This document shows, in pieces, positions 1 to 64,000 of a DNA stretch of 64,000 nucleotides; positions within the stretch are counted from its first letter, which is position 1; every line of letters begins with the position of its first letter. Source of the DNA: an uncultured Ruminiclostridium sp. (lineage in GTDB: Bacteria > Bacillota > Clostridia > Oscillospirales > Ruminococcaceae); NCBI GenBank assembly GCA_934454635.1, contig CAKSFR010000001.1, positions 124,001-188,000 on the forward strand. The letters are read 5' to 3'. The position numbers and the translations under genes are program-made. The notes under the pieces were generated by a model that ran no database searches, was not told the DNA's origin, and saw only the letters and a list, made by a program, of their open reading frames with translations.

Positions 1-1
1 G

Positions 2-943
2 GCGCGCCGCGCTCCGAAAAAAGACGGCATAAGCACACGCCGCAGCGAAAAGGATTTTCCCGAAATAATGTCTGGTTATCTTAACGGAAAAACAACGGGA
101 ACGCCGCTCTGTGCGGTTATTCGCAACACCGACCAGCATTCTGTCGACTATGGAAATATTGCTACCGTTGCGCGCCCCGGTCATGCCGATTATACAGGTT
201 CGGTACGATATAATTACGCGAACGATCTTCGCGGCGGCGGTCATTTTTCTGGGCGCATAACAGCTCCTCTCGTTTTTGCGGGAGCTGTCTGCGCACAGAT
301 TCTGGAGCAAGACGGAATTGTTTCAGGAGCGCACATTCTCAGCATTTCCGACGTTAATGACAGACGTTTTGACCCCGTTGATATCACAGCACAAGAACTT
401 GAAAAAATTAAGAAAAAGGATTTCCCTGTGTTGAATGATGATATTGCAGCAGAAATGAAAGAATCTGTAAAAAAAGCCTCGGAAAAGCTTGATTCCGTAG
501 GCGGACGTATTGAATGTGCAATTACGGGACTTCCCGCCGGCATAGGCTCCCCCATGTTTGATGGGCTTGAAAACCGTATTGCGCAGGCGGTTTTCGGTAT
601 TCCGGCAATAAAGGGTCTGGAATTTGGCGCAGGTTTCGGATTTGCCGAAATGTGCGGTTCGCAGGCTAATGACAAGTTCACGACCGACGGGAAAAACATC
701 AGAACACTCACAAACAACAACGGCGGCATTCTCGGCGGAATAAGTAATGGTATGCCTATCGTATTTACGGCTGCCGTAAAGCCGACGCCGTCAATAGCTC
801 AGCCGCAACAGACGGTTGATTATGTCAAAATGGAAAACACCGTGCTTGAAATAAAAGGGCGGCATGACGCGTGCATTGTTCCGCGAGCCGTTCCGTGCGT
901 TGAAGCTGCGGCAAATATTGCCCTGCTTTCGTTTCTGATTTGA
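2..943 (+). CDS. aroC: Chorismate synthase, 5'-truncated by the window edge
   Basis: Catalyses EPSP to chorismate, the last common step of aromatic amino-acid synthesis, with reduced FMN as cofactor. The open frame runs in from the left edge. The codons before the first ATG at 68 already read as family sequence (RRAPKKDGISTRR, then DFPEIMSG), so that ATG is internal and the true start lies outside the window. Family signatures seen are GKTTGTPL, the RPGHADYTG stretch and the C-terminal GGISNGMPI and KPTPSI blocks. About 313 residues are visible out of a usual 360-370. The stop is 15 bases before the next gene, so the two are probably co-transcribed. Confidence 0.96.
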   Translation, partial: ARRAPKKDGISTRRSEKDFPEIMSGYLNGKTTGTPLCAVIRNTDQHSVDYGNIATVARPGHADYTGSVRYNYANDLRGGGHFSGRITAPLVFAGAVCAQILEQDGIVSGAHILSISDVNDRRFDPVDITAQELEKIKKKDFPVLNDDIAAEMKESVKKASEKLDSVGGRIECAITGLPAGIGSPMFDGLENRIAQAVFGIPAIKGLEFGAGFGFAEMCGSQANDKFTTDGKNIRTLTNNNGGILGGISNGMPIVFTAAVKPTPSIAQPQQTVDYVKMENTVLEIKGRHDACIVPRAVPCVEAAANIALLSFLI

Positions 944-958
944 AAGGAATGAGAAAAT

Positions 959-1531
959 TTGCAGATCCCAACAATAAAAATCAACGACAGCTTTGATATA
1001 TGTGTTTACTTTTGCTATATGCTTAATGAATTTGGCGATCTGGGCGACTGCATGATAAGCGAAATCGTTATGTCGCTTGAATCGGTAAATTATTTTGAAC
1101 TTATGACTGAAGTCGGCGTAATGGAAAAAAAGGGACTTGTCGCAACGCGTCGTGACAAGGAACGCGGCGAACGTGTTTACAGCCTTATGCCGGACGGAAA
1201 AACGCTTGCGGAAGAATTTGCGAATGTGCGTATTCCCCTTTCGATCCGAGAGCATACCGCTGAGGTTTACAACGAAGCTGCGAAGCGCATCAAACTAGAA
1301 AAGTCGATACGCTGCCATATAATTTACGATTACGAGCGCAAACGATACGATCTGAACGTGAAATTTCTCAACGAAATAAACGGAGAAATTATTCTCGATA
1401 TCATGCTTTACGCACCCGACGAGGATCGCGCAAAGGAAATGAAGGAGCGTTTTCTCTCGCGTCCGTCGTTTGTTATCCGTCGTATTATGAATATGTTCCT
1501 AAAGGACGATTTTTTCATGTATGACAACTGA
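959..1531 (+). CDS. DUF4364 family protein
   Basis: A 190-residue protein that I place in the DUF4364 family of Clostridia, whose molecular role is not known. The N-terminal ~80 residues look like a winged-helix fold: a short helix-rich stretch, then LMTEVGVMEKKGLVATRRDKERGERVY-like spacing typical of a wing. The rest is an alpha/beta region. The start is a TTG at 959, preceded by GAAAGGA about ten bases upstream; no ATG fits better. It directly follows aroC and is closed by a terminator hairpin at 1540-1570. A DNA-binding role is inferred from the fold only. Confidence 0.75.
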   Translation: MQIPTIKINDSFDICVYFCYMLNEFGDLGDCMISEIVMSLESVNYFELMTEVGVMEKKGLVATRRDKERGERVYSLMPDGKTLAEEFANVRIPLSIREHTAEVYNEAAKRIKLEKSIRCHIIYDYERKRYDLNVKFLNEINGEIILDIMLYAPDEDRAKEMKERFLSRPSFVIRRIMNMFLKDDFFMYDN

Positions 1532-1539
1532 ATATAACT

Positions 1540-1570
1540 GCGGAACGCCTTTTAGTGGTGTTCCGCTTTT
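1540..1570 (+). terminator. Rho-independent terminator after the aroC-DUF4364 unit
   Basis: GCGGAACGCC (1540-1549) pairs with GGTGTTCCGC (1557-1566) around a 7-base loop, with one G-T pair, and is followed by TTTT. It lies between the DUF4364 gene and asnB. Confidence 0.8.
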
Positions 1571-1643
1571 CGATGTCCGCAAGTGTCACAATTCTCCAAT
1601 GGCGAATATACTGTAACAAAATTCATTTGCGGAGGTTATGCTT

Positions 1644-3476
1644 ATGTGCGGAATTGCAGGTTGGGCGGATTTTCGGGACGAACTCGAGAACCGCGATGAA
1701 ATAATGAAAAAAATGCGGCAGTCGATATCTCATCGCGGTCCGGACGCTTCGGGAGATTTTTTTTCTCGTCATTGTCGCCTTTCACATACGCGTCTAGCGG
1801 TAATCGACGTTGAAAACGGTGCTCAGCCGATGAACAGCGGTTGCTTTACGATTGTATATAACGGCGAGCTTTACAACACAGCGGAGTTGCGCACAGAATT
1901 GATAAAAAAAGGCTGTGAATTTATCACTCACAGCGACACGGAAGTTCTGCTGAAAGCATACATAACGTGGGGAGAACAATGTCTGCTGAAGCTGAACGGT
2001 ATTTATGCGTTTGCGGTATGGAACAGTGCCGAACAAACCCTGTTTATGGCACGCGACAGGATAGGCGTAAAGCCTTTTTTCTATTATCTGTACGACGGCG
2101 GGGTGATTTTCGCTTCTGAAATAAAAGCGCTTCTCGCTCACCCGTACGTCAGACCTGTCATTGACGAAGAGGGGGCTGCTTCCCTGCTGATGCTCGGACC
2201 TGCCCGAAAAGGCGGAATGGGCGTTTTTCGTGGAATTGAAGAGCTTAAACCGGGTGAATGTGCAGATTTTACCGACGGGAAATTCAGCAAACGTGCGTAC
2301 TGGTCGCTCACCGCAAAGCCGCATACCGAAAGCCTTTCCGATACCGTTGAACACCTGCGCCGGCTGATTTCCGACAGCATAGAACGACAGCTTGTAAGCG
2401 ATGTTCCGCTTTGCACATTTCTTTCCGGCGGACTTGACTCGAGCCTTATCAGCGCGGTAGCTGCACGAAAATATAAAAAAGAAGGTCGGATTCTTCATAC
2501 CTATTCTGTTGACTATAAAGATAACAGGAAAAACTTCGTTGCTTCGGCGTTTCAGCCCGACGAGGACGCGCCGTGGATAGTAAAAATGAGCGAATTTATC
2601 GGTTCGGAGCATACCAATGTTGTGATTGATTCGCCGCAGCTTGCCGACGCGCTGATTCCATCGATGTATGCGCGCGACCTGCCCGGAATGGCAGATGTTG
2701 ACAGTTCGCTTTATCTTTTCTGTAAGGAAGTAAAGCGAAACTTTACCGTTGCGGTAAGCGGAGAATGCGCAGACGAACTTTTTGGCGGCTATCCTTGGTA
2801 TCACAAAAGCGAGCTGCTTTTTGCCGACGGCTTTCCGTGGGCGCGTTCCACGCCACAGCGTGCGGGATTGCTTCGGTCGGAACTCGCACAAAAAATTTCA
2901 CCTGCCGAATATGTCAAAAACGCAGCCGACAAAACAATTGAAGGAATGTCCTGCCTTGACGCCGACAGCGAACATGACAAAGCTGTACGCCGAATGTTTA
3001 TGCTTAACTTTTACTGGTTCATGCAGACATTGCTCGACCGCAAGGATCGCTGCTCAATGGCGCACGGATTGGAAGTGCGCGTGCCATTCTGCGACCATAG
3101 GCTTGCCGAATATGCATATAATATTCCGTGGGAAATGAAAGCGCTTGGCGGGCGCGAAAAGGGGCTTATTCGCAAAGCGAGCGAGGAATTTCTTCCGCAC
3201 GATGTTGTCTGGAGAAAAAAATCGCCATACCCCAAAACGCACAACCCGTCATACTCAAAGCTGGTGTTTGACCGCTTCTGTGCATTGCGAAACGACAAGG
3301 ATTTCCGCCTTGTTCAGCTTCTCGACGCCGCAAAAATCGACGAACTGATCGCTACAGAGGGAAAAAGCTTCTCTGAAAACTGGTACGGACAACTGATGTG
3401 TACTCCCCAGATGTTCGCATACCTAATTCAGTTGGAAATATGGCTGAGAACATACGAGCCGGAAATCATTTTATAA
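1644..3476 (+). CDS. asnB: Asparagine synthase (glutamine-hydrolysing)
   Basis: Makes asparagine from aspartate, ATP and glutamine. The N-terminal class-II glutamine amidotransferase domain begins MCGIAGW, where Cys2 must become the N-terminal nucleophile. For that reason I choose the ATG at 1644 over the in-frame ATG at 1638; GGAGG at 1631-1635 also gives the right 8-base spacing to 1644 only. The C-terminal synthetase domain carries the pyrophosphate-binding SGGLDSS motif near residue 265 and SGECADELFGGY further on. At 610 residues it is of usual AsnB length. It stands alone, with terminators on both sides. Confidence 0.95.
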   Translation: MCGIAGWADFRDELENRDEIMKKMRQSISHRGPDASGDFFSRHCRLSHTRLAVIDVENGAQPMNSGCFTIVYNGELYNTAELRTELIKKGCEFITHSDTEVLLKAYITWGEQCLLKLNGIYAFAVWNSAEQTLFMARDRIGVKPFFYYLYDGGVIFASEIKALLAHPYVRPVIDEEGAASLLMLGPARKGGMGVFRGIEELKPGECADFTDGKFSKRAYWSLTAKPHTESLSDTVEHLRRLISDSIERQLVSDVPLCTFLSGGLDSSLISAVAARKYKKEGRILHTYSVDYKDNRKNFVASAFQPDEDAPWIVKMSEFIGSEHTNVVIDSPQLADALIPSMYARDLPGMADVDSSLYLFCKEVKRNFTVAVSGECADELFGGYPWYHKSELLFADGFPWARSTPQRAGLLRSELAQKISPAEYVKNAADKTIEGMSCLDADSEHDKAVRRMFMLNFYWFMQTLLDRKDRCSMAHGLEVRVPFCDHRLAEYAYNIPWEMKALGGREKGLIRKASEEFLPHDVVWRKKSPYPKTHNPSYSKLVFDRFCALRNDKDFRLVQLLDAAKIDELIATEGKSFSENWYGQLMCTPQMFAYLIQLEIWLRTYEPEIIL

Positions 3477-3480
3477 AAAA

Positions 3481-3513
3481 AATGGCATTGCCGCGTTACG
3501 GCAATGCCATTCT
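3481..3513. terminator. Bidirectional terminator between convergent genes
   Basis: A perfect 13-bp stem, AATGGCATTGCCG (3481-3493) with CGGCAATGCCATT (3499-3511), loop CGTTA. It is followed by TCTTTTATT on the plus strand and flanked by an A-run that becomes a T-run on the minus strand, so it can stop asnB and the secreted-protein gene alike. Confidence 0.9.
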
Positions 3514-3514
3514 T

Positions 3515-5248
3515 TTATTCAACCGCTTTTGATTCGGAAAAATCACTGTAATATTTTTTTCCGTTCTTCAAAACGTATGACCGAATTTTGAATTTATAGT
3601 CGTATTTTTTAAAATCAAGCTTTGAGATTGTATAGCTTGTTTTATTTGCGGAAGCAACAGCAATTTTTTCATATTTTTTGCCGTCGGTAGAATAATAGAT
3701 CTGATATTTTTCCGCGCCGTCTATAGACTTCCAAGTAATTTTCGCCTTTGCGTCAGATACTTTTTCAACATTGATTGTTGTTTTCTTAGGTACTATCTTG
3801 AAAGAAACCGTTTTTGTCCCGCTGTATTTGCCCTTTCCTGTAATCGTCACGGTCGCTTTGCCGATATTTTTGTTGTTTTTATAGGAGAGCGTGTAGTCCG
3901 TACCTTTTTTGAGTGTGTAGTCGCCGTCTTTTATCTTCACGTCGGGAGTTTTCGCCTTGCCCGAGTAGGTCTTGTTGGAGATTGAAGAAATGGAGAGGGT
4001 GGAAATTTTCTTTTGAGAACTTGCCGCGGAAGATGCTTTAACTACACTACCCTTAACACTTCCTGTGTTTTTGGTGTAGTTTGCCGTTTCCGCATCTGTC
4101 CAAGCCTTTGTATAGTAACAATAAGCATGAAACATAGTTTTCCCACCATCTATTTCGATTTCGGGATCAGCCAGTTCCTCAGTGCACCTAATATCAACAC
4201 TGGGCGTTTCATAGTAATCTTCGGTTGTTAGAATTTTTGCAACTTGCTTCCCCTTGTCAGTATTCACATCAATATAGAATACATAGCTGTAAGTATCTCC
4301 GTTATCAATTAAATCTCCTGTCAATTCCTTGCTGGTAGTTTTCCAAAAACTGTTATCTCCGGCTGAAGTTCCTTCGTAAAGATAAAATAAATTGTTTACT
4401 ATATCGGTGTGCATTTCTATATTGCTGAGTCGACCGTACTGAGTCAGCTTGATTACTATTCTTCTTTTTATAATTGTTGACTTTTCTATTTCATCAAGCT
4501 TATTATAATAATTGTAACAATCCCATAGATATTGATATTCTTTTTTTGTTATTCCGCTTACTTCTACACAGTATTTTGATTTATCGCTGCTATAATAGCC
4601 GTTTACGGAATAATTCCCCTCGGACTCTTTTCCTTTTGCCGGTTCTTCACCTGCTAAGGTTTTTATTTTCTCTGCTTCCTTGCCCTTATTTTTAATGTCA
4701 ACTTCGTAATAAGACCAATTATCCCTACCTGAATAATATGAAAAATAAGACACACCGTATAAACCTAATGAAACATTGCATTTCGATGAAGCTTCTATTT
4801 TTTTGATTGCTTTTGCACATATCGAATCGTTTGGATCAAGTACGAATTTAACGCTATCCCAACCAATAGAACAAGAAAGTTTCGTTTCTTCGTAAGATTT
4901 GCTGCCAATAGTTATAGATGACAATGGGAAGAATATGGAACTAGTATACATATCATACGCTGAAAAATCCTGTAGTTCAACATCATTATCAAAAACGAGA
5001 ATCGTTTGCAAATTTCCGCCTGCAATATCGTATTTTTTTCTTAAATACATAAACTCTTCATTAGAAATGTTTGAAAGCTCGACAACGTAATTTCCTTTCC
5101 CTTTACCGTTTACGTATTCTTCATACCCGACTGTCACCGTATAATTCGGTGAATTTGCTGCCGCTGCGTGTGTGTCGCACAAAAACATCGTGCCTAACGC
5201 AATTCCGGCTGTTAAAATCAATGATACCAACCTTACAAATAGCTTCAT
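3515..5248 (-). CDS. Secreted protein with Ig-like repeat and fibronectin type III domain
   Basis: A 577-residue exported protein of unknown role. Residues 1-30 form a signal peptide: MKLFVRL, a hydrophobic core with LILTAGIALGTMF, then an Ala-rich cleavage region. Residues ~30-400 match nothing I know; they are rich in Tyr, Ser and Asp, and two stretches beginning NYTVTVGY and NYSVNGYY suggest an internal duplication. Residues ~415-485 are the Gram-positive surface repeat with YSGKAKTPDVKIKDG and GTDYTLSYKNNKN. Residues ~490-577 are an FN3 domain (AKITWKSIDGAEKYQIYYS). There is no LPXTG motif, so it is probably released or held non-covalently. The gene is monocistronic with its own promoter. 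Confidence 0.8.
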   Translation of the reverse strand: MKLFVRLVSLILTAGIALGTMFLCDTHAAAANSPNYTVTVGYEEYVNGKGKGNYVVELSNISNEEFMYLRKKYDIAGGNLQTILVFDNDVELQDFSAYDMYTSSIFFPLSSITIGSKSYEETKLSCSIGWDSVKFVLDPNDSICAKAIKKIEASSKCNVSLGLYGVSYFSYYSGRDNWSYYEVDIKNKGKEAEKIKTLAGEEPAKGKESEGNYSVNGYYSSDKSKYCVEVSGITKKEYQYLWDCYNYYNKLDEIEKSTIIKRRIVIKLTQYGRLSNIEMHTDIVNNLFYLYEGTSAGDNSFWKTTSKELTGDLIDNGDTYSYVFYIDVNTDKGKQVAKILTTEDYYETPSVDIRCTEELADPEIEIDGGKTMFHAYCYYTKAWTDAETANYTKNTGSVKGSVVKASSAASSQKKISTLSISSISNKTYSGKAKTPDVKIKDGDYTLKKGTDYTLSYKNNKNIGKATVTITGKGKYSGTKTVSFKIVPKKTTINVEKVSDAKAKITWKSIDGAEKYQIYYSTDGKKYEKIAVASANKTSYTISKLDFKKYDYKFKIRSYVLKNGKKYYSDFSESKAVE

Positions 5249-5311
5249 TTTTTTACCTCACTTTAATTTTTTTAACCAGAAAGGCATATTTTAGCCCATG
5301 CGGTTTATTTT

Positions 5312-5340
5312 ATTATATCACAATTGCCTATATAATTCAA
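5312..5340 (-). promoter_or_regulatory. Promoter of the secreted-protein gene (extended -10)
   Basis: On the minus strand: TTGAAT (5340-5335), a 17-base spacer, then TATAAT (5317-5312) preceded by TGA, that is, an extended -10. It lies 64 bases upstream of the start codon in a divergent intergenic region. Confidence 0.6.
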
Positions 5341-5380
5341 GTATTAGATTGAATTTTTTTAACAAAGTGAGGTATTATTT

Positions 5381-5713
5381 ATGAACTATTTTGAAATTGG
5401 GCAGCGAATCAGAAAAATAAGAAAAGCCAAAGGGTTTTCTCAGGAAAGACTTGCCGAAATGACAAACATATCCGTTACTCATATGAGCCATATAGAAACC
5501 GGCAATACAAAGCTAAGTCTTGAGGTTTTCTATAATATTGTAAACGCCCTTGAATGCACCTCCGATGAATTGCTCTATGACATGGAAATCAGCTCTCAAA
5601 CCGTCATTCAAACAAAAATATCGGAGCTGCTTGACAAGTGCAGCAGCAAGGAGTTATATATTGTGTATGATATGATAAAAAGTCTGAAATTTTCGCTGGA
5701 CAAGTACACCTAA
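5381..5713 (+). CDS. XRE-family transcriptional regulator
   Basis: A 110-residue DNA-binding protein. Residues 7-62 form a Cro/C1 helix-turn-helix (IGQRIRKIRKAKGFSQERLAEM, then ISVTHMSHIETG). The tail of about 45 residues is helical and probably dimerises. It is transcribed divergently from the secreted-protein gene, so it may control that promoter or its own; this is inference from position. GTGAGG lies just upstream of the ATG at 5381. Confidence 0.85.
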   Translation: MNYFEIGQRIRKIRKAKGFSQERLAEMTNISVTHMSHIETGNTKLSLEVFYNIVNALECTSDELLYDMEISSQTVIQTKISELLDKCSSKELYIVYDMIKSLKFSLDKYT

Positions 5714-5725
5714 TATTACTTGTCC
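5698..5725 (+). terminator. Stem-loop over the stop codon of the XRE gene
   Basis: GGACAAGTA (5698-5706) pairs with TACTTGTCC (5717-5725) around a 10-base loop containing the TAA stop. There is no U-run, so its role as a terminator is uncertain. Confidence 0.4.
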
Positions 5726-5752
5726 GAATTAATCGCAGAACTACTAATCAGC

Positions 5753-6283
5753 TTAATTTTCCGAAATGAAATCAAATATGACATTACACTCATTATCACG
5801 GTATACCGCGCGGAGCGTTCCTCCCTGCTCGGCGATTTTATCCGAAACAGCGCCGCCGAACACTCCGTGGAGAATGATATCCTTATCATCTTCTGCTGTA
5901 ATTGCACCGTCCGACAGAACGCTTCCCACCCATTTTCCGTTTGATGAGAGCGTAAGAGCGCATTTTCTGTTTTTCAGAATGTCGTTCATATCCTCAAGCA
6001 TATATTGAAACTCAAATTCCTGTAGTCCGTAACGATTATGCCAACCGTCAAAATAGAGCGTAAAAGCGTCAGAAAGTTCAATAAAAAGGCTTTCACCGTT
6101 TTCATTCTCCACTTCAAGTACAAGACAATCCTCGCTGAGATAGTCGTAGTCCTCTTCCTCAAATCCATGCTCGGAAACAGTATAATCCCGAAGCGCGTCA
6201 AGCAGCTCGTCTTTTTTTGAAAGAGGCGTGTCTATTAGTCTGTAGCATTCGTCTTTCTTGGGTCGTGATGATCTTCTTTGCAT
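5753..6283 (-). CDS. Hypothetical acidic protein
   Basis: A 176-residue protein I do not recognise. It is strongly acidic apart from a basic N-terminus (MQRRSSRPKKDE), has no signal peptide or membrane segment, and is probably cytosolic. A run of Glu and Asp near residues 40-50 precedes an alternating strand-helix pattern (EFEFQYMLEDMNDIL). The start is supported by AGAAAGGA upstream. The GNAT gene lies 44 bases upstream on the same strand, so the two may be co-transcribed. Function unknown. Confidence 0.7.
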   Translation of the reverse strand: MQRRSSRPKKDECYRLIDTPLSKKDELLDALRDYTVSEHGFEEEDYDYLSEDCLVLEVENENGESLFIELSDAFTLYFDGWHNRYGLQEFEFQYMLEDMNDILKNRKCALTLSSNGKWVGSVLSDGAITAEDDKDIILHGVFGGAVSDKIAEQGGTLRAVYRDNECNVIFDFISEN

Positions 6284-6327
6284 AATTTTTCCTTTCTGTT
6301 AAAATATATGTTGGTTAGAAACCGGTA

Positions 6328-6768
6328 TTAAAGCCATTGTATGAACGCTGTTTTATCTTCACTATTATATCCGCATTTACGATAAAAATTAAGCGTTGAC
6401 TCTTCTTTTGAACCGGTAAGCAGCATCATTTTGTAACAATTTTCTTTTTCTGCAAGTTCTTTTGCGTATGCAAGGCACATTCCCGCAAGCCCGCGGTTTC
6501 TGTAACAACAATCTGTTATAACGTTTTCTATAAATGCATATGGGCGCTGCCCGTGAGTCAAGTTCGGAATGATTACGCAAACGCACGAAGAAACGACAGC
6601 ACCGTCTTCTTCCGCAATAATTATGTGGTGATATTTGTCGTACAGGATTTGCTTCCATATTGATTCAACGTAATTCGTATGTTCCGGGAATGGATTGTTA
6701 TGAAGCTGCATATATAGCCTCATAAGACTATCAAAGTCACTTTCGGTTATTTCTCTGATTACTGCCAT
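6328..6768 (-). CDS. GNAT family N-acetyltransferase
   Basis: A 146-residue acetyl-CoA-dependent acyltransferase of unknown substrate. The acetyl-CoA-binding signature is visible as VITDCCYRNRGLAGMCLAYAKE around residues 85-105, followed by the C-terminal LLTGSKEESTLNFYRKCGY block typical of GNAT motif B. Its length is normal for a single-domain GNAT. The start has AAAGGA at good spacing. It lies downstream of, and on the same strand as, the hydrogenase-like gene but is separated from it by a stem-loop. Confidence 0.88.
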   Translation of the reverse strand: MAVIREITESDFDSLMRLYMQLHNNPFPEHTNYVESIWKQILYDKYHHIIIAEEDGAVVSSCVCVIIPNLTHGQRPYAFIENVITDCCYRNRGLAGMCLAYAKELAEKENCYKMMLLTGSKEESTLNFYRKCGYNSEDKTAFIQWL

Positions 6769-6787
6769 ATTTTTTCCTTTAAATCAT

Positions 6788-6816
6788 TTTGCCGCACATA
6801 TTAAATGTGCGGCAAA
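6788..6816 (-). terminator. Stem-loop at the end of the hydrogenase cluster
   Basis: TTTGCCGCACAT (6788-6799) pairs with ATGTGCGGCAAA (6805-6816), a 12-bp perfect stem four bases past the hydrogenase stop. The minus-strand tail is AT-rich but not a clean U-run. Confidence 0.6.
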
Positions 6817-6819
6817 AAA

Positions 6820-8241
6820 TTATTCTAATACTGAAATTGCGTCGCCTATTGTCTTTTCGTAGGCTTCCTTGCCATACTTGTCTACACCCGCCTTATTCTT
6901 TTCTCCGTGAGTGAGACAGCCCGCGCCGCCTATACAGCCGCCCGTACACGCCATACCTTCAATGAAGTTTGCGTCAAGCAGATTTTTACTCTTTTTGAGC
7001 AGCGCCACACGGCAAGCTTCAATTCCATCGCAGGCGCAAGGCTTTAAATCGAACTCTATTCCCTGTTCTTTAAGACCCTGAGCAACTGCGTCGGAAAGAC
7101 CTCCCGAACGGGCGAAAATTCGTCCGAAATAAGATGCATTGTCAAGAACATCTTCATGCAGTGTGGTAATATCAAGATCACGGCTGTCAAACAGCGCCTG
7201 AAGCTCTTCAAAAGTCATTGCCGCGTCAACGTATGGCTTAACCGAATCTCTCTGTACTTCGGCTTTTTTAGCTGTGCATGGTCCTATAAACACAACCTTG
7301 CAGGGTGCGTCATGCTCCTTGATGTATTTTGAAATCGTGCCCATAGGCGAAAGATTGTGCGATACATAAGGCAATAACTCAGGCAAGGATTTCTCAATAT
7401 AGTTTACAAATGCCGGACAGCATGAACTTGTGAGGAAGCCCTTTTCCGCAAGTTCTCTGGATTCGGAATACGCAACCATATCCGCGCCCAAAGCCGCTTC
7501 AATAACCGTATAGAAGCCGAGCTCCTTTAATCCCGCAATTACCTGACCGAGCTTTGCATAAGTAAACTGGCTGGAAATAGCCGGTGCAACAACAGCAAAC
7601 ACCTTGTAATTGCGATTATTGTCGCTCTTTTTGATAATGTCGATAACATCAAGAATGAATGACTTATCGGAAATAGCACCGAAAGGACACTGATATACAC
7701 ATGCTCCACAGGCAATGCACTTTTCATTGTCAATAGCAGCCGCCTTGTCTTCATTCATATGAATTGCCTTTATTTTGCAGGCATTTTCGCAGGGACGTTT
7801 GCGGTCAACTATTGCGGTATAGGGGCAGACTTTTGCGCACGCACCGCAGTTTACGCACTTTGATTTATCAATATGCGCAACGTGCTGATGATCGAACGTG
7901 ATTGCACCGCGCTTGCACACGTCTTCACAGCGGTGAGCAAGACAGCCGCGGCAAGAATTTGTAACCTCATATCCGCCCATAGGACACTCATCACAAGCGG
8001 TTTCAATAACCTCGATAACGTTTGAATTGCTTTCGTCGCCGCCCATGGCAAGCTTAACTCGTTCACTTAAAATAGCGCGTTCTTTATAAACGCAGCATCT
8101 CATAGTGGGCGTTTTTCCGGGAACAATAATTTTCGGTATATCAAGCAGATTGTCAAGCAAAGTGTCATTCCACGCCTGTCGTGCCACTTCTCTAAGAACC
8201 TTATATTTTAGGTACTGCACCTTAGTATCGAACTTTCTCAT
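6820..8241 (-). CDS. [FeFe] hydrogenase-like protein, probably group B
   Basis: A 473-residue iron-sulfur enzyme carrying all three H-cluster regions: L1 TSSCCPAF (271-278), L2 GPCTAKKAE (320-328) and L3 EGMACTGGCIGG (428-439), so the four H-cluster cysteines (C274 or C275, C322, C432, C436) are present. Two [4Fe-4S] ferredoxin motifs (CVNCGACAKVCP at 129 and CIACGACVYQCP at 175) feed it, and an extra Cys-rich stretch at 83-109 precedes them. The Met to Gly change in L2 and Phe instead of Trp in L1 fit the poorly studied group B rather than bidirectional group A. It probably uses ferredoxin for H2 evolution, or senses redox state. It is the last gene of the rex-ferredoxin cluster. Confidence 0.85.
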   Translation of the reverse strand: MRKFDTKVQYLKYKVLREVARQAWNDTLLDNLLDIPKIIVPGKTPTMRCCVYKERAILSERVKLAMGGDESNSNVIEVIETACDECPMGGYEVTNSCRGCLAHRCEDVCKRGAITFDHQHVAHIDKSKCVNCGACAKVCPYTAIVDRKRPCENACKIKAIHMNEDKAAAIDNEKCIACGACVYQCPFGAISDKSFILDVIDIIKKSDNNRNYKVFAVVAPAISSQFTYAKLGQVIAGLKELGFYTVIEAALGADMVAYSESRELAEKGFLTSSCCPAFVNYIEKSLPELLPYVSHNLSPMGTISKYIKEHDAPCKVVFIGPCTAKKAEVQRDSVKPYVDAAMTFEELQALFDSRDLDITTLHEDVLDNASYFGRIFARSGGLSDAVAQGLKEQGIEFDLKPCACDGIEACRVALLKKSKNLLDANFIEGMACTGGCIGGAGCLTHGEKNKAGVDKYGKEAYEKTIGDAISVLE

Positions 8242-8265
8242 TTGCGATACATCCTCCTTATTGGT

Positions 8266-8300
8266 AGCTGAATTTATCTGTAAAGCAGATTTATTCAGCT
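8266..8300 (-). other. Intercistronic stem-loop upstream of the hydrogenase-like gene
   Basis: AGCTGAATTTATCTG and CAGATTTATTCAGCT form an imperfect 15-bp stem with two mismatches and a 5-base loop. It lies in the 85-base gap between the ferredoxin and hydrogenase genes. It could be an RNA-processing or stability element; it has no U-run. Confidence 0.45.
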
Positions 8301-8326
8301 TAATTTATCTACACATAAACCGATTT

Positions 8327-8566
8327 TTAAATCACCGGCATAATATTCTCTTCAAAAAATTCGTCAACCGAATCGGGTGAAACAGAATAGAAATTATCAC
8401 CCGCAGTTACGCATACGCCCTGCTGACATTTTCCCATGCAGAACGTTCCGGCAAGCTCAACTTTATCATCAAGATTTTTTTCGGCAATTATTTCTTTAAG
8501 ACGTTCAACAACCTGACGAGAGCCTTTAATGTGGCAGGAAGAGCCGATACAAACAGTAATCTTCAT
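8327..8566 (-). CDS. [2Fe-2S] thioredoxin-like ferredoxin
   Basis: A 79-residue electron carrier of the NuoE C-terminal (thioredoxin-like ferredoxin) type. The cluster ligands are seen as C6 and C11 in CIGSSCH and C43 and C47 in TFCMGKCQQGVCV. Stand-alone versions of this fold pass electrons to or from [FeFe] hydrogenases and NADH dehydrogenase-like modules. Its place directly before the hydrogenase-like gene suggests a partner role. The start has GAAAGGA at 8 bases. Confidence 0.85.
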   Translation of the reverse strand: MKITVCIGSSCHIKGSRQVVERLKEIIAEKNLDDKVELAGTFCMGKCQQGVCVTAGDNFYSVSPDSVDEFFEENIMPVI

Positions 8567-8608
8567 TGATATTTCCTTTCGTTTTCGTAAAAAATGTCAT
8601 GTATTTTC

Positions 8609-9226
8609 TCACGATATTCTTTTGTTTAAGTAAGCAAGCGAAAGCGCCATATTTTCGTATTGAACAGGAATTTCCGGAGAAACCGAAAGCACACACGGCG
8701 CAAAACACCATATTGCTTTTATTCCGACGCCTACAAGACGATCACAGACCATCTGCGCACTGTTTGAAGGTACGGCGATAATTCCTATTCTAACATTGTT
8801 ATTTCTACAAAATTGTTCTAAATCATTCATTGAATAAATCGGCTTTCCCGAATTGCTGTGCTGTATTTCATTCACAGCGGTATCAAAAGCCGCTATTATA
8901 TCAAGCCCGTAATCTCTGAATCCGCCGTAATCAAGCAGCGCTCTGCCAAGCTTTCCCGCGCCGACCAGCACAACCTTGCTGTTCTCATCTGCCCCGAGAA
9001 ATTTCTCAAGCGCAGCTATAAGCTCGCCGACATTGTATCCTGTTTTGGGTCTGCCCGCGCCGCTTACTGCTCCGAGATCCTTACGAACCTGAACTTCGCC
9101 TAAGCCAAGTTCTTTTGCAAGAGATGCGGAAGAAATGTTTTCGGTATTATTACGCGTGCTTTTAAGGTGTCTGAGATAAATCGGAATGCGTCCCATGGTT
9201 GCCCGCGAAACTTCAACCTGCTTCAC
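8609..9226 (-). CDS. rex: Redox-sensing transcriptional repressor Rex
   Basis: A 205-residue NAD(H)-sensing repressor. An N-terminal winged helix (residues ~5-75: IPIYLRHL through LGLGEVQVRKDLGAV) binds DNA when NADH/NAD+ is low. The Rossmann domain has VLVGAGKLGRALLDYGGF for NAD(H), followed by the domain-swapping C-terminal helix. The start is a GTG at 9226, eight bases after AGGAGG; an in-frame GTG at 9235 would overlap that site. It lies between the fumarate-reductase operon and the hydrogenase genes, which makes both likely targets. Confidence 0.93.
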   Translation of the reverse strand: MKQVEVSRATMGRIPIYLRHLKSTRNNTENISSASLAKELGLGEVQVRKDLGAVSGAGRPKTGYNVGELIAALEKFLGADENSKVVLVGAGKLGRALLDYGGFRDYGLDIIAAFDTAVNEIQHSNSGKPIYSMNDLEQFCRNNNVRIGIIAVPSNSAQMVCDRLVGVGIKAIWCFAPCVLSVSPEIPVQYENMALSLAYLNKRIS

Positions 9227-9254
9227 AAAATCCACCTCCTGAAAGAATTAATAA

Positions 9255-9292
9255 GGCTGCACCGCACCACGATATGATAATGCGGCGCAGCC
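9255..9292 (-). terminator. Stem-loop between the frd operon and rex
   Basis: GGCTGCACCGCA (9255-9266) pairs with TGCGGCGCAGCC (9281-9292), with one mismatch. The minus-strand tail is TTATTAATTC, only partly U-rich. Since just 20 bases separate it from the rex ribosome site, it probably allows read-through into rex. Confidence 0.6.
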
Positions 9293-9302
9293 ATAAAACG
9301 TT

Positions 9303-9623
9303 TTACGAATTTTTTTCCGCAAGTTCTGCCGCCTGGTCAAGCTTTCTGTTTCTGAAATAGAGACCAACATCTATCGAAATCGCTACGAAATTGATAATGT
9401 AGAAGATAAAACTCAAGATAAATATAAATCCAAGCTCCTTCTGACCGCCTGTCGCTTCGATAACCTTTTTAACAATACCGAAAATGTATCCGACAAGAAG
9501 GAAAATTTCAAAGAAAAGGCTCTTACCCTTTGCTGTGCGTGAAATGTAGGATTTGCGAATAGAAATCGGCCACGAAAGACCAAAACAGAATATCATCAGT
9601 GCTTCGAGTAAATCTGTAACCAT
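9303..9623 (-). CDS. Small membrane protein resembling a PQ-loop/SemiSWEET half transporter
   Basis: A 106-residue protein with three predicted membrane helices (about residues 5-25, 38-60 and 66-90). The segment LSWPISIRKSYISRTAKGKS between helices 1 and 2 has the spacing of a PQ-loop repeat, as in SemiSWEET and related small transporters, though Gln after Pro is replaced. It is the last gene of the mdh-fumC-hdr-flx-frd run, 27 bases after frdA. It is not a classic cytochrome b anchor: I see no clear pattern of haem-binding His. It could be a membrane tether or a metabolite carrier; both are inference. Confidence 0.6.
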   Translation of the reverse strand: MVTDLLEALMIFCFGLSWPISIRKSYISRTAKGKSLFFEIFLLVGYIFGIVKKVIEATGGQKELGFIFILSFIFYIINFVAISIDVGLYFRNRKLDQAAELAEKNS

Positions 9624-9650
9624 GTTTTTGTCCAGCTTTCTTTTGTGTAA

Positions 9651-11249
9651 TTATTTTTTTCTGCGATAATCAGGCAGAAGCTTGGGAGAAACTGCGTCAG
9701 TCTTTATGCCTGCCGCTTCACGCTCTGCGTCAAACTTTGCGATGTGATCAAGCGTCAGCTTTCCGACAGTAACTTCCTTTGCGCGTGCAGACGCATTTTT
9801 GCCTGCGCTTCTTCCGAATACGATTATGTCGAGAAGAGAGTTGCCCATAAGGCGGTTGCGTCCGTGAATACCGCCAACCGCTTCACCTGCAACAAACAAA
9901 TTTTCAACATTGGTGGTCATGCCGTTTACGTCAATATCAAGACCGCCATTCTGATAGTGAAGCGTAGGATAAACAAGGATAGGTTCCTTGCGAATATCAA
10001 TTCCACAGCCCGCAAACATACGCATCATTGCGGGAATACGCTTTTCAATAGTGCCTTCGCCGCCTATCGCTTCAATCATAGGCGTGTCGAGCCATACAGC
10101 CTCGCCGCTGCCGGTGTTTACGCCCTCGCCGCGGTCGGAGCATTCGCGAATAATGGAAGCTGCCGCAACGTCGCGGGTTTCAAGCGGATGCATGAATACC
10201 TTACCGTCACGATTTACAAGCTTAGCGCCGAGCGAACGAACCTTTTCGGTAACAAGTGCACCGAAAATCTGCTGCGGGAATGCTGCGCCGGTCGGATGAT
10301 ACTGAAGAGTATCCGCATAAAGAAGCTTTGCACCGACGCGATAACCGAGTACAAGGCCGTCAGCAGTTGCACCGTAGTGGTTAGATGTCGGGAATCCCTG
10401 ATAGTGCATACGCCCGGCACCACCTGTTGCGATAATAACCGTCTTTGCACGCGCAACCATAAGCTCATGTGTTTCCATGTTCATGAGAACTGCGCCTGCT
10501 GCTCTACCCTTTTCGTCGAGGATAAGCTCAATTGCCGAAGTAAAATCAACAATTTCAATGCCGCGGTTGATTACTTCGTCACGAAGCGTACGCATAATCT
10601 CCGCACCTGAATAGTCCTTTGCAGCGTGCATACGTTTTCTTGAGGTTCCGCCGCCGTGTGTAGTGATCATTGTTCCGTCGGGAGCCTTATCAAACTCAAC
10701 TCCGAGGTCGTTAAGCCACTGGATAGCTTCGGGAGCGTCACAAACCAGCTTTGCGAGAAGTTCGCGTTTAGCAGCGTAATGTCCACCGCCGAATGCGTCA
10801 ACAAAATGGATTGCGGGAGAATCATTGGGCTTGTCGGCTGCCTGAATGCCGCCCTCTGCCATCATTGTATTCGCGTCGCCCATGCGAAGCTTTGTAACGA
10901 TCATAGTCTTTGCGCCCGCATTGTCAGCCTCAATAGCCGCAGAAGCGCCTGCGCCGCCGCCGCCGATAATAAGAACGTCAACATCATACTTTACATTGTC
11001 GAGATCAACGTCGTTTGCGGAAATTCTGCTGTGTGCCTGAAGCATTTCGCAGAGCTCATGCGGGACTTCTTCGCCTTTGTTCGGACCAATCTTTAAAACA
11101 GAAAATTCGCTCTTCTTATAGTCAGGGTGATAAGCCGCAAGAAGATCTTCCTTTTCTTTCGCAGTCATTCTGGCAGGCTCATAAGCTATATTTTCAGCTC
11201 TTGCCGCCTCAACTGCCGCCAAGGATTCCTGAAATTCTTTTGAATACAT
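9651..11249 (-). CDS. frdA: Soluble fumarate reductase flavoprotein subunit
   Basis: A 532-residue FAD protein of the FrdA/SdhA/TfrA family reducing fumarate to succinate. FAD site GGGGAG (96-101). Active-site blocks are HPTG with His318, TEKVR, PTLHYQNGG and GRNRLMGNSLLD, so the dicarboxylate-binding His and Arg residues are conserved. The residue that covalently binds FAD in respiratory FrdA (His in SHT) is Asn127 here, so FAD is probably non-covalent, as in thiol:fumarate reductase. An unusual ~87-residue N-terminal extension precedes the FAD domain, and the C-terminal helical region is short. GGAGG lies 9 bases before the ATG. The iron-sulfur partner is directly upstream. Confidence 0.85.
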   Translation of the reverse strand: MYSKEFQESLAAVEAARAENIAYEPARMTAKEKEDLLAAYHPDYKKSEFSVLKIGPNKGEEVPHELCEMLQAHSRISANDVDLDNVKYDVDVLIIGGGGAGASAAIEADNAGAKTMIVTKLRMGDANTMMAEGGIQAADKPNDSPAIHFVDAFGGGHYAAKRELLAKLVCDAPEAIQWLNDLGVEFDKAPDGTMITTHGGGTSRKRMHAAKDYSGAEIMRTLRDEVINRGIEIVDFTSAIELILDEKGRAAGAVLMNMETHELMVARAKTVIIATGGAGRMHYQGFPTSNHYGATADGLVLGYRVGAKLLYADTLQYHPTGAAFPQQIFGALVTEKVRSLGAKLVNRDGKVFMHPLETRDVAAASIIRECSDRGEGVNTGSGEAVWLDTPMIEAIGGEGTIEKRIPAMMRMFAGCGIDIRKEPILVYPTLHYQNGGLDIDVNGMTTNVENLFVAGEAVGGIHGRNRLMGNSLLDIIVFGRSAGKNASARAKEVTVGKLTLDHIAKFDAEREAAGIKTDAVSPKLLPDYRRKK

Positions 11250-11263
11250 CGACTTTATCCTCC

Positions 11264-11938
11264 TTACTTCTCTATATCTCTGTTATTATAGAGTTCTTTT
11301 ATCTCCTTAATCGGCTTACCCATAAGGTTTTCGATAAGTTCGGTAAATGTTCCGTCCTTAATTTCCTTTACACGGTTCGCGAGATGTTCAGTCTTAGGTG
11401 CGAGATATTTTCCGTTAAGACGGCGTGCAAGCATTGCGACCTGCGGGTGAGAGATACCTGCGGGGCAGCGTGATGAACAAACGCCGCACATTACGCAGTC
11501 AAAAGATTCTTCAGCGCACTTATCGAACTCGCCGCGCTGAGCATATGCGATGTACTGCATAACGTTCAGCTCCTGAGTACAGCTCTTTGTGCAGGCGTTG
11601 CAGCCGACGCAAGCATAAATTTCAGGATAAAGCTGCATCATTATCTGTTCTGTCGGCTTAATTTTTTCGATATCGTAAACCTGCTTCACAAGCGGGAAGA
11701 AAGGCAGAGTTGCGATATACATATTGTTTTCAACCTTTGTCTGGCAGGCAAGACAGGTCTTGAGTTCCCTGTCGCCCTTAATACGATAAATCGTAGCGCA
11801 GGCGCCGCAGAAACCGTTACGACAGCCGCAGCCGCGAACGAGCTGATAACCGGCGTATTCCATAGCGCGCATGATCGTCAGGTCGTCGGGTACGCTGTAC
11901 TGCTTGCCGAACAGGTAAATGTTAACCATATTTTCCAT
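11264..11938 (-). CDS. frdB: Fumarate reductase iron-sulfur subunit (TfrB N-terminal-like)
   Basis: A 224-residue electron-transfer subunit. An N-terminal [2Fe-2S] plant-type domain (CGCRNGFCGAC, then TCLAC) is followed by two four-Cys motifs, CVGCNACTKSCT and CVMCGVCSSRCP, suggesting two [4Fe-4S] clusters where respiratory FrdB has one [3Fe-4S]. It lacks the CCG domains fused in archaeal TfrB; those are encoded separately here as hdrB. I start at the ATG at 11938, which has AAGGAG nine bases upstream. The upstream in-frame ATG at 11965 overlaps flxA and has no ribosome site. It probably links HdrBC or FlxABC to the flavoprotein. Confidence 0.82.
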   Translation of the reverse strand: MENMVNIYLFGKQYSVPDDLTIMRAMEYAGYQLVRGCGCRNGFCGACATIYRIKGDRELKTCLACQTKVENNMYIATLPFFPLVKQVYDIEKIKPTEQIMMQLYPEIYACVGCNACTKSCTQELNVMQYIAYAQRGEFDKCAEESFDCVMCGVCSSRCPAGISHPQVAMLARRLNGKYLAPKTEHLANRVKEIKDGTFTELIENLMGKPIKEIKELYNNRDIEK

Positions 11939-11954
11939 GTTCAAATTCTCCTTA

Positions 11955-12788
11955 TCAGTATTCATCGGGAAGCTCGTCAATCTGGTCGCAGCGGAAAACG
12001 GGACCGTCCTTGCAGACATACTTTGAACCGATGTTGCATCTGCCGCACTTGCCTATTCCGCACTTCATGCGAAGCTCCATAGTCGTATACACCTGAGTTT
12101 TGTCGAAGCCAAGTTCCTGAAGCCCCGCAAGTGTGAACTTAATCATTATAGGCGGACCGCAAAGAATAGCAATTTTATCGGTTGAAAAGCCGAGTTCCTT
12201 TACATAATTGGGCACAAAACCGACATGACCGTCCCATTCGGGCTGTTCACGGTCGATCGTAAGGTGAACATTAACGCCTGTATCCTTAGCCCATTCGTTG
12301 ATAATTTCCTGATAGTCTACGAGATCCTGCATACTGCGCGAACCGTATACAATATCAATTTTTCCGTAGCGGTCGCGGTAATGACGGCAATAATTTATAA
12401 CAGAGCGAAGCGGAGCAAGTCCGATACCGCCCGCGATAAAAAGCATATCATGACCGGCAAATTCCGTATCCACAGGGAATGCATTGCCATAAGGTCCGCG
12501 TATGGTGATCTGCTGTCCGACCTCCATGGAATGGAGCCACTCGGTAACGCAGCCGCACTTCTTTATGGAAAACTCCATAAATTCGGTATTTGTAGGCGAC
12601 GAAGTGATTGAGAACATAGCTTCTCCCACTCCGGGAATCGACAGCATTGCGCACTGTCCGGGCTTGTGTTCAAAAGCTTTTTTGCCGTCGGGAGTAACTA
12701 CGCGAAAGGTCTTTACGTCGGGAGTATCAATTCTGATATCTGTAACAACGCCAACCACAGGGATAAGCGGTTCTTTCATATCAATCAT
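11955..12788 (-). CDS. flxA: FAD/NAD(P)H-binding oxidoreductase subunit FlxA
   Basis: A 277-residue NAD(P)H-oxidising subunit related to AsrB and dihydroorotate dehydrogenase subunit K. An FAD-binding barrel (residues ~10-100) is followed by the NAD domain (MLFIAGGIGLAPLRSVI and AILCGPPIMIKF) and a C-terminal [2Fe-2S] site MKCGIGKCGRCNIGSKYVC. It probably takes electrons from NADH into the Flx-Hdr complex. The start at 12788 shares ATGA with the flxB stop and has GGAGG nine bases upstream. Confidence 0.82.
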   Translation of the reverse strand: MIDMKEPLIPVVGVVTDIRIDTPDVKTFRVVTPDGKKAFEHKPGQCAMLSIPGVGEAMFSITSSPTNTEFMEFSIKKCGCVTEWLHSMEVGQQITIRGPYGNAFPVDTEFAGHDMLFIAGGIGLAPLRSVINYCRHYRDRYGKIDIVYGSRSMQDLVDYQEIINEWAKDTGVNVHLTIDREQPEWDGHVGFVPNYVKELGFSTDKIAILCGPPIMIKFTLAGLQELGFDKTQVYTTMELRMKCGIGKCGRCNIGSKYVCKDGPVFRCDQIDELPDEY

Positions 12789-13807
12789 TTTATGCTTCCT
12801 CCTAACTTTTTCATTACCTTTACAATATTCATCTGAATAGGACATTTAGCCATGCATCTGCCGCAGCCCACGCAGGAGAACAGACCGTCATTGTTGGTCG
12901 GATAGTAGACTAGCTTGTGCATAAAGCGCTGACGGAAGCGTTCAAGCTGAGTGAGTCTGGGCTGACCTGCCGACATTTTGGTAAATTCGGAGTACATACA
13001 GGAATCCCAACAGCGGAAACGCTTTACACCGTGACCCGTGTTGAAATCCTTGATATCGTAGCACTGACAGGTCGGGCATACAAATGTGCAGGTTCCGCAG
13101 CCGAGACACGACTCGGAAAGTTCTTTCCACTCGGGCGCGTCAAAGAATACAGAGGTTTTCCCGCTTCCGAACGCTTCGGCGGAAAGTTCCGCGAGCGGAA
13201 GCTTTTTTAGCCGCTGTGCAATAACATTTTTCTGCTCATTCACTGCCGTATCGTTGCTTTCTTCCGTTATAGAAGAAAGCTTTTCAAGCAGTTTTTCGCC
13301 CTTTTCGGTCTTTGCGTCCATATAAAGCGCATCATCGGTCTTGTAGCAAACTATATCTCCCTCGGGGTTTGCAGCGTCTATCCCGAAAGTTCCGCAGAAA
13401 CAGGTTTCATGCGGCTTTGTGCAAGCCATAGACATGATCACGGCGTGATCGCGGCGATTCTTATAATACGAATCAACAGGTTCGGCAAGGAATACACGGT
13501 CGAGAACTTCAAAGCTCTTGACATCGCAGGCGCGAACTCCGAAAATAACAAAATCCTCGCATTCGCTGCGCGTATCGATTACCTCAATACTCTTCCCTTC
13601 CATCTTAAAATCCATAAGGTTTTCAGTCTGGGGGAAGAAGAAATCCTTTGCGCTTCTTACAGTGTTAAGAGCGTTGGAAAGCGTTTTTCCGCTTTCCCAT
13701 TTTTCATACTTTGCACCGGTTTCGGTATCAACGGGCAGGTAAAGAGTTTCAGCTTCGGAAATCGCTGAAAAAAGCGAATCAAGCTTATCCAGTGAAATTT
13801 TACGCAT
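12785..13807 (-). CDS. flxB: 4Fe-4S dicluster protein FlxB
   Basis: A 340-residue iron-sulfur protein of the AsrA/HydB-like family. Residues ~60-160 hold the conserved FGVRACDVKSF and CTKPHETCFCGTFG segments. Two [4Fe-4S] motifs follow, CLGCGTCTFVCPTCQC near 220 and CVGCGRCMAKCP near 315. It passes electrons from FlxA toward HdrA. The ATG at 13807 has GAGG eight bases before it; the GTG at 13816 overlaps the ribosome site. It overlaps flxC by 8 bases and flxA by 4, indicating tight translational coupling. Confidence 0.8.
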   Translation of the reverse strand: MRKISLDKLDSLFSAISEAETLYLPVDTETGAKYEKWESGKTLSNALNTVRSAKDFFFPQTENLMDFKMEGKSIEVIDTRSECEDFVIFGVRACDVKSFEVLDRVFLAEPVDSYYKNRRDHAVIMSMACTKPHETCFCGTFGIDAANPEGDIVCYKTDDALYMDAKTEKGEKLLEKLSSITEESNDTAVNEQKNVIAQRLKKLPLAELSAEAFGSGKTSVFFDAPEWKELSESCLGCGTCTFVCPTCQCYDIKDFNTGHGVKRFRCWDSCMYSEFTKMSAGQPRLTQLERFRQRFMHKLVYYPTNNDGLFSCVGCGRCMAKCPIQMNIVKVMKKLGGSIK

Positions 13808-14792
13808 TTCCGTCACCTCTTTCTACTGCTTCTCCCGGCTCTAAATCGTCTGTTGTGTAATTCACAATCGGCGCGCGGCTTCCGATTTCCGCACCGGCCT
13901 GATATTCACCATAGAAGTTATCGATATCCTTGATGAACTTTCGGTTGAGCAGATGAAGCGGAATATGCTGCGGGCATACACGCGAGCATTCACCGCAGTC
14001 TGTACAGCGCCCTACAACGTGAAATGCACGGATAATATGGAACATTTTTTCTTCAAACGAGTTGGCCGCAGCCTTATTTTCAACGCCCGAATTTGGATTG
14101 TCAAACACGCATTTTTCGCAAGTGCAGGCGGGACATACGTCGCGGCACGCATTGCAGCGAATGCAGCGTGAAAGTTCATTCTGCCAGAAAGCAAAACGCT
14201 CGTCCGGAGTCATTTTTTCGATTTTTTCAACTTCATCGAATCTTGCCGAGTCGATAACATCACCGTCGTTTCCGAGAAGCTCGTCGTATGCAACGTGCTT
14301 CTTGGACTTGCAGTTCATACATCTATCGGGAAGAACAGCTGTTCTGTCGAGTGTAAGGCTTCCGTCATAAAGCGTATCGACGATAACCTTATCGCCGTCA
14401 TCACGAACTGCGGAAATACCGTCGGCAGCAGCCTTGATACGACCTGCGTCAAGCATACCGTTGCAAGGCACGCCGACAGCGTATACCTTTTCACGGTCAA
14501 ATCTATGCTCGGTGAGCAGCTGATTGAAGCTGTATGTATCACACGGTTTCAGAAAAACAAGAATTTTATTTTCGCTCTTGCCTGTTTCCTTTACAAGATA
14601 CTTGGAAAAGTTTGCTCCGCAAAAATCATTCCATACAAATTCTTTTTCAAGCTCGTCTGCCGTGCGGAAAATAGCAGGCGTTACATCATAATCAAATTCT
14701 CCCTTCTTCCAGCCGAGAACGCGGTCAACAGCACCGCTGTTCAGCATTTCGGAAGCCTTGGAAATGAGAATTTCGCGCTTTATTTCTTGCAT
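13800..14792 (-). CDS. flxC: 4Fe-4S dicluster protein FlxC
   Basis: A 330-residue relative of FlxB and of coenzyme F420-hydrogenase/formate-dehydrogenase beta-type subunits. An N-terminal region with FLKPCDTYSF and VGVPCNGM is followed by CMNCKSKKH and two ferredoxin motifs, CIRCNACRDVCPACTCEKC and CTDCGECSRVCPQHIP. It is probably an electron wire between the NADH-oxidising subunit and HdrA/FlxD. GGAGG seven bases before the ATG fixes the start. It overlaps both flanking genes. Confidence 0.8.
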   Translation of the reverse strand: MQEIKREILISKASEMLNSGAVDRVLGWKKGEFDYDVTPAIFRTADELEKEFVWNDFCGANFSKYLVKETGKSENKILVFLKPCDTYSFNQLLTEHRFDREKVYAVGVPCNGMLDAGRIKAAADGISAVRDDGDKVIVDTLYDGSLTLDRTAVLPDRCMNCKSKKHVAYDELLGNDGDVIDSARFDEVEKIEKMTPDERFAFWQNELSRCIRCNACRDVCPACTCEKCVFDNPNSGVENKAAANSFEEKMFHIIRAFHVVGRCTDCGECSRVCPQHIPLHLLNRKFIKDIDNFYGEYQAGAEIGSRAPIVNYTTDDLEPGEAVERGDGNA

Positions 14793-15214
14793 CGCAAATC
14801 CTCCAATCTCTTGTTTTCGCCGAGAGAAGCAACCTTTTCGGCAAAATCATTCATTGTTGCGGCAAATTTTGCGCCCTCAGCCGCACTTACCCACTCAACG
14901 CGCGTGCGTTCTCTTTCGATTCCCAAATAATCGAGCATTGAGAAAAGCAGAGCCATGCGGCGGCGTGTGTAATAGTTGCCCGAGGTATAGTGGCAGTCGC
15001 CCGGGTGGCAGCCGCAGATAATAACACCGTCAGCACCGCGCTGGAAAGCACGGAGAATAAACATCGGGTTTACTCTGCATGAGCAAGGCACACGAATAAT
15101 TTTTACGTCTGCCGGATAGTTAAGTCTGTTGTTTCCTGCGAGGTCGGCGCCGGCATACGAACACCAGTTACAGCAGAACGCCACAATAAGCGGCTTATAA
15201 TCATTTACTTGCAT
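14780..15214 (-). CDS. flxD: MvhD-like [2Fe-2S] linker subunit FlxD
   Basis: A 144-residue protein of the MvhD (methyl-viologen hydrogenase delta) family. The signature is CCNWCSYAGADLAG near residue 14, with further Cys residues in RVPCSCRVNP and ICGCHPGDCHY. In known complexes MvhD bridges the electron-input module and HdrA. The start at 15214 lies within the end of hdrA and has GGAGG ten bases upstream. Its presence directly after hdrA is a strong marker of a soluble electron-bifurcating Hdr complex. Confidence 0.9.
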   Translation of the reverse strand: MQVNDYKPLIVAFCCNWCSYAGADLAGNNRLNYPADVKIIRVPCSCRVNPMFILRAFQRGADGVIICGCHPGDCHYTSGNYYTRRRMALLFSMLDYLGIERERTRVEWVSAAEGAKFAATMNDFAEKVASLGENKRLEDLRCKK

Positions 15215-17199
15215 ATTGCGTCTACCTCCGCCATAATTTGTTTGCTTGTGAAGCCGCGCAGATCCATAGCGCCGGACATACAAGCTACCGTACAAGCGCC
15301 GCAGCCCTGACAAACAGCTTCGTTTACAGAAGCTACACGGCGAACCTTTGCTGTTCTGTCGGGCATTCTGAATTCCTTGTCAATATACGAAATCGCGCCG
15401 TACGGACAAACCTTTTCACAGGTCGAACAGCCGTTACACATCATTTCGTCGGAATGTGCAACGCACGGGTTACCGGTCAGCTTATCCTTGCAGAGAAGTC
15501 CGATTACCTTTGAAGCGGCAGCACCCGCCTGAGATACCGTTTCGGGAATATCCTTCGGACCCTGACAGGTTCCCGAAAGGAAAACACCTGCCGTGGGGCT
15601 TTCTACGGGACGGAGCTTCGGGTGAGCCTCAGTGAAGAAGTCGTTTGTATCCATGCTCGCGGTGAGCATTGTCGCAAGAGGTCTTGCGGACTTGTCAGGC
15701 TCGATTGCAGCGGCAAGAACAACAAGATCGGCGTCGATATGAAGCTGCTTTCCGTAAATAAGATCAGAAGCCTGAACCTTTAACTTTCCGTTTTCGGGCG
15801 AAACTTTTCCGACCATGCCCTTTATGTAGTGAACACCGTATTCTTCAACAGCGCGGCGATAGAACTCATCAAAATTCTTGCCGGGCGTACGAACGTCAAT
15901 ATAAAATACATAAACATCTGTATCGGGATATTTATCGCGAATAAGCATTGCGTGCTTTGCAGTATACATACAGCAAATCTTCGAGCAGTATTCCTTGCCC
16001 TTTTCGGCACACGCCGAGCAGCGGGAACCAACGCACTGAACAAAAACGATTGTGTGAGGGTGTTCGCCGTCAGAGGGACGGAGCAGAGTACCACCGGTAG
16101 GACCTGCCGCGTTCATCAGTCGTTCAAGCTCAAGCGAAGTGATAACATCTTTTGAAGCGGAGTAAGCAAATTCGTCGAACTTTTCCATCGAAATCGGGTT
16201 AAAGCCCGTTGCAACAACGATTGCGCCGTACTTCTCTTCAACAAATTCGTCTTTCGCGTTATAGTCGATTGCGCCTGCCGAGCAAACCTTAGAGCAGACT
16301 CCGCACTTGCCTGTTTTAAGCATTGTGCAGTAATTCGGGTCAATGGTAGCAACCTTCGGAACTGCCTGTGCAAACGGAATATAGATCGCTCTGCGATTGT
16401 CCATACCGAGATTAAATTCATTCGGAACTTTTTTCTGGGGACATTTTTCGGTACAAAGACCGCAGCCTGTGCAAATATCCTCCTTGACATATCTCGCTTT
16501 GCGCTTTATTGTAACATCAAAATTTCCGACAAATCCCTTAACAGCAGTTACTTCAGAATAAGAGAAAATGCGGATTTTTTCATTCTGGGCAACATCAACC
16601 ATTTTAGGTGTGAGAATACAAGCTGCGCAGTCGAGCGTCGGGAAAGTCTTGTCAAGCTGAGCCATCTTTCCGCCGATAGTGGGCTTTGTTTCAACAATAT
16701 CTACCGGGAAGCCTGCGTCCGCAATATCAAGGGCAGTCTGGATTCCGGCGATGCCTCCGCCGATTACAAGAGCGCGCTTTGTAACAGGGCTTTCGCCCGG
16801 CGTAAGCGGAGCGTTAAGATTAACTTTCGCTACGGCAGCCTTTCCGAGAATGATTGCCTTTTCGGTTCCTATAGGCATATCCTTATGTACCCATGAACAC
16901 TGTTCGCGGATATTGGCGATTTCCACCATATAAGGATTAAGTCCCGCAGCGGCAGCCGTTTTGCGGAATGTCGCTTCATGCATACGCGGTGAACATGAAC
17001 ATACAACTATTCCCGTAAGCTTATGCTCGGCAACAGCTTCCTTTATCATGTTCTGACCCGCCTGAGAACACATATACTGATAATCTGTGGAGAAAACAAC
17101 ACCCGGCTCTTTTCCGAGAGTCTCCGCAACTGTTTTGACATCTACCGTTCCGGCGATGTTAGTACCGCAGTGGCAGACAAATACTCCAATTCTTTGCAT
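15205..17199 (-). CDS. hdrA: Heterodisulfide reductase subunit A, electron-bifurcating flavoprotein
   Basis: A 664-residue core subunit carrying the bifurcating FAD. The N-terminus has Cys motifs (VCHCGTN, VCSCSPRMHE). The FAD/NAD fold is ALVIGGGIAGIQ, followed by GGKMAQLDKTFPTLDCAACILTPKM. [4Fe-4S] motifs are CTGCGLCTEKCP, CGVCSKVC, and at the C-terminus CNGCSTCEKVCP and CQGCGACTVACM. In methanogen MvhADG-HdrABC and bacterial Flx-Hdr the flavin splits an electron pair between ferredoxin and HdrBC. Length and motifs are complete. AAAGGAG precedes the ATG by nine bases. Confidence 0.95.
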   Translation of the reverse strand: MQRIGVFVCHCGTNIAGTVDVKTVAETLGKEPGVVFSTDYQYMCSQAGQNMIKEAVAEHKLTGIVVCSCSPRMHEATFRKTAAAAGLNPYMVEIANIREQCSWVHKDMPIGTEKAIILGKAAVAKVNLNAPLTPGESPVTKRALVIGGGIAGIQTALDIADAGFPVDIVETKPTIGGKMAQLDKTFPTLDCAACILTPKMVDVAQNEKIRIFSYSEVTAVKGFVGNFDVTIKRKARYVKEDICTGCGLCTEKCPQKKVPNEFNLGMDNRRAIYIPFAQAVPKVATIDPNYCTMLKTGKCGVCSKVCSAGAIDYNAKDEFVEEKYGAIVVATGFNPISMEKFDEFAYSASKDVITSLELERLMNAAGPTGGTLLRPSDGEHPHTIVFVQCVGSRCSACAEKGKEYCSKICCMYTAKHAMLIRDKYPDTDVYVFYIDVRTPGKNFDEFYRRAVEEYGVHYIKGMVGKVSPENGKLKVQASDLIYGKQLHIDADLVVLAAAIEPDKSARPLATMLTASMDTNDFFTEAHPKLRPVESPTAGVFLSGTCQGPKDIPETVSQAGAAASKVIGLLCKDKLTGNPCVAHSDEMMCNGCSTCEKVCPYGAISYIDKEFRMPDRTAKVRRVASVNEAVCQGCGACTVACMSGAMDLRGFTSKQIMAEVDAICK

Positions 17200-17216
17200 G
17201 GTCTGTTTCTCCTTTC

Positions 17217-17609
17217 TTACTTAGAATATTTGCGCATAGCGCTCATGATTGCCTGCTGTGGCATATCTTCGTCAATAAGCCCGGGAATATCGTTCGCGGT
17301 AAGGTGATTTGCGCCTTTTTCGCGGATAACCGTAAGTCTGATTGCTTCAACCAACTTCGCAGGCTCAACTCCTCTCGGACAGCGGTCAACACAAGCGAAG
17401 CACGAAAGACACTTGTATATCGAATCCGATTTCATAAGGCTCTCAATATCGCCCGTTTCAACCATATAAACAAACTGATGAGGGTGATATTCCATTTCAT
17501 CGTAAGAAGGACATGTGCCGGAGCACTTTCCGCATCGCATACATTTAAGCGGATTTACGCCGCTCATGCGAAGTATCTGCTCCTTCTGACGTTCGGTTTT
17601 ATTCTGCAT
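17217..17609 (-). CDS. hdrC: Heterodisulfide reductase subunit C
   Basis: A 130-residue ferredoxin-like subunit with two [4Fe-4S] motifs, CMRCGKCSGTCP and CLSCFACVDRCPRG. It carries electrons from HdrA to HdrB. The start at 17609 overlaps the last 11 bases of hdrB and has AAGGAGG six bases upstream; the longer reading frame from 17642 lacks a site. Confidence 0.93.
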   Translation of the reverse strand: MQNKTERQKEQILRMSGVNPLKCMRCGKCSGTCPSYDEMEYHPHQFVYMVETGDIESLMKSDSIYKCLSCFACVDRCPRGVEPAKLVEAIRLTVIREKGANHLTANDIPGLIDEDMPQQAIMSAMRKYSK

Positions 17610-18405
17610 GAGTATCCTCCTTAACGCCAAGCGCTTCTGCAAGCAGCTCGGTAAAGTATACTACGGGGATTTCGCTGCCGTTTTTTACGAGATTGTACTT
17701 GCAGAGCGGGCAGGCTGTTACAATAACTTCCGCGCCGTTTTTAGCTGCACTTTCGCTTACCGCGTTAGACTTTTTCTTAGCTGAAGCTGCGTCCTCAAGA
17801 GCGACATAGCCGCCGCAGCACTCGTTTCTCTGAGCATAAACAACAGGCTCAGCGCCAAGCGCAGTAATGAAATCTTCCATTATGCGAGGATTTTCGACAT
17901 CATCGAAATTCATTACCTTACCGGGGCGAAGAAGCATACAGCCGTAATAAGCCGCAACTTTCCTGCCCGTAAGCGGCTTAACGACAGCCTCTTTTATCTT
18001 GTCAAATCCGACAATATCACGAAGCATTTCCAGGTAATGATAAACCTCTGTTTCGCCGTGATACGGTTTGGTCGGATTTTTATCCTGCGCCATGTAAAGA
18101 TTTGCTTTTGACGCAAATTCTTCATCAGTACCCATGGCATGATTTGTCTGCTTTATTACATTATGACAGGCTGAACACACCGTAACAAGTGGACGCGCCT
18201 CATCTCTTGCGGCAGCAAGCGCTCTGACGCTCGGAAGCTTAGACGCAACCTCGTCCTTTGCGCTTACAAAAACACCGCCGCAACACTGCCAGTTCTCGAT
18301 TTCGCACATTTCAACGCCTAAAATTTCAGCACATTTACGCGCATAAAAATCGAGATCTTTAGCCTTGGTTCGGAGAGTACAGCCGGGAAAATAGCTGACT
18401 TTCAT
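17599..18405 (-). CDS. hdrB: Heterodisulfide reductase subunit B (two CCG domains)
   Basis: A 268-residue subunit with both CCG domains intact: first GCTLR, WQCCGGVF and VCSACHN; second GCMLLRP, ECCGGYV and ACPLCKYN. These bind the non-cubane [4Fe-4S] clusters that reduce a disulfide in methanogens. Bacteria without coenzyme M/B use them on other acceptors, such as DsrC in sulfate reducers. No DsrC is encoded here, so the high-potential acceptor is open; the adjacent fumarate reductase is the natural candidate. I use the ATG at 18405 (AAAGGA 11 bases upstream) rather than the ATG at 18417, which abuts the ribosome site. Confidence 0.93.
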   Translation of the reverse strand: MKVSYFPGCTLRTKAKDLDFYARKCAEILGVEMCEIENWQCCGGVFVSAKDEVASKLPSVRALAAARDEARPLVTVCSACHNVIKQTNHAMGTDEEFASKANLYMAQDKNPTKPYHGETEVYHYLEMLRDIVGFDKIKEAVVKPLTGRKVAAYYGCMLLRPGKVMNFDDVENPRIMEDFITALGAEPVVYAQRNECCGGYVALEDAASAKKKSNAVSESAAKNGAEVIVTACPLCKYNLVKNGSEIPVVYFTELLAEALGVKEDTHAE

Positions 18406-18431
18406 TTTTCTGACCATTCCTTTCGCCGGGA

Positions 18432-19808
18432 TTAAACCATCTGTTCGGGATGGAAAACTTCATCAAATTTTTCTGCCGTAAGGAAACCTAACTCAACGCA
18501 CGCTTCCTTTAAGGAAATATTGTCCTTATAAGCCTTTTTAGCTGTCTTTGCGGCATTCTCATAGCCTATGTAAGGATTGAGAGCCGTAACAAGCATAAGG
18601 GAATTATGCAGGTTGTGGTGCATTTTATCACGGTTTGCGGTAATTCCTACAGCACAGTTATTATTGAACGAAACAATCGCTTCTGCAAGCAGACGCGCAG
18701 ACTGAAGGAAGTTATATATTGTTACGGGCATGAATACGTTAAGCTCAAAATTGCCCTGAGAAGCAGCCATTCCGACAGCGACATCGTTGCCCATTACCTG
18801 AACGGCAACCATTGTAACGGCTTCGCACTGCGTGGGATTTACCTTGCCGGGCATAATCGAAGAACCGGGTTCGTTTTCGGGAATATGAATCTCTCCAAGA
18901 CCGTCGCGCGGACCGCTTGCAAGCCAACGTACATCGTTCGCGATCTTCATCATGTCGCAAGCGGTAGCTTTGATAGCTCCGTGAGCAAAAACTATTTCGT
19001 CTTTTGAAGTAAGCGCGTGGAATTTGTTGGAAGCTGTCACAAAAGGCTTGCCTGTAAGTTCTGCAACCTTCTTTGCAACAAGCTCGGAAAATCCTGCGGG
19101 AGCGTTAAGTCCGGTTCCGACTGCGGTTCCGCCGAGCGCCAACTCGTGAAGCGGTCTAACCGCCATTTTCAGAAGCTCAACATCTCTTTCAAGACTGCTT
19201 CTCCAGCCGGAGATTTCCTGACTGAATTTTATCGGCGTTGCGTCCTGTAAATGAGTGCGTCCCGATTTTACGATTCCCTCGTTTTCTTCCTCAAGGCGCT
19301 TGAAAGTAGCAATAAGCAGTTCAACTGCGGGAAGAAGCTTGTCTTCAATAGCGAGAACCGCGGAAATATGCATTGCTGTCGGGAAAGTGTCGTTGGACGA
19401 CTGGCTCATGTTTATGTCGTCGTTTGGGTGGCAAAGCTTTTCGCCCGCAATCTGATTTGCGCGGTTGGCAATTACCTCATTCGCATTCATATTCGACTGC
19501 GTTCCGGAGCCTGTCTGCCAAACAACAAGCGGAAAATGGCTGTTAAGTTCGCCGGAAATTACTTCATCGCAGGCTGCGGAAATCGCAGCGAGTTTTGCAG
19601 ACGTCATCTTTTCGGGCTTAAGCTCCGCGTTGGCAAGGGCTGCCGCTTTCTTGAGTATTCCGAAAGCGTGCGTAATTTCCCTAGGCATTGTTTCGATATC
19701 TACGCCGATTTTGAAATTCTCATGGCTTCTCTGCGTCTGCGCCGCCCAAAGACGATCGGCAGGAACCTTCATTTCGCCCATGGAGTCATGTTCGATACGG
19801 TATTCCAT
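18432..19808 (-). CDS. fumC: Class II fumarate hydratase
   Basis: A 458-residue cofactor-free fumarase interconverting malate and fumarate. Family marks are SGTQSNMNANEV, the catalytic His/Ser regions TPIKFSQE and the signature GSSIMPGKVNP. Length is standard. It follows mdh by 17 bases and precedes hdrB by about 26 bases, placing fumarate formation and reduction in one transcript. AGAAAGGTG lies before the ATG. Confidence 0.95.
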   Translation of the reverse strand: MEYRIEHDSMGEMKVPADRLWAAQTQRSHENFKIGVDIETMPREITHAFGILKKAAALANAELKPEKMTSAKLAAISAACDEVISGELNSHFPLVVWQTGSGTQSNMNANEVIANRANQIAGEKLCHPNDDINMSQSSNDTFPTAMHISAVLAIEDKLLPAVELLIATFKRLEEENEGIVKSGRTHLQDATPIKFSQEISGWRSSLERDVELLKMAVRPLHELALGGTAVGTGLNAPAGFSELVAKKVAELTGKPFVTASNKFHALTSKDEIVFAHGAIKATACDMMKIANDVRWLASGPRDGLGEIHIPENEPGSSIMPGKVNPTQCEAVTMVAVQVMGNDVAVGMAASQGNFELNVFMPVTIYNFLQSARLLAEAIVSFNNNCAVGITANRDKMHHNLHNSLMLVTALNPYIGYENAAKTAKKAYKDNISLKEACVELGFLTAEKFDEVFHPEQMV

Positions 19809-19825
19809 TTTGTTTTCACCTTTCT

Positions 19826-20770
19826 TTATATTTTAAGATTATTGATAACATCTTTTAAGGTGTCTGCACTGTAACGCAGCTTTGCGATTTCTTCATCGGT
19901 AAGTGGAACATTTACCTTGTTGCGTACACCGTTGCGTCCGACAGCGATAAGCGTGCTGAGGCATACATCGTCAATGCCATACTCGCCGTGCATCATTGTG
20001 GAAACGGTCATTGTTGTGTCAATACCGCTGAGAACGCACTTGCAGATGTGACATACAGACATTGAAACGGCATAGAATGTTGCGCCCTTGCGCGCGATAA
20101 CACGTCCGCCGGATTTTCTTACATATTCCTCAATTTCGCTGTAATTTATCTCGGGATAAGTGAAATCGGAATTGGAGAAAATGTTCTGACACTCATTTAT
20201 CGGAACATTTGAAATGTTTGCAACAGACCACGGAATAAACGAAGAATCTCCATGTTCACCAAAAACATATGCATGAACATTATTCTGGCTGATGTTGTAA
20301 TATTCTGAAAGTCTTGCACGAAGACGCGCAGTATCAAGAATCGTACCGGAGCCGATAATACGGTTTTCGGGGAGTCCCGAGATTTTATGGAAAGTATAGG
20401 TCAGAATATCAACGGGATTTGAAACGATAATATATGTAGCGTCGGGAGCATATTTTGTAATTTCGGGAATAATCGTCTTTGTGATGTCGATATTCACCTG
20501 CGCAAGTTCAAGGCGAGACTGACCTGCTTTTCTGGCCATGCCGGATGTGAGAATTACAATGTTGGAGTCTTTTGCATCGGGATAATCGCCTGCATAAATC
20601 GAGCAGGGAGCGCAGAAAGGAGTTCCCTGTCTTATGTCGAGGGCTTCGCCGAGCGCTTTTTCGCTGTTGATATCGATCATAACGATTTCCGATGCCATTC
20701 CCATCATGGCAATGGAGTAAGCGATTGTGGAACCGACACTGCCGGTTCCGATAATGGAGATTTTGTTCAT
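19826..20770 (-). CDS. mdh: Malate dehydrogenase of the LDH-like family
   Basis: A 314-residue NAD-dependent 2-hydroxyacid dehydrogenase. NAD fold IIGTGSVGSTIAYS; catalytic pair in LDTARLRARL and VFGEHGDSS. At the substrate-specificity position in SGMARKAGQSR the residue is Arg80, where lactate dehydrogenases have Gln; Arg recognises the second carboxylate of oxaloacetate/malate. I therefore call malate rather than lactate dehydrogenase, and the fumC neighbour supports this. It is the first gene of the malate-to-succinate operon and has its own promoter. Confidence 0.78.
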   Translation of the reverse strand: MNKISIIGTGSVGSTIAYSIAMMGMASEIVMIDINSEKALGEALDIRQGTPFCAPCSIYAGDYPDAKDSNIVILTSGMARKAGQSRLELAQVNIDITKTIIPEITKYAPDATYIIVSNPVDILTYTFHKISGLPENRIIGSGTILDTARLRARLSEYYNISQNNVHAYVFGEHGDSSFIPWSVANISNVPINECQNIFSNSDFTYPEINYSEIEEYVRKSGGRVIARKGATFYAVSMSVCHICKCVLSGIDTTMTVSTMMHGEYGIDDVCLSTLIAVGRNGVRNKVNVPLTDEEIAKLRYSADTLKDVINNLKI

Positions 20771-20806
20771 GTTGCACCATCCTCAGTTTTACTTTTTGAT
20801 ATAATA

Positions 20807-20834
20807 ATTGTATCACAATCCGACAGTATTCGGA
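20807..20834 (-). promoter_or_regulatory. Promoter and inverted repeat upstream of mdh
   Basis: Minus-strand TACAAT (20812-20807) preceded by TGA gives an extended -10. TCCGA (20819-20823), six bases, TCGGA (20830-20834) forms an inverted repeat over the -35 position, which has no good -35 hexamer. It could be an operator for a repressor or activator of the fumarate operon. Confidence 0.5.
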
Positions 20835-20902
20835 ATTGCTTGTTTTTCATATCAGTATTGCATTTATCGATATACCGTGGGCGCAATACCGAAAAGTCCG
20901 AT

Positions 20903-22312
20903 TTACTTCGAGCTAAGATATTCGTCTATCGCTTTGCTTGCGGTTTTTCCCGCACCCATAGCAAGAATAACCGTCGCAGCGCCGGTTACCGCGTCGCCGC
21001 CGGCATAAACGCCCTCTCTGGAGGTCAGACCTGTATCCTCTTCAACGATGATTCCGCCCCATTTCTGGGTTTCAAGACCGTGCGTGGTATTCTTAATAAG
21101 CGGATTGGGAGATGTTCCGAGCGCCATTATAACGCAATCAACATCCATGGTAAATTCGCTTCCTGGAATTTCAACAGGACGGCGGCGACCTTTTTCATCA
21201 GGCTCACCAAGCTCCATGCGAATGCATTCGATAGCTTTAACAAAGCCATTTTTAGGATCTCGTGGATCGTCGGGGTTTTCGTAGCCGATAATGCGTACAG
21301 GATTATGAAGCAGCTTGAAATCAATTCCCTCTTCCATCGCGTGTTCAACTTCTTCGCGGCGTGCGGGAAGTTCTTCCATTGAACGCCGATAAACAATGCT
21401 TACCTGCGCGCCAAGACGAAGAGCTGTTCTCGCAGCGTCCATTGCCACGTTGCCGCCGCCGACTACCGCAACTCGTCCGCCTTTCATTATAGGCGTAGCC
21501 GAATCATCGCGATAAGCTTTCATAAGATTGCTTCTGGTAAGAAATTCATTTGCGGAATAAACGCCTTTAAGACCCTCGCCTTCAATTCCCATAAACTTAG
21601 GAAGACCTGCGCCGGAACCGATAAATACAGCTTCAAACCCGTCTTCAAAAAGTTCGTCAACCGTAAGCGTTTTTCCGATAACGACATTTGTTTCAATATC
21701 AACGCCAAGCGCTTTCAAGGTTTCAACTTCCTTTGCCACGATAGCTTTCGGGAGTCTAAACTCAGGAATCCCGTATACAAGCACACCGCCTGCGGTATGA
21801 AGCGCCTCGAAAACCGTAACCTTATAGCCTTTCTTTGCAAGGTCGCCCGCGCAGGTAAGTCCCGATGGACCGGAACCGACAACGGCAACCTTGTGACCGT
21901 TAAATTCAGGCTTCTTCGGAAGTTCCTTTGCGTTTTCATTGTGCCAGTCGGCGACAAATCTTTCAAGCCGGCCTATTCCGACAGGTTCAAACTTAATTCC
22001 GAGAGTACATTTGCTTTCGCACTGTGATTCTTGGGGACATACTCTGCCGCATACAGCAGGCAAAGAAGAAGACTTTGAAATCACCTGATACGCTCCCTCA
22101 AAATCACCTTTTTTAATGTGGTCGATAAAATCGGGAATTTCAATATTTACCGGACAGCCACTGATGCAGGGCTTGTTTTTGCAGTTAAGACAGCGATTCG
22201 CTTCTTCAACTGCAATTTCCGCAGTATAACCGAGTGCAACTTCGTTAAAATTGCAGGCTCTTGCCTTCGCGTCCTGCGTCGGCATTTCATGTTTCTTGGG
22301 TTCGACAGCCAT
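20903..22312 (-). CDS. nfnB: NfnB / GltD-like NADPH-dependent flavoprotein
   Basis: A 469-residue flavoprotein of the glutamate-synthase small-subunit family. The N-terminus holds the Fe-S helical domain (CLNCKNKPCISGCP and CGRVCPQESQCESKC). An FAD fold (VAVVGSGPSGLTCAGDL) and an NADPH fold (VAVVGGGNVAMDAARTA) follow. No glutamate synthase large subunit is nearby, and the partner directly upstream is an NfnA-type protein, so I call it the large subunit of NADH-dependent ferredoxin:NADP oxidoreductase, which bifurcates NADPH electrons to NAD+ and ferredoxin. AAGGAGG precedes the ATG. Confidence 0.87.
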   Translation of the reverse strand: MAVEPKKHEMPTQDAKARACNFNEVALGYTAEIAVEEANRCLNCKNKPCISGCPVNIEIPDFIDHIKKGDFEGAYQVISKSSSLPAVCGRVCPQESQCESKCTLGIKFEPVGIGRLERFVADWHNENAKELPKKPEFNGHKVAVVGSGPSGLTCAGDLAKKGYKVTVFEALHTAGGVLVYGIPEFRLPKAIVAKEVETLKALGVDIETNVVIGKTLTVDELFEDGFEAVFIGSGAGLPKFMGIEGEGLKGVYSANEFLTRSNLMKAYRDDSATPIMKGGRVAVVGGGNVAMDAARTALRLGAQVSIVYRRSMEELPARREEVEHAMEEGIDFKLLHNPVRIIGYENPDDPRDPKNGFVKAIECIRMELGEPDEKGRRRPVEIPGSEFTMDVDCVIMALGTSPNPLIKNTTHGLETQKWGGIIVEEDTGLTSREGVYAGGDAVTGAATVILAMGAGKTASKAIDEYLSSK

Positions 22313-22324
22313 TGCTTCTCCTCC

Positions 22325-23173
22325 TTATATATTCTTAAAAAGATTGCAGGTATTTTCATGCGCCCTGCGTTCAAAATCAAAATACATTCTTCCGCGCGAC
22401 ATTGCCTCGTCAAAATCGACTTCATAGCCGTTGAAATCGGGTCCGTCAACGCAGGCAAATTTGATGACCTTTTTTCCGTCCTGATTTAATGTAAGACGAC
22501 AGCCGCCGCACATTCCCGTTCCGTCAATCATTATAGGATTCATCGAAACGGTTACGGGAATATCGAAAGGCTTTGCGGTCGCAACAACAAATTTCATCAT
22601 GATAAGCGGACCGATCGTAATGATCATATCAAACTTTTCCCCGGCTTCAAGCATTTCTTTAAGCGGAACCGTCACATTTCCGTGGCGTCCGTAAGAACCA
22701 TCGTCAGTCATAAGAACAACACGGTCGGAATACTCATTAAATTCATCCTCAAGAATAACAATATCCTTGCTTCGGAAACCGATAATGCTTGTTACATCAG
22801 CACCGAGCTTGTGAAATTCTTCAGCAATAGGCATTGCAATAGCACAGCCTACACCGCCGCCTATGATACATACCTTGCGGATATTATCAGTATGCGTAGC
22901 AACACCGAGCGGTCCTACAAAGTCCTGAATAAATTCACCCTCAGACTTGTGATTGAGCGCTTCTGTAGTCGCGCCGACAATCTGGAATATAATTTTTACA
23001 GTTCCGTCTTCTGCATTGCAGCCGGCAACCGTAAGCGGGATTCTTTCACCCTCGGAGTCAACGCGCAGAATAATAAACTGTCCCGGTTTGGCCTTTCTGG
23101 CAACCAACGGGGCTTCAATTTCCATCTGCGTAACCGTAGGGTTCAGAATCTTTTTTCTGACAATCCTGTACAT
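22325..23173 (-). CDS. nfnA: NfnA-type FAD/NAD(H)-binding subunit
   Basis: A 282-residue sulfide dehydrogenase/DHOD-K-like subunit. It has an FAD barrel (PGQFIILRV, RIPLTVAG), an NAD domain (VCIIGGGVGCAIAMPIA) and a C-terminal [2Fe-2S] site GMCGGCRLT with ACVDGPDFNGYEVDF. It pairs with NfnB 12 bases downstream. The start is the ATG at 23173 with AAGGAG at a good distance; the longer frame from 23227 lacks a site. Its promoter holds a clear palindrome. Confidence 0.87.
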   Translation of the reverse strand: MYRIVRKKILNPTVTQMEIEAPLVARKAKPGQFIILRVDSEGERIPLTVAGCNAEDGTVKIIFQIVGATTEALNHKSEGEFIQDFVGPLGVATHTDNIRKVCIIGGGVGCAIAMPIAEEFHKLGADVTSIIGFRSKDIVILEDEFNEYSDRVVLMTDDGSYGRHGNVTVPLKEMLEAGEKFDMIITIGPLIMMKFVVATAKPFDIPVTVSMNPIMIDGTGMCGGCRLTLNQDGKKVIKFACVDGPDFNGYEVDFDEAMSRGRMYFDFERRAHENTCNLFKNI

Positions 23174-23283
23174 ATGTGATACTCTCCTTTTTTGAGATAT
23201 TTCCTGTAAAACTGAAACGGAAAACAAGATTATATTATAAATTTATTAATTAAATATCGACTCAATTCTCCATTATCTTTTTT

Positions 23284-23323
23284 ATTATATCACAATTCTG
23301 CTATATTTGGTATACCCAAATAT
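23284..23323 (-). promoter_or_regulatory. Promoter of nfnAB with a palindromic operator
   Basis: Minus-strand TATAAT (23289-23284) preceded by TGA is an extended -10. ATATTTGG (23303-23310), TATAC, CCAAATAT (23316-23323) is a perfect 8-bp inverted repeat covering the -35 position. The regulator is unknown. Confidence 0.6.
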
Positions 23324-23372
23324 TCATACATAATATATAAATATCAATATATGAGCTATAGCGGCAAAACGA

Positions 23373-23400
23373 AAAACAGCCGCCCGAAAGCAGCTGTTTT
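23373..23400 (-). terminator. Rho-independent terminator (minus strand)
   Basis: AAAACAGC (23373-23380) pairs with GCTGTTTT (23393-23400). On the minus strand the stem is followed by TTTTTCGTTTT. It would end the pseudouridine synthase transcript or an RNA encoded at 23401-23596. Confidence 0.65.
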
Positions 23401-23596
23401 ACGATTTCCAATGGTTAAATTTTGTTGATTAGGGAGATTTGCATAGTCGATATGCTTGTACGGCGCACGGACAAAGTCCTACGGCAAATGCACCGAAAGC
23501 TTTATCGAACAGTAAGACAAATGTGGAGGTTCATGACATCTGTTTCTGCTGTATTTATAATAACACACTCGCAGCTTCTTGGGAATTGCCCGTTTC
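23401..23596. other. Non-coding stretch, possible structured RNA
   Basis: Part of the 423-base gap between nfnA and the pseudouridine synthase gene. No convincing reading frame. It has small hairpins GCATA-GTCGA-TATGC (23441-23455) and GGAC-AAA-GTCC (23469-23479) and two copies of TACGGC ten bases apart, and ends at a minus-strand terminator. I could not match it to tmRNA, SRP RNA or RNase P RNA. A 6S-like RNA or a long 3' untranslated region is possible. Confidence 0.3.
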
Positions 23597-24481
23597 TCAT
23601 ACCCGTATTGCAGGATTTTGCAAAAGCGCTTTCATATCCTCCGGCAAAGGCGCATTTACAGCAATTTTATTCTTCGTTACAGGGTGAATAAACTCAGCTC
23701 TGCCGCAATGGAGAGCCTGCCGATTTATAAGCGACGCATCCCCGCCATAAAGCTCATCGCCAAGCAGCGGGTGACCTATATAAGAAAAGTGGACTCTTAT
23801 CTGATGCGTTCTTCCCGTAACAAGCGCTATTTCAACAAATGAACGCTTTGCGCTGCTTTCAATAACCTTAAAAACAGTATGCGCATATTTTCCGTCAGGT
23901 CTAACTTCGCGAGCTATTATGCTGTCCGAAACTCGGGCAATAGGCGCTATGATCTCGCCGCAGCAGCCATATTCAGCCGATAAATCGCCCTGAACCACTG
24001 CGTAATATGTTTTCTTTGGAAAATATTCTCTGCCGGTAAGTAAAGATGCGGCAGGCCGATTTTTTGCCGTTATAACAAGCCCAGACGTGTTCCTGTCCAG
24101 CCTGTTTACGCACCTGAACACCGTATCTGAATAAAGTGCAGAAAAATAATTTGCAAGTGTATCATTGTAATGACGTACAGACGGATGAACAGCCATAAAC
24201 GGCGGCTTATTGAAAACGATTATTTCATCATCTTCATAAGCTATCGGAACACTCAAGCCGCGATTCGGAACAATCTCTGAATTATCGTGAATATTTACTT
24301 CAAGAATATCGCCCAAGCGCAAAGTATCAACGGTTCTGATGTGTTTGCCGTTGCAAAGCAAGCCGTCTTCATAATGCTTAAGGCTTGTGAGCAAGCCTCG
24401 GCTGAAACCTCTGTATTTGAGGTATTTTTGAACGGTAACGCCGTCATCTTCACTTGTCATCAGATACTTCTGCACCGGCAT
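23597..24481 (-). CDS. RluA/RluD-family RNA pseudouridine synthase
   Basis: A 294-residue enzyme converting uridine to pseudouridine in RNA. An S4-like N-terminal region is followed by the catalytic motif VNRLDRNTSGLVI, whose Asp is the nucleophile, and the C-terminal TGRTHQIRVHF block. The exact RNA target cannot be read from the sequence. The start overlaps the end of the histidine kinase gene by 32 bases, with AGGTGA upstream, so it is the third gene of the two-component operon. Confidence 0.9.
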   Translation of the reverse strand: MPVQKYLMTSEDDGVTVQKYLKYRGFSRGLLTSLKHYEDGLLCNGKHIRTVDTLRLGDILEVNIHDNSEIVPNRGLSVPIAYEDDEIIVFNKPPFMAVHPSVRHYNDTLANYFSALYSDTVFRCVNRLDRNTSGLVITAKNRPAASLLTGREYFPKKTYYAVVQGDLSAEYGCCGEIIAPIARVSDSIIAREVRPDGKYAHTVFKVIESSAKRSFVEIALVTGRTHQIRVHFSYIGHPLLGDELYGGDASLINRQALHCGRAEFIHPVTKNKIAVNAPLPEDMKALLQNPAIRV

Positions 24482-25922
24482 TTTTCATTTTCACCTGCGG
24501 ACATTCAAACCAGAATGTACTTCCCTTTCCAACTTCGCTGTCTACGCCGTAGTTGAACCCATGACGCTCAAAAACGCCCTTTACTATCGACAAGCCAAGC
24601 CCCGTGCCTTTTACCGCGCGCTTGTAATTTTCCGAACGGTCAACCTTATAGTAACGCTCCCAGATATACGGAAGCTGTTCTTTCGGTATTCCTATTCCTG
24701 AATCCGCGACCTCAAAACGAACCTTTCCGCCTTTTATTGTATAAAGGCGAACCGTCACCATATCCTCGCCAGAATAGTTTATAGCATTGATAATTAGGTT
24801 ATACACCGCCTGCCCCAGCTGCTTTGAATCAGCGCTGATATAAATATCATCCTGCATTTCGAGATTAACTTCAGTCTTTTCCAGCATTGAAAATCGAGAT
24901 ACGATCTCGCGCAGATGCGAGCTGAAATTTATGACTTTCATATCCATGTCAATCATTCCGCTCTGAAGCTTTGAAAGATTTAGAATATCCGAAACAAGAA
25001 GAGTAAGACGGTCCGTTTCGTCGATAATTACCTGCAAATGCTTGGTTCTCTTTTCGGGACTGTCGCCCGATAAATCGCGTATCATCTCCGCATAAGCCTT
25101 AATCATAGTAAGCGGCGTACGCAGGTCGTGTGAAACATTTGCGAGCAAATCTTTTCTCAGAGTTTCAACCCGCGCAATTTCCGTAGACGCCATGTTAAGG
25201 TTGTCCTTAAGCATTTTTATTTCGTAATACTCATTTTTGCGCGGCTGCATATTAAATTCACCGTTAATAAGCTTGTTTGCCGAACGCGAAATATTAACTA
25301 TCGGACGAGCGACGCGATTTGAAATAAAGAATGAAACTATCAGACTGAAGAAAATCAGAACGGTTGAGGACATAAGAAAAATACTCTTCAATATCTGAGT
25401 CGTAGTCCCCGTCGGTTCAAGATAAGTATATATAAAAATGTATCCAGTGATTTCGTCCGACGTTTCAACGTATGTTGCAAGCAGCAGCGACTGGCGGTCT
25501 TCTTCTCTTACAGGGAAAAATAAAGTCCCTGTTTTTGAATTTTTCAGTTCATCGACCATTTCATCGCTTATTCGCCTGTCGATTGAAACCGATGAACCTG
25601 TTGAATCGCAGGAATATGTGAGCGGTAATCCGCCGGTAACATCTGCGGGAATATGAATAAGTATTCCGAGCTGCTTGACCCGTGCATTTTTTTCAACCGT
25701 TTTGCGCATCTGAGCGAAATCCGAAGTGTACCAGACTTTCTTTATCTCAAGCGAAGTTGCTACGCTTTCCTGAGTTTTAAGGTATTCATATATCACCGGC
25801 ATAAGAACAACCTGAGAAAAATACACAAAAAGCAGTATTCCCGTGCAGAAAAGCAGCAGGATAATCCATATTCTAAACCGTATACTGTTAAAAATGCCGT
25901 CGGTTTTTTCACTGAACTTCAA
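24450..25922 (-). CDS. Membrane sensor histidine kinase
   Basis: A 490-residue kinase. TM1 lies at about residues 15-40, an extracytoplasmic sensor region of about 135 residues follows, then TM2 near 178-203 and a HAMP domain (NRVARPIVNISRSANKL). The phospho-acceptor motif is VSHDLRTPL, then N-box NLIINAINYSG, G1 ADSGIGIPKEQ, F-box and G2 GTGLGLSIV, all intact. It starts at a TTG (25922) inside the stop region of the regulator gene, giving translational coupling. The signal sensed is unknown. Confidence 0.92.
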   Translation of the reverse strand: MKFSEKTDGIFNSIRFRIWIILLLFCTGILLFVYFSQVVLMPVIYEYLKTQESVATSLEIKKVWYTSDFAQMRKTVEKNARVKQLGILIHIPADVTGGLPLTYSCDSTGSSVSIDRRISDEMVDELKNSKTGTLFFPVREEDRQSLLLATYVETSDEITGYIFIYTYLEPTGTTTQILKSIFLMSSTVLIFFSLIVSFFISNRVARPIVNISRSANKLINGEFNMQPRKNEYYEIKMLKDNLNMASTEIARVETLRKDLLANVSHDLRTPLTMIKAYAEMIRDLSGDSPEKRTKHLQVIIDETDRLTLLVSDILNLSKLQSGMIDMDMKVINFSSHLREIVSRFSMLEKTEVNLEMQDDIYISADSKQLGQAVYNLIINAINYSGEDMVTVRLYTIKGGKVRFEVADSGIGIPKEQLPYIWERYYKVDRSENYKRAVKGTGLGLSIVKGVFERHGFNYGVDSEVGKGSTFWFECPQVKMKNAGAEVSDDK

Positions 25923-26580
25923 ATTTATACCCCATTCCGCGAAGCGTTACAATAAATTTGCGATATTTTCCGAGATTGTTGCGGAGCATTTTTATATGGG
26001 TATCGATCGTGCGGTCATCGCCAAAAAAGTCATATCCCCATACCTCGGCAAGCAGCTTATCCCGCGTCAGTGCAATATTCTTGTTTCTAACCAAATAAAA
26101 CAGCAAATCGTATTCCTTTGGCGTGAGATTAGCACGTTCGCCGTCTATAAAAACGTTGCGCGCCGTAAAGTTTATTTCAAGACCCTCAAATTTAACGATA
26201 TCGCTCTGTACGCTCGTCGGAGCGTTCCGCTTTATTATGGCGTTTACACGCGCAAGCACTTCCTTCGGAGAAAAAGGCTTCACTACATAATCATCTGCGC
26301 CGATTTCAAAACCGAAAAGCTTATCGTATTCTTCTCCGCGCGCCGAAAGCATAAGCACAGGCGTATTTTTAAACTTTCTTATTTCTTTGCACGCCGAAAA
26401 ACCGTCCAGCTTAGGCATCATAACATCAAGAATGATAATATCATAATCCGTATTTTTTGCCATTTCGACTGCCTGCATTCCGTCAACGGCTTCAGAAACC
26501 TCATGTCCCTCAAATTCAGCATATTCGCGTATAACCTCGCGTATCTTCTGCTCATCATCAGCAACTAAAATCTTGTACAT
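25909..26580 (-). CDS. OmpR/PhoB-family response regulator
   Basis: A 223-residue DNA-binding regulator. The receiver domain has the acidic pocket DDE (8-10), phospho-acceptor Asp52 (DIIILDVMMPK), Ser/Thr and Lys (VVKPF). The C-terminal winged helix has LTPKEYDLLFYLVRN and the closing RGMGYKFE. It forms an operon with the kinase. Three direct repeats at 11-bp spacing in its promoter suggest autoregulation. Its leader contains a terminator (26616-26656). Confidence 0.93.
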   Translation of the reverse strand: MYKILVADDEQKIREVIREYAEFEGHEVSEAVDGMQAVEMAKNTDYDIIILDVMMPKLDGFSACKEIRKFKNTPVLMLSARGEEYDKLFGFEIGADDYVVKPFSPKEVLARVNAIIKRNAPTSVQSDIVKFEGLEINFTARNVFIDGERANLTPKEYDLLFYLVRNKNIALTRDKLLAEVWGYDFFGDDRTIDTHIKMLRNNLGKYRKFIVTLRGMGYKFEVQ

Positions 26581-26615
26581 ATATACGTCCCGCCTTTCAG
26601 ATGTTTAAAATTTGT

Positions 26616-26656
26616 AAAAAAAAAGTTCAGTCAAGAGCCTACGGTTCTTACTGAAC
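26616..26656 (-). terminator. Terminator in the leader of the two-component operon
   Basis: GTTCAGT (26625-26631) pairs with ACTGAAC (26650-26656), with inner AAGA/TCTT pairing. On the minus strand it is followed by an uninterrupted run of nine T. It stands about 36 bases upstream of the response-regulator start codon and downstream of its probable promoter, so it could act as an attenuator. Confidence 0.8.
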
Positions 26657-26768
26657 GTTGCTCCATCTATGATGAAGCGAAATGAAATAAGATTAAAATG
26701 AAATGTTGGGAGAGGAAATTATGATTAATTCATCATTAATCAATTAAAGGGAACTACCCCCTTTAACA
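26657..26768 (-). promoter_or_regulatory. Structured 5' leader of the response-regulator operon
   Basis: Between the promoter and the leader terminator the minus-strand RNA can form TTAAAGGG/CCCTTTAA (26744-26751 with 26759-26766) and GATTAAT/ATTAATC (26723-26729 with 26735-26741). With the terminator this makes three hairpins in about 150 bases. No known riboswitch class was recognised. Confidence 0.4.
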
Positions 26769-26774
26769 ATTCGT

Positions 26775-26820
26775 ATTATACCCCGATGATGTGATAATAT
26801 TGTGATAGAACTGTGAGTAA
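26775..26820 (-). promoter_or_regulatory. Response-regulator promoter with 11-bp-spaced direct repeats
   Basis: Minus-strand TATAAT at 26780-26775. Upstream, on the plus strand, TGTGATA (26790), TGTGATA (26801) and TGTGAGT (26812) recur every 11 bases across the -35 position. OmpR/PhoB-type regulators bind such head-to-tail repeats. Confidence 0.6.
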
Positions 26821-26862
26821 TTTCAGAAAAAGGGGTAAAAACTAGCGATGCGCTGATTAAAA

Positions 26863-27951
26863 TTAAGGTTCATCCGATTCAGCACCCATAAAGAAAAGTT
26901 CAAGCGAACTTATCATCGGATTCGGCACATCGGATAAATCCTCGGCGTCGCTCTTCAGATAAGGACGTTCGGGACGATGATATAATTTATAATAGGTATC
27001 GGTTCCTTTTCTGCGGCGTTCGTTTATTTTTTCGCAGTCCAAATCCGGTTCAAGCTGCATTGAATGTGAAACATTTCTTATCTTCGGCGAGCATTCGGCT
27101 TTTATGTAGCCCGTGCAGATAATCTTATCAAGTTCCTGAAAGAACTCAGCTTTCCCGTTCATAAGCTTAAATAAATGGCACACCACACGCATTTCCAATC
27201 TGGAATTTGTAAGGCTGTAATTCTGATGAAACGGAAACTCCGCATTAAAAATAATTACCCCATTTTCGTGTGACCTTATGGTTATCAAGCCGCCCGAACC
27301 GAACACTGTTGATACAAGCATAATTTTTATAAGATTAAAAAGCGCCATTTCAAAGTGCCTGTAATCCAGCTTCCAGTACGGCGTATCTACACATATAAGA
27401 TAGGCGAAATCCTTGCGGATTTTTCGCAGCGCAAACTTTGCTTCGTCAAACGTTCGTATAAGATATTTTTCAAGCGGGATAAAGCAAGGCTTCTCGCTTT
27501 CTTCAAAAAGCTGAAGAATATTCAGACTATTGGTGTAAATATCCGACATCTGCCGAAGCTGCAAATGCAAAGAATCCTTTACTGTGCCGAAATCAGCTTT
27601 ATTAACATAGTTCTCAATCATTTGCGCCATAGATATTACATTCAAAGACCCGTGACGTATGTTGTCAATATCTTCAAAAAGTTCTTCACGGCTCAGTATT
27701 TCATCCGGCAGCACCTGAAAAATTCTGCACACTATTCTTCTGTCGCGAAGCATATTGACCTTTACTGAATATTCAACGCCTTTCGCTTTGAAATTATAAC
27801 ATATCGTATCCGAAAAATCGGCTCTGTACAGCTTTTTCTGAAGGTTTTTGTGTCGTCGGCTTATTCTGCTGAAAAGCTCATGATTATCCGACCAGATTAT
27901 GTTGAAAAATTCATCGAAAATTCCCGTGTAACAAAAATCCGAATATTTCAT
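26863..27951 (-). CDS. Degenerate sensor-kinase-like protein
   Basis: A 362-residue soluble protein. Residues 1-85 look PAS-like. Residues 90-130 resemble a kinase dimerisation helix with His100 in DNIRHGSLNVI. Residues ~195-290 resemble a HATPase domain with an N-box-like EMALFNLIKIML, but no clear G1/G2 glycine boxes are visible, so catalysis is doubtful. The C-terminus is charged. The ATG at 27951 is chosen because the longer frame overlaps the upstream gene. Role unknown; it may be a signalling scaffold. Confidence 0.55.
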   Translation of the reverse strand: MKYSDFCYTGIFDEFFNIIWSDNHELFSRISRRHKNLQKKLYRADFSDTICYNFKAKGVEYSVKVNMLRDRRIVCRIFQVLPDEILSREELFEDIDNIRHGSLNVISMAQMIENYVNKADFGTVKDSLHLQLRQMSDIYTNSLNILQLFEESEKPCFIPLEKYLIRTFDEAKFALRKIRKDFAYLICVDTPYWKLDYRHFEMALFNLIKIMLVSTVFGSGGLITIRSHENGVIIFNAEFPFHQNYSLTNSRLEMRVVCHLFKLMNGKAEFFQELDKIICTGYIKAECSPKIRNVSHSMQLEPDLDCEKINERRRKGTDTYYKLYHRPERPYLKSDAEDLSDVPNPMISSLELFFMGAESDEP

Positions 27952-27955
27952 ACAA

Positions 27956-28156
27956 TCAGTCCTTGATAAGCTTTCTCTTGTTTCCGTTCTCGTCCACAAT
28001 ATATGTGTTCTGCAAGTGCGGCATATAAGAATTTTTCATGTGTTGGCGATATTCATTGCGCAAGCGCTCTTGTTCTTCCTTTTCTTCGACAGTAAGCTCT
28101 TCTTCTCTCGCCTTTCTCGCAAGATAATTTATCCTGTCAATTTTTGATTTATCCAT
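27956..28156 (-). CDS. DUF896 family protein (YnzC-like)
   Basis: A 66-residue cytosolic protein with the DUF896 pattern: KIDRINYLARKAREEELTVEE followed by ERLRNEYRQ and a C-terminal VDENGNKRKL. The family forms a helical hairpin; its function in Firmicutes is unclear. The second ATG (28156) has AAGAAAGGCG upstream. It lies between the XRE repressor and the kinase-like gene, all on one strand. Confidence 0.88.
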   Translation of the reverse strand: MDKSKIDRINYLARKAREEELTVEEKEEQERLRNEYRQHMKNSYMPHLQNTYIVDENGNKRKLIKD

Positions 28157-28198
28157 GGCTGCGCCTTTCTTGTTCATGTTTTTTGAAATAATGAATGT

Positions 28199-28591
28199 TC
28201 ATATCTGCTTGTTGGTAGAATTAAAGTACATTTCAGTAAGGCAAGAGAAAAGCGCCTGCTTATCTTCCGGATTTATATCGGGACACTCAAACAGCTCCTT
28301 GCCCTTTTCGAGATATTCTGCCGCTTCACGAATAGAATTTGCGTTGGATTTGGAATGAAAAACGAAACGTTCCCTGCTGTCGAGAACAAGCCCCTTGCTG
28401 TCATCGAGAAGAAACTCGGTTGTCGTATCAAGTTCCTTAGCTATCTTATCAAGCACATCCCGCTTGGGCTTTCGCGAACCGTTAAGATAATTTGCAAGTC
28501 CTCTGTATGTTATGCCGACCTTTTCGGCAAGCTCCGTCTTGCTGATATTCTTTCTGCAAATCAGTATTTCCATTTTTTCATCTAAAAGCAT
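28199..28591 (-). CDS. XRE-family transcriptional repressor
   Basis: A 130-residue regulator with an N-terminal helix-turn-helix (NISKTELAEKVGITYRGLANYLNGSRKPKRD) and a helical C-terminus that may bind a ligand or dimerise. The ATG at 28591 has GGAGG six bases upstream. Its promoter is flanked by inverted copies of TTGTTCAT, pointing to autoregulation. It is divergent from argG and could also affect that promoter. Confidence 0.87.
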   Translation of the reverse strand: MLLDEKMEILICRKNISKTELAEKVGITYRGLANYLNGSRKPKRDVLDKIAKELDTTTEFLLDDSKGLVLDSRERFVFHSKSNANSIREAAEYLEKGKELFECPDINPEDKQALFSCLTEMYFNSTNKQI

Positions 28592-28608
28592 GGTCAACCT
28601 CCAAACGA

Positions 28609-28647
28609 TTGTTCATATTACCATTATACACATGAACAAGCACAAAG
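28609..28647 (-). promoter_or_regulatory. XRE promoter with flanking inverted operator halves
   Basis: On the minus strand a TTGACT-type -35, a 17-base spacer and TATAAT (28629-28624). TTGTTCAT (28609-28616) and ATGAACAA (28632-28639) form an 8-bp inverted repeat around the -10. A further ATGAACAA occurs at 28688-28695. Confidence 0.7.
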
Positions 28648-28744
28648 TCAATAAAATTTTACACATTTTTGCATTTTTTGACTCGATATGAACAATTGCT
28701 ATATTCAAAACATTCATAATATATTCATGTTATTCAGTATAATA

Positions 28745-28795
28745 TGCATTTATTTGCATAAATTCCCTTGACAAACTGAATAATTGTTGTATAAT
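28745..28795 (+). promoter_or_regulatory. argG promoter with candidate ARG box
   Basis: Near-consensus TTGACA (28768-28773), 16 bases, TATAAT (28790-28795). Just upstream TGCATTTATTTGCA (28745-28758) is a near-palindrome of ARG-box type, to which arginine repressor ArgR/AhrC would bind. The box call is inference. Confidence 0.65.
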
Positions 28796-28832
28796 GATAT
28801 TAGAATATTTTTTTCAAAAGGAGAATACTTTC

Positions 28833-30053
28833 ATGGCTAAAGAAATCAAAAAAATCATTCTTGCATATTCGGGCGGTCTTGATACCTCTATTATTATTCC
28901 GTGGCTTCACGAAAATTACCCCGGCTGCGAAGTAATCTGCGTTGCAGGCAACGTTGGTCAGGATGCCGAAATTGAAGGTCTTGAGGAACGCGCTAAGAAA
29001 ACAGGAGCGTCAAAGCTTTACATTGAAGACATTCAGGACGAATTTGTAAACGACTTTATTTTCCCCACTCTTAAAGCAGGCGCTCGTTACGAGGGCTATC
29101 TTTTAGGTACGTCTTTTGCGCGTCCCCCGATTGCTAAAAGACTTGTTGAAATCGCAAAGAAAGAAAACGCTGACGCTATTTGCCACGGCTGTACAGGCAA
29201 GGGAAACGATCAGGTTCGCTTTGAACTTACCATCAAGGCTCTTGCGCCCAATCTTACAGTGATTGCTCCGTGGAGAATCTGGGATATCAAATCAAGAGAA
29301 CAGGAAATCGAATATGCTGAAGCTCACAAGGTTCCGATTAAAATTACAAGAGAAACAAACTACTCTAAGGATATGAACCTTTGGCATCTTTCACACGAGG
29401 GCATGGATCTTGAAGATCCCGCAAACGAGCCTCAGTACAATAAGCCCGGTTTCCTTGAACTCGGCGTTTCTCCCGAAATGGCTCCCGATAAGCCTACATA
29501 TGTTACGATCAGCTTTGAAAAGGGCGTTCCCGTTGCTCTCAACGGTGAAAAAATGGACGGCGTAAAGCTCATCAAGACACTGAACAAAATCGGCGGCGAA
29601 AACGGTATCGGTCTTTATGATGTTGTTGAAAACAGACTTGTAGGTATGAAGTCCAGAGGCGTTTATGAAACTCCCGGCGGCACTATTCTTTATCACGCTC
29701 ATGATGTACTTGAAACAATCTGCCTTGACAAGGAAACTCAGCACTATAAAGCGGGTCTTGCTCTCAAGTATGCAGACCTCGTTTACAACGGACAGTGGTA
29801 TACTCCTTTAAGAGAAGCTATGGACGCATTCGTTGACAAGACGCAGGAAACCTGCACAGGTGAAGTTAAACTTAAGCTCTATAAGGGAAATATCATCAAT
29901 GCCGGCGTAACTTCTCCCTATACCCTTTACAGTGAAGATTTCGCTTCGTTCAACGAAGATGATGTTTATAATCAGAAGGACGCTGACGGATTTATCAACC
30001 TTTTCGGACTTCCGATTAAGGTTAAGGCTCTTCTCGACGAAAACAGAAAGTAA
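28833..30053 (+). CDS. argG: Argininosuccinate synthase
   Basis: A 406-residue enzyme joining citrulline and aspartate with ATP. N-terminal ATP pyrophosphatase motif [10 protein letters not shown]. Other family marks are [13 protein letters not shown] and the EMAPDKP segment. AAAGGAG lies nine bases before the ATG at 28833; the frame extends further up but has no site. It heads the arginine gene region and has its own strong promoter and terminator. Confidence 0.96.
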
Positions 30054-30078
30054 AATTTAATTTTATTACACAGCTTTG

Positions 30079-30127
30079 AATATTGAAACAGGCTGAGAAG
30101 GGCCTGTTTCAATATTATTTCTTTTAT
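30079..30127 (+). terminator. Strong stem-loop terminator between argG and argH
   Basis: A perfect 15-bp stem (30079-30093 with 30102-30116), loop of eight bases, followed by ATTTCTTTTAT. It lies between two genes of one pathway and so separates argG from the rest or acts as an attenuator. Confidence 0.85.
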
Positions 30128-30150
30128 AGCGGAAAGGTTTGGAAGCAGAT

Positions 30151-31521
30151 ATGGAAAAAATGTGGGCAGGGCGTTTCTCAAAAGAGGTTGACAGCGGCGT
30201 TAACGCATTCAATTCGTCTATTTCATTCGATTGCAGAATGTATAAAAACGACATTGAAGGCAGTATCGCTCATGCAACGATGCTTGGCGAACAAGGCATT
30301 ATCGCAATGGAAGACAGCCTTACAATTATTGGCGGGCTTAAAGAAATCCTTGAGGACTTAAACAGCGGAAAGCTGATGTTTGATCCAAACGCTGAAGATG
30401 TTCATATGTTCGTGGAAGCTGAACTTACTAAAAGATTGGGTGATGTCGGCAAGCGCCTGCATACCTCGCGCTCAAGGAACGACCAAGTCGCACTGGATAT
30501 CCGACTTTATCTGCGTGACGAAATTGATGAAATTCATACTCTTGTTCATAAACTCACTGAAACCTTATGCAACATCGCCGAACAGCATAAAGATACAATC
30601 ATGCCGGGGTACACTCACCTTCAGCGCGCACAGCCGATTACATTCGGACAGCATCTTATGGCGTATGCACAGATGTTCCTGCGCGATATGGAACGGCTCA
30701 GCGATGTGAACAAGCGTATGAACGTTTGTCCTCTCGGAAGCGGAGCGCTTGCCGGAACAACATATCATATCGATCGCTTCAGAACCGCTTCCCTGCTTGG
30801 TTTTGACGCTCCTATGGCAAATTCTCTCGACGGCGTTTCAGACCGCGATTTCTGTATTGAGCTTTCATCGGCGATTTCAATTATTATGATGCATCTGTCG
30901 CGCTTTTCGGAGGAGATTATTCTTTGGTGTAGTTGGGAATTTAAATTCATTGAGTTAGATGACGCCTTTGCGACAGGTTCAAGCATTATGCCGCAGAAGA
31001 AAAATCCTGATATTGCCGAACTCGTAAGAGGAAAAACTGCGCGCGTATTCGGGGACAATGTTACTCTGCTTGCTATGATGAAAGGGCTTCCGCTTGCATA
31101 CAATAAGGATATGCAGGAGGACAAGGAAGCGATTTTTGACGCAGTCGATAATGTTAAGCTTTGCCTTTCCACATTTATTCCTATGCTGGCAACAATGAGT
31201 GTATATAAGGATAATATGCGCAATGCGGCGGCGCGCGGATTTATAAACGCGACCGACTGCGCCGACTATCTTGTTAAAAAAGGAATGCCGTTCCGTGACG
31301 CGTATAAAATCACAGGCGGGCTTGTTGCGGAATGTATATCGAAAAACACAGACCTTGAACATCTACCGCTTGAGGCATATAAAGAAAAGTCAGAGCTTTT
31401 TGCCGACGATGTTTACAATGCGATCAGTCTTGAAACCTGCGTAAAAGAGCGCAAATCTTACGGCGGACCTTCACCGGAAAGTGTAGAAATACAGATAAAA
31501 TTGGTGCGTGAAAGGTTATGA
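30151..31521 (+). CDS. argH: Argininosuccinate lyase
   Basis: A 456-residue fumarase-superfamily enzyme splitting argininosuccinate to arginine and fumarate. Begins MEKMWAGRFSK, has TSRSRNDQVA and PGYTHLQRAQP, and the superfamily signature GSSIMPQKKNPD. I use the ATG at 30151; the TTG at 30139 overlaps the GGAAAGG site. Its last four bases overlap the GNAT gene. Confidence 0.96.
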   Translation: MEKMWAGRFSKEVDSGVNAFNSSISFDCRMYKNDIEGSIAHATMLGEQGIIAMEDSLTIIGGLKEILEDLNSGKLMFDPNAEDVHMFVEAELTKRLGDVGKRLHTSRSRNDQVALDIRLYLRDEIDEIHTLVHKLTETLCNIAEQHKDTIMPGYTHLQRAQPITFGQHLMAYAQMFLRDMERLSDVNKRMNVCPLGSGALAGTTYHIDRFRTASLLGFDAPMANSLDGVSDRDFCIELSSAISIIMMHLSRFSEEIILWCSWEFKFIELDDAFATGSSIMPQKKNPDIAELVRGKTARVFGDNVTLLAMMKGLPLAYNKDMQEDKEAIFDAVDNVKLCLSTFIPMLATMSVYKDNMRNAAARGFINATDCADYLVKKGMPFRDAYKITGGLVAECISKNTDLEHLPLEAYKEKSELFADDVYNAISLETCVKERKSYGGPSPESVEIQIKLVRERL

Positions 31522-31940
31522 TTACATTTGATAAAGAGATTACATATGAAGATTACAATGAACTGCGCAGACTTGTGGGCTGGGGAATGATTTCACAGCG
31601 TCAGTTCAGTATGAGTATTCCCAATTCCCGTTTCATCACCGTTGGAAAGTGCGATGGAAAGACGATTTCCATGGCGCGTGCTGTCGGCGACGGCGGGTAT
31701 CACCTGCTTGTTGTTGACGTTATAGTTCATCCCGATTTTCAGCGTCAAGGCATCGGAAAACAGATGATATCGCAGTTGTTGGACTTCGTTAAAGGCGGAT
31801 ACGTTGAACCGGGAGAAACCGCTATGGTTTCTCTGCTCTCTGCAAAAGATAAAGAACCTTTTTATGAAAAAGTAGGTTTTGTGCGGCGTCCGAACGACGA
31901 ACGCGGAGCCGGCATGAGTCTGTTTTACACACAAAAATAA
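31518..31940 (+). CDS. GNAT acetyltransferase in the arginine operon
   Basis: A 140-residue single-domain GNAT with the acetyl-CoA motif VIVHPDFQRQGIGKQMISQLL and the following DKEPFYEKVGF. It overlaps argH by ATGA and precedes argC by 17 bases. Position suggests N-acetylglutamate synthesis, which would prime the acetylated pathway, but many GNATs of this size act on other amines. Short stand-alone N-acetylglutamate synthases are known in several bacteria. Confidence 0.85.
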   Translation: MITFDKEITYEDYNELRRLVGWGMISQRQFSMSIPNSRFITVGKCDGKTISMARAVGDGGYHLLVVDVIVHPDFQRQGIGKQMISQLLDFVKGGYVEPGETAMVSLLSAKDKEPFYEKVGFVRRPNDERGAGMSLFYTQK

Positions 31941-31957
31941 CAAAAAGGAAGTCTACA

Positions 31958-32902
31958 ATGACAAAGATATTTATTGACGGTCAGGAAGGTACTACCGGTC
32001 TTAAAATTCTGGAGCGTTTTAAGTGCAGAAACGACATTGAACTGCTTAAAATCGACCCCGAAAAAAGAAAAGATACCGAGGAGCGAAAGAAACTTATCAA
32101 TTCATCGGATTTCACCTTTCTTTGCTTACCGGACGCTGCCGCGATTGAAGCGGTTTCGCTTGTTGAAAACCCCGAAACACGCATAATTGACGCTTCAACA
32201 GCACACCGAATCAATCCCGACTGGGCATATGGTTTTCCGGAGCTTTCCGCACAGCACCGCGAGAAAATTAAAAACTCCAAAAGAGTTGCCGTTCCCGGCT
32301 GTTATGCCAGCGGATTTCTTTCTATGGCATATCCGCTCGTTGCGCACGGGATCCTTCCTAAAGATTACCCTGTAACGATTCATGCGGTTTCCGGTTACAG
32401 CGGCGCAGGGAAAAAAGGTATCGCGCAGTACGAAGCGGCGGAGCGTGCAAAGGAGTTTGACACGCCGCGCCAGTATGCGCTGACGCAAAACCATAAGCAT
32501 CTTCCCGAAATGCAGGTAATATCGGGGCTTGAACATAAGCCGATATTCAATCCGTATGTGTGCGATTATTTTGCGGGAATGGCAGTTTCGCTTCCCATTC
32601 ACACCCGATTACTCAGCAAGAAATACACGCCTTATGACATTAAGCAAATGTTTGATGAGCATTACAACGGGTCTGCGTTCATATCTGTGGCAGAGGTGAA
32701 CGGAACAGATATCCTTACAAATGGCTTTATCGGTGCAAATGAGCTTGAAAACACCAATCGTATGCAGATTATCGTCTGCGGAAACGATGAGCAGATTCTT
32801 ATTTGTTCACGTTTTGATAATTTAGGAAAAGGCGCAAGCGGAGCCGCTGTTCAGTGCCTTAATATCATGATGAACATTGACGAAAAAACAGGACTTATTT
32901 AA
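31958..32902 (+). CDS. argC: N-acetyl-gamma-glutamyl-phosphate reductase, type 2 (short form)
   Basis: A 314-residue NADPH-dependent reductase, third step of arginine synthesis. The N-terminus FIDGQEGTTGLKI and the catalytic VPGCYASGF (Cys) are seen. It is about 30 residues shorter than the common type and matches the type-2 subgroup. AAAGGAAG lies before the ATG. Confidence 0.93.
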   Translation: MTKIFIDGQEGTTGLKILERFKCRNDIELLKIDPEKRKDTEERKKLINSSDFTFLCLPDAAAIEAVSLVENPETRIIDASTAHRINPDWAYGFPELSAQHREKIKNSKRVAVPGCYASGFLSMAYPLVAHGILPKDYPVTIHAVSGYSGAGKKGIAQYEAAERAKEFDTPRQYALTQNHKHLPEMQVISGLEHKPIFNPYVCDYFAGMAVSLPIHTRLLSKKYTPYDIKQMFDEHYNGSAFISVAEVNGTDILTNGFIGANELENTNRMQIIVCGNDEQILICSRFDNLGKGASGAAVQCLNIMMNIDEKTGLI

Positions 32903-32918
32903 ATAAGAGGTATTCAAA

Positions 32919-34142
32919 ATGGAGTATATTAACGGCGGCGTTTGTGCCGCAAAGGGATTTAAAGCAAGCGGCGTTTACTGTGGAATAAAGGAAAATTCCA
33001 CAAAAAAATTTGACCTTGGCATGGTCGTTTCTGATGTTGAATGCAGCGTTGCCGCGGTATACACAACAAACAAGGTAAAAGGCGCTCCGATTATTGTTAC
33101 AAAGAAAAATCTTGCAGCTACGGGCGGCAAGGCAAAGGCTGTAATCGTCAACTCGAAAAATGCAAACACAAGCAACCCCGATGGCGAAGAAAAGGCTTAC
33201 GAAATGTGTCGGCTTACCGCAGACGCGCTCGGAATAAAGCCTGAGGAGGTTATTGTCGCTTCAACCGGCGTTATCGGTCAGGTCCTGCCGATTGAACCTA
33301 TCCAAAAGGGCTTGCCGGAGTTGGTTGCTAAACTTTCGTATACGGGCAACATTGACGCAGCAACCGCAATCATGACGACGGATACGGTGCGTAAGGAAGC
33401 TGCGGTTGAGTTTGAAATTGGCGGAAAGATTTGTCACCTCGGCGGAATGGCTAAAGGAAGCGGAATGATTCATCCGAACATGGCGACAACGCTAAATTTC
33501 ATTACTACAGACGCTGCAATAAGCGGTGAGATGCTGCAAAAGGCTCTGAGCGAGGTCGTTAAGTTTACTTATAACTGTCTTTCGGTTGACGGCGATACTT
33601 CTACAAATGATATGGTAACCGTTCTTTCAAACGGACTCGCGGGCAACAATGAAATTGTATCCGACAACGGCGATTTTCAAACGTTTAAATCGGCGCTTTT
33701 TACCGTTATGAGAGATCTTACCAAAATGCTGGCTAAAGACGGCGAGGGCGCAACCAAACTTGTTGAATGTATATGCCGTGGAGTCAAGGACGTTGATACG
33801 GCAATAATTGCAGCAAAAAGCGTTATCCGCTCCCCTCTTGTAAAATGCGCAATGTACGGCGCGGACGCAAACTGCGGGCGTATTCTCTGCGCTCTCGGTT
33901 ATGCCGACGCCGATTATGACGTTTCAAAAGCGGACGTTTACTATATTTCAAAGGCGGGAAAAATTCTCGTTTGTGAAAATGGATTCGGGCTTCAGTTTGA
34001 CGAAGATTTGGCGAAGAAAATTCTTTCAGAAGACGAAATCACAATTCTTGTTGAGCTTCATTCAGGCGACGCCGAAGCTACCGCATGGGGTTGCGACCTA
34101 ACATACGACTATGTAAAAATAAACGGCGATTACAGAAGCTGA
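32919..34142 (+). CDS. argJ: Glutamate N-acetyltransferase / ArgJ
   Basis: A 407-residue Ntn-fold enzyme recycling the acetyl group from N-acetylornithine to glutamate. The self-cleavage site is KGSGMIHPNMAT-T, with Thr190 as the new N-terminal nucleophile, giving alpha and beta chains. With ArgJ present no argE is needed and none is seen. Whether it also uses acetyl-CoA cannot be read from the sequence. Confidence 0.95.
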   Translation: MEYINGGVCAAKGFKASGVYCGIKENSTKKFDLGMVVSDVECSVAAVYTTNKVKGAPIIVTKKNLAATGGKAKAVIVNSKNANTSNPDGEEKAYEMCRLTADALGIKPEEVIVASTGVIGQVLPIEPIQKGLPELVAKLSYTGNIDAATAIMTTDTVRKEAAVEFEIGGKICHLGGMAKGSGMIHPNMATTLNFITTDAAISGEMLQKALSEVVKFTYNCLSVDGDTSTNDMVTVLSNGLAGNNEIVSDNGDFQTFKSALFTVMRDLTKMLAKDGEGATKLVECICRGVKDVDTAIIAAKSVIRSPLVKCAMYGADANCGRILCALGYADADYDVSKADVYYISKAGKILVCENGFGLQFDEDLAKKILSEDEITILVELHSGDAEATAWGCDLTYDYVKINGDYRS

Positions 34143-34153
34143 GGAGAAAGAAA

Positions 34154-35005
34154 ATGCAGATAAACAATGATACGCGCGCTTCGATTTTAAGCGACGCACT
34201 TCCCTATATTCAGAAATATTCCAACAAGGTTATTGTCGTAAAATACGGTGGAAACGCAATGACAAATGACGCTCTGAAGCAGGCTGTAATGTCTGATATT
34301 GTACTTTTAAGTGCAATCGGCATGAAAATAGTACTTGTTCACGGCGGAGGTCCCGAAATCAACGATATGCTTAAACGCGTGGGAAAAGAAAGCAAATTTG
34401 TAAATGGGCTGCGATACACGGACGAGGAAACCGTTGAAATTGTTCAAATGGTTCTCTGCGGAAAGGTAAATAAGGCGCTTGTTGAAATGCTTCACGAACA
34501 TAAAGGAAAGGCAATAGGTCTTTGCGGGCTTGACGGACACATGATCGAAGCGAAACAGCTCAACCCGGATCTGGGGCTTGTCGGAGAGATAACAAAAATT
34601 GACCCGACCATTATAAACGACACTCTCGGCAACGGTTATATTCCTGTTATTTCTACGCTTGCTAGCAGCGACGACGGAACTGTTTATAATATTAACGCGG
34701 ATACGGCGGCTGCACGCATAGCAGCGGAAATGAAAGCGGAAAGTCTTTTCCTTATGACCGATATTGTCGGATTACTCAAAGACAAGGATGATGAAAGCAC
34801 GCTTATCCCTATGGTCGGGGTCAGCGAAGTGCCTTACCTCAAGAAGCAAGGCATAATTTCAGGCGGCATGATTCCTAAAATAGACTGCTGCGTTGAAGCG
34901 GTTCGCCGCGGAGTAAAAAAAGCAAATATTATCGACGGTCGAGTTCCTCACTCAATTTTAATTGAGCTTCTGACAAATGAAGGTCTTGGAACAATGATCG
35001 TTTAA
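34154..35005 (+). CDS. argB: Acetylglutamate kinase
   Basis: A 283-residue kinase phosphorylating N-acetylglutamate. Motifs VVKYGGNAM, LVHGGGPEI and the substrate region LGLVGEI and YNINADTAAARIA are present. The usual arginine-sensitive N-terminal helix is represented by residues 1-25, so feedback inhibition by arginine is plausible. The ATG at 34154 has GAGGAG upstream overlapping the argJ stop. Confidence 0.96.
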   Translation: MQINNDTRASILSDALPYIQKYSNKVIVVKYGGNAMTNDALKQAVMSDIVLLSAIGMKIVLVHGGGPEINDMLKRVGKESKFVNGLRYTDEETVEIVQMVLCGKVNKALVEMLHEHKGKAIGLCGLDGHMIEAKQLNPDLGLVGEITKIDPTIINDTLGNGYIPVISTLASSDDGTVYNINADTAAARIAAEMKAESLFLMTDIVGLLKDKDDESTLIPMVGVSEVPYLKKQGIISGGMIPKIDCCVEAVRRGVKKANIIDGRVPHSILIELLTNEGLGTMIV

Positions 35006-35017
35006 CGGGTGATAAGT

Positions 35018-36184
35018 ATGAATACTATAGAACAATTTAATGAACACGTTATGGGAACGTACGGACGTTATCCTCTGGTTCTCGAAAGCGGAAGCTGCAC
35101 TGACGCAAAAGATGAGAACGGGGAATGCTATATTGATTTCGGAAGCGGAATCGGCACAAATTCGCTGGGATACTGCGACGACAAATGGGTTGACGCGGTA
35201 TGCACTCAGGTTAAGCAGATTCAGCATACCTCAAACTATTATTACACAAAGGTTCAGGCTGATTTTTCACAAAAGCTCGCAGAAATGAGCGGAATGAAAA
35301 AAATGTTTTTTGGAAATTCCGGTGCCGAAGCAAACGAATGTGCAATTAAAATTGCAAGAAAATACAGCTTTGACAAATATGGAAAGGGTCGCCACACAAT
35401 AATTACGCTTGTAAATTCTTTTCACGGAAGAACACTCACCACACTTTCCGCGACAGGTCAAGACGTTTTCCATAATTACTTCTTCCCTTTTACCGAGGGT
35501 TTTGTATATGCTGAAGCAAATAATATTCAAGACCTTCATTCAAAAATTGACGATACGGTATGCGCAATCATGTTTGAGTATATTCAGGGCGAAGGCGGCG
35601 TAAATGCACTTAACCGCGATTTTGTCGATGAGATATTTAAAATTGCCGCCGAAAAAGATATTCTGACAATATCCGATGAAGTCCAGACAGGCGTTGGCCG
35701 CACGGGTCTTTTCCTTGCGGGCGATCACTACGGCAGAAAAGCCGATATAATCACCCTTGCAAAGGGGATTGCAGGCGGGCTTCCGATGGGCGTTTGTCTT
35801 GCAGACAAAAAATGTTCGGGCGTACTTACTCCCGGAACACACGGTTCGACTTTTGGCGGAAATCCTGTTTGCTGCGCAGGCGGTCTAACCGTTTTGGAAA
35901 GACTTGCTTCGCCCGGATTTCTGAATGAGGTGACAGAAAAAGCCGAATATCTGCGCAAAAAGCTGTTGGAAATTGACGAAGTTGAAGCACTCAGCGGAAT
36001 AGGTATGATGATAGGAATTACATTAAAAACAAAAATTGCCGCAGATGTTGCAAAACAGGCGCTTGACCAAGGTTTGCTGGTACTTACCGCAAAATCAAAG
36101 GTTCGTCTGTTACCACCGCTCACTATAAGCTACGAGGCTATCGACAAGGGCGTCGAAATTCTGAAAAATATACTTAATTCTTAA
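35018..36184 (+). CDS. argD: Acetylornithine aminotransferase
   Basis: A 388-residue PLP enzyme of class III. Seen are FGNSGAEANECAIKIAR, the SFHGRT block, DEVQTGVGRTG, and the PLP lysine in ITLAKGIAGGLPMG. I use the ATG at 35018 with CGGGTGA upstream; a GTG at 35009 is an alternative. It follows argB by 12 bases. Confidence 0.95.
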   Translation: MNTIEQFNEHVMGTYGRYPLVLESGSCTDAKDENGECYIDFGSGIGTNSLGYCDDKWVDAVCTQVKQIQHTSNYYYTKVQADFSQKLAEMSGMKKMFFGNSGAEANECAIKIARKYSFDKYGKGRHTIITLVNSFHGRTLTTLSATGQDVFHNYFFPFTEGFVYAEANNIQDLHSKIDDTVCAIMFEYIQGEGGVNALNRDFVDEIFKIAAEKDILTISDEVQTGVGRTGLFLAGDHYGRKADIITLAKGIAGGLPMGVCLADKKCSGVLTPGTHGSTFGGNPVCCAGGLTVLERLASPGFLNEVTEKAEYLRKKLLEIDEVEALSGIGMMIGITLKTKIAADVAKQALDQGLLVLTAKSKVRLLPPLTISYEAIDKGVEILKNILNS

Positions 36185-36203
36185 CATTCACAGGAGGGTT
36201 TAC

Positions 36204-37118
36204 ATGAAACACTTATTGAAAATGCTTGATTTAAGCACCGATGAAATTATTTCGATTTTAAATCTCGCCGACCAACTCAAATATGAGCAGAAGAACGGTA
36301 TTGAACACAAACGTCTTTCCGGAAAAACTTTGGGCATGATTTTCCAGAAATCTTCTACGAGAACCCGCGTTTCTTTTGAAACAGGAATGTATCAGCTCGG
36401 CGGTCAGCCGCTTTTCCTCTCCTCAAGAGATCTCCAGATAGGAAGAGGCGAACCTATTCAGGATACTGCAAGAGTTCTCTCAAGATATCTTGACGGAATC
36501 ATGATCCGCACGTTTGAGCAAGCGGAAGTTGAAGCGCTTGTCGAATACGGCTCAATTCCGATTATCAACGGACTTACAGACTTCTGTCATCCCTGTCAGG
36601 TTCTTGCCGACTTAATGACCATTCGCGAATATAAGAATAAGCTTGATGGACTTAACTTCTGCTATATCGGTGACGGAAATAATATGGCAAACTCTCTTAC
36701 GGTAGGCTGCTTAAAGGTCGGAATGAATGTGAGCCTTGCCTGCCCTGACGGATATCACCCCGACAAGCAGGTGCTTGATTTCACAAATCAATACCCTGGG
36801 AAATTCAGAATAGTAAGCTCGCCTGTTGAAGCTGCGAAAAATGCAGATGTTCTCTATACCGATGTCTGGGCATCTATGGGACAGGAAGATGAAGCTGCGA
36901 TCCGCAGAAAAGCATTTGCAGGATATCAGATAAACGACGAGGTAATGACGGTAACTAATCCCGAATGTATGGTTCTTCATTGCTTACCCGCTCACCGCGA
37001 GGAAGAAATTACAGGAAAAGTTTTTGAGGAACACGCAAACGAAATATTTGACGAAGCAGAAAACCGTTTACACGCTCAGAAAGCTGTAATGGTAATTCTC
37101 ATGGAAGACAAGGATTAA
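36204..37118 (+). CDS. argF: Ornithine carbamoyltransferase
   Basis: A 304-residue enzyme making citrulline. Carbamoyl-phosphate motif SSTRTRVSFE, ornithine motif HCLPAHR, and the FCHPCQVLADL block are present. AGGAGGG lies eight bases before the ATG. It is the last gene of the arginine run and is closed by a terminator. Confidence 0.96.
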   Translation: MKHLLKMLDLSTDEIISILNLADQLKYEQKNGIEHKRLSGKTLGMIFQKSSTRTRVSFETGMYQLGGQPLFLSSRDLQIGRGEPIQDTARVLSRYLDGIMIRTFEQAEVEALVEYGSIPIINGLTDFCHPCQVLADLMTIREYKNKLDGLNFCYIGDGNNMANSLTVGCLKVGMNVSLACPDGYHPDKQVLDFTNQYPGKFRIVSSPVEAAKNADVLYTDVWASMGQEDEAAIRRKAFAGYQINDEVMTVTNPECMVLHCLPAHREEEITGKVFEEHANEIFDEAENRLHAQKAVMVILMEDKD

Positions 37119-37130
37119 ATAAACTACAGC

Positions 37131-37164
37131 AAAAGGCTTGAACTGAACGGTCCAAGCCTTTTTT
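37131..37164. terminator. Bidirectional terminator between argF and rex2
   Basis: AAAAGGCTTG (37131-37140) pairs with CAAGCCTTTT (37153-37162), followed by TT on the plus strand and preceded by A residues that give a T-run on the minus strand. It separates convergent genes. Confidence 0.85.
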
Positions 37165-37812
37165 CTATAAATCGCTGTCCGTAATATTGCTCACCCCGTA
37201 GCACAGCGCCAATAAACTGTCGCCAAGGTGGACATTTTCGACCACAATGCCGCTGTGTTCCAGATTTATGTCATAATGTGAAAAATTCCAGAAAGCCTTT
37301 ATCCCAAGGTTTATGAGTAATTCGCAAACCTGCGGAGCAGCAGTCTTCGGAATGCAAAGTATTGCTATCTGCGGCTGCTGCTGACGACAAAATTCAGATA
37401 ATTTATCTGTATTCATTACCCTGTTTCCGCATACCTCAGTTCCAATCACTTTTTCATCGGTATCGAAAATTCCGCAAAGTTTACAGCCATACTTCTCAAA
37501 ATTCAGATGCAGCGCAATCGCACGTCCGAGATTTCCAACACCGATAAGTATTGTTTTATGCTGCTTGTTTACGCCCAGAATAGAGCCGATTTCATCACGC
37601 AGCTCTGCAACATTGTAACCGTAGCCCTGCTGTCCGAAGCCTCCGAAGCAGTTAAGATCCTGACGTATCTGAGAGGCGGTAAGCCTCATTTTCTCGGCTA
37701 ATTCACGCGAAGAAATTTTGCTTACGCCTTCATTTTCCAATTCGCCCAAAAAGCGGTAATACCTCGGAAGCCGACGGATAACGGATTTTGATATTTTTTC
37801 ACTTTTCGCCAT
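37165..37812 (-). CDS. rex: Second Rex-family redox-sensing repressor
   Basis: A 215-residue paralogue of the Rex at 8609-9226. Winged helix with VIRRLPRYYRFL and MRLTASQIRQDLNCFGGFGQQGYGYNV; NAD(H) motif LIGVGNLGRAIALHLNF. The GFGQQGYGYNV wing is of the classical Rex type, whereas the first copy has GAGRPKTGYNV. The start at 37812 has GAGG seven bases upstream and lies 10 bases beyond the icd stop, so it is co-transcribed with acn-traX-icd. Confidence 0.9.
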   Translation of the reverse strand: MAKSEKISKSVIRRLPRYYRFLGELENEGVSKISSRELAEKMRLTASQIRQDLNCFGGFGQQGYGYNVAELRDEIGSILGVNKQHKTILIGVGNLGRAIALHLNFEKYGCKLCGIFDTDEKVIGTEVCGNRVMNTDKLSEFCRQQQPQIAILCIPKTAAPQVCELLINLGIKAFWNFSHYDINLEHSGIVVENVHLGDSLLALCYGVSNITDSDL

Positions 37813-37822
37813 CGCGATAACC

Positions 37823-39040
37823 TCAATAGGCAAGCATAGCCTTTAAATGTTCATTAATTTCAAGCAGAAAATCTTCGGTATTTACCTTTCTCTTGTTTTC
37901 AAGTGATGAGAGAACGTAAAGGTCGCCGGTCATAACACCGTCCTCGATTGTTTTTACGGTTGCCTTTTCAAGTTTTTCGGCAAAATCTGAAAGCGCTTTA
38001 TTTCCGTCAAGTTCACCGCGCTTTTTAAGCGCGCCTGTCCATGCAAAAATTGTTGCAACAGAGTTAGTTGACGTTTCTTCGCCCTTGAGATGCTTGTAGT
38101 AATGTCTTGTAACAGTGCCGTGCGCAGCTTCGTATTCATAAATTCCGTCGGGCGAAACCAATACTGACGTCATCATTCCAAGGCTGCCAAAAGCTGTTGC
38201 AACCATGTCGGACATAACATCTCCGTCATAGTTTTTGCACGCCCAGATATATCCGCCCTCAGAACGAACAACTCTCGCAACTGCGTCATCGATAAGCGTA
38301 TAGAAATACTCAATTCCGGCGCTCTCGAATTTTTCCTTATATTCGGTTTCGTAAATTTCAGCAAAAATGTCCTTAAATGTGTGGTCGTATTTCTTAGAAA
38401 TGGTATCCTTTGTTGCAAACCACAGATCCTGCTTTGTGTCAAGCGCAAAATTGAAGCAGGCTCTTGCAAAAGACGCAATGCTCGCATTTATGTTGTGAAG
38501 CCCCTGGATAATGCCGTCTGAACCGTTAAATGTATGGATTAGAGCGCGTTCTTCCGTTCCGTCGGGCGCAGTTACAACCAGTTCGCACTTTGAGCCGTCC
38601 TTAACCTTCATTTCGGTATTCTTGTACACATCTCCGTATGCGTGACGCGCAATCGTAATAGGCTTTGTCCATGTAGGAATAAGCGAATTGATACCCTTTA
38701 CGATAATCGGTGCACGAAAAACCGTGCCGTCAAGAATTGCACGAATCGTACCGTTAGGTGATTTCCACATTTCTTTAAGGTTGTACTCAGTCATTCTCTG
38801 CGCATTCGGAGTGATTGTTGCGCACTTTACTGCAACGCCGTATTTTTTTGCCGCGTTGGCGCTGTCAACGGTAACCTTATCATCGGTTTCGTTGCGGTGA
38901 ACTAGTCCGAGGTCGTAATATTCGGTCTTTAAATCAATATAAGGGGTAAGCAGGATATCCTTGATCATTTTCCAAATTATTCTGGTCATTTCGTCGCCGT
39001 CCATTTCAACAATGGGCGTAGTCATCTGAATTTTTGACAT
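37823..39040 (-). CDS. icd: NADP-dependent isocitrate dehydrogenase, eukaryote-like subfamily
   Basis: A 405-residue enzyme making 2-oxoglutarate. Begins [20 protein letters not shown], characteristic of the dimeric eukaryotic-type NADP-IDH rather than the E. coli type. Other marks are [16 protein letters not shown] and [13 protein letters not shown]. The long frame from 39166 is not used because AGAAAGGA precedes the ATG at 39040. It supplies 2-oxoglutarate for glutamate and hence for the arginine genes on the other strand. Confidence 0.94.
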
Positions 39041-39093
39041 TTTAAAAATTCCTTTCTGATAATTCTTGCAAAATTTTCGTTGTTGAGTATTTT

Positions 39094-39837
39094 TTAAGTC
39101 AACACAATATATTTTAGGATACAAAGAACAAGAAGATGCGCGGGGTAAAAAATATAGAAAAACCATTTATGAACCGTCTTACCGCTTCCCCGCTCTCCGT
39201 TATAACAAATCAGAAACAGCGGTGCAACGAGCAGTCCGAACTGCCATAGAACCGTATAAAAAGGCACATCTCCCGAAATAAATTTCGGTATTCGCTGCAA
39301 AATCATCGCCGACATTGAAACTGTCGCTACAATGTAATACGAGCGTATCTGTAGTTTCAGATTTCCGTGATATATCCCAAAAAACAGTATCCACAGCACA
39401 CCGAAGAATGCCCAATCGCCAACCATTGATAAAATGCAGATAAGAATAACCGCAAACACTTTTTGAGGACGAGTTTCCGCTCCGTTCCATATGTGAAGCG
39501 CCAGCAAACCGAGAAAAAGCGTATATATGACGCTTTGCGCCAATAAAAAGCGTCCGCTTTCAAACAGATCACCACCAAGCTCAAACCATGCGAACGGAAG
39601 CCATGAAATAAGCGCAAATATTCCGAGCCGCAGGAGGTATTTCCTCACATTTCTCGTGTAGAAATATCCCTCGGCAACGAAATAGCACATAACCGGCGCG
39701 GTAAATCTTCCTATAAAATGCATTATCTGCCCCGCAGCGCTGAACATTGGCACAAACGCCCATGCGACGTGGTCGATAAGCATTGCTAAAACGGCAATAT
39801 ATTTGAGTTGATTGCGATTAAGCGAGATTTTACTCAT
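39094..39837 (-). CDS. TraX family membrane protein
   Basis: A 247-residue protein with about seven membrane helices and the family N-terminus [18 protein letters not shown]. In the F plasmid TraX acetylates pilin; chromosomal Firmicute copies are of unknown acceptor. It starts within the acn stop (ATGA overlap), so it is translationally coupled to aconitase, and icd follows 53 bases later. The link to the citrate-cycle genes is unexplained. Confidence 0.88.
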
Positions 39838-41774
39838 TTTTTGAGGGATTCTCTCGTATAATCAAGCAGACCGCCGGCGAGCATAATATCCTTTGTTCTT
39901 CCCGTAAGTTCACAGAGAACGGGGATTTCCTTGCCGTTTGTCTTATTTATAACAACAAGCTGAGTTTTTCCATTTGTAACCGCTTCTCTTACATCGACAA
40001 TTTCAAGCTTGTCACCCTCGGAAATACTGTCGTAATCCGCTTCGTTAACAAATGTCAGCGGAAGAATGCCTGCGTTTATAAGATTAGCACGGTGGATTCT
40101 CGCAAAGCTCTTTACCAGAACCGCTTTTACACCGAGGTAAAGTGGCGCAAGAGCTGCGTGTTCACGCGAAGAACCCTGTCCGTAATTTGCTCCGCCTACG
40201 ATAATGCTTTCCCCCATTTCCTTTGCACGCTCGGGGAACTTTTCATCGCATACAGTAAAGCAGTAATTCGATATAGCGGGAATGTTTGAACGCAGAGGAA
40301 GAATTTTCGCTCCTGCGGGCATGATATGGTCGGTCGTGATATTGTCGCCGACTTTAAGCGAACAGCCGCAGGAAATTGTTTCCTGTAAAGGCGCAGTCTT
40401 TGGGAAAGGCTTGATGTTTGGACCGCGGAGAATTTCAACGCTGTCCATATCCGCTTCTGAAGCGGGCGGAACAACCATATTGTCGTTGATAATAAATTCT
40501 TCGGGAAGCTTAAAATCGGGCATTTCGCCGAGAGTTCTGGGATCTGTAAGCACGCCGTTGATTGCTGAAACAGCCGCAAGTTCGGGCGAAACAAGATATA
40601 TCTGACCGTCCTTTGTTCCGCTTCTGCCTTCAAAATTACGGTTAAACGTGCGCAGAGATATTCCCTTTGAGTTTGGCGACTGTCCCATGCCGATGCACGG
40701 ACCGCACGCGCTTTCAAGTATTCTTGCACCGGCGTCAATCATTATTGCAAGCGCACCATTCTGAGCAAGCATATTCAAAACCTGCTTTGAGCCGGGCGCG
40801 ATAGAAAGAGACACATCGGGATGAACCGTCTTTCCCTTTAAGATATAAGCAACCTTCATCATGTCAAGCAGTGAGCTGTTCGTACATGAACCGATACATA
40901 CCTGATCGATTTTCATATTGCCTATCTCGTCAACGCTCTTTACATTGTCGGGAGAGTGAGGACAAGCCGCAAGCGGAACAAGCTCGGAGAGATTGATTTT
41001 AAGTTCTTCATCATAAACCGCGTCAGGGTCTGCCGCAAGCGGAACCCACACTTCCTCGCGCTTCTGAGCCTTTAAGAAAGCCTTTGTAACCTCATCGGAC
41101 GGAAAAATAGAAGTCGTCGCGCCAAGCTCTGCGCCCATGTTGGTTATTGTGGCGCGTTCAGGCACAGAAAGCGTCTTAACGCCTTCGCCGCAGTATTCAA
41201 TAACCTTTCCGACGCCGCCTTTAACAGACATTCTTCTCAGGACTTCAAGTATAACGTCCTTTGCGGCAACCCACGGAGAAAGCTTTCCGGTGAGTTCAAC
41301 CTTGACAACCTTTGGATAAGTAATATAATAAGCTCCGCCGCCCATTGCTACAGCAACATCAAGACCGCCTGCGCCCATAGCAAGCATACCGATACCGCCG
41401 CCTGTCGGAGTATGGCTGTCAGAGCCGATAAGAGTCTTTCCGGGAATACCGAAGCGCTCAAGATGAACCTGATGACATATTCCGTTACCGGGTCTGCTGA
41501 AATATATGCCGTGCTTTTTTGCTACCGAGCCTATAAAGCGATGGTCATCTGCATTTTCAAAGCCTGACTGAAGCGTGTTATGGTCGATATACGCCACACT
41601 TCTTTCAGTTTTTACGCGCGGAACGCCCATTGCTTCAAATTCAAGATAAGCCATAGTTCCCGTCGCGTCCTGCGTCAGCGTCTGGTCGATACGAAGCCCG
41701 ATTTCAGTCCCTTTAACAGGCTCGCCGTCAACGATATGTGCGTGGATAATTTTTTCTGTAAGAGTAAGTCCCAT
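39834..41774 (-). CDS. acn: Aconitate hydratase
   Basis: A 646-residue [4Fe-4S] enzyme converting citrate to isocitrate. The cluster cysteines are in the GSCTNSS and SACGPCIGMG motifs and one near residue 282. The swivel domain has GGANYGQGSSREHAA. Length and motifs match the mitochondrial-like subfamily rather than the ~890-residue AcnA. GGAGG lies before the ATG at 41774. First gene of acn-traX-icd-rex2. Confidence 0.94.
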   Translation of the reverse strand: MGLTLTEKIIHAHIVDGEPVKGTEIGLRIDQTLTQDATGTMAYLEFEAMGVPRVKTERSVAYIDHNTLQSGFENADDHRFIGSVAKKHGIYFSRPGNGICHQVHLERFGIPGKTLIGSDSHTPTGGGIGMLAMGAGGLDVAVAMGGGAYYITYPKVVKVELTGKLSPWVAAKDVILEVLRRMSVKGGVGKVIEYCGEGVKTLSVPERATITNMGAELGATTSIFPSDEVTKAFLKAQKREEVWVPLAADPDAVYDEELKINLSELVPLAACPHSPDNVKSVDEIGNMKIDQVCIGSCTNSSLLDMMKVAYILKGKTVHPDVSLSIAPGSKQVLNMLAQNGALAIMIDAGARILESACGPCIGMGQSPNSKGISLRTFNRNFEGRSGTKDGQIYLVSPELAAVSAINGVLTDPRTLGEMPDFKLPEEFIINDNMVVPPASEADMDSVEILRGPNIKPFPKTAPLQETISCGCSLKVGDNITTDHIMPAGAKILPLRSNIPAISNYCFTVCDEKFPERAKEMGESIIVGGANYGQGSSREHAALAPLYLGVKAVLVKSFARIHRANLINAGILPLTFVNEADYDSISEGDKLEIVDVREAVTNGKTQLVVINKTNGKEIPVLCELTGRTKDIMLAGGLLDYTRESLKK

Positions 41775-41804
41775 TGGTTTTGCCTCCTTTTTAATACTAT
41801 ATTT

Positions 41805-41833
41805 ATTGTACTATTTTTTATAGGTTTTGTCAA
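41805..41833 (-). promoter_or_regulatory. acn promoter
   Basis: Minus-strand TTGACA (41833-41828), 17 bases, TACAAT (41810-41805), 31 bases before the start codon. Confidence 0.8.
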
Positions 41834-41905
41834 GGAAAAACGTGGTGAAATGAATTAAAGTTTTTTTAAAATTTCATTTTCGATAAAACAAGTCAAAAAC
41901 AGGTA

Positions 41906-41934
41906 TTGACGAACCGAAAATCAAGTGATATAAT
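41906..41934 (+). promoter_or_regulatory. Promoter of the lipoprotein glycosidase-like gene
   Basis: TTGACG (41906-41911), 17 bases, TATAAT (41929-41934) preceded by TGA, an extended -10. Confidence 0.75.
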
Positions 41935-41971
41935 ACATAATGTATAATTATGCTTAAATATCGGAGGAAGC

Positions 41972-43567
41972 ATGAGAAAAAAGGGGTTAAAAATTTTATC
42001 GGCTTTATTGTGCATAGTATTACTGAATGGCTGTCGGGAGTCGAATCTGCCTGTTCAGACCGTTGCCAACGGCAGCTTCGGCGGCATAGCATTTGATACC
42101 CAAAGCCGTACCGTGCAGTCCGCAGTTCCGATACCGGATATAACAACAACGATTTTAGATGATTATATTGACAGCTCTGATAAAAACACGTCATTTTCAT
42201 CAGAAAGCGCAACATCGCGCAATGAAAATACTGAAATCAGCCTCGTGCCTGAACAAGAAAATACGACTTCAGCAACTACCGAAAGCACTTTCTACACAAA
42301 AAAAACAACTACAACGACGATTCCCATTTCACATATTTCAGAAGCATCATTGCAAACCACAACCGAAATAACAACCATCGTTTCAACAACTGAACAAATT
42401 TCGGAAACGACTGCGCAAACCGAAAGCGTTTCTGCCGATTATACGGTCAATAGCTACAAGGCTCTGAATTACAGCGAAATGAAAGGCGTCTGGATATCAT
42501 ATCTCGAAATAGCAGAACTGCTCAAAGGAAAGAGCGAAAGTGATTTTCGTTCCGCTGTAAAAAGCATTTTTGTCAACTGCTCACAACTGGGACTTAACAC
42601 GGTCTACGTTCACGCGCGAGCTTTCGGAGACGCTTTTTACAATTCCGAGCTTTTCCCTTTTTCAAAGCATATTTCAGGTCAGTACGGTGTAAAAACATCA
42701 TATGATCCGCTTGAAATAATGATAGATGAAGCGCACCGACAGGAGCTTTCGATACACGCATGGATCAATCCGCTTCGGCTTTGCACCGCTTCCGAATTAA
42801 GTGCGCTTTCGGGCGATTATCCTATAAAAAAATGGTATAACGATTCTTCCAAAAACGGAACGTACATCGTAAACGTAAACGGAACTTTCTATCTTAACCC
42901 CGCTTATGATGAAGCCGTGCAACTCGTTGGCAACGGCGTAAGGGAAATCGTTTCGGCGTATAACGTTGACGGCGTTCATATTGACGATTATTTTTACCCG
43001 ACAACGGATACATATTTCGACAGTAAGGCGTTTGCAGAATTTGGCGGCTCTTCCCTTTCGGCGTTCCGAATTTCCAACTGCAATAAGCTGGTTAAAGAAA
43101 TTTACGATGCAGTACATGAATGCTCCGCAACGGCAGTTTTCGGCATAAGCACACAAGGCAGCATGAGCAACAACTTAAATCAGCTTTACGCCGACGCACA
43201 GACATGGTGCGCAGGAGGATATGTTGATTATTTCGCGCCACAGATATATTACGGCTTTGAAAATTCCGCACAGCCGTTCAAAACCTGCACCAATCAGTGG
43301 AATGAACTTGTTGAAGGCACAGATACCAAACTTGCAATCGGGCTTGCAGTTTACAAAATCGGCACTGAAGACAAATGGGCAGGAGCGGGAATTTATGAAT
43401 GGGTCAACACCGATTCAATGCTAAAGCGGCAGATAGAATATGCCCGAAGCTGTAAAAATTACGGAGGGTTTGCACTTTACAGCTATAATTATCTTTTCAC
43501 GAGCGGATATCTGACAAATACAATAAAACAGGAAATCGAAAACATCAAGCCGCTTATTGCGGAATAA
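41972..43567 (+). CDS. Lipoprotein with family-10-like glycosyl hydrolase (GHL10) domain
   Basis: A 531-residue exported protein. Residues 1-21 form a lipoprotein signal ending in the lipobox LLNGC, so it is probably anchored outside the membrane. Residues ~25-155 are a Thr/Ser-rich linker. Residues ~165-525 match the GHL10/DUF187 family: MKGVWISYLEI, GLNTVYVHARAFGDAFY, HAWINPLRL, DGVHIDDYFYP, SQGSMSNNLNQLYADAQ and VDYFAPQIYYGFE. The family probably cleaves a cell-wall or surface glycan. AGGAGGA-like site before the ATG. It precedes an amidase gene by 13 bases. Confidence 0.87.
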   Translation: MRKKGLKILSALLCIVLLNGCRESNLPVQTVANGSFGGIAFDTQSRTVQSAVPIPDITTTILDDYIDSSDKNTSFSSESATSRNENTEISLVPEQENTTSATTESTFYTKKTTTTTIPISHISEASLQTTTEITTIVSTTEQISETTAQTESVSADYTVNSYKALNYSEMKGVWISYLEIAELLKGKSESDFRSAVKSIFVNCSQLGLNTVYVHARAFGDAFYNSELFPFSKHISGQYGVKTSYDPLEIMIDEAHRQELSIHAWINPLRLCTASELSALSGDYPIKKWYNDSSKNGTYIVNVNGTFYLNPAYDEAVQLVGNGVREIVSAYNVDGVHIDDYFYPTTDTYFDSKAFAEFGGSSLSAFRISNCNKLVKEIYDAVHECSATAVFGISTQGSMSNNLNQLYADAQTWCAGGYVDYFAPQIYYGFENSAQPFKTCTNQWNELVEGTDTKLAIGLAVYKIGTEDKWAGAGIYEWVNTDSMLKRQIEYARSCKNYGGFALYSYNYLFTSGYLTNTIKQEIENIKPLIAE

Positions 43568-43580
43568 AAGGAAGGTCAAA

Positions 43581-46500
43581 ATGAACGTAAAAAAACGTTT
43601 TACAGCATTTTTATGCTCTGCGGCGCTCCTGCTGAACTTTATCCCTATGAAAACATACGCGGATAATAATACAGGGAATGCTGAAATAGACTATACCGTT
43701 TCAGCCGAAGACGAAACAGCGCAGGAAAATGCCGAGCAGGGATATATGTTTACGCTTCCCGAGAATATGCGTGCGTGCGTAATCACTCCGGGAATAGATT
43801 TCTTCACCTCAGACGATGAAACTGCTGAAGTTCTGTCCTCAGAACTTGAAAAAATATTTGCCGATCTTTCAAAAATAGGGCTTAACACCGTAATAATAAA
43901 CACCATTAGCAACGAACGTTCATATTACAGTATAGATATGAACGCAAATGGCGATTCAATAGACCCTACGGCAATCGCAGTTCAGACTGCGTATAATTTC
44001 GGAATTTCTCCGTATGTGGTGCTCGACCTGAGTCATCTCATGCTGGACAATGCGGCAACAGCACAAATCGACGCTTTAATTTCAAGAGTTCACCGCTTTG
44101 CTCTTAAATATCCGTGCGACGGCATAATTCTCGACGATTACTATGTTTGCCGCAATGCGGACACGTTCGGCGGATATATGAACAACGGTTCGGGCGTCGG
44201 ATATGTAAACTGGCTCTATGATACCGCCGAGCAGCTGTTCAGCAGTGCAGCAGACGTAATCCATCTTACCGACAACTCAATAGCGGTAGGGTTTATGATA
44301 AACGATATGTGGGCAAACTCATCGTCCAATGAACTCGGAAGTGACACTTCGGATTCCGTTCAGGCTTACTACGACGGATATTCGGATACAAAAAGCTTTA
44401 TTGAAAAAGGCTATACCGATTTTGCTCTTATCCGTGCATACGGCTCGCTTACAGATGCGGCTTTACCGTTTGAGAATGTGACGGGCTGGTGGGGCAGCCT
44501 TACGGCAGAATACGATATGCCGCTTTATATTGTTCATTATAACGAGAAAATAGGAACAAGCGAGGCTGGCTGGGGAGCCGAGGATCAGCTTCTTAAACAG
44601 CTCACCGTAGCCAAAAAACTTGACAGCTATCACGGCAGCGTTTTCAATTCGTATGAACGACTTACACAGAACCCGCTTGATACCACATCTACTCTGACAT
44701 CTTATTTTAATGAACAGATTAACGAGGAATCGCTGTTTTCCGACCTAAAAGTTGTTTCTCCCGCCAAGCTCACATTCACAACAAGCGAGCCAAGCGTAAC
44801 TTTTATGGGAAGCTTCGACAGCAATTTCCCAGTGTATTTCAACAATTCTCCCATTCAGCTAAACGACGCAGGAAACTTCTATTTTACCCGTGACCTGAAA
44901 GTGGGTTCAAATACATTCACGATCACGCATAAATCCAAGACTTATACATATAAGATTGAGCGTAAAATTGTGGTAATGAAGACTATTGCAACTGCAATTT
45001 CCGAAGGCAAAACGCTCCGAGTTGACGGCGAAACGAAAATCAACCTCTCTGTAACAGCCTATAAAGGCTCCAAAATATACGGCGTAGTAAACGGAACTAC
45101 CGTTAAAATGACCGAGCAGGAGGGTAAGACCGATGATGAGGACTTTAACTCATCATATGTGCGTTATACCGGAAGCTATACTGTTCCAAAAGGAATAGTC
45201 GGCGAAGAGCAAAATCTCGGTACTATTAAAATATGCGGTGAAAACAGCGGTTTCAGCATGGAGGTCATAGGTGCAAAGGTTATTGTAAATGCAGAACCTG
45301 AACCGGTTATAAAAAAGGAAGCAGAAATGGCTGACGCAAACAGTGCGGGCTCAGGAGAAGTAATCGGTACACTGGAATCAATTTACAAAAGTACAGACAG
45401 CGTTAAATTTGTAAAGGTAAATTCCGATTACACTATCGTATATGACGGAAAAACCGCCGATGACATCCCCTCTCCCGTGTTCTCACAGCTTCCCGCAGGA
45501 ACAATAGAGCCGTATAAATCAACATCGGGAAATTATTACCTCACAATGTCTGGCAAGCGCATTGCTGCGTCTGCGTCAACGCTTATCGACGGCGCGGGAA
45601 TTGAAAAAAATGCGCTTGTGGTAAAATCTATAGGCACATCAAACGGAAACAGCTATATTCGCGTCGGCATTGACTGCAAAACCGGCTTTAATATGCAGCT
45701 TGTCGGAAATAATTACTATACAGACTGGGAGGGAGATTACTACCTCAAGTCTTTCACGGCAACGCATCTTTACATAACTTTTGAAAATGTAACAAGCGTT
45801 ACAAAACTGCCGTCCTTTGAGAACAATCTTGTATTTAAGTCGGGAAAGTGGGATACAGTAACCGAGGCGAACGGAACAAAATTCCGCCTTATACTTGAAT
45901 TAAGACAACCGGGAATTTATTCCGGACACTCGGCTTCATATACATCTGACGGCGACCTTATGCTCAGTTTTCCCGTCCCGACAAACTCTCTGAGCGGACT
46001 TACGGTGGTTGTCGATCCGGGACACGGCTACGGCAAATCCGCAACATCTCTCGATCCGGGCGCAGTCGGAGAAGTTATTGAACAGGAGGTTGTTCTGGCA
46101 ATTTCAAAAGAACTCACATCTCAGCTTAAAGCCGCAGGGGCAAATGTAGTCAGACTTCAAACAGAGAGTCAATTTCTGCTCACAAAAGAACGGCCGATAT
46201 ATGCCCGCGGATATGGGTGCGATATTTATATCTCGGTGCACGCAAACAAAGCTCTCGTTGACGGCTCGGCGCGCGGAGTCGAGGTTTATTATTTCACTTC
46301 ATACTCGCAGCCACTTGCAGCAAAAATATCCGAAAGCATTGCAACATACTATGCAAATTATGCGTATGCAGACGGCGCTTACCGCGACAGAGGTGCAAAG
46401 TACAGCTATTTTCAGGTTACTTTGCAGCAGGATTTCCCGTCCGTTCTTGTTGAAACAGGCTTTGTAAATGAAATAAACGACGCTATGACGCTGGCTTCCC

Positions 46501-46883
46501 CTACTCACCAGAAAGGCATAGCCTCCGCAATAGTAACGGGCATTAAAAATTATCTGTCAAGAAGCAGCATTTCATACGCGTCAGATGGTTCAAGCAACGC
46601 TGAATACTCGGAAAATGACGCTCAGCCCGATGAAACCTCAGCGGACGGTTCCGAGCCACCTGATAACAGTGAAGAAGAACCTGATACTTCCGAAAATACA
46701 GGCAATTCTTCGGAAGATATAACATCTTCTCCCGAGGAAACGGTTTACAACGGGGAAACAAGCATTCCGGATGAAACTCTTTCGTCGGAAGAATCTTCTG
46801 TTCCCGAAATCACAACAGATACAACTACCCTTCAGCCGCCCGACACCGGCAACTGGGGAGGCGGAGGAATCCCGCCAACTTAA
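43581..46883 (+). CDS. Secreted GHL10-like / N-acetylmuramoyl-L-alanine amidase fusion
   Basis: A 1100-residue exported cell-wall enzyme. Signal peptide at residues 1-28. Residues ~55-370 are a second, diverged GHL10-like domain (GLNTVIIN, DGIILDDYY). Residues ~385-620 are Ig-like beta regions. Residues ~806-993 are an Amidase_3 domain with VVVDPGHG, EQEVV, SVHAN and catalytic VETGFVNE, so the zinc ligands and catalytic Glu are present. The last ~105 residues are Ser/Glu/Thr/Pro-rich with no sortase signal. AAGGAAGG fixes the ATG at 43581 over the TTG at 43557. It probably acts with the upstream lipoprotein on peptidoglycan. Confidence 0.87.
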   Translation: MNVKKRFTAFLCSAALLLNFIPMKTYADNNTGNAEIDYTVSAEDETAQENAEQGYMFTLPENMRACVITPGIDFFTSDDETAEVLSSELEKIFADLSKIGLNTVIINTISNERSYYSIDMNANGDSIDPTAIAVQTAYNFGISPYVVLDLSHLMLDNAATAQIDALISRVHRFALKYPCDGIILDDYYVCRNADTFGGYMNNGSGVGYVNWLYDTAEQLFSSAADVIHLTDNSIAVGFMINDMWANSSSNELGSDTSDSVQAYYDGYSDTKSFIEKGYTDFALIRAYGSLTDAALPFENVTGWWGSLTAEYDMPLYIVHYNEKIGTSEAGWGAEDQLLKQLTVAKKLDSYHGSVFNSYERLTQNPLDTTSTLTSYFNEQINEESLFSDLKVVSPAKLTFTTSEPSVTFMGSFDSNFPVYFNNSPIQLNDAGNFYFTRDLKVGSNTFTITHKSKTYTYKIERKIVVMKTIATAISEGKTLRVDGETKINLSVTAYKGSKIYGVVNGTTVKMTEQEGKTDDEDFNSSYVRYTGSYTVPKGIVGEEQNLGTIKICGENSGFSMEVIGAKVIVNAEPEPVIKKEAEMADANSAGSGEVIGTLESIYKSTDSVKFVKVNSDYTIVYDGKTADDIPSPVFSQLPAGTIEPYKSTSGNYYLTMSGKRIAASASTLIDGAGIEKNALVVKSIGTSNGNSYIRVGIDCKTGFNMQLVGNNYYTDWEGDYYLKSFTATHLYITFENVTSVTKLPSFENNLVFKSGKWDTVTEANGTKFRLILELRQPGIYSGHSASYTSDGDLMLSFPVPTNSLSGLTVVVDPGHGYGKSATSLDPGAVGEVIEQEVVLAISKELTSQLKAAGANVVRLQTESQFLLTKERPIYARGYGCDIYISVHANKALVDGSARGVEVYYFTSYSQPLAAKISESIATYYANYAYADGAYRDRGAKYSYFQVTLQQDFPSVLVETGFVNEINDAMTLASPTHQKGIASAIVTGIKNYLSRSSISYASDGSSNAEYSENDAQPDETSADGSEPPDNSEEEPDTSENTGNSSEDITSSPEETVYNGETSIPDETLSSEESSVPEITTDTTTLQPPDTGNWGGGGIPPT

Positions 46884-46922
46884 AGAAAAAATCGGAAATG
46901 TTAAATTTTTGGCGAAAATAGC

Positions 46923-46951
46923 TTGCAATTAAATAGGTTTTCTGCTATAAT
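46923..46951 (+). promoter_or_regulatory. purA promoter
   Basis: TTGCAA (46923-46928), 17 bases, TATAAT (46946-46951). A small stem, GCCGGA with TCCGGC, lies between it and the purA ribosome site. Confidence 0.75.
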
Positions 46952-46953
46952 GA

Positions 46954-48291
<1,338 letters not shown>

Positions 48292-48301
48292 TTGAACATC
48301 G

Positions 48302-48345
48302 GAAAAGGGACTATGGCTTTGACCGTAGCCCTTTTCTTTTTTATT
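48302..48345 (+). terminator. Rho-independent terminator after purA
   Basis: GAAAAGGG plus CTATGG (48302-48316, one bulge) pairs with CCGTAG plus CCCTTTTC (48323-48336), followed by TTTTTTATT. Confidence 0.9.
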
Positions 48346-48366
48346 GATTCCAAAAGGAGTTCCATA

Positions 48367-49143
48367 ATGCTGAATATACTTTTTATAGGGGATGTTGTCG
48401 GACAGACAAGCGCGTCTTACCTTGCGTCGCAGCTTCCACAGCTCAAAAAAGAATACAGAATTGATATGACGATCGTTAACGGAGAAAATTCCGCTGACGG
48501 AAATGGAATTACTCCGTTTTCCGCCAATATTCTGCGTTCCGGCGGCACTGATGTTATCACGACAGGAAATCACTGCTTCCGCCGCCGTGAAATGAACGAA
48601 ATGTATGAGGAGTGCGATACCATAATACGCCCCGCAAACCTTGGCGATGTATACGGAAAAGGCGTTTGTATATTCGATATGGGAAGAACAAGCGTAGCTG
48701 TTATAAATCTGCTCGGAATGTCATATATGGAACACTCCGACAATCCGTTTCATTGCATTGACGCAATTCTCAAAGATATTCGGACTCCGAATATAATCGT
48801 TGATTTTCACGCTGAGGCAACCTCGGAAAAAAAGGCAATGGGATTTTACCTTGAAAACCGCGTTTCCGCCGTTATCGGAACACATACGCACGTTCAGACA
48901 GCGGATGAGGAAATTCTTAGCGAACATACGGGATATATCACAGACGCAGGAATGACAGGCGTAAGACGTTCGGTTCTCGGCATAGACAAAGACGTGATAA
49001 TAGCTCGTCTTACCACATACTATCCGCAAAAGCACATCTACCCCGCCGGAAATATCATGATAAACGGAGTAGTGCTTTCAATAAACGAAAAAACAGGCTG
49101 CTGTACCGCAATACAGCGCATTTGCAAACAGGAGGGAAATTAA
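48367..49143 (+). CDS. ymdB: YmdB-type metallophosphoesterase
   Basis: A 258-residue dimetal phosphodiesterase of the TIGR00282 family; B. subtilis YmdB hydrolyses 2',3'-cyclic nucleotides and affects biofilm and motility decisions. Metal-site blocks are GDVVGQ, NGENSADGNGIT, TTGNHCFRR, DFHAEATSEK and GTHTHVQTAD. The start at 48367 has AAAGGAG upstream. spoVS follows after one base, as in many Firmicutes. Confidence 0.92.
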   Translation: MLNILFIGDVVGQTSASYLASQLPQLKKEYRIDMTIVNGENSADGNGITPFSANILRSGGTDVITTGNHCFRRREMNEMYEECDTIIRPANLGDVYGKGVCIFDMGRTSVAVINLLGMSYMEHSDNPFHCIDAILKDIRTPNIIVDFHAEATSEKKAMGFYLENRVSAVIGTHTHVQTADEEILSEHTGYITDAGMTGVRRSVLGIDKDVIIARLTTYYPQKHIYPAGNIMINGVVLSINEKTGCCTAIQRICKQEGN

Positions 49144-49144
49144 A

Positions 49145-49405
49145 ATGGAAGCAATCAAGGTTTCATCAAGAAGTGTTCCTAAATCGGTAGCCGGAGCTAT
49201 CGCGGCGGTTATCCGTGAAGGCAGCTCGGCAGAAGTACAGGCTGTCGGCGCGGGCGCGGTAAATCAGGCTGTCAAGGCAATCGCAATCGCGCACCTTTAC
49301 TTCACCGAAGAAAGTCGAGAACTCGTATGTGTACCGTCTTTTTCTGAACTTGAAGTAAACGGCGAGGAAAAAACCGGAATCAGCTTCAGAGTAGAGCTGA
49401 GGTAA
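49145..49405 (+). CDS. spoVS: Stage V sporulation protein S
   Basis: An 86-residue Alba-like protein with the family start IKVSSRSVPKSVAGAIAAVIREG and the central GAGAVNQAVKAIAIA. It affects coat assembly and septation in sporulating bacilli and is also found in non-sporulating relatives. GGAGGG lies eight bases upstream. Co-transcribed with ymdB. Confidence 0.95.
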   Translation: MEAIKVSSRSVPKSVAGAIAAVIREGSSAEVQAVGAGAVNQAVKAIAIAHLYFTEESRELVCVPSFSELEVNGEEKTGISFRVELR

Positions 49406-49412
49406 ATAAAAT

Positions 49413-49463
49413 TTTACAAAATTTGTAAAAAATATTGACAAATGCAAAATGATATGTTATACT
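49413..49463 (+). promoter_or_regulatory. Promoter of the ABC-2 exporter with adjacent palindrome
   Basis: TTGACA (49435-49440), 17 bases, TATACT (49458-49463). Just upstream TTTACAAA-A-TTTGTAAA (49413-49429) is a perfect 8-bp inverted repeat, a possible operator. Confidence 0.75.
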
Positions 49464-49497
49464 GAGGTAAATTAAATTTACAGAAAGGGCTGAAACT

Positions 49498-50421
49498 ATG
49501 TCACTGATTGTTGAACACTTATCAAAATCCTTTAATGGACATCAAGCAGTCAAGGATTTGTCATTTCAGTTTACCGAGCCGGGCGTTTTTGCCTTTCTCG
49601 GAACGAATGGAGCAGGAAAAAGCACATCTATCCGAATGATTCTGAATATGCTGAAAAAAGACAGCGGAACCGTATTATGGAAAGGTAAGCCGCTGAACGT
49701 ACTGGACGAAAAAATCGGATATCTTGCGGAGGAGCGCGGATTATACCCGAAATACAATGTTGAAGAACAGATGTATTATTTCGCTTCGCTTAAGGGCATG
49801 AAAAAATCGCAGGCAACGCCCGCAATAGATTACCTTTTCGGCCGTCTTAATATCAACGAGTACCGTAAAAAGAAAGCGGAACAGCTTTCAAAGGGAAATC
49901 AGCAGAAGGTTCAGCTGGCTGCGGCTCTTATATGCAATCCCGAACTGATCATTCTTGATGAACCGCTCAGCGGACTTGACCCTGTCAATGCAGATTTGTT
50001 TAAAAGTATTATCCGCGAAGAACGCGACAAAGGTAAATTCATTATCATGTCATGCCATCAGATGGAAACAATCGAGGAATTTTGCGAAGATCTCGTGCTG
50101 CTTCACCGCGGAGAAACTGTAATGCAAGGCAATCTGAACGCGATCAAAAAGAGCTACGGAAGAGTAAATCTGACCGTTAAAGCGGATCAGGAGTTTCTGC
50201 CTATTGCCGAGGAAATCGGTCTTACCGTTGTGGAAGATACACCGAACGGCACGAATTTCAAGGTTCACGGCGATGAACAGGCTCAGGAATTTTTGCGCAG
50301 AATGCTTGAACAAAAGATAAATGTTGTAAAGTTTGATTTGCGTGAGCCTTCACTGCACGAATTATTTGTAGAAAAGTGCGGACCTGCCGCACAGGAGGGG
50401 GAGAAAATAAATGAAGCTTAA
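49498..50421 (+). CDS. ABC-2 exporter ATP-binding protein (NatA-like)
   Basis: A 307-residue ATPase. Walker A GTNGAGKST, Q-loop region YLAEERGLYPKYN, signature LSKGNQQKVQLA, Walker B LIILDEPLSGLDP and the switch His in MSCHQME. The YLAEERGLYPK and C-terminal region place it with the NatA/DUF4162 type that exports Na+ or peptides. It overlaps its permease by 11 bases. Confidence 0.93.
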   Translation: MSLIVEHLSKSFNGHQAVKDLSFQFTEPGVFAFLGTNGAGKSTSIRMILNMLKKDSGTVLWKGKPLNVLDEKIGYLAEERGLYPKYNVEEQMYYFASLKGMKKSQATPAIDYLFGRLNINEYRKKKAEQLSKGNQQKVQLAAALICNPELIILDEPLSGLDPVNADLFKSIIREERDKGKFIIMSCHQMETIEEFCEDLVLLHRGETVMQGNLNAIKKSYGRVNLTVKADQEFLPIAEEIGLTVVEDTPNGTNFKVHGDEQAQEFLRRMLEQKINVVKFDLREPSLHELFVEKCGPAAQEGEKINEA

Positions 50422-51793
50422 AGGTTGGAAAAACATATTTGCCTTTACCTTTTCACAGCAAATAAAGACTAAATCTTTTATAATAAGCACAATAATCATT
50501 GCTGTAATTATCGCCTTAATGACTGCAACAGCAAATATTCTGCCGGTTTTTCTGCTTGAAGATGAAATAAATCAGATTGAAAGCATTGCAAACGGCGAAG
50601 CGGTTGATTTTTCCGTTTCAAAGCTGTATTTGTCAGATGAAACGGGTCTTGACACGAATTATAACGTTACTGCCGCTTCGTTTGGATTTACTCTGGAGAA
50701 AATTGCTCCCGAAGAATTTGAGTCGAAGCTCAGCGAGCTTGAAACAACGACTGAAAATGCAATGCTTGCACGAGCATACAAAAAAGACGGCATACTTAAT
50801 CTTGACGCATACTATGCGGGCGAAAACTCCACTGTAAATCCTTCCGACTGCACAACAATTCTCAGCACGCTCTCAACACAGCTTCAGATAAAATATCTTG
50901 ACTCTCTCGGCGTAGCGTCCGACGAGATAACCACAGTAATGAGCGGCGTAACTACACAGCTTCTCAAGGCAGGAAATGAAGCAACAAGTATGGTTCAGGA
51001 TATAATCAACTCGGTTGTTCCCATGCTTTCATCGCTTGTGCTGTTCATATTCATTTTCGCCTACAGTCAGCTTGTCGCACAGGCAATTGCTATAGAAAAA
51101 TCATCCCGAGTTATGGAATATCTGCTTACCTCCGTAAGTCCCCTTTCCATAATCGTCGGAAAGGTTCTTGCAATTTGTCTTGTTTCTCTGATGCAGTTTA
51201 TTATACTTATCTGTTCGGGCGTTCTCGGTTTTCTGATTTCAATGCCGTTCGGAATTTTCTCCAAAATCGACGGACTTGTTGCTGCTGCTTCCGATTCAGG
51301 CATAGGAGCAAGCGCGCAGCAAACTCTTGTTGACATTCAGGGCGCGTTCTCAAATTTCAACATCGACACTATTCTCATTATGATATTCACCTTCGTATTG
51401 GGCTTCCTGTTCTATTCTCTTATTGCCGGACTTGCAGGAGCAAGCATCAGCAAAATGGAGGATCTTACGGCAGCAATTCAGCCTATGAGCATTATCGGCG
51501 TGCTTGGTTTCTATCTCGCCTATATGCCGCAAATCGGCGCAATGGACGGTGAAACAAATACATTGATGATAGTGGCACGATATGTGCCCATATCTTCCCC
51601 GTTCTGCCTCCCGTCGGCATATATGCTTGGGCAAATCAGCCTCGGAGAAGCGTGTGTTTCGCTTCTTGTGCTGCTTGCAAGCGTAATCTTACTCTGTATA
51701 ATCGTTGCAAAGGTATATGAACATATTGTTCTGTATACAGGCGACAGACTTAAAATAAGCGATATGCTTAAAATGGCAAAAGCAAGCAAATAA
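50411..51793 (+). CDS. ABC-2 exporter permease (NatB-like)
   Basis: A 460-residue permease. TM1 is at residues ~20-42, a ~160-residue extracytoplasmic domain follows, then about five or six helices in the C-terminal half (LSSLVLFIFIFAYSQLV, ILICSGVLGFLISM, IFTFVLGFLFYSLIAGLAG and so on). Conserved AIEKSSRVMEYLLTS block of ABC-2 permeases. Works with the ATPase upstream. Substrate unknown. Confidence 0.9.
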   Translation: MKLKGWKNIFAFTFSQQIKTKSFIISTIIIAVIIALMTATANILPVFLLEDEINQIESIANGEAVDFSVSKLYLSDETGLDTNYNVTAASFGFTLEKIAPEEFESKLSELETTTENAMLARAYKKDGILNLDAYYAGENSTVNPSDCTTILSTLSTQLQIKYLDSLGVASDEITTVMSGVTTQLLKAGNEATSMVQDIINSVVPMLSSLVLFIFIFAYSQLVAQAIAIEKSSRVMEYLLTSVSPLSIIVGKVLAICLVSLMQFIILICSGVLGFLISMPFGIFSKIDGLVAAASDSGIGASAQQTLVDIQGAFSNFNIDTILIMIFTFVLGFLFYSLIAGLAGASISKMEDLTAAIQPMSIIGVLGFYLAYMPQIGAMDGETNTLMIVARYVPISSPFCLPSAYMLGQISLGEACVSLLVLLASVILLCIIVAKVYEHIVLYTGDRLKISDMLKMAKASK

Positions 51794-51795
51794 TT

Positions 51796-51886
51796 TTTAA
51801 AAACCCCGAAAGTAGCTTTTATACTATTTTTCAATCTTCCTATATATTGATTAGGAATTAGTATTATAAGCTATTTTCAGGGATTT
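51796..51886. repeat. Long imperfect inverted repeat between convergent genes
   Basis: AAAACCCCGAAAGTAGCTT and AAGCTATTTTCAGGGATTTT can pair with a few mismatches around an AT-rich loop of about 50 bases. It may be a bidirectional terminator for the exporter and the transglutaminase genes. Confidence 0.4.
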
Positions 51887-51894
51887 TTCATATT

Positions 51895-53973
51895 CTAATT
51901 TATTTTGCTCTTCTTTTTCTCTTTTTCCTTTTGTTTGATCTTATGAATAAGCAGTGTGTATGTCGGCATATAATTTTCATTCTCTATATTTTCTCCACCA
52001 TATACAGTATGCTCATAAGCATCAGCTAGATCTGAAATATCAGCTCCGTAATTCTCAAATGTTTTCTTTTTCAATTCCGATATAGTGTAAACAAGCTCTT
52101 GTTTTCCAAGCATTGCATGAATAAGCTTATTGACTTTAGGAAAAAGAATAACGACCTGTTCTCTGCCCCGAAGCCTTGCGACTCGTTTCAGAAACGCTCT
52201 TTCCTTTATTTTTGGAACTATAAATACAACAAATCCACCGATAAGCGCAACTAAAACGACGCAGCCGCCGAATATTAAAAATGTGTTGTCGAAGTACCCG
52301 CCGTCTGTGCGTGAAGATGTGGGGTCAAAATCAGTCCAACCGTATCCATCTATCCAAACCTGTACATAAGCGTGAGAATCTGCGGCTGTTACAAAGTAGT
52401 ACCCGTTTTCACTGTCATATTGCTGTATAAGAAAGCCTTCGACATACCTGCTTTTCAGTCCGAGTTCGCGGCATAGAAGCACCATCGCGGTAGCATAATC
52501 AGAGCACACCCCTCGTCTATAATTAAAAACAAATGTTTCCGGAGTCGAATCAACGGGTGAAAATTCATTATCATAAACAAAAATGTTGGACAAAAAATAT
52601 TGCTCGATTGCTATTGCTTTTTCAAGGTCGCTATTGCAGTTTGCGGTTATTTTGCGGGCAAGTTCTCCGAATTTATCAAACCCGTCATCTGACCTGAAGC
52701 AGCTTTTTCTTACATTTTCCGAAAGAAGATACTCATAAAGCGTATTGTTTTCTTTGAAAACCGCCAAATATTCCTCGCCCGCTGACGCTGACGAACAGAT
52801 GTCATTATATTTTCTTCCCATAACCTCTGAAAAAAGCTTGTCAGGTTCAAGCTTATACCACTTTATTGTATATTCGTTTACGGCAGGATTGTCTTCAGAC
52901 AGAAAATACTCGTCCATAGGCGTACGGTATATGTTGCCGGTTCTGCCTTCGGGCAGGCTGAAGCCTGCCGTGTTCTCCGCAGTATAAAGCGCGCGTATTC
53001 TGCCACTCTCTGATTTAATTACAGTGCTTTTTTCTTCAACATCAAAGCTTATTCCGTCATAAAGGAATGCTCGCGGATCCTCCCATGAGATATATTTCCA
53101 GAAGCTGTTGTACCCCGTTTCAGACTCGCCGTAATATGACCATGTGTCGCTCGACAAATTATAAAGATTAAAGCACTGTCGTTTGATAAGTCCGGGATTA
53201 TCGCCTTTAATAGTGAAAACTATCTTTTCATCATCTCCGGAGCTTGTGTATGATGAAGTGTTGGAATATGAATTGAAGTCTAGACCTGTTCCCGCTCCGC
53301 CAATGCTTATACCCGTTATAAGCTCATCGAATTGTTCGCGGTAGGGCGTAAATTCAGGCTTTGGAATAAATGCAGCCGCACCTACAACTATGATTATAAA
53401 CCCGCCGAGAATAATTACCGTGTTCTTTCCGCTCGCTGAAATACCGATATTTTGCTTTGTAATAAGCAAAACGAAAAAAAGCGTCGCTATCAGAATAATA
53501 TAAATTACGGGAATATCCGAAAACGTTTTTGCAAAAAGCGAAAACGGGCACATACATATCAAAAACACAAAAACTGTGCGATACCGTATGCTTGTGAAAT
53601 AATAAAGCGCGCTTCCGAGAACAAAACCGCACATAAAAATAAGCGCAAAAATGTTCCCAACATAGATTTTGTTCATTTTATCAGGTTCAAAGAACCATTG
53701 ATACAGTATTTCCTTTCCCGAATCTATGCATAGGCTTCCGATAAAAAGCGATAAAACAAGCAGTCCGATAATTCCGCCTGCCGCTATTGGCTGCTTGTTC
53801 AGTTTCCGCAGAAAATCAAGACTCAAAAAAAGAATAAATGTGTATATGCCGCCAAAAGCAGTCAACAAAAGCACTGTCGTAGGCGATGACGCTGCATAAA
53901 TATATATAAGCGAACTGAACAGAACCGTCATGAGCAGCATCGGAATTGTATTTTGTTTTAAAAAATCCCTCAA
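51895..53973 (-). CDS. Membrane transglutaminase-like protein
   Basis: A 692-residue membrane protein. About six N-terminal helices span residues 10-210, an extracytoplasmic region follows, and the transglutaminase/protease domain has the triad residues in RRGVCSDYATAMVLLCRELG (Cys), SHAYVQVWI (His) and GWTDFDPT (Asp). A further helix lies near 555-580, then a charged cytosolic tail. It starts at a TTG (53973) with AAAGGAG six bases upstream. It forms the common MoxR-DUF58-transglutaminase set. Confidence 0.88.
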   Translation of the reverse strand: MRDFLKQNTIPMLLMTVLFSSLIYIYAASSPTTVLLLTAFGGIYTFILFLSLDFLRKLNKQPIAAGGIIGLLVLSLFIGSLCIDSGKEILYQWFFEPDKMNKIYVGNIFALIFMCGFVLGSALYYFTSIRYRTVFVFLICMCPFSLFAKTFSDIPVIYIILIATLFFVLLITKQNIGISASGKNTVIILGGFIIIVVGAAAFIPKPEFTPYREQFDELITGISIGGAGTGLDFNSYSNTSSYTSSGDDEKIVFTIKGDNPGLIKRQCFNLYNLSSDTWSYYGESETGYNSFWKYISWEDPRAFLYDGISFDVEEKSTVIKSESGRIRALYTAENTAGFSLPEGRTGNIYRTPMDEYFLSEDNPAVNEYTIKWYKLEPDKLFSEVMGRKYNDICSSASAGEEYLAVFKENNTLYEYLLSENVRKSCFRSDDGFDKFGELARKITANCNSDLEKAIAIEQYFLSNIFVYDNEFSPVDSTPETFVFNYRRGVCSDYATAMVLLCRELGLKSRYVEGFLIQQYDSENGYYFVTAADSHAYVQVWIDGYGWTDFDPTSSRTDGGYFDNTFLIFGGCVVLVALIGGFVVFIVPKIKERAFLKRVARLRGREQVVILFPKVNKLIHAMLGKQELVYTISELKKKTFENYGADISDLADAYEHTVYGGENIENENYMPTYTLLIHKIKQKEKEKKKSKIN

Positions 53974-53985
53974 AGTGCTCTCCTT

Positions 53986-55116
53986 TCAGCCAACAAAACG
54001 GATCTGCCCATTTTCTTTCTCAATTTTCCATATGTCACTGCCGCCGCCAATGCAAACTGCGGCTGAACAGTTCTTCCCAACCGACTTTTTTTCTTCCATA
54101 AAACCGATAAGCGCGTTATCCGCGCAAGGCGAAAAAATAACTGCACGTTCGTCTGAAAAAGTGCTTGGAAAACGATTTACGTTATTATCCGAAAAAGCAT
54201 AATCGGTCATTTTGTATCGAAGCTGAGCAGCGTCGGCAGGATTCTGCACCGAAATTTCCTCCCAGAGTCCATCAAACCGCAGGCACACTCTCACGGGAAT
54301 CTCCATTTTTGCAAAACGATCGGCAAGTCCGAGCATAGCTTCAGCGGTAAGCTGATCGGCGTCATTATCGACGCCTTTTTTATCAAGGATAAATACCTGC
54401 TCCGCTCTGCCCGAGCCTTCAAAGCAACGCACAAACAATTCCCCTCTTTTAGCCGAAAGCTTCCAGTTGATTAGCTTCAGACTGTCGCCGGGAATATATT
54501 GCCGATGTTCATATCCGGGCGTACCGTTGAAGCAGTTGGCTGCCGCGTTTGTATCCTCGCAGTCATCAAAAAAAGCTTCGTCGGAAAGATTGCGCGCAAA
54601 GCTGTCTCTCTCGCTTATATCCGGAATATCAGGATAAACCTTAACTTCAAGCATACTCTGGGGAATCGGAACACGATAACTGCAAAGCCCCAAAAAATCA
54701 GAAACGGTAAAAGTCGACAGACCAAGCTTGCCTTTTCCGAAATATTCGGCTTTATATTCGGATTTAAAGACGCATTCGTCGCGCCCGAGCATTACTGCAC
54801 TAATCTTAGTCGGCGACAGTGTCTTAAAATTATAGCTGCTGAAAAATTCGGCGGTAAGAACCGTTGTAGGAAATATCCCCGACTTTTTGATAATTACGCT
54901 TAGCTGTACACAGTCGCCTTTGTTGAGTATATCCTCGCTTATTTGAAGGCGTGAGGATATATTACGCTTAGTATAAAGACAAAGTCCTACAGAAGCAATT
55001 GCCGCTAAAACAAGAACAATAAGCAGATAACCGCCTCCCGGACCGTCCAAAAACAGCATAAACAAAACAGAAACAGCAATAAGCACAAGATATGTCAGAA
55101 TTGATTTTATCTTCAT
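53986..55116 (-). CDS. DUF58 domain protein
   Basis: A 376-residue protein with two N-terminal helices (residues 5-45) and the DUF58 signature YIPGDSLKLINWKLSAKRGELFVRCFEG, a von Willebrand-like fold. It is usually a partner of MoxR-type AAA+ ATPases. It lies between moxR and the transglutaminase gene with gaps of 2 and 12 bases. The cellular role is not established; a chaperone or envelope-assembly function is often proposed. Confidence 0.88.
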   Translation of the reverse strand: MKIKSILTYLVLIAVSVLFMLFLDGPGGGYLLIVLVLAAIASVGLCLYTKRNISSRLQISEDILNKGDCVQLSVIIKKSGIFPTTVLTAEFFSSYNFKTLSPTKISAVMLGRDECVFKSEYKAEYFGKGKLGLSTFTVSDFLGLCSYRVPIPQSMLEVKVYPDIPDISERDSFARNLSDEAFFDDCEDTNAAANCFNGTPGYEHRQYIPGDSLKLINWKLSAKRGELFVRCFEGSGRAEQVFILDKKGVDNDADQLTAEAMLGLADRFAKMEIPVRVCLRFDGLWEEISVQNPADAAQLRYKMTDYAFSDNNVNRFPSTFSDERAVIFSPCADNALIGFMEEKKSVGKNCSAAVCIGGGSDIWKIEKENGQIRFVG

Positions 55117-55118
55117 TT

Positions 55119-56048
55119 TTATACCTGAGCCAGCGGAATTGCAACACCGGAAAGAATTGCCTGCATAGCCGCCTGTGTGCTGCCGTGGACGGACTTGCCT
55201 TTCGGCGAAAGCATAAGTCGGTGCGCCAGAACCTCTACTGTGAGATATTTAACATCATCAGGTACAACATAGTTCCTTCCGTTTATAAGCGCAAGCGCTT
55301 TAGAAGCGGTATAAAGTGCAATGCTGCCGCGCGGGCTTGCGCCAAGAACAGTAAATTCACTGTTCCGCGTGGCATTTACAATATCAATTATATATTTCTT
55401 CACGCTTTCATGAACCCGAACACCTTCTGCCTGTTTCTTCAGTTCAATTACATCGTTAAGGCTTATAACGGCAGGCAGCTTGTTCTTTTCACCGCTGTTT
55501 TTTTCAAGAATCTGCATTTCCTCAGAAGGTTCGGGATAACCTATCGAAAGCTTCATAAGAAAACGATCCATCTGCGCCTCGGGAAGATGATATGTTCCGT
55601 AGGTTTCTACGGGATTCTGAGTTGCAAGCGTCATGAACGGCTGTGGAAGTCGATGCGTTACACCGTCCACGCTTACCTGAAGTTCTTCCATGATCTCAAG
55701 CAGCGCCGACTGTGCTTTCGGAGAAGCGCGGTTTATTTCATCTGCAAGCAGAAAATTGCACATTGCTGCGCCGCTTCTGTATTCGCTCTCGCCTGTTTTT
55801 GTATTTATCATGCTGAAGCCCGTGATGTCTGACGGCATAAGGTCGGGAGTAAACTGAATGCGTCTGCACTCGCCGTTCACACTTTCCGAAAGTGCTGAAA
55901 CAAGGCGGGTTTTTCCAACGCCGGGCACGTCCTCGATAAGAACATGACCGCCGGAAAGTAATGCGGCTGCAAGCTTTAAAATAACTTCTTTTTTTCCGAT
56001 TATAACTTTTTCAATGTTGTCCGCAAGCAGTTGTATTTTCTCATTCAT
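55119..56048 (-). CDS. MoxR-family AAA+ ATPase
   Basis: A 309-residue ATPase. Walker A is GVGKTR in EDVPGVGKTRLVSALSE, Walker B LLADEINRASPKAQSALLEIM, sensor 1 ATQNPVE, arginine finger and sensor 2 regions present. Probably drives conformational change in the DUF58/transglutaminase partners. It overlaps the CBS gene by 8 bases. Confidence 0.93.
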   Translation of the reverse strand: MNEKIQLLADNIEKVIIGKKEVILKLAAALLSGGHVLIEDVPGVGKTRLVSALSESVNGECRRIQFTPDLMPSDITGFSMINTKTGESEYRSGAAMCNFLLADEINRASPKAQSALLEIMEELQVSVDGVTHRLPQPFMTLATQNPVETYGTYHLPEAQMDRFLMKLSIGYPEPSEEMQILEKNSGEKNKLPAVISLNDVIELKKQAEGVRVHESVKKYIIDIVNATRNSEFTVLGASPRGSIALYTASKALALINGRNYVVPDDVKYLTVEVLAHRLMLSPKGKSVHGSTQAAMQAILSGVAIPLAQV

Positions 56049-56454
56049 TTGTTATCATTTCTCTTTCATAAAAATAATTTATTATATCTCGTCGTGTAAC
56101 TATTCCGATAAAAATATTTCTGTCGTCAACTACCGGAACGAAATTTTGTTCCATTATCCTGAGTAAAAGTTCGTTCATATCCGCGCTTACGCTTACCGCA
56201 TGGTCGCGCTTTGAACGCATTATATCGGTCAGCTTCACTTTTTCGCTTTCCTTAAGCGTAAAGCCGTTTTTATCTGTTATTGTCCATAGGAAATCTCCCT
56301 CGCTGACTGTTCCGAGATATTCTCCGCTCGGAGAAATAACGGGAATTGCAGTGTATCCGTGAGCACGCATTTTTTCAAGCCCCTGCCGCATCGTACATTC
56401 AGAACTTAGATATGCAACTGTCGCTTTAGGCTTAAGCAGAAAAAGTAAATTCAT
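56041..56454 (-). CDS. CBS domain pair protein
   Basis: A 137-residue protein made almost only of two CBS domains (residues ~15-75 and ~75-130), which typically sense adenosine nucleotides. HGYTAIPVISPSGEYLGTVSEGD and NFVPVVDDRNIFIGIVTRRDII are the two cores. First gene of the CBS-moxR-DUF58-transglutaminase operon, so it may link the system to energy state (inference). Confidence 0.9.
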   Translation of the reverse strand: MNLLFLLKPKATVAYLSSECTMRQGLEKMRAHGYTAIPVISPSGEYLGTVSEGDFLWTITDKNGFTLKESEKVKLTDIMRSKRDHAVSVSADMNELLLRIMEQNFVPVVDDRNIFIGIVTRRDIINYFYEREMITNE

Positions 56455-56508
56455 ATTTACGTCCTTTCTTTGCCGCTTTAACTTGATGTTGAAAATCTTA
56501 TTTGTAAC

Positions 56509-56537
56509 AGTATAACATATTTATCCATAATCTTCAA
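56509..56537 (-). promoter_or_regulatory. Promoter of the CBS-moxR operon
   Basis: Minus-strand TTGAAG (56537-56532), 17 bases, TATACT (56514-56509). Confidence 0.7.
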
Positions 56538-56599
56538 GAGTTTTTGTTTATATATAATACAGTTTGGAAAAATTTCAGGAGATTTTCATTTTTTGCTTG

Positions 56600-56628
56600 T
56601 TGTCAATATCTTTATAATATGGTATAAT
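56600..56628 (+). promoter_or_regulatory. Promoter of the fused ABC transporter
   Basis: TTGTCA (56600-56605), 17 bases, TATAAT (56623-56628), followed by AAGGGGG at the ribosome site and a TTG start codon. Confidence 0.75.
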
Positions 56629-56666
56629 ACACCGTATGCAAAACAAATACAAAAGGGGGCATTTTC

Positions 56667-59537
56667 TTGCTGAGCTTGAAAAGCATCATAAAAGATTATG
56701 CAATGGGCGGAAATACCGTTCATGCGCTAAAGGGCGTAAGCATTGACTTCCGTGAGAATGAATTTGTATCTATTCTTGGACAATCCGGCTGCGGAAAAAC
56801 AACAATGCTGAATATTATCGGCGGACTTGACCGATATACCGACGGAGATCTTATTATCGACGGTGTTTCGACAAAAAAATATAAAGACCGTGACTGGGAT
56901 ACCTACCGAAATCACAAAATCGGATTTGTTTTTCAAAGCTATAACCTTATCCCGCACCAGACTGTTCTGGCAAACGTTGAACTTGCGCTGACGCTTTCCG
57001 GAGTATCAAAATCAGAGCGAAGAAAACGCGCAATTGAGGTTCTGGAAAAAGTCGGATTGGGCGACCAGCTTAAAAAGAAACCCAATCAGATGTCGGGAGG
57101 ACAGATGCAGCGTGTTGCGATTGCCCGCGCACTTATAAACAATCCCGATATTCTGCTCGCAGACGAGCCCACCGGCGCTCTGGACAGCGCAACCAGCGTT
57201 CAGATAATGGAAATTCTCAGGGAAATTTCAAAAGATAAGCTGATTATAATGGTTACGCATAATCCCGAGCTTGCCGAGAAATATTCAAATCGCATTATCA
57301 GACTCGTTGACGGAAAGGTTGTTGACGACAGCAACCCATATACAAACGAGCAGCCGCTCAAAAGTGCTCCCGAAAAGGTCAAAAAAACGTCAATGTCATT
57401 TTTTACGGCTATGTCGCTCAGCCTTAATAATCTAATGACAAAAAAAGGGCGCACCATACTCACGGCGTTTGCAGGAAGTATAGGAATAATCGGAATCGCG
57501 CTTATTCTGTCGCTTTCAAGCGGCGTTCAGGACTATATTGATGATATCCAGTCGGACACACTCGCATCATACCCTCTTATGATTGACAGCAGCACAACCG
57601 ACATGACATCGTTTATGTCGTCATCAATGACAGCTCGCGCGGAAGCTCTTTCGGAAGAACGTGACGAAAACACAATTTACACGAACAATCGCCTCGGCGA
57701 TATGTTCACAATGATGTATCAGGAAACGAACACCAACGACCTCAAAAGCTTCAAGGAATTTCTCGACAGCTCTGAAAGCGGTATTTCCGATTACTGCACT
57801 CATGTTGAATATTCCTATGGAATAACACTTCAGGTTTTTGCCGACTATACCGAAAATATCCATCAGGTCAACCCAAGCAGCGTCATGGATGAAATAGGCT
57901 TCGGAGCAATGAGCGGGATGATGTCGCTCGCGTCAAATATGTCTTCTTCCTCCGCGGGGCAAATGGATATTTTTGAGGAAATAAGCGATAACGAGAAAAT
58001 GCTTGATACAAAATACGAAATCCTCGCGGGTGATTTTCCTAAAAATTTCGACGAAGCGATTCTTATTGTTGATAACCGCAACGAAATTACAGACTACACG
58101 CTTTATACGCTGGGTATGCGTGACGTAACCGAACTCCGCGACGCAGTGCGCGACATGATTCAGAAAAAAGATGATGTTGCCGAGCTTTCCGACGGAAAAA
58201 ATTACAGCTTTGACGATTTTCTCGGAAAAACATTCCGCGTTGTTGATAACACTGCATTCTATCAGAAAAACGCCGATGGGATCTGGGAAGATATGCGCGG
58301 CGACTCCGAATTTATGAACAATATTGTTAAAAACGGTATTCAGCTTAAAATCGTCGGAATTGTGCGTACAAAAGAAGAAAGTATGTCGTCGATAAGCGGC
58401 ACTATCGGTTACACCAAGGCGCTTATGGAAATGGTTTCTGAAAGAGTCAACGAAAGCGAGATTGTTAAAGAACAGCGCGACAACAAGGAATATGATATTT
58501 TCAGCGGACTTCCCTTTGATGGTACGGCGGCAGGAGATGAAGCTGTTAAAAATGCGGAACTTGAAGCTGAACAGCGCAAACAGGAAGCTGAAAAAATGAT
58601 GCAGCAAATGGCTGAAATGCGGTCGCAGGCAGGCGAATTTGATATATCCGCTCTTACCCCGGAACAGCAGCAGGCGCTTGCGGCGATGTCCGATGAGGAA
58701 CGCGAACAATTTATGATGTCTATGAAGCCGACAAATTCGGAACAAATCAATTCTTCGGATTTTGATGTGGAAAATATTGATTTCTCAGGAGTTGATTTAT
58801 CCTCGCTTACTGATGAACAGCGTGCATATTTTGCTTCGCTTTCAGATGAAGAACGCAAAGAGCTGATGAAAAATTATATGCAGACTGCGACAGCTTCAAC
58901 GATTGTTTCTTCATCAACGTATTACGATAACATGAATGCCCTCGGCGTTATCGACTTAGACACGCCAAGTTCAATAAACATTTATCCTATTGATTTTGAA
59001 GCAAAAGAAAAAATCACCGATATCATTTCTGAATACAATACGCGTATGGAAAACTCGGGCGAAAAATCAAAAGTTATCACATACACCGACGTTGTCGGTA
59101 TGCTTATGTCATCGGTTACCGACATTATAAATGCGATAAGCTATATTCTGATCGCGTTTGTCGCTATTTCTCTTGTTGTTTCATCAATAATGATAGGAAT
59201 TATAACCTACATTTCGGTTCTCGAGCGTACAAAGGAAATTGGTATTCTTCGCTCCATCGGTGCGTCAAAGCGAGACATATCCAGAGTGTTCAACGCGGAA
59301 ACGGTTATTATTGGACTTGTTTCAGGCGGAATCGGAATCGGTATAACGCTGCTTCTTAACATTGTTATCAACATCATAATTGAAAATATAACCGATATAA
59401 GCGGGTTATCGCAGCTTCCCGCACTTGCAGGCATCATTCTTGTTGCAATAAGCGTAATGCTCACACTTATTGCAGGGCTTCTTCCCTCCCGTGTTGCAGC
59501 AAAGAAAGACCCAGTCGTTGCTCTTCGCAGCGAATAA
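56667..59537 (+). CDS. MacB-like fused ABC transporter (ATPase plus FtsX-type permease)
   Basis: A 956-residue protein joining an ATPase and a permease. Residues 1-225 have Walker A GQSGCGKTT, signature MSGGQMQRVAIARA and Walker B ILLADEPTGALD. TM1 is near 260-285. The large extracytoplasmic region, ~290-810, contains a Gln/Glu-rich coiled-coil near 625-655 and two copies of a repeat ending SDEER (about 665-695 and 715-745). The last three helices carry the FtsX block ERTKEIGILRSIGASKRDI. Start codon TTG. MacB-type transporters often move peptides or act as mechanotransmission pumps. Substrate unknown. Confidence 0.9.
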   Translation: MLSLKSIIKDYAMGGNTVHALKGVSIDFRENEFVSILGQSGCGKTTMLNIIGGLDRYTDGDLIIDGVSTKKYKDRDWDTYRNHKIGFVFQSYNLIPHQTVLANVELALTLSGVSKSERRKRAIEVLEKVGLGDQLKKKPNQMSGGQMQRVAIARALINNPDILLADEPTGALDSATSVQIMEILREISKDKLIIMVTHNPELAEKYSNRIIRLVDGKVVDDSNPYTNEQPLKSAPEKVKKTSMSFFTAMSLSLNNLMTKKGRTILTAFAGSIGIIGIALILSLSSGVQDYIDDIQSDTLASYPLMIDSSTTDMTSFMSSSMTARAEALSEERDENTIYTNNRLGDMFTMMYQETNTNDLKSFKEFLDSSESGISDYCTHVEYSYGITLQVFADYTENIHQVNPSSVMDEIGFGAMSGMMSLASNMSSSSAGQMDIFEEISDNEKMLDTKYEILAGDFPKNFDEAILIVDNRNEITDYTLYTLGMRDVTELRDAVRDMIQKKDDVAELSDGKNYSFDDFLGKTFRVVDNTAFYQKNADGIWEDMRGDSEFMNNIVKNGIQLKIVGIVRTKEESMSSISGTIGYTKALMEMVSERVNESEIVKEQRDNKEYDIFSGLPFDGTAAGDEAVKNAELEAEQRKQEAEKMMQQMAEMRSQAGEFDISALTPEQQQALAAMSDEEREQFMMSMKPTNSEQINSSDFDVENIDFSGVDLSSLTDEQRAYFASLSDEERKELMKNYMQTATASTIVSSSTYYDNMNALGVIDLDTPSSINIYPIDFEAKEKITDIISEYNTRMENSGEKSKVITYTDVVGMLMSSVTDIINAISYILIAFVAISLVVSSIMIGIITYISVLERTKEIGILRSIGASKRDISRVFNAETVIIGLVSGGIGIGITLLLNIVINIIIENITDISGLSQLPALAGIILVAISVMLTLIAGLLPSRVAAKKDPVVALRSE

Positions 59538-59560
59538 TCTTCGTTACTGCTTTCGGCAGG

Positions 59561-59670
59561 GGCGCGGGGCGCACGCGCCGCTGAACGCTTAGCGTTCAGC
59601 GGCAGCAGGCGGCAAAGCCGCCTGCTCTTTCTATTTGCTCAGGCAAATAGAAAGGCGTGCGCCCCGCGCC
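59561..59670. repeat. Fully paired cloverleaf element
   Basis: A 16-bp outer stem (59561-59576 with 59655-59670) encloses three contiguous perfect hairpins: 13 bp around one central T (59577-59603), 10 bp with loop AAA (59604-59626) and 12 bp with loop TCAG (59627-59654). No base is unpaired at the junction. The outer stem and first two hairpins are very GC-rich, the third AT-rich. A T5 run at 59675-59679 follows, so it may also terminate the ABC-transporter transcript. It looks like a palindromic interspersed repeat. Confidence 0.9.
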
Positions 59671-59743
59671 GCGGTTTTTCGCATACAATGCATTTTGCAC
59701 AAATCGGTAATACATTGAGGGAAAATCTTGTGCATTAAAAGTA

Positions 59744-59771
59744 TTGATTTTCTCGCCGGTTATGCTATAAT
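59744..59771 (+). promoter_or_regulatory. pnuC promoter
   Basis: TTGATT (59744-59749), 16 bases, TATAAT (59766-59771). Predicted leader of roughly 100 bases before pnuC. Confidence 0.7.
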
Positions 59772-59777
59772 AATATC

Positions 59778-59881
59778 ACAATATAAAACTGCCACCGGGT
59801 AGTGAAGCTTACAGCATTCGCCGCACATCGTTAGGTCTTAGAAGATGTGCGCAACGAATGCTGTTTTTTGTTGGAGGTAGT
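59778..59881 (+). promoter_or_regulatory. pnuC leader with terminator abutting the ribosome site
   Basis: ACAGCATTCG (59811-59820) pairs with CGAATGCTGT (59855-59864), and inside it CGCACATC (59822-59829) pairs with GATGTGCG (59844-59851). T6 (59864-59869) follows, and GGAGG begins at 59873. This is an intrinsic terminator directly before the start of pnuC, as in attenuators and riboswitches. I do not recognise a known aptamer class in the ~35 bases before it. Confidence 0.6.
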
Positions 59882-60598
59882 ATGAAAGTAAGAAATCCTT
59901 TTTCTCAGCTTACTAAATCAGAATGGATTTTATGGGGAATTTCCGCTGCGATAGTTACTGTTTCATTCTTTTTTGGTGAAAATAACAGCATACTCAATCT
60001 CATTGCTTCGCTTACGGGTGTTACATCTCTTATATTCGTCGCAAAGGGAGATGTTTTCGGGCAGGTGCTGACCGTTTTGTTCAGCGTAATGTACAGCATC
60101 ATTTCGTACAGATTCCGATATTACGGAGAAATGATAACCTATCTCGGAATGACCGCTCCCGTAGCACTTATGTCGGTAATAAGCTGGCTGCGGCATCCGT
60201 TTGAAAGCGGGAAAGCAGAAGTGAAAATAGAAAAGCTTACGACGGCAAAAATAATCGCGCTTATTGTACTTAACGCCCTTATAACAACGCTTTTCTACTT
60301 TATTTTGCTGTTTTTTGATACGCCAAACCTGATTATAAGCACAATTTCTGTAACAACCAGCTTTGCCGCTGCATTTCTTCAGTTTCTTCGCTCGCCTTTT
60401 TATGCCGTAGCATACGCGGCAAATGATATCGTGCTTATTATTTTGTGGACGCTGGCGTCTTTTGAAAATCCGTCTTTTATTTCGGTAGTCGTTTGTTTTA
60501 CTGCATTTTTCGCTAACGACATATATGGATTTATCAATTGGAAGCGAATGAAAAAGAGGCAAAATGAAATAACGGAAATAAACCGTCAAAATTCATAA
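59882..60598 (+). CDS. pnuC: PnuC-family vitamin transporter
   Basis: A 238-residue membrane protein with about seven helices and a short N-terminal tail. Seen are the family pattern LIASLTGVTSLIFVAKGDVFGQ and YGEMITYLGMTAPVALMSVISWLRHPF. PnuC proteins facilitate uptake of nicotinamide riboside; relatives take thiamin or riboflavin. The substrate here is not fixed by sequence. GGAGG lies four bases before the ATG at 59882. Confidence 0.9.
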   Translation: MKVRNPFSQLTKSEWILWGISAAIVTVSFFFGENNSILNLIASLTGVTSLIFVAKGDVFGQVLTVLFSVMYSIISYRFRYYGEMITYLGMTAPVALMSVISWLRHPFESGKAEVKIEKLTTAKIIALIVLNALITTLFYFILLFFDTPNLIISTISVTTSFAAAFLQFLRSPFYAVAYAANDIVLIILWTLASFENPSFISVVVCFTAFFANDIYGFINWKRMKKRQNEITEINRQNS

Positions 60599-60639
60599 AT
60601 TATATTGTTATAGCACTAAAAATATATAAAAAATTGAGA

Positions 60640-60668
60640 TTGTATTTGCTTAGATTTTGTGATATACT
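60640..60668 (+). promoter_or_regulatory. Promoter of the MATE gene
   Basis: TTGTAT (60640-60645), 17 bases, TATACT (60663-60668), preceded by TGTGA giving an extended -10. Confidence 0.5.
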
Positions 60669-60713
60669 TTGAAATGCTTTCGCTAAAAACAATAAAATAA
60701 AAGGAGAGAAATT

Positions 60714-62081
60714 ATGAGAGAGAAAGAAATTTACGGACGAGCCCTGCGGCTTGCCGTACCGATGATGATACAAAACGGCGTTACAAACATGGTCGGACTT
60801 GTAGACAATATTATGGTCGGAAGTCTGGGCACAGAAGCGATAAGCGCGGTTTCGATAGTCGGACAGCTAATTTTTGTATTTAATCTTGCTATATTCGGAG
60901 GATTATCCGGTCCCGGAATTTACGGCGCCCAATATTTCGGTCAGGGAAATGCAGAGGGCTTTAAAAATACTTTTCGCATTAAACATTGGATTTGCGGAAT
61001 TTGTCTGCTGCTCGGACTTCTTGTTTTTATCTTTGGCGGTGAATGGCTGATTACAATGTATCTGCATGGAGAAAGTGAAAACATAAATCCTGCGCTGACG
61101 CTTGATTACGCAAAAAGTTATCTCCATATCATGCTTATCGGACTTCCGCCGTTTGTTATAACCCAGATATATGCCGGCAGTCTGCGTGAAACCGGAGAAA
61201 GCGTTAAGCCGATGATTGCAGGCATATCTTCTGTTGTAATCGACATTATTTTCAACTATTTTCTTATATACGGAAAGTTCGGTTTTCCGCAGCTAGGCGT
61301 TGAGGGCGCAGCCATTGCAACAGTGCTTGCGCGCTTTGTCGAAGCGGGAGTTGTAATTATCTGGACTCAGGCACAGATAAAAACAAAACATACATTCCTT
61401 ATAGGCGCATACAAAACGCTGCGCGTTCCTCGTGACACTGCCGCAAAAATAATTAAGAAAGGGCTTCCGATTTTCTTTAATGAATTTCTTTGGGCAGGCG
61501 GAATTGCAGCGCTTACACAGTGTTATTCAATAAAGGGTCTGGAAATTATAGCGGGGCTGAATATTTCAAACTCCATATGCAATTTGTTGAACGTTGTTTT
61601 CATAGCGCTCGGAAACGCGGTCGGAATTATTATCGGGCAGTTTCTCGGAGCAGGCGAATACGACATCGCGCGTAAAAGCTCATTTAAACTCATGTGGTTC
61701 ACGGGAATAGTCAGCGGTATGCTTACAGTAATCCTCGTGGCACTTTCAGGCGTATTCCCTCTTTTTTACGACACAACACAGCAGGTCCGCGATTACGGTC
61801 AGTGGTTTATAATTATTACCGCGCTCTTCTTCCCTGTTCAGGGATTTCTTAATGCGCTTTATTTTACGCTGCGTTCGGGCGGAAAAACGTTTGTCACATT
61901 TCTTTTTGACAGCGTTTATACATGGGTTGTGCCGCTGCCGATTGCGCTTATTCTCTGTAATTTTACTCATCTGCCCATTCTAGCAGTTTATGCAATAGTT
62001 CAGACGGCAGATTTCATTAAGCTTATCGTGGGATATGTTCTTATAAAAAAAGGAGTTTGGATAAGCAATCTGGTCACATAA
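60714..62081 (+). CDS. MATE family efflux transporter
   Basis: A 455-residue membrane transporter with 12 predicted helices in two related halves. Family features are LAVPMMIQNGVTNMVGLVDNIMVGSLGTEAISAVSIVGQ and, in the second half, KKGLPIFFNEFLWAGG. It probably exports cationic drugs or metabolites in exchange for Na+ or H+. AAGGAGAG lies before the ATG. It is closed by a bidirectional terminator. Confidence 0.93.
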   Translation: MREKEIYGRALRLAVPMMIQNGVTNMVGLVDNIMVGSLGTEAISAVSIVGQLIFVFNLAIFGGLSGPGIYGAQYFGQGNAEGFKNTFRIKHWICGICLLLGLLVFIFGGEWLITMYLHGESENINPALTLDYAKSYLHIMLIGLPPFVITQIYAGSLRETGESVKPMIAGISSVVIDIIFNYFLIYGKFGFPQLGVEGAAIATVLARFVEAGVVIIWTQAQIKTKHTFLIGAYKTLRVPRDTAAKIIKKGLPIFFNEFLWAGGIAALTQCYSIKGLEIIAGLNISNSICNLLNVVFIALGNAVGIIIGQFLGAGEYDIARKSSFKLMWFTGIVSGMLTVILVALSGVFPLFYDTTQQVRDYGQWFIIITALFFPVQGFLNALYFTLRSGGKTFVTFLFDSVYTWVVPLPIALILCNFTHLPILAVYAIVQTADFIKLIVGYVLIKKGVWISNLVT

Positions 62082-62116
62082 TATGCGCAATGACCGGATA
62101 AAAAACGAATAAAGCA

Positions 62117-62153
62117 AAAATTCCTCCTGCGTTATTAAATCGCAGGAGGAATT
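62117..62153. terminator. Strong bidirectional terminator
   Basis: A perfect 14-bp stem (62117-62130 with 62140-62153), loop of nine bases. The minus-strand tail is TTTTTGCTTTATT. It separates the MATE gene and the convergent SDR gene. Confidence 0.88.
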
Positions 62154-62200
62154 TATTTGAGCAATGTTTTTAAGTCTTAATATTTTCAATGGCTCTGCCG

Positions 62201-62989
62201 TTATCTTACATCTATATTCGGATCATTGACCTTTCTGCTACGCTGAACCTTTCCCGTAGCCCTAAGCAATATTTTTTCAGGTACAAGCTTTGAGGCAGCC
62301 GCAACAAGCTTAGCCGTCGCCGTCGGAACGATAACAAGCTCCCTGCGGAACATATGGTTGATTGCGTATTTTGCCGCATAAGTGTCAGATATTCCGGCAA
62401 CGGCAAATTCAGCGCCCGAAACCTCGTTAAATTCCGTGCGTACAGGACCGGGACAGAACGCGCCGATATAGACATTTGAGCGGCTGTGACGAAGCTCTTC
62501 GGAAATTGCCTTTGTAAGCTGTAAAACATAATTTTTTGAAGCGTAATAAGAGGAAAACTCGGGACCTGCAATAAAACCTGCAATCGAAGCAACATTCAGT
62601 ATATATCCCTTATTTCTTTCCTTGAATTTACGCAGGAAAAGCTTTGTGAGAATATGCACTGCTTTGATATTTACGTCTATCATTTTCAGTTCGGAATCCA
62701 AATCTGTTTCATCAAACGCTCCGAAAACTCCAAAGCCCGCGCAATTGATAAGAACATCTATTGTAACGTGTTCAACTCGTTTGAAAAGCGCCTTGCAGTC
62801 TTCGGTTTTGGACAAATCGCAGCTGAACCAACGAACCTTAACGTCATATTCTGCCGCAATCTCACGTTTAAGTTCAAATAAACGCTGTCTGCGTCTTGCT
62901 ACAAGTATAAGGTTATATCCTCTTTTAGCCAGCTCTATTGCCATAGCGCGACCTATTCCCGAGCTTGCTCCTGTTATCAATGCCGTCAT
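62201..62989 (-). CDS. Short-chain dehydrogenase/reductase
   Basis: A 262-residue NAD(P)-dependent oxidoreductase. Cofactor motif TGASSGIGRAMA, NAG-like NCAGFGVFG, catalytic Ser in VASIAGFIAGPEF and the YxxxK pair in SYYASKNYV. The substrate is not evident; the subgroup resembles bacterial DltE/ketoreductase-like SDRs. It overlaps dus by 4 bases, so the two are coupled. Confidence 0.92.
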   Translation of the reverse strand: MTALITGASSGIGRAMAIELAKRGYNLILVARRRQRLFELKREIAAEYDVKVRWFSCDLSKTEDCKALFKRVEHVTIDVLINCAGFGVFGAFDETDLDSELKMIDVNIKAVHILTKLFLRKFKERNKGYILNVASIAGFIAGPEFSSYYASKNYVLQLTKAISEELRHSRSNVYIGAFCPGPVRTEFNEVSGAEFAVAGISDTYAAKYAINHMFRRELVIVPTATAKLVAAASKLVPEKILLRATGKVQRSRKVNDPNIDVR

Positions 62990-63972
62990 TTTTCATGTTC
63001 CTTTCTTTGTTCATATTTTATTGTATCTGTAAGCCGCTCAAAATCCGCAAAAGTCGAAAGACTGCCGCAAATTCCGCGGTATTTAGCTGCGTTAGGCATA
63101 CCCTTAAGATAATGTGCCGTCTGCATTCGCGCTTCTTTCATTCCGATATATTCTCCCTTGTCATCAATCAGCAACTCTATCTGATGCCGCATAGCCGAAA
63201 GTCGTTCATCAAGCGTCGGTTCTATGAACGGCTGTCCGTAAACCGCTTGTTCAATCTGCTTGAAAAGCCACGGTCTGCCGCACGCCGCACGACCTATCAT
63301 CACTAAGTCGCAGCCTGTATATCTGTACATTTCAAGGCATTTTTCGGGGCTGTCAACATCGCCGTTGCCGATAACAGGAATGGAAACCGCCTGCTTTACC
63401 TCCGCGATAATATCCCAATCGGCTTGTCCGCTGTACATCTGAACGCGAGTGCGCCCATGAACGGCGACAGCCGCTGCTCCGCATTCTTGTGCGATTTTCG
63501 CAATTTCGACAGCGTTGACGTGTTCGTCGTCCCAGCCTTTTCTTATCTTGACAGTTACGGGAACATTTGCAGCCCTAACCGCTTCTGTAACAATTTTTGA
63601 AAATAATAGCGGATCTTTCATAAGTGCGCTCCCTGCGCCGTTTCCCGCTACTTTTGGAACAGGACAACCGCTGTTTATATCAATGATATCGGGATAAAAA
63701 CGCTCCGCAATGTGAACGGCGGGCGCAACAAATTCAGGCTCGCTTCCGAAAAGCTGAACCGCCATCGGGCGCTCAATATCAGTGACCGTGAGAAGCTCTG
63801 ACGTTTTTCTGTCGCTGTAAACAAGCCCTTTACAGCTTGCCATTTCACCGACAACATATGCCGCGCCGTATTCCTTCGCAATTGTACGAAAAGCCCTGTC
63901 GGCAACACTTGCCATAGGCGCGAGCGCCGCCGTTTTTTTTATTTTAACATTTCCGATATGCAAATATTCCAT
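62986..63972 (-). CDS. dus: tRNA-dihydrouridine synthase
   Basis: A 328-residue FMN enzyme reducing uridine in tRNA D-loops. Seen are LAPMASVADRAFR, DINSGCPVPKVAGNGAGSALM with the catalytic Cys, TVKIRKGW, HGRTRVQMYSG and GNGDVDSPE, MIGRAACGRPWLF. Similar to the DusB subgroup of Firmicutes. AAGGAAAAG lies before the ATG at 63972. Upstream sequence ends at the window edge. Confidence 0.95.
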   Translation of the reverse strand: MEYLHIGNVKIKKTAALAPMASVADRAFRTIAKEYGAAYVVGEMASCKGLVYSDRKTSELLTVTDIERPMAVQLFGSEPEFVAPAVHIAERFYPDIIDINSGCPVPKVAGNGAGSALMKDPLLFSKIVTEAVRAANVPVTVKIRKGWDDEHVNAVEIAKIAQECGAAAVAVHGRTRVQMYSGQADWDIIAEVKQAVSIPVIGNGDVDSPEKCLEMYRYTGCDLVMIGRAACGRPWLFKQIEQAVYGQPFIEPTLDERLSAMRHQIELLIDDKGEYIGMKEARMQTAHYLKGMPNAAKYRGICGSLSTFADFERLTDTIKYEQRKEHEK

Positions 63973-64000
63973 TACTTTTCCTTATCAATAGCCCAGAATT

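Follow-up and report, generated by a model that had tools for sequence, protein, structure and literature searches.

Organization of the proposed malate-to-succinate locus

The window, which denotes the whole stretch of 64,000 nucleotides analyzed here, contains twelve open reading frames (ORFs) at positions 9303–20770, all located on the minus strand in the order MDH, FumC, HdrBCA, FlxDCBA, FrdBA, and a small membrane protein. All of the twelve tightly packed genes listed in a preliminary description of this DNA were present, and the widest intergenic gap was 27 bases (from frdA to the small-protein gene). The gene names given there agreed with the family matches, apart from two qualifications that concern the choice between malate and lactate dehydrogenase (MDH/LDH) and the subfamily of FrdA. 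The features are as follows.

19826–20770, minus strand: mdh, LDH-like malate dehydrogenase (scores with NCBIfam L-LDH models exceed their cut-offs; Arg80)
18432–19808, minus strand: fumC, class II fumarase (TIGR00979, 703 bits, above cut-off)
17599–18417, minus strand: hdrB, HdrB/SdhE-like protein with two CCG domains and all ten cluster cysteines (family matches, alignment)
17217–17609, minus strand: hdrC, protein with two [4Fe-4S] motifs (revised start 17609, Shine-Dalgarno AAGGAGG; TIGR03290, 64 bits, below cut-off)
15205–17199, minus strand: hdrA, HdrA2-like flavoprotein, the proposed bifurcating subunit (NF040770, 792 bits over residues 3–663, cut-off 1100)
14780–15214, minus strand: flxD, MvhD/FlpD-type subunit (revised start 15214, Shine-Dalgarno match; PF02662, E = 2.1e-55)
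13800–14792, minus strand: flxC, 4Fe-4S dicluster subunit (family match)
12785–13807, minus strand: flxB, HydB/AsrA-like Fe-S subunit (start 13807 or 13816; PF17179, E = 2.8e-29; NF040829, 194 bits, below cut-off)
11955–12788, minus strand: flxA, FAD/NAD(P)H-binding subunit (revised start 12788; PF00175, PF00970, PF10418; NF006220, 228 bits, below cut-off)
11264–11938, minus strand: frdB, protein with [2Fe-2S] and two [4Fe-4S] clusters and no CCG domain (start near 11938; family matches)
9651–11249, minus strand: frdA, fumarate reductase flavoprotein with an 85-residue N-terminal extension and a shortened C-terminus (family matches, alignment, structure model)
9303–9623, minus strand: small 106-residue protein with three predicted helices, candidate succinate exporter (gene position, weak model)
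9255–9292, minus strand: terminator-like hairpin of 16 pairs, which could end the transcript before rex (hairpin search)

The listed ORF starts lay too far upstream for several genes, and Shine-Dalgarno matches placed those of HdrC, FlxD, FlxA, and FrdB at 17609, 15214, 12788, and approximately 11938, respectively, by which the long overlaps give way to junctions that overlap, or are separated, by a few bases. Terminator-like sites numbered 24 across the stretch and 20.9 in shuffled sequences, which is no excess. Control of the operon by Rex was not supported, as no Rex-site match was found between nfnB and mdh; the two counts for the whole window were 10 (expected 4.45; as many in 3 of 100 shuffles) and 6 (expected 3.08; as many in 14 of 100). 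An [FeFe] hydrogenase is encoded in the neighborhood of the operon.

Position 80 of the MDH is Arg in all 51 aligned sequences, including that of the window. This is the substrate-discriminating site at which lactate dehydrogenases carry Gln (Gln102), indicating that malate dehydrogenase is the better call despite the above-cut-off scores of the L-lactate dehydrogenase models; the lactate dehydrogenase identity was thus set aside. The mdh gene was found in 50 of 56 relatives with more than 9.9 kb upstream of frdA, and fumC in 56 of 59 with more than 8.5 kb. All seven subunits of FlxABCD-HdrABC are encoded, with cluster motifs in HdrB and HdrC, and HdrA matched the solved HdrA structure 5odc_A from end to end (E = 6.8e-205). 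The score of FrdA was below the curated cut-off of every model among the matches listed (25 of the 55 matching models), which marks it as a distinct subfamily. Its catalytic His/Glu/Arg/His/Arg residues, the equivalents of His232, Glu245, Arg287, His355, and Arg390, were invariant in an alignment of 120 sequences, 80 of which are close relatives, and the Thr was kept in 119. For FrdB, 12 of the 13 checked cysteines were invariant in 103/103 aligned sequences, from which pieces shorter than 190 residues were left out, while C89 is Cys in 67/67 of the window's clade versus 1/36 of the others. Such length limits kept proteins shortened by start choice (e.g., FlxD in locus L121) out of the cysteine counts.

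Proposed electron route and its alternatives

The cluster probably lets this Clostridia-type bacterium make succinate while part of the energy charges ferredoxin. We consider it likely, on the basis of gene content and conservation, that the last step of the malate-to-succinate operon is a soluble cytoplasmic electron-bifurcating fumarate reductase that depends on NADH. In this enzyme, FlxA would accept a hydride from NADH, presumably in preference to NADPH, and the electrons would travel through FlxB, FlxC, and FlxD to the flavin of HdrA, which would split each pair by sending one electron to ferredoxin and the other to HdrC and HdrB. The electrons of HdrB would then enter the Fe-S chain of FrdB in a putative physical complex, instead of reducing a soluble disulfide, and reach the non-covalent FAD of FrdA, at which fumarate would be reduced. 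The net reaction would be 2 NADH + fumarate + 2 oxidized ferredoxin → 2 NAD+ + succinate + 2 reduced ferredoxin. With the potentials of +33 mV for fumarate and −320 mV for NAD(P)H (PMC5861303), such coupling would be exergonic. Reduced ferredoxin may be passed to the neighboring [FeFe] hydrogenase or to Rnf, of which RnfC exceeded its cut-off in 21 of the 25 genomes with the gene set.

A diffusible thiol/disulfide might instead connect the two enzymes, such that Flx-Hdr reduces some disulfide along with making reduced ferredoxin, and FrdAB oxidizes thiols to reduce fumarate. The thiol:fumarate reductase and HdrABC of methanogens are linked in this manner through CoM-SH and CoB-SH. Both CCG cluster motifs are complete in HdrB, whose ten cysteines for the two non-cubane clusters were invariant in 80/80 aligned sequences (window included, pieces shorter than 230 residues left out), so HdrB may yet act on a disulfide, and another partner for it may be encoded elsewhere in the genome that contains the window; both points count against the direct route to FrdB. 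The best NCBIfam model of FrdA was TfrA, at a score far below its cut-off, and several genomes carry hdrABC-flxDC and frdBA at separate loci (in fetched flanks that exclude flxA/flxB), both of which would suit a diffusible carrier. FrdB, however, is a protein of 251 residues without the CCG domain of TfrB, and hence without an obvious thiol-oxidizing site. The 488-position TfrB model NF004898 was matched piecewise by FrdB (19–94), HdrC (107–220), and HdrB (376–470), all below cut-off, indicating that the three parts are joined in a single chain in methanogens, which supports electron transfer between them in the proposed complex. A point against that complex is that loci L116–L154 showed no fusion of FrdB with an Hdr protein. 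The "thiol:fumarate-reductase-like pair" of the preliminary description was therefore right in spirit, except that the CCG (HdrB-like) half is missing from FrdB and is supplied by the separate HdrC and HdrB. Its statement that DsrC is absent also held for the relatives, since PF04358 was detected in none of the 25 genomes with the gene set, whereas the E. coli control was positive. A diffusible thiol is hence an unlikely link.

It is also rather unlikely that the genes are merely co-expressed, with FrdAB fed by ferredoxin or another carrier and Flx-Hdr serving a different acceptor. A genome scan for relatives of the window FrdA gave at least 590 stretches, and the best 80 of them (81–92% identical) were fetched, which, judging by their titles, come for the most part from MAGs of the guts of ruminants and other animals. 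The synteny of frdAB with flx-hdr, proposed earlier as a check, was examined on these loci, and the order and strand of hdrBCA-flxDCBA-frdBA were kept in all 59 with more than 8.5 kb upstream. Furthermore, in a tree of 58 FrdA sequences the FrdA-Hdr link appeared on three branches, with three gene orders, and HdrA (E ≤ 1e-40) was single-copy in 24 of the 25 genomes that possess both it and frdBA. These three observations argue against mere co-expression. In a sample of 398 genomes from the phylum of G001, HdrA was detected in 35/39 genomes with this FrdA versus 93/359 without it (Fisher p = 4e-15, uncorrected for relatedness). Against the bifurcating complex, no Hdr gene was seen nearby in 18 of the 39 FrdAB-bearing genomes, four of which have less than 3.3 kb upstream before the contig end. 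Co-expression is favored by four of the 39 (G071, G075, G300, and G384), which possess this FrdAB but no HdrA at E ≤ 1e-40 and all fall into a 19-row tree group that includes the window's clade, the branch of G071 being long and unsure. Their position near this clade slightly lowers our confidence in the bifurcating-complex reading, which is still likely. The NADH:ferredoxin/fumarate bifurcation proposed in the preliminary description is thus partly supported and would best explain the comparative data, although some genomes encode a FrdAB of this family but no HdrA.

The reverse operation, in which succinate and reduced ferredoxin are oxidized together to yield NADH (electron confurcation), is very improbable. 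Although HdrA-type complexes are reversible in principle, the position of the flavin-linking His is Asn in 119/120 FrdA sequences, a replacement that favors fumarate reduction over succinate oxidation, and the gene directly 3′ of frdA encodes an exporter-like protein of the AspT family in 59 of 79 loci. The small protein occupies this place in 17 of the 79, which makes it a candidate succinate exporter used in place of the AspT-family protein.

There is just as little probability that FrdA acts on something other than fumarate, for example L-aspartate or a different ene-acid. FrdA does show likeness to L-aspartate oxidase and urocanate reductase, but fumC lies within the same operon, and the position aligned with the substrate-binding Glu of L-aspartate oxidase (E121) is His in 116, Phe in three, and Lys in one of the 120 sequences; an L-aspartate oxidase identity was rejected on this missing Glu. 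The predicted FrdA structure (pLDDT 87) gave E. coli FrdA (1kf6) as its best Foldseek match.

For the 106-residue protein, no Pfam or NCBIfam match was found, and its three helices were predicted from a weak model (mean pLDDT 68) that gave no Foldseek match at E ≤ 0.001. Hence no fold is claimed, and a SemiSWEET/PQ-loop fold, which was an idea by eye, was dropped. FrdC and FrdD are similar to it in size and helix number, and its gene lies immediately 3′ of frdA, but the least probable reading of all is that it anchors FrdAB to the membrane as a quinone-linked enzyme, since 62 of 79 relatives lack the gene at this place (59 of these 62 carry the AspT-family gene there), the window's protein contains no His for haem binding, and MenD exceeded its cut-off in none of the 25 genomes with the gene set (14 weaker matches). 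Within the operon, no membrane-anchor family was matched. PF02621 exceeded its cut-off in two of these 25, by partial and weak matches.

Significance and comparison with known systems

If the bifurcating reading is true, these bacteria would conserve energy through a fumarate reductase that is independent of both membrane and quinone, as it works by charging ferredoxin, and their calculated ATP and H2 yields would change. Since at least 590 stretches carry FrdA relatives, the best 80 being largely from animal gut MAGs, it may be a common succinate route there. A further question that it opens to testing is whether the electrons of HdrB can go to another protein rather than a disulfide. More tentatively, the FrdAB family could possibly provide Hdr-type bifurcators with a plug-in arm of high potential, which forms a direct complex with HdrB that requires no diffusible thiol. 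Three arrangements would connect it with Flx-Hdr, and it would also have been linked to a second module, which is composed of HdrA, an HdrA-like protein of ~1050–1100 residues, and FlxD/FlxC-like proteins and lies next to genes for 2-oxoacid:ferredoxin oxidoreductase. Some members of the window's clade would possess a new small succinate-exporter family that replaces the AspT-family exporter.

All seven subunit types are common to the window and the FlxABCD-HdrABC of sulfate reducers, which was reportedly described by Ramos et al. in 2015 (cited in PMC7282089), whereas the 25 genomes with the present gene set lack DsrC and frdBA lies inside the operon. In the comparison with methanogen TfrAB, the TfrA model is the nearest one to FrdA, and each of FrdB, HdrC, and HdrB matches part of TfrB, whose equivalent is split over three genes here; the scores fall far short of the cut-offs of both models. 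The FrdA fold and catalytic residues are shared with the quinol:fumarate reductase and succinate dehydrogenase of E. coli (FrdAB and SdhAB); in contrast to these, the operon contains no recognized anchor gene, its FrdA has lost the flavin-linking His, the last FrdB cluster has four Cys, and the genomes of relatives with the gene set gave no MenD above cut-off (0/25). HdrB matches the SdhE subunit model of 8-methylmenaquinol:fumarate reductase (MFR, SdhABE) at 157 bits (cut-off 500), and unlike in MFR, the genes of FlxABCD and HdrA adjoin that of HdrB.

The closest likeness by gene set is the "succinate operon" of Pseudoclostridium thermosuccinogenes, for which a Flx-Hdr/fumarate-reductase gene set and its coupling to ferredoxin reduction were already proposed (PMC7282089, citing a 2019 preprint of Koendjbiharie and van Kranenburg); the novelty of composition first supposed for the present locus is accordingly given up. 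That operon was up approximately 4-fold under CO2 limitation, and its last gene is a hypothetical one suggested to encode a succinate transporter (PMC7282089). Gene silencing by CRISPRi has been reported for this bacterium (PMC9044749). Fumarase, the seven-gene Flx-Hdr set, and the two-gene fumarate reductase are shared, and fum, hdrABC, flxABCD, and frdAB lie in one cluster in the window, which differs in having mdh upstream and the 106-residue membrane protein as its last gene. While the coupling idea itself is thus in print, the breadth, the recurrent FrdAB-Hdr link, the counter-examples, and the exporter swap are new here.

Predicted operon and subunit identities

All twelve minus-strand ORFs of the preliminary description were present as described, in the transcription order mdh, fumC, hdrB, hdrC, hdrA, flxD, flxC, flxB, flxA, frdB, frdA and a gene for a 106-aa membrane protein. 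The close spacing claimed for them also held, as adjacent ORFs overlap by a few bases or lie at most 27 bases apart when starts are picked by Shine-Dalgarno match. The features in the window are as follows.

6820-8241 and 8609-9235: genes for a monomeric [FeFe] hydrogenase and for Rex, immediately 3' of the operon
9255-9292: terminator-like hairpin of 16 pairs, between the last gene and rex
9303-20770, minus strand: the predicted twelve-gene operon
20807-20819: perfect 5-base inverted repeat, ATTGT-GAT-ACAAT, upstream of mdh
20903-23227: NfnBA-like pair, next to mdh on its upstream side
37823-41774: genes for isocitrate dehydrogenase and aconitase
3515-5248, 26863-27999 and 53986-55116: three long ORFs that match no Pfam family at 1e-12

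The inverted repeat stands just before an AT-rich, −10-like stretch (by eye) and is a possible operator. Upstream of it, the gene pair 132 bases from mdh matches both halves of an Nfn-like pair; NfnB adjoins the operon in one relative (L060), and most fetched loci stop short of that place. The hydrogenase scored above the TIGR04105 cut-off, and genes similar to it and to Rex were found near the operon in several relatives. Through isocitrate dehydrogenase and aconitase, 2-oxoglutarate may be formed oxidatively, in parallel with the reductive route to succinate.

The first gene's product scored above the cut-offs of L-LDH models, and Arg80 was found in 51/51 aligned sequences. We take this position of MDH to be the site holding Gln in LDHs, and the gene is called malate dehydrogenase because Arg replaces that Gln. 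HdrA aligned end-to-end with the solved HdrA 5odc_A (E 6.8e-205), and HdrB contains both CCG motifs, with ten cysteines invariant in 80/80 aligned HdrB sequences including its own. Family matches identified FlxD as MvhD/FlpD-type, FlxA as the FAD/NAD(P)H subunit, FlxB as HydB/AsrA-like and FlxC as a dicluster protein. FrdB carries motifs for one [2Fe-2S] and two full [4Fe-4S] clusters, and the CCG domain is absent from it. Among family members, His occupies the flavin-linking position solely in the frdA product of one Flx-Hdr-linked relative (L070).

Conservation among close relatives and the last gene

A GTDB contig scan gave at least 590 FrdA relatives among 597 stretches, of which the best 80 (81–92% identical) were kept. 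The order hdrB-hdrC-hdrA-flxD-flxC-flxB-flxA-frdB-frdA was confirmed on one strand in all 59 of these loci with more than 8.5 kb upstream, 56 of which also carry fumC; mdh was found in 50 of the 56 loci with more than 9.9 kb upstream. Directly 3' of frdA, a relative of the membrane protein of locus L003 occurs in 59/79 loci and the 106-aa protein in 17/79, neither in 3 and both in none. The former is assigned to the AspT family (PF06826) by Pfam on L003, the other loci being called by relatedness to its protein. The small protein of L068 is encoded 2.3 kb further downstream, past an AspT-family gene. The available part of PMC9527358 places the succinate exporter SucE1 in the AspT family, and this swap suggests that the 106-aa protein, with three predicted helices and no Pfam, NCBIfam or fold match, is a candidate succinate exporter.

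Linkage across the phylum and genomes lacking HdrA

In a 398-genome phylum sample, HdrA (E ≤ 1e-150) was detected in 35/39 genomes with FrdA of the window's family vs 93/359 without (Fisher p 4e-15, kinship among genomes ignored). Full Flx-Hdr adjoins frdBA in 6 of the 39 (G001 among them by construction), an Hdr module lacking flxA/flxB in 11, and hdrC-hdrB alone in 4. No Hdr gene was seen near frdBA in 18, among which G239, G280, G134 and G079 have less than 3.3 kb upstream to the contig end. HdrA is encoded elsewhere in 18 of the 22 genomes of the last two classes, and hdrB, hdrC, flxD and flxC accompanied it in 12/12 separate loci examined.

The FrdA tree was built from 58 sequences (the window, 14 of the 80 loci, 39 draw loci and 4 outgroups). 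On it, the full context requires three changes, also the minimum forced by well-supported branches, which could also represent one gain and two losses. The gene order is hdrBCA-flxDCBA-frdBA in the window's clade, frdBA-hdrBCA-flxDCBA in L126, L128, L134 and L135, and hdrCBA-flxDCBA-frdBA in L149. A second architecture, without flxA/flxB, comprises hdrB, hdrA, an HdrA-like protein of ~1050–1100 aa (FAD and ferredoxin domains by Pfam on L119), flxD, a flxC-like gene and then frdBA (L119, L121, L124, L125, L127, L129, L138 and L148; L141 and L143, truncated at contig ends; variant L146); in L119, 2-oxoacid:ferredoxin oxidoreductase genes come next. In L137, L140, L144, L145 and L147, frdBA lies without nearby Hdr downstream of malic enzyme and class I fumarase genes (called by Pfam on L137 and by similar length or N-terminus on the others), and an Hdr-Flx set is located elsewhere in these genomes.

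Alternative acceptors were searched in 25 genomes with hdrABC-flxABCD-frdAB (20 via hand-chosen fetched loci, mostly on long contigs, and 5 from the draw; completeness unstated). DsrC and MenD over cut-off were each found in 0/25, PF02621 over cut-off in 2/25 (both partial and weak) and RnfC over cut-off in 21/25; HdrA (E ≤ 1e-40) is single-copy in 24/25. In many HdrA genes elsewhere in the 398-genome draw, one in-frame TGA is read through, which suggests selenocysteine; none was present in G001 or these 25 genomes.

Four of the 39 FrdAB genomes (G071, G075, G300 and G384) have no HdrA at E ≤ 1e-40, and FrdAB must take electrons from another donor there. All four fall inside a 19-row tree group that includes the window's clade; three of them (G075, G300 and G384) share one branch, and G071 is a long branch of unsure placement. 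An 1144-aa gene upstream of frdB in the former three encodes pyruvate carboxylase in L117 and is of equal length in L116 and L118. A quinone link is possible in a distant branch of the family, as suggested by G037. Among the 22 genomes with frdBA either unlinked or next to hdrC-hdrB alone, this is the one with MenD over cut-off. Its locus L152 and L154, whose frdBA are deepest-branching, encode a ~329-aa protein downstream of frdBA, which in L152 has 4Fe-4S dicluster and cytochrome b561-type domains (Pfam).

Electron path and comparison with known systems

The NADH:ferredoxin/fumarate bifurcation of the preliminary description is supported by this linkage, and a putative bifurcating fumarate reductase is the best available reading, unproven and set against the four genomes without HdrA. 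Potentials of +33 mV for fumarate and −320 mV for NAD(P)H (available part of PMC5861303) give a drop sufficient for ferredoxin reduction. The NCBIfam TfrB model (thiol:fumarate reductase subunit) is matched, all below cut-off, by FrdB (positions 19–94), HdrC (107–220) and HdrB (376–470), and likewise by FlxC (130–203). The proposed electron wire would consist of the HdrC, HdrB and FrdB parts, with HdrB passing electrons straight to FrdB and the thiol step bypassed. Alternatively, a diffusible thiol might link Flx-Hdr and FrdAB, in keeping with the complete disulfide-type cluster set retained by HdrB.

No report of a purified complex was found by title among the literature matches listed. In the available text of PMC4215793, the Desulfovibrio alaskensis fumarate reductase is described as menaquinol-oxidising, and Hdr/flox-1 as important for pyruvate fermentation in an earlier study, not in its own. 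A Blautia luti fumarate reductase was assayed with methyl viologen, 'Hdr' being unmentioned in the available part of PMC12773636. The novelty assumed earlier is lost, as the coupling had already been proposed for P. thermosuccinogenes: the available part of PMC7282089 describes a 'succinate operon' of fumarase, Flx-Hdr, fumarate reductase and a hypothetical possible transporter, expressed ~four-fold higher under CO2 limitation, and assumes that fumarate reduction is coupled to ferredoxin, citing Koendjbiharie and van Kranenburg 2019 (Preprints). To the extent covered by these searches, the new elements are the wide occurrence of the gene set, its repeated linkage, the genomes that run counter to it and the putative exchange of exporters. 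In the methanogen thiol:fumarate reductase, TfrB is a single-chain fusion of the parts that are separate here as FrdB, HdrC and HdrB.
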